From contig JAAOMT010000358.1 in NCBI GenBank assembly GCA_016748015.1, positions 1 to 22,493 on the forward strand: a stretch of DNA of 22,493 bases. The letters are read 5' to 3'. This DNA is from Geosiphon pyriformis (taxonomy: Eukaryota > Glomeromycota > Glomeromycetes > Archaeosporales > Geosiphonaceae). Each line of letters starts with the position of its first letter. Position 1 is the stretch's first letter. The position numbers and the translations under genes are program-made. This document shows, one piece after another, positions 1 to 22,493 of this stretch. The notes under the pieces are model-generated. The model had not been told where the DNA came from and ran no database searches. It saw only the letters and a list, made by a program, of their open reading frames with translations.

Positions 1-3000
1 GAAAGGCAAACCGCTCTTGGATGCACCAATGTTACCCTAGTTGAAGTATATTAAATAATGACTAATCAGAAGAAATATATTTTTGCCGAGTGAAATCAAT
101 TTATTTCTCTTGGCTTACCAGAGCCCAGAGGACGGATTTCAATTTTGAAACTATAGAAGAATCTCGTCTTTCCATTCCATGTTCTCTTACAAAACGGGCA
201 AACTCTCGAAAATGACCCCTTTCTCTTAATAGTTGACAACCTTCTTCAGTTTTTGCCAACTCGCCGTAAAAATGTGGTGGGGTCGTTCCATCAAATGTTT
301 GCCTTTGATAAATTAGTTGTTGATTCTTCATCTGAGAGTGTTTTTATTTAAGAGCACGAGAAGAATCTGGATCAAATAAAGTTACATTTTGATATCATCC
401 TCGTCATCCCTGCCACTGTCCCCGCCGAGTTTTAATGCAGTTGCCAGTAATACTTCAAGTTGGGTAACATAGTACTGATTACGGCTCTGAAGAGCAAATT
501 TTTGATTTTTTCACTAAATTGAAAATATTGGTTGTCAAGAGTTGAATTTTGCACTGTTTTTAACAGTACCTGAAACCAATCATCCATTTCCCTTTCTACG
601 TAGTCGAATTCGGAGAGATATCGAAAACCTATTGATGTTGACAGAAACCTAAGAAGCAAGGGATTGCCAACTTCACCCAAATGATCCAAGCTAGGTCTTA
701 GCTTCACAAGTAATTCAAGATTTTCCTTATGTTTACAAGTTTCTTCAAGGACGCGGACAGCCATTTCACAAACTTCCATAGCGGGATCATAGAGCTATTT
801 CAAGGTGAATTTCAAAACTTCGATTTGGGTTTTTTTACTTAAACAAAAAAGTAGAATGGAAACGAACCTGAGTGATTAATAATCTAATACCCCAATCGTT
901 AAATTTTTTGGTGGAGGTGCGCAAAATGGTGCCGAGATGCTTTGTTGCATAAAGTCTCATTTGCTTTTTGTATCAGAGAATTCGGTGAGCGAATATTTTC
1001 AATAAACTTCGGCTGTAAATAATTACCTTGTAGCCGGATGTCATTACTTTAGAGAGAATAATACGAGGATGTCCATCACTATTAATGTATTCATTTCGGG
1101 CGAATAAAAGTAATTGTTATCAGAAAATAAAAAGATTAAATTTGTAGATTCATATGCAGAGATAAATAAATCCATAACAAAAAATGAATTTGGTACATAC
1201 AGGCTATAGTCCAAACTAGTGATTATGACTTTGATTAGATCTTCACGACTTCGGAGTTCACTCAAGTGATAAAACGTATTGAAGATTTTAAACTTCTCCA
1301 ACAATCTATTTAATTTTTTATTGTCTCCCAATATTTAATGACGATATCATGATCAAAAAGAAATAATATAGAAATTTAATCTACTTGCCTGACACCATCT
1401 TTGAACTTACTTAGAACCCCTATCATAGTAAAGTATCCCGAGGTGAGAGTGTTTCCAATCCGTTCTTGAGAGAATAAAGGTTCTGATTCCACTGTACCCT
1501 TTATCTATGTGCCCAAAAGGCATAAAAACAATTTTCTTGGTTCTTTACTTCCGCGTGAGAATGATACTTGTATTGACATTCTCAAGTATAATAATGGGTT
1601 ACCGGATCAAGTTGAGTCAAACCTTCAGCGATTTGTCTCAAAAATTTGTTACTCTCCAAAAACTTAATCCCATCCGTGTTTTTCAGCAGTGTTGTTATCA
1701 GCGTGCACCCTAAACTTATAAACCGTTGAGTTTCCTAATAATCAAGAGTCTGGGTTAACAAGGTTAGAAGCTAGAAAATCATCTTAGAATAAATATTTAA
1801 ATTTGCTTTAAATACCGATTTTTTGACAATATCAGAGAAGCGACGACTTGAAGGTCGAAAAAAACCAATCAATCGCTTCAGATATTTACTTTTTATGGCT
1901 TCTTCTAACCTTCGAGGATTAAGTAAAGGACCTTGAAGTAACTCCATCAATGTTTCCAATTTCCATTTGGCATATTCCTTGGTATTTAAAACCTATATTT
2001 AATTATCCTCGTCAACTTAAATCATCTATGCCCAATAAGCTTAAGTAAGAATGCTTACACATTGCGGATCATAACAAAGTAATCGAACGAAACCTGGGTA
2101 TCCAAAAGCATGTTTCGAAAATGAACATCATCTATTTGAATTCCCATCGTAATCTTGACGTTCTCTACCTGCCGTGCACTTCTTCTTCGCCGGTCTTCAA
2201 GAGCTGTTGTTGCCCCCGTTTCTGCCAAATCATTCGACTGTAACCGAATTCGAGTTCTATTTAGATTATCAATGTGAGCTAGGGCCGCAGTTGCGTTATG
2301 ACGCACAATTTCATCTTCAAATTTTGTTGCAAGTTTGAAAAGTTTGGGAAGTGACTGGCGAGGAATATAGATTTTCGATATTGAATAAATATAAATGATG
2401 ATTTTGCTAGCCAAAAATTTGAATTCTCACTTGGATACGAATTGAACGGGATAAAGATAGCAACCGATTTGATAGCTGGAGAATTTCTCCAATAAAAAGA
2501 GTAGCTTTTCGTGCTATCTCCTGATTTTTATCTTCAATAATTTCAATTAAGGCCTGGTGATCAATTACAAAATGAATATTATAACGACACATTGAATGAA
2601 TTTCGTGAGATGGGAACTCAATCATAAAATAAAAATATTTTAACACCTCAAGGAGCCCCGAATCAATAAATATCACAAGCAGAACAACCAAATGATGATC
2701 CAAAAGATTGAGTCGATCATTACCAGAAGATGAAAGTGATGTTGGACCACTCATATTATCCTCCAGAGAAGACTGACCATATACTGTGTTAAATAATAAA
2801 AGACGAATTTATAGGTTCGGAAATTCATCAAAGAATTCATTTAATTAAAAATTAAAATTGTTACAGCTAATTCGCCTTCCAGATAAAATATTAGGATAGC
2901 ATATTGGTAGCTTGATCCGAAAGATATTGAAAAGCATATCTAGCATAACATCCTAAAAATAAACTTTGGATAAACTTTCAACTCAACTGAGTATATTCAT

Positions 3001-4705
3001 TCGAATGCTAGTATCTGAACAAACCTTTGTATCATCTGTAGTAATTCGTAAGGATTCTACGAGCGATTTTATTGCCTGTTTATTATCCATGCATAAATAT
3101 ATTATTCCCGTCCAAGATTTCATAAGAATGGAAATGGCTCTGGAACTAGCTTTCAGTTGTTGGTCTGATTTTGCTGTTTTGCTGCATATATCAGTAAAAC
3201 CAGATAAAACTATCTAAAAAAGAAGTAAAATTTGAATGGAAGTAAAATGTCAAGTTAAACGTTTACCAAAAAATAAGCAAACCTCCAAATCCACTCCAGG
3301 CCGTAGACATTCTCTCGATTCCGGTGTGTCAACCACAAAAAGTAATGCTAATACCAGATATTCGGAAAGTTCAAGCGGTCCGTCTATAAGAGACTGTAGT
3401 AATATGCGCATTCCTCCGCAATGGGTAATTAGTTTGGGGTCACGAATAACTACTCGAAGAATCAAATCATTGGTAAAATTAGTTAAATTAGCTGGTGTTT
3501 CTCAAGTGTGGCATATAGGCTCCTACCCATCTCAGCCAATGTCATCACACATATATTCCTGAGCTTTTCGTCAGCTTGCTCTGCTATAGATACAATTGAG
3601 CGCATTATTCCAATTGGAATATATTTTGTACCCTCAGGCACATCAATGAAAGATCGAATGAGTTTCAACACCTGAGCACGCTCATCATTGAAATATTTTG
3701 GATCCTTGGCCAAAGACCTATTGAAATACAATTATTTTGATTGTTGTTAGTAAGTATTTAAGCTAATCGGTACTTTGAATTTTGTGGAATCAAATCCCAA
3801 AATATGATTGACATGCAGATTCTTTTCGGTAAGATAACTGCCAAAATATATGCCAGTTCAGAAATAAAATCTTTACGTGGAGCGATAGCTGAACAGAACA
3901 TCGGGTGTAAATAAATCTGCATGTCGATCATCAATTAATTCCTAGGTTTGAGCAATTTCCTAAGCTGTAAACATGGAATTATCATAAAAAACTTTAAATT
4001 TCCATAATAACCTCATGATGAATATATCAAAGTGCAAATTTATGACTTTCTCTACTCTCCCAGCATCAACTATTAAATATCGCAAGGCTCGATACCCTGC
4101 CAGTCTTACTTCCTTAACCGAATCGGATACACAAAACCGCAAACTACATATTAACAGTGGTCAATTCAAAACGGAACACTTTAAAAAAAAAAAAAAACTT
4201 GGATAAAGAAAAAATCAAACCCCTGTAACAATGGCTCTGGGGGATAAGTATACTTGATACGTTCATGATTTTTTATTAATCTTATCAAACTTCCTAACTT
4301 CTCTACCCGAAATGATGGTTCTTCTGCTCTTTTCTGAATGCATGACAAAACTTCATCAATAATTTCAGCAGGAGTCCGACTTGTATCTGAATAATAACAT
4401 CTTATGCTTAAGGAATGCAGATTATTCCCAACTTTCAACTTATATATTTAAACTTTTAACCTTCGTCACGCTCAGATTCAGATTCTATTTGTAAAGTCAA
4501 ATTTCTCCTACTACGCATGGGAGATTGTTCTGAAGAAAATGTGGGTAGGTCCTTACGACGCCTATGAGGCCTTTTAGACTCCCCTATAAATTACAAAGAT
4601 AATAGAGAAAAAGGGAAAGTTAATCTTTTTAGAGCATTATTTTTCAGATTTCTTTCTTGTACCTAATTTCCTTGGGGACACGGGAGTCTCAATGCTCGTG
4701 TCCAT
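1..4705 (-). CDS. TORC2 subunit Rictor / Ste20(Sp) / Tsc11 (Avo3) homologue, N-terminal ~949 codons; 3' end outside the window
   Basis: Scaffold of TOR complex 2, which phosphorylates AGC kinases and controls actin and membrane homeostasis. I assembled 21 exons on the minus strand by splice sites, phase and family conservation: 4705-4663, 4583-4461, 4386-4221, 4143-4012, 3717-3527, 3452-3283, 3213-3025, 2952-2865, 2783-2647, 2553-2431, 2354-2094, 1992-1816, 1734-1603, 1504-1389, 1305-1201, 1078-1027, 963-868, 794-570, 486-386, 302-119, 36-1 (continues). Every junction keeps frame. Rictor hallmarks in order: EVRLAGYRALRYLI (residues 122-135, N domain), the LLQGPLLNPRRLEEAIK stretch (about 559-575), RLYATKHLGTILR (738-750), FYGELAKTEEGCQLL (about 887-901, RICTOR_V) and WALGNIGASKSG at the edge. 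The start is the ATG opening MDTSIETPVSPRK, followed by a basic, serine-rich leader. Fungal members are about 1,300-1,400 residues, so roughly a third is missing by truncation. Intron 14 is GC-AG. Family assignment is very firm; the first two exons are less certain. Confidence 0.95.
1306..1388 (-). other. GC-AG intron in the Rictor homologue (intron 14)
   Basis: On the minus strand exon 14 ends GGTGTCAG and the intron opens GCAAGTAG, so the donor is AG|GCAAGT, the classic GC variant with an otherwise perfect consensus. The acceptor is TTAAATAG. Joining gives DGVR-LLEKFKIF in frame, continuous with the Rictor family sequence. No GT donor nearby restores the frame. Seen in sequence; not tested by transcripts. 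Confidence 0.85.
3718..4011 (-). other. Long intron (294 bp) in the Rictor homologue holding a short inverted repeat
   Basis: Most introns here are under 110 bp. This one interrupts a stretch that is contiguous in the family (FDIFIM-RSLAKDPKYF). The donor is GAG|GTTATT and the acceptor TTTCAATAG. An 18-nt inverted repeat lies inside at 3804-3821 and 3914-3931 (17 of 18 positions pair), enclosing 92 bp. I found no further exon in it. Confidence 0.75.
3804..3931. repeat. 18-nt inverted repeat, 128 bp overall, inside a Rictor intron
   Basis: The left arm is ATGATTGACATGCAGATT (3804-3821). The right arm AATCTGCATGTCGATCAT (3914-3931) is its reverse complement with one mismatch. The pairing does not extend inward or outward, and I see no clear target-site duplication. 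It could be the termini of a small non-autonomous DNA element or a hairpin in the intron RNA. It sits in the longest intron of this gene. Confidence 0.55.
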
Positions 4706-5032
4706 CGCAGCGAAAAATAATTTAGATACTGCAAATTCTGAGGAAGGCGGAATAAAATTGACCGCATTCAATTCCAGGGAAAATGTTATCAACCAATATT
4801 ACGTATTTTCACTGTGCATCTGAGATCTGCAAGCCTTATCAATTACAGGGCTCAGGGCTAGAGTATTAAATTACACACAAACTAGATTGATAAGTTTTAT
4901 TTCAAAGCTTCGGGTGCTGTATGAAGGTTTAGTTCCCAGAACAGCTTAATGCACTTTTCAAATACTCGCTCAACTCTTCGATCTTAAGCTTGCTGTCAAC
5001 CCATCACGTCATTTTACATTTCGGTTTACTTC
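4706..5032. promoter_or_regulatory. Shared divergent upstream region of the Rictor and WDR7 homologues
   Basis: The two start codons point away from each other and are 327 bp apart, so both promoters must lie here or overlap the 5' ends. A CCAAT box is at 4793-4797. A CACGTCA site (ATF/CRE-like core ACGTCA at 5006-5011) lies about 22 bp before the WDR7 start and may fall in its 5' UTR. There is no clear TATA box. Function is inferred from position; the motifs are short enough to occur by chance. Confidence 0.5.
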
Positions 5033-8000
5033 ATGTCATCGGCCTCTTTAGTCGTTCCCCTGGCACTGTGGAATCAAATACCTAATACCCAAGTTACTTG
5101 TGCTGCATTTAAAGTTGGACATTTGGTGACAGGTTTGAAGACTGGTCAAATTTGGATTTATCGGTGTCGGGTTAAGGGGGAAAGAGGGGAAGTCGAGGTG
5201 AGAAGGTGCTTAAGCTGTTCTCTAGGCGGATTATTCTTAATTTATATACAAACTAGAGTATACTTCAGAAGTTAATCGGAATCATAAAATAAAATAAAAT
5301 TACAAGTTTTCTTTTTTTACATTTGTTTTCTTGTTTTTCTGAAATAAATGCAAAAATCGAAAAACATTGATTCAAGGAAATCAATGAATGTATTAGCTAC
5401 TAATTTGAATAAAGCCTCTCTTTGAATCCATCCATCTCAAGTGAATGTTTCAAATATGTAACCAATCTTTTCATCGATTTCCCTATCAAATAATTCCTAC
5501 GCCAAAAATCAGTTGGAACCCAAAGTTCTCTGTATTGGGCATAAATCTACTGTCGCTGCGTTAACTATAATCGAGGGCTATACCGATGGAAGTGCCGGCA
5601 ATGATTATGTGATCATCAGTGCCTCAGATGACGGGTTAGCTTGCACTTGGCATTTTTATTCAAAATTTTTAAACTCATTTATTTCACTATTTTTAATCGT
5701 CTTATTTAATTTTGGGTCCCTAAGGGAAGTTATGAAGTGGTGTTTATTAGATGGTCGATGTCTTGTATGCGTATCTCGGGCCTTTAATGGTTTTCCAAGA
5801 AGCCTAAAACCGTTGGCATCATCTGGCCAGGTTTTTACACAATGTCTTCTGGAATTTGAAATTTCAATCATATCTTGCCTAATCATATCAAAAAATTGCC
5901 CGGATTTGTATGGGGCTTGATCGGTTCGCGGACTTTTGTACAGACCGCAAAGTATGTTCTTTGCTGTGGTTTTTCGAATGAAATAACCATAATGGATTCC
6001 ACAACTTTGGAGGTAATTGATTGAATCAATATAGAAAGAATGATATGTATATTTGAAATTTTCAGTGTTTGCTCATGTTTACATTTAATCTAATTTAAAT
6101 CTCAAACATAAATTTAGGTTGTGCGCATCTGGGCTGGGCACAATGATTGGGTTGCTTGTACACCTTTTTATGATTCTGGTAAGTTCCATAAAAAGTTTGC
6201 TCTTGGCTTTGATCAAAATACTAAAATTTTATGTAATACAAGATGCTCGCCAAATCCTTCTTTTGACCGCAAATTTTAATGGAAAGTTGCGTATTTGGAC
6301 TTTTGATGAGCAAAAGAAAACTATTATCAAAGAGCATGACAACGTTGGAGAGTTGGATGCGCATGGAGATAAAATTTTGGAATTAACAAGTAATCCATAT
6401 GATATTGGTGTAATTCTTTCAATATCGAGAAAATGTGCCATAGTAAGCTATTTCCAATTGCGATGATTGATTGATTTTCAGAAAACAAAAGACTTTGGTT
6501 CGAAAATCTGATATTTTCTATGTAATTTTACTATTACGAATTCAATAATAAATACAATCTTTCTTTTATTCAGATATTTACAATCCGACGCGATAAGGTG
6601 CTAAATGTACAAGGAATCGTATCCCCTCACTCTAACGTTATTTGGACTGGTGGGATGTTCCTATCAAAAACTCGTGTTTTATTATGGACAAAGGTTAAAT
6701 TAAATAATGCAATCCAATGATTTGTTCGCAATTAAATTCAAAAAGAATTTTTCTTTTATTGGTGACATATATTTTTTGCAGACAGGCGAGGCCTATTTAT
6801 ATTTACTACCAATTAATAGCGAACGAAAGATCCAGCCAGAGCTGGGAAACCTTATGTTGAGAGCTGGCCCTACTAGTCCCGTTCGCCGATCTTCTTTACC
6901 ACTAATACCTACCACTGAGAATTTGTCCTCATCTTCAGCCAAGTAGGTTGTGTGCGCTATTTATTTGTATTTTATTAGATATTACAAAATTTTTTATCCA
7001 ATATAGGCCACTTTTATTAGAATCGGTTCATCGGAATGATAACGGTATTGAGTGGAATTTAGAGGCCCCGAATTTTTGATAAACCTACAAATTAATCATT
7101 AAATTTCTTTTCTCAGATTCCGAAATACACAGCGCGATAACTACTGTATTCAGTCCAACCAACCTTGAAGAAAATACCAATATATGGTATTTAATCAGCT
7201 TTCGAAACCGACCTAGTGGAACCGCTTACGCATGGAAGTCGTTACCTACAACTCACATTTTGCATGCAGGAGATAAAGGGAATAGCGAGGCAAAATGGTC
7301 ACAAGGCTAGTAATCGCAGGGTGCGCTTCTTTTTATAGTTCAAAACGTCACGTTATTTCTAATTTAATGTTTAATTATTCACTTAAATTTAAGAAAGGAA
7401 TCTTGCAAGTATATGGCCGTTAGAAACTTTACGAAATCATTTAAATCAGAACACGTCCCAAGTTACAATAACTACTAATGTTTATGACGACCAAATTGCG
7501 ATGGGATATGGTATGAGGTCCAAATATATTTTCATAATTTGAATGATTACCAGCAAATATAATTATGTGATATACGACGATATATTTGGTATAAATAGAA
7601 AACGGAGAAATACGACTTGTGCCTATTTATTTAGCACTCACTCAAAATGTACAAATTTTGAATTTTCCTGATATACAACTCCTGATTGGACATGTTGGAC
7701 GTGTTACTTGTATTTATTCTCCAAATATGAACACTTTTGGAAAAAAATATCTACTTTCTGGTGGAGCAGATTGTTCAGTTCGAATATGGAGCTTCGAGTG
7801 AGCTCCTTGATTAATCAAAAATTTTGGCTCATTTCCCATTTATCTCACTAATTTTCGCATATTTTAGGAATGGAAAGCGACTAGCAGTCTTTACCGTTCA
7901 TTCACAACCAGTAAAAAAATTCCTTGAGCCTCCCTCTGATGTCGGGGTAAGAATTCGAGGTTGCGTCATATCAGTGGCAAAGGACAATTCTTTAGCCTTT

Positions 8001-11000
8001 ATATCTTTAGAAGAGATGAGCTGGTGAGTTAAATTTCATTTGGAATTTAATTCCTCGAACTATTTTTTGAATCCTGTGTGTATTACCAAAACACCAAAAA
8101 ATTTTCCATAGCCTTTATATTTTTGGTGGTTATCCGTACCCCATTATGGGAATTCAGTGGCGACCATCCGAAGATTCTTTATTACTCTCATATGGTGATG
8201 AAACAGTTCACGTTTGGCAGGTTTGTGGATAACATATAATGAAAGTTTTTAAGTTGTTTGGATAAAAAGGGAAGATGAGTTATAAAGAAAGTTATTAAAT
8301 CAAAAGATGCAATCTGGAAGTCTTGATCGCATTTTGAAAGGTTCAACCGCGCGGATGATGATTGGTGATAAACAATGGAAAATTAGGTAAATTTTAACCT
8401 CATTCATTTCAGAGTGTAGCCAAGGGATTTTTATATAATTTCTTTAATAAAGGCATGATCTCTTCACTTAAATAGTCGAATAGCATCTGCCGACAATATC
8501 AAAGGCAACCAAAGTAAAGGCAAGACGCTCTCGTCTTTCGCCATTGATTCGACGGAAAATTGTATTTATTTTTTTTCTCAATTATGACTAATAACCAAAA
8601 ATGAAAGAATTACAACATTATTCTAATTTTAAATCACAACATGTTTTAAGCTACCTCACCGCTACACATATTCATGATAAATATAAAGCAACTTATAAAC
8701 GATATTTATCATTATCATGTATCTGCATTGGGCTCATTTTCGTTCAATAAGACTAATGGTGTTATGGTCGAAACCGATGAAAGAGGAAGAGAATTCGATG
8801 AGAAAGACGGGACACAATCAAAAATATTTTCATGGACGACAACTAGTCAAATTCCCAACGCTCCTCAATCTTCAAATTCAACTTTGTATTCGCAACTGGA
8901 ACCTGAAAGTGGTGCCCTAGGGGCAAGTGTTGTACAAGGGTTAGTATCGGCCTTGATGTCATGGGAGATTGATGGCTCATTGGATAAAATATGTGTCGAG
9001 CGTTTGGGACTGAAGAAGCCAATAAATAATATTACCTTTGGAATCAGAGGGTAACAATAAGTTCGACCATCTTTAACTTGATTTTTCTCTCGCACAATAA
9101 GCATTTAATTTAACATTATTTTTTGCTTTTGTTCAGAGCAAACGGGAATTTATCCATTGCAGCCCCTTCATGTCAACCAGGAAAATCTATTTGGCAGATA
9201 TCTCCGGCAATGACGGCTATTCATCTTTTATCGATCGTTGGCTTGACGCGATCTTTCTTGTCTATGAAAGGTTAGTGCTAGATGTAGCTCTTATATATTG
9301 CATTCCCTCCCCCCAAGAAAATACTTGTAAAATTCCGCTTTTTGAACATTCAAAGTTTTCAAAAATTATAGTAATATTGATTATCAGGTTTTTTTGTCAT
9401 TTTAAAATTTTTTTCTTTAAAGGTTTAGAGAAGTATACGTGCGACATTATCACACATTATGGAAACACTTTACCCCGTCTCGTTGGTTCAGGATTCTGTC
9501 ATTCCTCTCTTTATTTTCTGGCTAAATATTTCCAAGATCCATCAGGTGTGATTCAAAATTAAGAGCCATCCATATTCTACTAAGTTTCTTAATGTCCAGG
9601 CTATTTTACATATTAGTTGATATACAACAAGCGGCGCGGGCACTTTTTTCGTATTCCTTGAATAATATGCCTCCTGAAGATCAGCAAACTGTCATTGACT
9701 TTTGGAAACAATTTTGTGAGCATATTGATCTCCCCTTTGTGATTTTAACCTAAAGATTCATGATATCGTGAATCCCTCCAACTGATTAACTCAAACTCTA
9801 AGTGCCAGCAGTATCTTCTCCCGATTCACATACGAATCAATTTATGGCAAGGTCTACAATATTGCTCGCTATGATCGCAGCAGATCATCCAAACGTTTTA
9901 CCGAGCAAGTGAGTTTTTATAAAGAAACTTGCTTAAATTTTAAAAAAGATAAAATTTTCATTATATGTTAATAAAGGGTCGCGAAAAATGTGGCTTTGTC
10001 ACTTACTTTGCTACTGAACGATGAGTCCAAGATATCCCATCGATTAGCTGCGCTTGAATTATGCGGAAGAGGATTTGATATTTGGGAGCCTCATATCCTT
10101 TTTCTCATACTAGCAATGGATTTTATTTTATATTCTACCTTTGATCCCTTAACCTTTTGGGATACATTTCAATGGGGTAGCAGTCCTCCGAAGTTTATTT
10201 TCACTGGCAATGGATGGAGATACGAATGCAAATGCAGTTAAAGCAATGGCTCGTAAAGCAATTTTTCAAATAGCTTCAAACAATACTACGCTGTTTATAT
10301 CCACACTTACCTATGATACAATGAATTCTGCGAAACCTAGCGATAAGAACAATTATCTCAAGTTGATTTCATTATTTATTCGTAAGAAACCATTGATATT
10401 ATTCTCTAACCTTCCAGTCTTGGTCGAGGCTGTGGTCAGATCATTAGATCCAAATATACCCAATCTTCGAGAAACTGTTTTGCAAACAACTACTAGTATT
10501 TTGCATGATTTAGTCCGAACTTTCCCATCAATTACCTTCCATGGGCGTTCGCAGAAATTAGCAGTGGGAACATTGGAAGGTGCATCGATAATTTATGATC
10601 TACGAACTGCTACACGATGGCACGTTTTGGAGGTGGATCCTGTTTATTTTTTTCATCTCTTATTTTCTATGATTACATAATTACAAAATTATTTTTGAAA
10701 TAGGGACATACAAAACCTGTCACGGCAATATCATTTTCAATGGATGGAAAAATCATAGTCTCTTGTTCCCTCGATGAAAGAACAGTGCGTGTATGGAATC
10801 CCAGTCCGGGATTATTAGGGATGCTCACCGGATCTTTAGCGGCTGGGACTGGAGCAACGCGTGAGGCCAAACCTTTTGCAACTACTCTATCGAGTTCAAT
10901 AAAGTCAGTCAGAACTTTTGGATTTAATCTTGGTGATGAAGGTAGATCAGAAAATAAGATGTTTGCATCGTAAATAAAGCTTATTTAATTAATACTCATT

Positions 11001-11119
11001 TAAATTCACTAGTACATCTCTCAATTCCAATGATTTTGGATTCAGTACACTTTGAATGGGTAGGCGAGAGGACCGTGAAGCTCTATGTTCAGGAGCTAAC
11101 AATGTCTTTCAATGTTTAA
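5033..11119 (+). CDS. WDR7 / rabconnectin-3 beta homologue (WD40 protein of V-ATPase assembly)
   Basis: WDR7 partners the DMXL1/2 (rabconnectin-3 alpha, Rav1-like) proteins in assembling and activating V-ATPase on acidic organelles. Exons: 5033-5197, 5513-5634, 5725-5830, 5944-6012, 6118-6178, 6243-6442, 6574-6693, 6782-6942, 7007-7044, 7117-7305(?), 7394(?)-7510, 7599-7797, 7868-8023, 8112-8220, 8307-8386, 8476-8561, 8651-9050, 9137-9270, 9423-9545, 9617-9715, 9803-9908, 9977-10092, 10166-10632, 10704-10941, 11013-11119. Phases agree throughout, giving about 1,255 residues (human WDR7 has 1,490). An N-terminal WD40 array (LALWNQIP, GHVGRVTCIYSP, LLSGGADCSVRIW, QWRPSEDSLLLSYGDE) is followed by a helical middle (LAKYFQDPSG, GRGFDIWEPH) and a C-terminal WD40 part (FHGRSQKLAVGTLEGASIIYD, GHTKPVTAISFSMDGK). 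It ends LTMSFNV-stop. One intron is U12-type, and the 7305/7394 junction is uncertain. Family assignment is very firm. Confidence 0.95.
5198..5512 (+). other. Long first intron (315 bp) of the WDR7 homologue
   Basis: The donor is GAG|GTGAGA and the acceptor CAAAAATCAG. Joining gives VE-LEPKVLCIGH, matching the family (a linker before the first GH dipeptide). It contains a perfect 8-bp hairpin, CATTGATT at 5365-5372 and AATCAATG at 5379-5386, with a 6-nt loop, plus T-rich tracts. No further exon was recognised. Its length and first position would allow a regulatory role, which is inference only. Confidence 0.75.
7306..7393 (+). other. Intron with unresolved borders in the WDR7 homologue (GC-AG or weak GT-AG)
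   Basis: An in-frame TAG at 7308-7310 requires an intron between THILHAGDK and ASIWPLETL. Option A: donor AAG|GCTAGT at 7306 (GC type) and acceptor TTTAAG at 7393. Option B: donor ATG|GTCACA at 7298 and acceptor GAAAG at 7397. Both keep frame and differ by four residues. Option A has the better donor apart from GC, and a clear GC-AG intron exists in the neighbouring gene. The listed exon borders use option A. Confidence 0.5.
10093..10165 (+). other. U12-type AT-AC intron (73 bp) in the WDR7 homologue
   Basis: The donor reads ATATCCTTTTT, matching the U12 AT-AC consensus ATATCCTTT at all nine positions. TCCCTTAAC at 10145-10153 matches the U12 branch-site consensus TTCCTTAAC at eight of nine, and lies about 13 nt before the terminal AC (GGGATAC|ATTTC), inside the usual narrow spacing. 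The intron length is not a multiple of three; read-through shifts frame and meets a stop at 10239-10241. Only AT-AC removal joins IWEPH to FNGVAVLRSLFSLA, the conserved WDR7 order. Confidence 0.92.
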
Positions 11120-11329
11120 AAACGAGTGGAAAAATTGAAAACTGTATTTTTATTTTGATAAATTATTACTTGATATTCAAAATTTATACCGAGCTAAAAA
11201 TTTTGATGGCATTAGATGGGGAATATGTAATTAAAAGTTATATACAATGTAACTACTTATTTGGATTTTTATTATCTAAAGTTATACCTGTGGAATAAAG
11301 AAGTTAGTAAAATTCAAAATCTTCCAATT
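11120..11329 (+). other. 3' flank of the WDR7 homologue with AATAAA signal
   Basis: This A+T-rich stretch directly follows the TAA stop (11117-11119). A canonical AATAAA is at 11294-11299, about 175 nt after the stop, so a 3' UTR of about 190-200 nt is plausible. No gene is recognised here. Confidence 0.5.
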
Positions 11330-11549
11330 CTGGCGTCACGACTGAAAGGTGTTCGTTTGTAAGGTTGTATCTTGTGTGTTTGGCATCGCGGCGAAAAGGA
11401 GGAAGTGGTTGGTGGTCAGACGAGAGGATGATGGAGGCCCCGGAAAGAGCAATGTTCACCTCCGCGTTTGCATCTCTTCCTCTTGTGGTGTGGTTGATCC
11501 TCCTTACCAGGCACTAGGGATGAACGTATTCGACGGCCCCCAGCTCTGA
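11330..11549. other. GC-rich block (~53% GC) of unknown origin at the edge of the A+T desert
   Basis: Hand counts over 11341-11548 give 110 G/C of 208, against about 35-40% in the neighbouring gene and about 10% just to the right. A 66-codon ATG frame (11349-11549) is open, but I recognise no domain in it. Other frames on both strands have only short open stretches. It may be the remnant of a transposable element or a foreign insertion. It shows no clear similarity to the second GC island near 14395-14627. Confidence 0.5.
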
Positions 11550-14394
11550 GATAAAAGTATTACACAAATATTATTATTCAAATTAATTAATAATTTATAA
11601 TTTTAATAATAAAATTTAAATTGTCAAAAGTTGTTATAATTAAATTAGTTAAAAAATAATACAAAAAATAACTATTTTCAATAAATTGTTTGGTTTTTTA
11701 AAAAAATTTTGGTTTTAAATTTAAATTGTATTTTTGTATTGTCTTTATAAATTTTATATAAAAATACTGTGTCAATTGATAAACAAATTTAAATATTTCA
11801 AAATAATTTTAATAAAGTTAATACGAAAATTTGCTAAATTTTAAAATGTTAAATTTAATAAAATTGAGTTAACAACTTATGCAATTAAAATTCCAAAAAA
11901 TTTAGTTTTATTTTAAAAATAAATATTAAAAGATATTACAAAATATGAGAATAACTTTAATATATGATATTAGGTTAACAAATTTAGTATTAAAATTTTT
12001 AAAACTAAACAGAAAATTTGAATATACTAAAAAAAATTGGCTTCATAATTAAAAGTTAAATAATCTAAATTTTAATATTTATAAATATGTTTATATTTAT
12101 TAAACATAATTGTTTTTTAAAATACCAATTTTAAACATAATAGCATTAAACTTATAAGTATTTTTAACAACAATTAAATTCAAAAAATCAAAAAACAAAA
12201 CAAAGTTTAAACCAATATATTATTAGTTTTAAAAATAGTACAGCCAAAAAAATTAAACAAATTAAGTTTAAAAATATTATAAAAAATAATTATTTTCTTT
12301 TAATTCAAAAAATATTCTAATATTATCTTTTTTTATTAGAGCTAATTAATAAGCAAAAGCAGTTTTAAAAATTGAAATAAATAATAGTATATTATTACAA
12401 ATTAGCAAATATTAAACTTAATACCAAAAACTTTATTTAAATTTTTAATATTATTAGTAAAAATATCTAAAGAAATATTATAAAGTATTATAATAACAAA
12501 AACTAAAACAAAAACTACAAAAAATTTAACAAATTAAAAATAATAAGAAAAAAATTAACAAGTTTAATTTTAACAATAGTATTTAAAAAACTTGTAATAT
12601 AAACTTAATATAAAAAATTTTATTATTATGTATAATAATTAATTCTATATTATTAAAAACTAAAACACAATTTTAATATAAGTTATTTTGATTTTAATAA
12701 TAAAATTACATATTAAAGTAAAAACTAATTATTTAATAATTAATAATATTTTTTAAATATTATTAAAAATAAAAAAAATGCTTTAAAAAATATTGAAAAA
12801 AATACTGTTTTTTGATATCTTGAGAAATTTAACTTTACTTTTATTAAAAAAAAGTTGTTTTTTTGGGTTTTGGTTTTTTTACTATTTAAAAACAAAAAAA
12901 TAAATAATAGTTTTGTTATTAGCTTGTAATTAAAAATCTTAAAGCTTTTGGCAGTAATAATAGCAAAATTATAACTGTTTCTAATGTGTTGTTTTATATT
13001 TGTATTATTTACTAAAAGCATTTTAACAAAAAATTGTTTGATTTTTATTGTTAAAAAAACTTTTTAATAGTTGTATTATTAAAAGCTATAAAAAATAAAT
13101 ATTGTTTTTTATTTTTTGGTTTAATTATAATTATAAAAAAAAGTTAATTAGCATTAATAAATTGTTTAGATTATAAAATTTCAATAATGAAAATAATTAG
13201 CATAAATATTATTTTAATAAAGTTTTCTTTTTAAATTTATTTATTTAAAATTTATGTAATAATTATGTCTAAATTCTTACATTAATTATTTAATTCAATT
13301 ATAAATAATTTTTCGATTTTTTTATAAAGTATTATTTAATGTTTTTAATATATTTAACATATATAGTTTTTTTTAACATTAATTTTTTACTGGTTAATAA
13401 TAATTTAAAAATATTTCAAATGCAATTGTAAATTAATTTTAGCTAATATTTTTAGTAATAAAAAAAGAAATTATTTTTCACAAATTTTTTGGTTTAATTC
13501 TTAATTAAGTGGTAAAATATTTTTGTTGAAAATTTGGTAAATCTTTTTAAAAAGTGAATTTGCTTTGGTTTTTTAAATAAAAAATAATATGTAAATAATA
13601 TAGCATTTTAAAAATGATTGGTTATTATAAAAGATAATATATTTTTAACAAAATTGTATTTTTTACTTGTTTAATTGTTTAATTTTTTGAAATTTGGATA
13701 AATAATAATAGTTGACAATTTTGTAAATATTTTTGTTTTATTTTTCCATTAATAAAATGCAATTTTTAATGTAGAAAAAGCGTATTTGAATTTTATTATT
13801 TGTTTTTTATTAATAAATATTGTTGTTGGTTTATAAGTTAAACAAAATATTAATTTTTAATTTTTAATTGTTTTTTTTTAATTAAATTGTTCTTTGTAAT
13901 GTGCTTTAAAGTAATAATAATATAGTTTATATAATTTTTTTAAGTATAAAAAAGTTATAATAATTAATAATTGTAATAATTTATTATAATTAGACATTTT
14001 GAAACTTTTTAACTAATTCAGATTTAAATTATTTAAAGTTTTTATTCAATTTATATGTTTTTACTATTAAGCTTTTTTTAAAATAGCTGATATTCTATTT
14101 AAATTTATATATTGTAATTAAATTAATGTTGGCTTTAAAAAACTGATTAATTTTTACAAGAGCTTAGTGTTGAAGATTATTCATAATAAAAACATTAATT
14201 AAAGTAGCAATTTTATTATTTTTAAATAAAATTTTTAATATTATTTATTATAATAATGATAGTTTGAGCTGCTTTTTTAATATTGTCTAAATTGTAATAT
14301 TAATTAAATTATTACTTAAAATAAATCTAATTCATTTTATTTCTATTATAAATTAATATGCATTACTGTAATTGCTTTTTGTTTGAACATAGTC
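11550..14394. other. A+T-rich gene desert, part 1
   Basis: GC in the 60-base lines I counted is about 10-18%. Homopolymer runs and TAA-rich words fill all frames. No splice-bounded exons, RNA genes or family matches were seen. A 93-codon minus-strand frame (12740-13021) is rich in Phe, Lys and Ile and looks like chance. Strand composition changes at about 12,780: A and C exceed T and G before it, T and G exceed A and C after it. Confidence 0.7.
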
Positions 14395-14627
14395 ATATTC
14401 GTAGTTGAGGCTTTTGAGGTGAGTTTTGGGACGCGCAGGCATTGTTTGTTTTACTCAGGTCTTGGCGGAGACGTCACTGTTAGGATAGACTCGTAGTGTT
14501 GCCTTGACCGGCCCGAGTGGCTGGTCACGCGTAGAAAGTGCGTGAGTCGCACCTAGTTTGGAACACCTAGTTGTTGTATTATACTAGGCAGCGATTGGGC
14601 CTCACTCGTTAGATGAAAAAAAAAAAA
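14395..14627. other. Isolated 51% GC island with hairpins and a terminal A12 tract (SINE-like or structured RNA candidate)
   Basis: 108 of the 210 bases in 14401-14610 are G/C, with about 10% GC on both sides. Predicted pairings: GACCGGCC (14506-14513) with GGCTGGTC (14519-14526), 8 bp with one G-U and a 5-nt loop; CACGC (14526-14530) with GCGTG (14540-14544); CCTAG (14566-14570) with CTAGG (14584-14588). A possible closing helix pairs TGAGGC near 14406 with GCCTCA near 14600. CACCTAG occurs twice, 14 bp apart. The right end is A12 (14616-14627), as in retroposed short elements. CCCGAGTGG resembles a tRNA Ser/Leu A box, but I find no good B box, so the family is unknown. Confidence 0.5.
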
Positions 14628-14744
14628 TCATATTGCTAGTAAAATGATAATTTGTTTTTTTTCAATTCAAAATATTAAAAAAATGTGAATTTTGTACTAC
14701 ATTTGCTAATAGGGTTGTGGTTTTAATTACATGTTTAATTGTTT

Positions 14745-14780
14745 AAAAATAAAAATAAAAATAAAATAAAATAAAAATAT
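14745..14780. repeat. (AAAAT)n/(AAAAAT)n microsatellite
   Basis: A run of AAAAAT and AAAAT units, imperfect in period, ends in ATATAC. Simple-sequence repeat. Confidence 0.75.
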
Positions 14781-14940
14781 ACAGTTTCGAAAATTTCTTT
14801 AAGCTTAAAATATTTGCAAATTAATTAATTAACTTCAAAGTTATTAATTTGTACTATAATAAATACATTTCAAAATAATTTTAGTTTTGTTGATTATAAT
14901 TTGAACATATATTTATTTAGTACTAAAACTTTTTAAATAC

Positions 14941-14962
14941 AATATATATATATATATATATA
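14941..14962. repeat. (TA)n microsatellite
   Basis: About ten uninterrupted TA dinucleotides preceded by AA. Simple-sequence repeat in the A+T desert. Confidence 0.85.
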
Positions 14963-15115
14963 AGTAATATTTTAAGTTTTAACATTATTATTTCTGCAAA
15001 ATACTCAAGATTTTAGCAAATTCTTTTAAATTATTTTAATTATATTTGAATTGTACAAATTAAGTTATTACTGGAAAAATATAAATGATTTAAATAACTA
15101 ATAATTAAATAATTA

Positions 15116-15565
15116 ATGCTCAATATTAAAAAAAATATTAAAATAAAAACACTTTTTTTTGTCGATTTTCATACTATTAAGAGCCATGAAACCAAAAAAT
15201 ATTTGTTACTTATTATTTTTCTTTACTTAATTATTTTTACAATTATATTCTTAATAGCTGATAAGCATTTTTATCAAAGATATGTTAAAAAAAATATTAT
15301 AGTGTTTGTATTTAAAAAGTTTAATACAAATATTAAAAGCTTTAACAATAATATTAGCTTTTTTCTAAAAAAGCTTTTGGTGTTTAGTAATAAATATAAC
15401 ATTGTAAGTAAGAATAAAGCAATTAAAATTAATACTAAAAATATAAATAAAAGTTGCAATAATAAAATTAGCATTATCATAAAAAACAATATTAACTTAT
15501 TAACATTTCAAAAAACAAATATTCAATATAACTTTACCCAAAAATGTATTAATAATATTATTTAA
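15116..15565 (+). CDS. Doubtful open frame, 149 codons, Asn/Lys/Ile-rich with one hydrophobic segment
   Basis: ATG to TAA is open for 149 codons in DNA where about one codon in nine should be a stop, so it is longer than expected by chance. The product would have one strongly hydrophobic stretch (about residues 28-48, LLLIIFLYLIIFTIIFLIA) and a long Asn/Lys/Ile-rich tail. Against coding: G+C is nearly flat over codon positions by hand count (about 16%, 14% and 18% at positions 1, 2 and 3), whereas a real A+T-rich gene should have its lowest GC at position 3. I recognise no domain. It is reported because of its length; most likely a chance frame or decayed element. Confidence 0.12.
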   Translation: MLNIKKNIKIKTLFFVDFHTIKSHETKKYLLLIIFLYLIIFTIIFLIADKHFYQRYVKKNIIVFVFKKFNTNIKSFNNNISFFLKKLLVFSNKYNIVSKNKAIKINTKNINKSCNNKISIIIKNNINLLTFQKTNIQYNFTQKCINNII

Positions 15566-16154
15566 AAGTCAGATTTTGAAAATAAAAATAAAGATATATG
15601 TTTAAACCAATTTTATTATCTTTGCAATTTGTTTTTTTGTTTAATTTAGCTTAGCCAAAGCCAAACAATTGGCTAAAAAAGATAGTATAATTTTAAATAC
15701 CAATTTTAAATTTGTAAATTTTTAATTAATATTTTTAAAAAGATTGTACAATCAACATTTTTTAAATTTGATAGAATTTTGTTAATTAAATTATAATTAA
15801 TTTAACTTTAATAAAAAACTGTAATCAAATTTAGTTGCCTTTAAGTAGTCTATTTTAATTATAAAGAATGCTATTTATGTTGTAAGAGCTAATATAAACA
15901 AAACATTATAAATAAAAAATGTATTATGCTTTATTATATATATTGCTAATAAGCACTAATGCTTATAATTGTAAAATCTTTTAGGCTTTGTAAGTAAAAA
16001 AAAACTTGTGTTATTAACAGAAATCCTTTTATATATATAAAATATTAATATTATTACCAAAGAAATTTTCAATGTATTTTTATAAATTTTTTATTTTTAT
16101 TCTTTGTTGCTATTATTTTTGTCTTGAATTTCAATTTTAATAAAAGCTGTTGAA

Positions 16155-16593
16155 TTTTCAATAAATTTTAGTAGTTACTTTGCAGTAAAGTTAACTTTTC
16201 TATATAAAATTTTGACTGTAACTTTTTTAATAATGTGTAGTTACTTAGAAATAAAAATCAATTCTTTTACAAAAAAATTAATATAAAATATGTTTTTCCA
16301 ATATGAATTTCCAATTAATTTTACAAGTTGTTATTTTTTTAATTATTAAATCTTAGTTTAAATTGGAGTTTTAATATTTAATATTTTAAAATTAATCTTT
16401 GGAAGATTAATTTTAATTGTCTATTAGTTTCAGATTTTTGGGTTATGAAAATTTAAAAACCATAATAATATCTTTACTATTAATTATTTCATTAGAATAA
16501 TTTGGAAATTAAAAAATTAGTTAATTAATTTAAGATTGAAAAAGATATTTTAAGATTGAGATAAAAGAAGAGAAAAGCTTTTTTTTTATACAA
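16155..16593 (+). repeat. Left arm of a decayed inverted-repeat pair
   Basis: 16155-16234 is similar to the reverse complement of 19281-19357: TTTTCAATAA, then ACTTTGC-GT-AA, TTAACTTTT, GACTGTAA and TTAATAAT in the same order, roughly 75% identical by eye. An 18-nt identical word (AGC, nine T, ATACAA) is at 16576-16593 and inverted at 19065-19082. GTAGTTACTT recurs at 16171 and 16237, a 66-bp tandem step. Confidence 0.6.
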
Positions 16594-16744
16594 AATTTAT
16601 GTAATATTAATAAAATTCTAAAATTATTAATTTCGTAGCAATTTTTCTGAATTTCAATGAACCATTGATTATTCCAATAAACTTCTAATCAATTCAACCT
16701 CAACTAATTAAACTTTATTTGAACTACTTGAAATCTATCTTTAA

Positions 16745-16777
16745 TGCATAAAATTTCAGTTTTAACTGCATAAAATT
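16745..16777. repeat. Short direct repeat TGCATAAAATT
   Basis: TGCATAAAATT occurs at 16745-16755 and 16767-16777, a 22-bp step, in the slightly less A+T-rich segment just right of the left inverted-repeat arm. Confidence 0.5.
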
Positions 16778-18136
16778 CATTAATTTTAGTCGAAATCGCT
16801 TGAATTCATTTGTATTAAAAGTCCACAGTTTTGAATATGATCTACATAATTTCTGTAATTTCGTTTAATATTATTTAACTAATAATAATTACTAATTTAA
16901 AAATAAATAATTAAACAACTAAATTAAAAATTAAAGGCCATAAAAAATATTTCAATTTCTTTATAATTTATTATTTAATATTACTAATTAATGTTTATTT
17001 TATTTATTTATCCAATTATTTATTACTCTGTTATTTAATTATTTAATTTTCTATTTTTTTTACTAATAACAATATGTTACTATTAGCTTTAAGTTAAAAA
17101 AACTTTAAATTAAGCACTTGTCTTAAAAATAAAAATATGACTTTAACATAAGCCAGACTTAATCTGTTTAAGTATACAAAATATGATTATTTTAATTATA
17201 TTGCTTTAAAATACAACTTTGCTAAAAAAAGCCATTTTAGTTCAAGAATTTTTGTTTAATAATAACAAATTATGTTTTGCATAAATTTATGCCAAAAAAG
17301 TTTTTTTTGTTAATTATTTTGTTGTTTTTAGTAAAAAAATTTAAGTGCAAATAGTGGGTAAAATTTTTTAAAAAAAATATTATTAATTTTAATTTGCTAT
17401 TTTTTATAATAATTTTTAATTCAGTTTTAATTTTTAATGTATATATAAAAATAATATTAAATTTTTTTATTAACAAAACACTTATTAATATTGAATATAA
17501 TTTAAAGTTAATTAGTTTAAAACAGAAACTTAATGGTTTTTCAAATTTTGTTTTAAATTTAACAATACAATAGTGTTATTTAAGTAAAAAAAAAACAGCA
17601 AAAAAACATTAATAATTAATTAAATAAATATTAACATAAAAAATACATAATAGTTAATAATGATAAACAATAAAATAACAATAATTAATAATAATAAATT
17701 ATTTAATAATTTAAAAAATATGTATAAATACAAATAATATTAGCCAAAAAAAGTATTTAATAAAAAAGTATTTTTTATTAAGCACATAAATTCAAAAAAT
17801 ATTATTATAATAATTTAATATATTTAATTTTTTTTATTTATTAATAAATTCCAAAATATAAACCAATTAATATTTTAAATAAATAGCTTTTAATTATAAT
17901 TATTAATAAAATATTAATTTTTATTTATGTTTTATCTTAAATTAATTTTTGAAAAAAAATAATATTATATACAATATTATTAATAATTTAATAAAATTAA
18001 ACATATTAATAATTTATAATTATTAAAAACAATAAATTATTAAATTTCTGTTTTTTATACAAAAAGCTCAATTGTAAAACTTTAAATTATTAAACCTTTT
18101 GGATAAATCAAGTTATAAAAAACATTAAATTATTAA

Positions 18137-18157
18137 AATAATAATAATAATAATAAT
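18137..18157. repeat. (AAT)n microsatellite
   Basis: Seven uninterrupted AAT units. Simple-sequence repeat. Confidence 0.85.
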
Positions 18158-18983
18158 TCTTGGATATTAAATTAAACTTATTAATATTTATTTTTTTATA
18201 AGTAATTTAGTTTAAAAATTCTACAAAACAAAAAAATATTGTTAAATAACATAAAAAACAGTAAATTTTATTTTAATTATTATAAAAATTATGTTAAAAA
18301 ATAATTTGTGTTCTTAAATAAAGAACAGTTTTTAAAATATAAAAGTTTTTATTTTAAACAAATATAAAAAACTTTTTGGAATTTAAAGTAATAATAATAT
18401 TTAATAATATTTAAAATTTTTTTAAAGTAATATATTTTGTTAATAAAAAACTTTTGAATATTATCATAAATAAAAGTATTTATAAAAGTAAAGTTTTTTT
18501 AACACTAATTATTAGGCTGTTTTTATTAATATAAATTTGAAAATTAAAAAAAATTATTAAAAATTTAAAATTAATTAATTGGTTTTAATAATAAAACTCA
18601 ATAATTTATTTGAATATAGCCAATTTTTTAAGCAATTAAAATAATATATAAAGATTGTTAAAAAATATTTTAATTAAAATACCAAAATTTTTTTAAATAA
18701 AGTTAATTTTGTAATTTTAATGTTTTAATAATATTACCAATAAAGATTTGAATTATTAATTAGCATAAAATTACTCTTATAATTTCTATTATTAATTAGT
18801 ATATTATCATTCAAATTTTTACTTATTATTTTATCAAATTATCAAATATTACTATCTAATTAATAAATTAATTTGTACAATACACAAATATAACTAATTA
18901 CAATAATTAGATTATGTAATATCTTGAACTATCTAGTATTCAAAAATTTACTAAAATATTTAATAGTTTATAGAAATAACTTG

Positions 18984-19017
18984 TAGTTCGTCAAAATATA
19001 TCTTTAGTTTGTCAAAA
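18984..19017. repeat. Short direct repeat TAGTTYGTCAAAA
   Basis: TAGTTCGTCAAAA (18984-18996) and TAGTTTGTCAAAA (19005-19017) differ at one base, with a 21-bp step. They sit next to the right inverted-repeat arm and may be part of the same element. Confidence 0.5.
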
Positions 19018-19064
19018 AATTAGCAAAAAAAAAGTACAAGATAATAAAATAGTATTATAACAAG

Positions 19065-19440
19065 TTGTATAAAAAAAAAGCTTTTTTTTTTGAGAATATA
19101 TCTTATTTAGAATCTTAATTCAGATTAATTAATTAGCTACTACAAATTAATTCAATAAATTTATTTTGAAAACCAATTTTTTTTCAGAAATATTACTGTT
19201 TAAAATTCACAATTTTGATTAATTTCAAGTCTAAACCAAAAACATTTATTTTATTTTATTGTATTTTATTTTTTTCTTATATTATTAAGTAGTTTACAGT
19301 CGAGATTTTTGTAAAAAAGTTAATTTTCACAGCAAAGTAATTATATATTATTGAAAAGCTTACAAACAAAAATTTTTGTAAAAAAGTTAATTTTTACTAT
19401 AAAATAACTACATAAATAATTGGGATAAAATTGGTCATTT
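19065..19440 (-). repeat. Right arm of a decayed inverted-repeat pair, with a 67-bp tandem duplication
   Basis: This is the reverse-complement partner of 16155-16593. Internally a 22-nt identical block (TTTTTGTAAAAAAGTTA plus ATTTT) occurs at 19306 and again at 19373, a 67-bp step that mirrors the 66-bp step in the left arm. Spacing between the tandem part and the T9 word differs (about 340 bp left, 200 bp right), so the arms have diverged by indels. Confidence 0.6.
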
Positions 19441-22400
19441 CATTATAAATTCAATAACAAAAATAATTCAAAGTATAAAAAGATACTTTGAAAATAAATT
19501 GGCTTATTAAAAATTTATTAGCTTTTAGCAAAAATAGAATTTATAGCAAAATAGTATAAAAAATAACTAAAACTTCTAGTAACAATGACTAAAATTTTTT
19601 TAAAGTTTTTTAATTTAAAATGTTTGGTGTTTAAAATAAAATTTGTAATAAAAATTGTTAAAAATATAATTAAATAAATTTTTTTAATTATATAATATTA
19701 ATAAATAATAAAATTTAGCCAATTTTAAAAAATGGTTTGAATTATCTAATTAATAAACATAAAAATATTATTATTATTGTATTTAATAAATAAAACTATA
19801 AAAAATCAAACAAAAAAAAATTCAAAATATTGTTTTGTTAATTTAAAAAACAATTAATAACACATTTATTAAAATAATATATGAAATAGCTTTTAATAAA
19901 TTGTAAAAGACAATAAAAAATTTGTTAGAAAGTAAAGTTTTAAATTTGTTTAAAATTCAAATAAATTTTAAAACATTATTATATAAATAATATTTTATTA
20001 TTAATAATAAATAATTATTTTTGTTATTAAATTAAGTAAGTCTTATTATTATTTTAACATATTTTTTTATTTATAGTTAAATAAATTTAGTTTGAAAAAA
20101 GTTTATAATAATATTAAGTTTTTTTTATTTAATAATAAAAATTTATTTTAAAAAACCAATTTTATTACTTGGTTTTATAATATTGTATCTAATTATTAGT
20201 TATTATATACAATAGGTTTTATGTTAAGATCTGTTTTTTTAATATTAAAAGTATTTTAAGTAAACTTTCTAAGTAAAAAATATTAAATTTACAAATTATA
20301 AAATAAAAACTATATTATTTGCTGATGTTTTTATTTATAAAATATAGAATTTTATTAATTAATACTAATGTTAATATGTTTTATTTTTTAAATAATATTA
20401 TTACAAATTAAAATAATATGCTTATATATAATAAAAAAACAAATATTATATAATAATAAACAATCAAAAAAATTTTAACTTAAAAAAACAAATTAAATTT
20501 GTAAAAATTTAATATATAAATTAGTTTTATAAAATATCTTGTTGCTATTTTTACAAAAAAATTTAAAAATAAAAAATAATTATATTATTAACAAAATAAT
20601 ACAATTATTATAATTATATATTTTATGTTAATATTTTTATAATTTAATAACAGATATTATTAATACTTTTTAGTAAATGTTTATTTAATATGCTTTATAA
20701 AAGCTAAAAATATACAAATTAAAAAAAAATAGTAAAAAAACAAAAAAGTCAATATTATTAAATTAATCTTTGTTTAAATAAATTAATTTAAATAAAAATA
20801 CTTTTTTATAGCTTTAAGAAATATTTTCAAAATTAAGTTAGTAATTACATTAAAAATTTGGTTAATAATTAAATTAAAAATTATATTAATAACTTATTCT
20901 AAATAATATATATAACTAATATATAAATGAATATAATTATTTTTGTATTAAATATATTAAATAATTATTGTTATGTTTTTTTTGTTGTTTTAATTAAAAA
21001 ATCTAATATTATTTTTGTTAATTAATTTTTTAAAAAAATAATAAGATTTATAAATTAAAAAAGTTTAGTTATTATAAAAAATTGTGTTTTAAAAAATTGG
21101 ATTTGACTTGGTTTTTGTTATTAATATACTTTTTCAAAGAAAAAATATTTTAGTTTTGAGCTTTTTTGGTATTTTTATTTTAAATTTATTAATTATAATA
21201 TTTATAATATTATAAAGTTTTTTGATATTAAATTAAATTTAAATAAATTAGTTCAAATATTTTATTGTTTATTAATAGTTTTTAAGAATATAAATTTAAA
21301 TATAAATATAAATATTTATAATATTGTGTTTTTTATGTTAGTTAAATTCTAAATAATTATTTTAGTTTTAAAATACATATCAACTTTTTAAAATATTATT
21401 ATTGTATTAAACAGCCAAATTGCTTTAAATATATGTAAATTAAACTTTAAAAACAAAAGTTTTAATTTTGTAATAAGTATTAAATAAAATAATTTACAAA
21501 TAAAATAATTTAAACATATTAAAAAATAAAATTGTAAATTTATTAGCTTATAAAATAGTTAATTTAAATTGTTTGTTGTTAATTAGCATTAAAAAAGAAT
21601 ATTTTGTGTTTGTTAATGTAATTTTTTTAGATAATACTTTTTATTTTGTTAAAAGTTTACATAACTCAATTAATTGTGTTAAATATATTAATAAAAATTT
21701 AAATAAAATATAATTAAGTTAAAATTGTTATAATTTATTTAAAAAAATAGGTTATTAGTGTTTTTATTTGAATTTATTAATCAAAAAACTATAATTTTTT
21801 TAACTTAAAACATAAAAACAGTTATATAATTTTAAATATCTTAGTATTTTTGTATTATATGTAAAAAAAATCAAATAAAAAGAAATTTAATTGTTTTTAA
21901 TTGTATTTATTATTTAAAATATGTACAAATATTAATATTTATATAACTATTATTAAAAACTTTGTTTTTAAGATATAAATTAAAAAATTTATGTTACTTA
22001 AAATAATTGTTAAAAACTATTTTTAAAAATTATTAATTTGACTAATTTTGTTTTGTTTAATTTTAAAAATTATATGTAAATATTAAACTTTAAATTAAAA
22101 GTTAAATATAAAAAATTGTATAAATTTGTTTTTGGTTTCTGATTTTTACTTTAGAATTATAGAATTTGTTAATATTATTTGTGCAAATTATTGTTTTGTT
22201 TTTTTAATTAGCTTGAGTAACTAATTACATATAAACTGTGTTTAATTTCAAGCTTTTTTCGTTATATTGTTTTAAATAATAATTGAATTACATTTATAAT
22301 TACAAAAAATAAATAATATATGTTAAATTAATAATAAAAACCAAAAAAATTTCATAATAATTTTTAAATTAATAATATTATATTTATTTATTTATAATTA

Positions 22401-22493
22401 AATATTGTTTAAAAAGACAAAAACTTTTATTAATACATAATGACAAATTTAAAAAAAAGCTGTAATATACAATAAAATAATTAGAAAACAAAA

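What the first reader, a model, noticed from the sequence alone, without database searches (positions are those of the whole stretch)
10093..10165. U12-type AT-AC intron inside a fungal-looking WDR7 gene
The donor matches the U12 AT-AC consensus 9/9, the branch site 8/9, and branch-to-acceptor spacing is about 13 nt. Coding continuity demands this exact AT-AC excision. Minor-spliceosome introns are lost from Dikarya and rare in fungi, so this places the organism among lineages that keep U11, U12, U4atac and U6atac, and shows retention in a conserved trafficking gene.
Basis: partly seen in the sequence, partly recalled or inferred. Interest (0 to 1): 0.75.

Follow-up and report, generated by a model that had tools for sequence, protein, structure and literature searches.

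The report
U12-type AT-AC intron in WDR7
A short stretch in a V-ATPase-assembly gene of a probable fungus is almost certainly a rare minor-class intron, and the same genome carries the machinery to remove it; such introns are already known from some fungi, so this is a solid but not surprising example.

Summary
10093-10165 is a 73-nt AT-AC intron, phase 1: donor ATATCCTTT 9/9, branch TCCCTTAAC 8/9, branch A to acceptor 13 nt. No GT starts between 10026 and 10176, so no GT-AG intron fits this junction. Excision joins GRGFDIWEPH|FNGVAVL, collinear with human WDR7 (recalled letters). The genome has U11, U12 and U6atac above Rfam cut-offs, U4atac below its cut-off (E 1.7e-4), and protein families PDCD7 (59K) and SNRNP25. 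Of 20 other AT-AC motif places fetched, 12 look like real introns; five align gap-free to solved homologues across the junction (ATG9, XPG/Rad2, SMC3, prefoldin 5, EFL1). Minor introns are published for Rhizophagus, Basidiobolus, Phycomyces and Rhizopus, so this is a new member of a known kind. Less expected: the matched motif census supports 13 AT-AC introns, the window's included, but only 1 GT-AG U12 intron, against about 26% AT-AC in human. There are no transcript data, the fungal identity is only weakly supported, and no orthologous intron position could be checked.

The parts
10093..10165 (+). U12-type AT-AC intron, 73 nt, phase 1
   Evidence: motifs, absence of GT, frame continuity
10093..10101 (+). 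U12 5' splice site ATATCCTTT, 9/9
   Evidence: strongest U11 and U6atac duplex among the seven introns of the partial gene model
10145..10153 (+). branch-site motif TCCCTTAAC, 8/9; branch A inferred at 10152
   Evidence: duplex energy with U12 not better than shuffled sequence
10164..10165 (+). AC acceptor
9977..10092 (+). upstream exon, encodes VAKNVALSLTLLLNDESKISHRLAALELCGRGFDIWEP plus first base of the next codon
10166..10632 (+). downstream exon, encodes (H)FNGVAVLRSLFSLAMD... into the first C-terminal WD40 repeat
8920..10941 (+). C-terminal half of the WDR7-like gene, hand-made model: 8920-9050, 9137-9270, 9423-9545, 9617-9715, 9803-9908, 9977-10092, 10166-10632, 10704-10941; the other six introns are GT-AG, 68-152 nt
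   Evidence: WD40
5033..11119 (+). inferred extent of the WDR7-like gene, ATG to TAA; ends and the middle exons not verified
   Evidence: inference

Best explanation
10093-10165 is a U12-type (minor-class) AT-AC spliceosomal intron in a WDR7 (rabconnectin-3 beta)-like gene. In the standard pathway (established for other organisms, inferred here) U11 and later U6atac pair with AUAUCCUU, U12 pairs with the branch motif and bulges out the A at 10152, and the minor spliceosome removes 73 nt, so that CAT (His) is completed across a phase-1 junction and the reading frame runs on into the C-terminal WD40 repeats. Shown here: the sequence motifs, frame continuity, genes for the four minor snRNAs (U4atac below the curated score) and two minor-spliceosome protein families, and other AT-AC introns of the same kind in the genome. 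Inferred: actual splicing, use of the exact junction, branch nucleotide.
For: Motifs and spacing. No GT start from 10026 to 10176; 0 of 62 frame-keeping pairs are GT-AG, proposed pair ranks first. Pattern chance 0 of 3000 simulations. Gap-free alignment across the junction to recalled human WDR7. U11 80.9 bits, U12 55.1, U6atac 70.9, all over cut-off; U4atac 43.7 against cut-off 53, E 1.7e-4; U11 begins UAAAAGGG, U6atac has AAGGAGAGA, U12 has AUGAGUAAGGA. PF16021 35.6 bits and PF18036 44.3 bits, over cut-off. 26 rows against 8 for the backward pattern; 11 of 20 fetched places restore a frame by length thresholds, a twelfth (L025) by homology; gap-free alignments to solved homologues across AT-AC junctions in ATG9, XPG/Rad2, SMC3, prefoldin 5 and EFL1.
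Against: No transcript evidence. U4atac is below its Rfam cut-off. Duplex energies of U6atac and U12 with the intron were no better than shuffled intron pieces (1061 and 1459 of 2000 shuffles as good; U11 69 of 2000), and the U12 duplex does not set this intron apart from the gene's six GT-AG introns. The branch motif has one mismatch. 8 of 20 fetched motif places show no support, so the motif alone has many false positives. The length thresholds were chosen after seeing the data, and the window's own intron fails the retained-frame threshold (49 open codons on retention). WDR7 identity uses recalled letters.
Confidence: 0.94

Rival explanations
1. An AT-AC intron removed by the major (U2) spliceosome.
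For: U2-type AT-AC introns exist (recalled; Bartschat and Samuelsson's Table 2 has a column 'Other AT-AC introns', PMC2846911, passages).
Against: The donor is 9/9 for U12 and pairs far better with U11 than the gene's other donors (-14.2 against -1.3 to -7.7); a U12 branch motif sits 13 nt from the acceptor; the minor machinery is present.
Confidence: 0.03
2. A GT-AG or GC-AG intron with another junction, or a short intron-free insert.
For: Eight GC-AG pairs keep the frame without a stop; the upstream frame is open through the 73 nt.
Against: No GT start from 10026 to 10176; GC-AG choices delete parts of the conserved GRGFDIWEPHFNGVAVL block (inspection); retention breaks the frame 49 codons on.
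Confidence: 0.02
3. Assembly frameshift or pseudogene, so that the 'intron' is an artefact.
For: No second assembly or reads were available.
Against: A sequencing error would not create a full U12 donor, branch and acceptor at once; flanking exons are intact and conserved.
Confidence: 0.01

Closest known systems
Minor (U12-type) introns of Rhizophagus irregularis (Larue and Roy 2023, PMC10639083; passages seen)
   Same: Non-Dikarya fungal genome with all four minor snRNAs, human-like motif consensus, phases away from 0
   Different: There 205 minor introns; here no complete annotation, and the motif census is dominated by AT-AC. The share of AT-AC in Rhizophagus was not in the passages seen.
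Minor introns of Phycomyces blakesleeanus and Rhizopus oryzae (Bartschat and Samuelsson 2010, PMC2846911; passages seen)
   Same: AT-AC and GT-AG U12 introns in early-diverging fungi
   Different: Phycomyces 9 AT-AC and 8 GT-AG, Rhizopus 1 and 2 (first of the two rules used); here 13 and 1 by a different, motif-only census
WDR7 / rabconnectin-3 beta, V-ATPase assembly (PMC12527914, PMC8264551 and PMC10586682; passages seen)
   Same: Conserved GRGF.xWEP block followed by C-terminal WD40 repeat; WDR7 orthologues are reported in Mucor, Ustilago and Cryptococcus and absent from ascomycetous yeasts
   Different: Identity here rests on recalled human letters; function untested

Membership tests
U12-type (minor) intron | 5' splice site near [AG]TATCCTTT | tested here: met
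   9/9
U12-type (minor) intron | branch motif near TTCCTTRAC, 10-15 nt from the acceptor | tested here: met
   8/9, branch A 13 nt from the last base
U12-type (minor) intron | AT-AC or GT-AG ends that restore the reading frame | tested here: met
U12-type (minor) intron | host genome has U11, U12, U4atac, U6atac | tested here: met
   three over the curated score; U4atac below it at E 1.7e-4
U12-type (minor) intron | host genome has minor-spliceosome proteins | tested here: met
   PDCD7/59K and SNRNP25 families only; 65K, 31K, 35K and 48K not searched
U12-type (minor) intron | spliced in vivo at this junction by the minor spliceosome | not testable with these tools
   no transcripts
U12-type (minor) intron | U12 snRNA pairs with the branch better than chance | tested here: inconclusive
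   1459 of 2000 shuffles pair as well in a model without the bulged A
WDR7 (rabconnectin-3 beta) | sequence similarity to WDR7 along the C-terminal part | tested here: inconclusive
   E 4e-22, 58/233 identical, against recalled human letters; no database record of WDR7 matched
WDR7 (rabconnectin-3 beta) | N-terminal and C-terminal WD40 propellers flanking a helical middle part | tested here: inconclusive
   C-terminal WD40 over cut-off; N-terminal hit to WD40_2 just below cut-off (20.3 against 22.5 bits); middle part not modelled in full
Fungi | phylogenetic placement by rRNA or proteins | tested here: inconclusive
   two SSU searches returned machine errors and an 18S word gave 0 matches. By score XPG/Rad2 and ATG9 lie nearer the entries that I recall as yeast ones; TFIIH p34 lies nearer GTF2H3 than TFB4; prefoldin 5 and EFL1 top hits are entries that I recall as human

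The most novel reading that the evidence does not exclude
The minor-intron set of this genome has been reduced mainly to the AT-AC subtype: GT-AG U12 introns were largely lost or converted to U2-type, while AT-AC introns, which the major spliceosome recognises poorly, remain as a relic set. This is what the class-conversion hypothesis (PMC7367187, passages) would predict for a lineage in mid-decline.
Probability: 0.3. Interest if true: 0.5.

Novelty: new member of a known kind. Interest (0 to 1): 0.3.

Why it matters
It adds a well-supported minor intron, with its machinery, from a genome outside the ones usually cited, and it shows WDR7, which one 2025 paper suggests was added recently in animals because yeast lacks it (PMC12527914, passages), in a probable early-diverging fungus, in line with WDR7 orthologues reported in some fungi (PMC10586682, passages). 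The AT-AC skew, if it holds under a full annotation, would let the class-conversion hypothesis be tested in fungi.

Tried and rejected
A WDR7 record was sought in the PDB copy and Pfam: only general WD40 hits and weak chance-level hits. Papers: 'WDR7' with 'minor intron' gave 3 papers and with 'U12' 35 papers of which 20 were listed (listings only, none opened for this), none with a title on a WDR7 minor intron; 'XPG' with 'AT-AC intron' gave 0; WDR7, SMC3, XPG and ATG9 do not occur in the main text of PMC10639083. A second U12-like donor on the minus strand at 2927 lies inside the open RICTOR-like reading frame as I read it and was rejected (by eye). A stricter GT-AG U12 pattern gave 0 places against 1 control; the pattern matched to the AT-AC one gave 2 places against 8 control rows, of which L028 shows no frame continuity and L027 does. 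Duplex energies for U6atac and U12 proved uninformative. Of 20 AT-AC places fetched, 8 gave no support (L009, L012, L014, L015, L017, L018, L023, L026); three further copies of the L026 repeat (C7, C323, C357) were not fetched.

Full report
What is there. The stretch 10093-10165 begins ATATCCTTT and ends AC, with TCCCTTAAC at 10145-10153 and 13 nt from the inferred branch A to the end. The upstream frame reads ...RLAALELCGRGFDIWEP and the frame after removal reads HFNGVAVLRSLFSLAMD... on to 10632 without a stop. Without removal the frame runs 49 codons and stops. No GT starts between 10026 and 10176, so a GT-AG intron cannot make this junction. Among 62 donor/acceptor pairs that keep an open frame, 0 are GT-AG, 8 are GC-AG, 36 AT-AG and 18 AT-AC; the proposed pair is best on donor and branch match. 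The pattern was found in 0 of 3000 simulated sequences of the same length and first-order composition.

The gene. A hand-made model of the C-terminal half has eight exons; its other six introns are GT-AG and 68-152 nt long. Pfam finds a WD40 repeat over cut-off in it, and in an N-terminal piece a WD40_2 hit just below cut-off. This is a lead for the name; no database record called WDR7 was matched. WDR7 is part of the complex that assembles V-ATPase in animals (PMC12527914, passages), and orthologues are reported in Mucor circinelloides, Ustilago maydis and Cryptococcus neoformans but not in ascomycetous yeasts (PMC10586682, passages).

The machinery. One match each in the genome (124,688,122 bases, 406 contigs): U12 55.1 bits against cut-off 53, U11 80.9 against 39, U6atac 70.9 against 33, and U4atac 43.7 against 53, E 1.7e-4. 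U4atac is therefore the weakest link, though it ends in the Sm-type site CAAUUUUUGGAAAA. The controls of those searches, 14 named genomes, rang in 0. Minor-spliceosome proteins PDCD7/59K (35.6 bits, cut-off 27) and SNRNP25 (44.3 bits, cut-off 22.8) are also present. Duplex energies: U11 with this donor -14.2 against -1.3 to -7.7 for the gene's other six donors, and U6atac -9.9 against -0.2 to -4.9, but shuffled intron pieces pair as well with U6atac in 1061 of 2000 and with U12 in 1459 of 2000 trials (U11 69 of 2000), and the U12 value (-6.4) lies within the range of the other introns. So the duplex test supports only the U11 part.

Other introns of the same kind. The AT-AC pattern gives 26 rows, 24 distinct places, against 8 rows for the pattern read backwards. 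Four places are copies of one repeat (C7, C212, C323, C357; judged from the printed letters). I fetched flanks of 20 of the 23 places outside the window. Eleven of 20 restore a frame with at least 34 codons open upstream and 41 downstream and under 30 on retention; these limits were set after seeing the data, and the window's own intron passes the first two but not the third. Arbitrary AT..AC pairs in the same loci pass in 69 of 1082 cases; by binomial 11 or more of 20 has probability 7e-9, which the after-the-fact limits make too optimistic. A twelfth place (L025, phase 0) falls short of the limits but joins a prefoldin subunit 5 sequence. Alignments to solved homologues run without a gap across the AT-AC junction in ATG9, XPG/Rad2, SMC3 (best entry; one gap in the next one), prefoldin 5 and EFL1. 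A Ca-channel-like place (L019) has an Ion_trans domain upstream of the junction and, beyond it, only weak EF-hand hits; a CRAL/TRIO place (L021) has its Pfam match (3-100) across the junction. The other supported places have no Pfam match over cut-off or, for L013, were not scanned. Phases of the 13 supported introns, the window's included: 8 phase 1, 4 phase 2, 1 phase 0, in line with the bias away from phase 0 described for minor introns (PMC10639083, passages). The phase probabilities printed assumed 0 of 12 and no longer apply.

AT-AC skew. The same pattern with GT and AG ends gives 3 rows, 2 places, against 8 backward-control rows, so there is no excess over chance; a stricter form gives 0 against 1. 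One of the two (L027) is real by homology: it joins TFIIH subunit 3 (p34) without a gap over the junction. That makes 13 AT-AC to 1 GT-AG. Computed for 12 of 13, before L025 was added, the chance is 9e-7 if the AT-AC share were 26% as in human (PMC10639083, passages), 2e-4 if the GT-AG motif were half as detectable, and 3e-3 at the Phycomyces share of 9 of 17 (PMC2846911, passages; binomials). The census is exact-motif only, so a shifted GT-AG consensus in this genome could produce the same result. Moyer et al. argue that AT-AC introns escape conversion to the U2 type because the major spliceosome recognises them poorly (PMC7367187, passages), which would explain such a skew. Blastocystis, with 77% AT-AC, is a precedent (PMC10639083).

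What is known. Minor introns are reported in Rhizophagus irregularis (205), Basidiobolus meristosporus (249), Phycomyces and Rhizopus, and not in Ascomycota and Basidiomycota. The intron is therefore a new member of a known kind. Whether the host is a fungus is not settled: SSU searches failed, and homologue scores point both ways (towards entries that I recall as yeast proteins; 66, 67, 68 towards those that I recall or that are named as animal ones; 45 nearly equal).

Verdict. Real U12-type intron, confidence 0.94; ordinary for a lineage that keeps the minor spliceosome. The AT-AC skew is the one lead that could be more than ordinary.

Noticed in passing
window 101-4447, minus strand: RICTOR (TORC2 subunit)-like gene: RICTOR_N and RasGEF_N_2 matches over cut-off in 4 of 5 open frames scanned.
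   Followed up: partly
window 11561-22493: Sharp drop in G+C: 13.6% here against 35.4% in 1-11560 (profile). No tRNA and no Rfam family over cut-off in the window.
   Followed up: no
window 11330-11560 and 14385-14640: Two G+C-rich islands (52% and 46%) at and inside the AT-rich part; the second contains a run of 12 A near its end and matches L006:242-369 at 71% over 135 nt, so it may be a SINE-like dispersed repeat.
   Followed up: partly
L027 (G000 C100:154020-154090): The one supported GT-AG U12-type intron, in a TFIIH subunit 3 (p34) gene, phase 1.
   Followed up: yes
L025 (G000 C394:418171-418241): AT-AC U12-type intron in a prefoldin subunit 5 gene, phase 0, the only phase-0 case among 13 supported AT-AC introns.
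   Followed up: yes
L026 (C212:120988-121043) and C7, C323, C357: A repeat family whose copies carry the U12 AT-AC motif by chance; the one copy fetched shows no frame continuity.
   Followed up: partly
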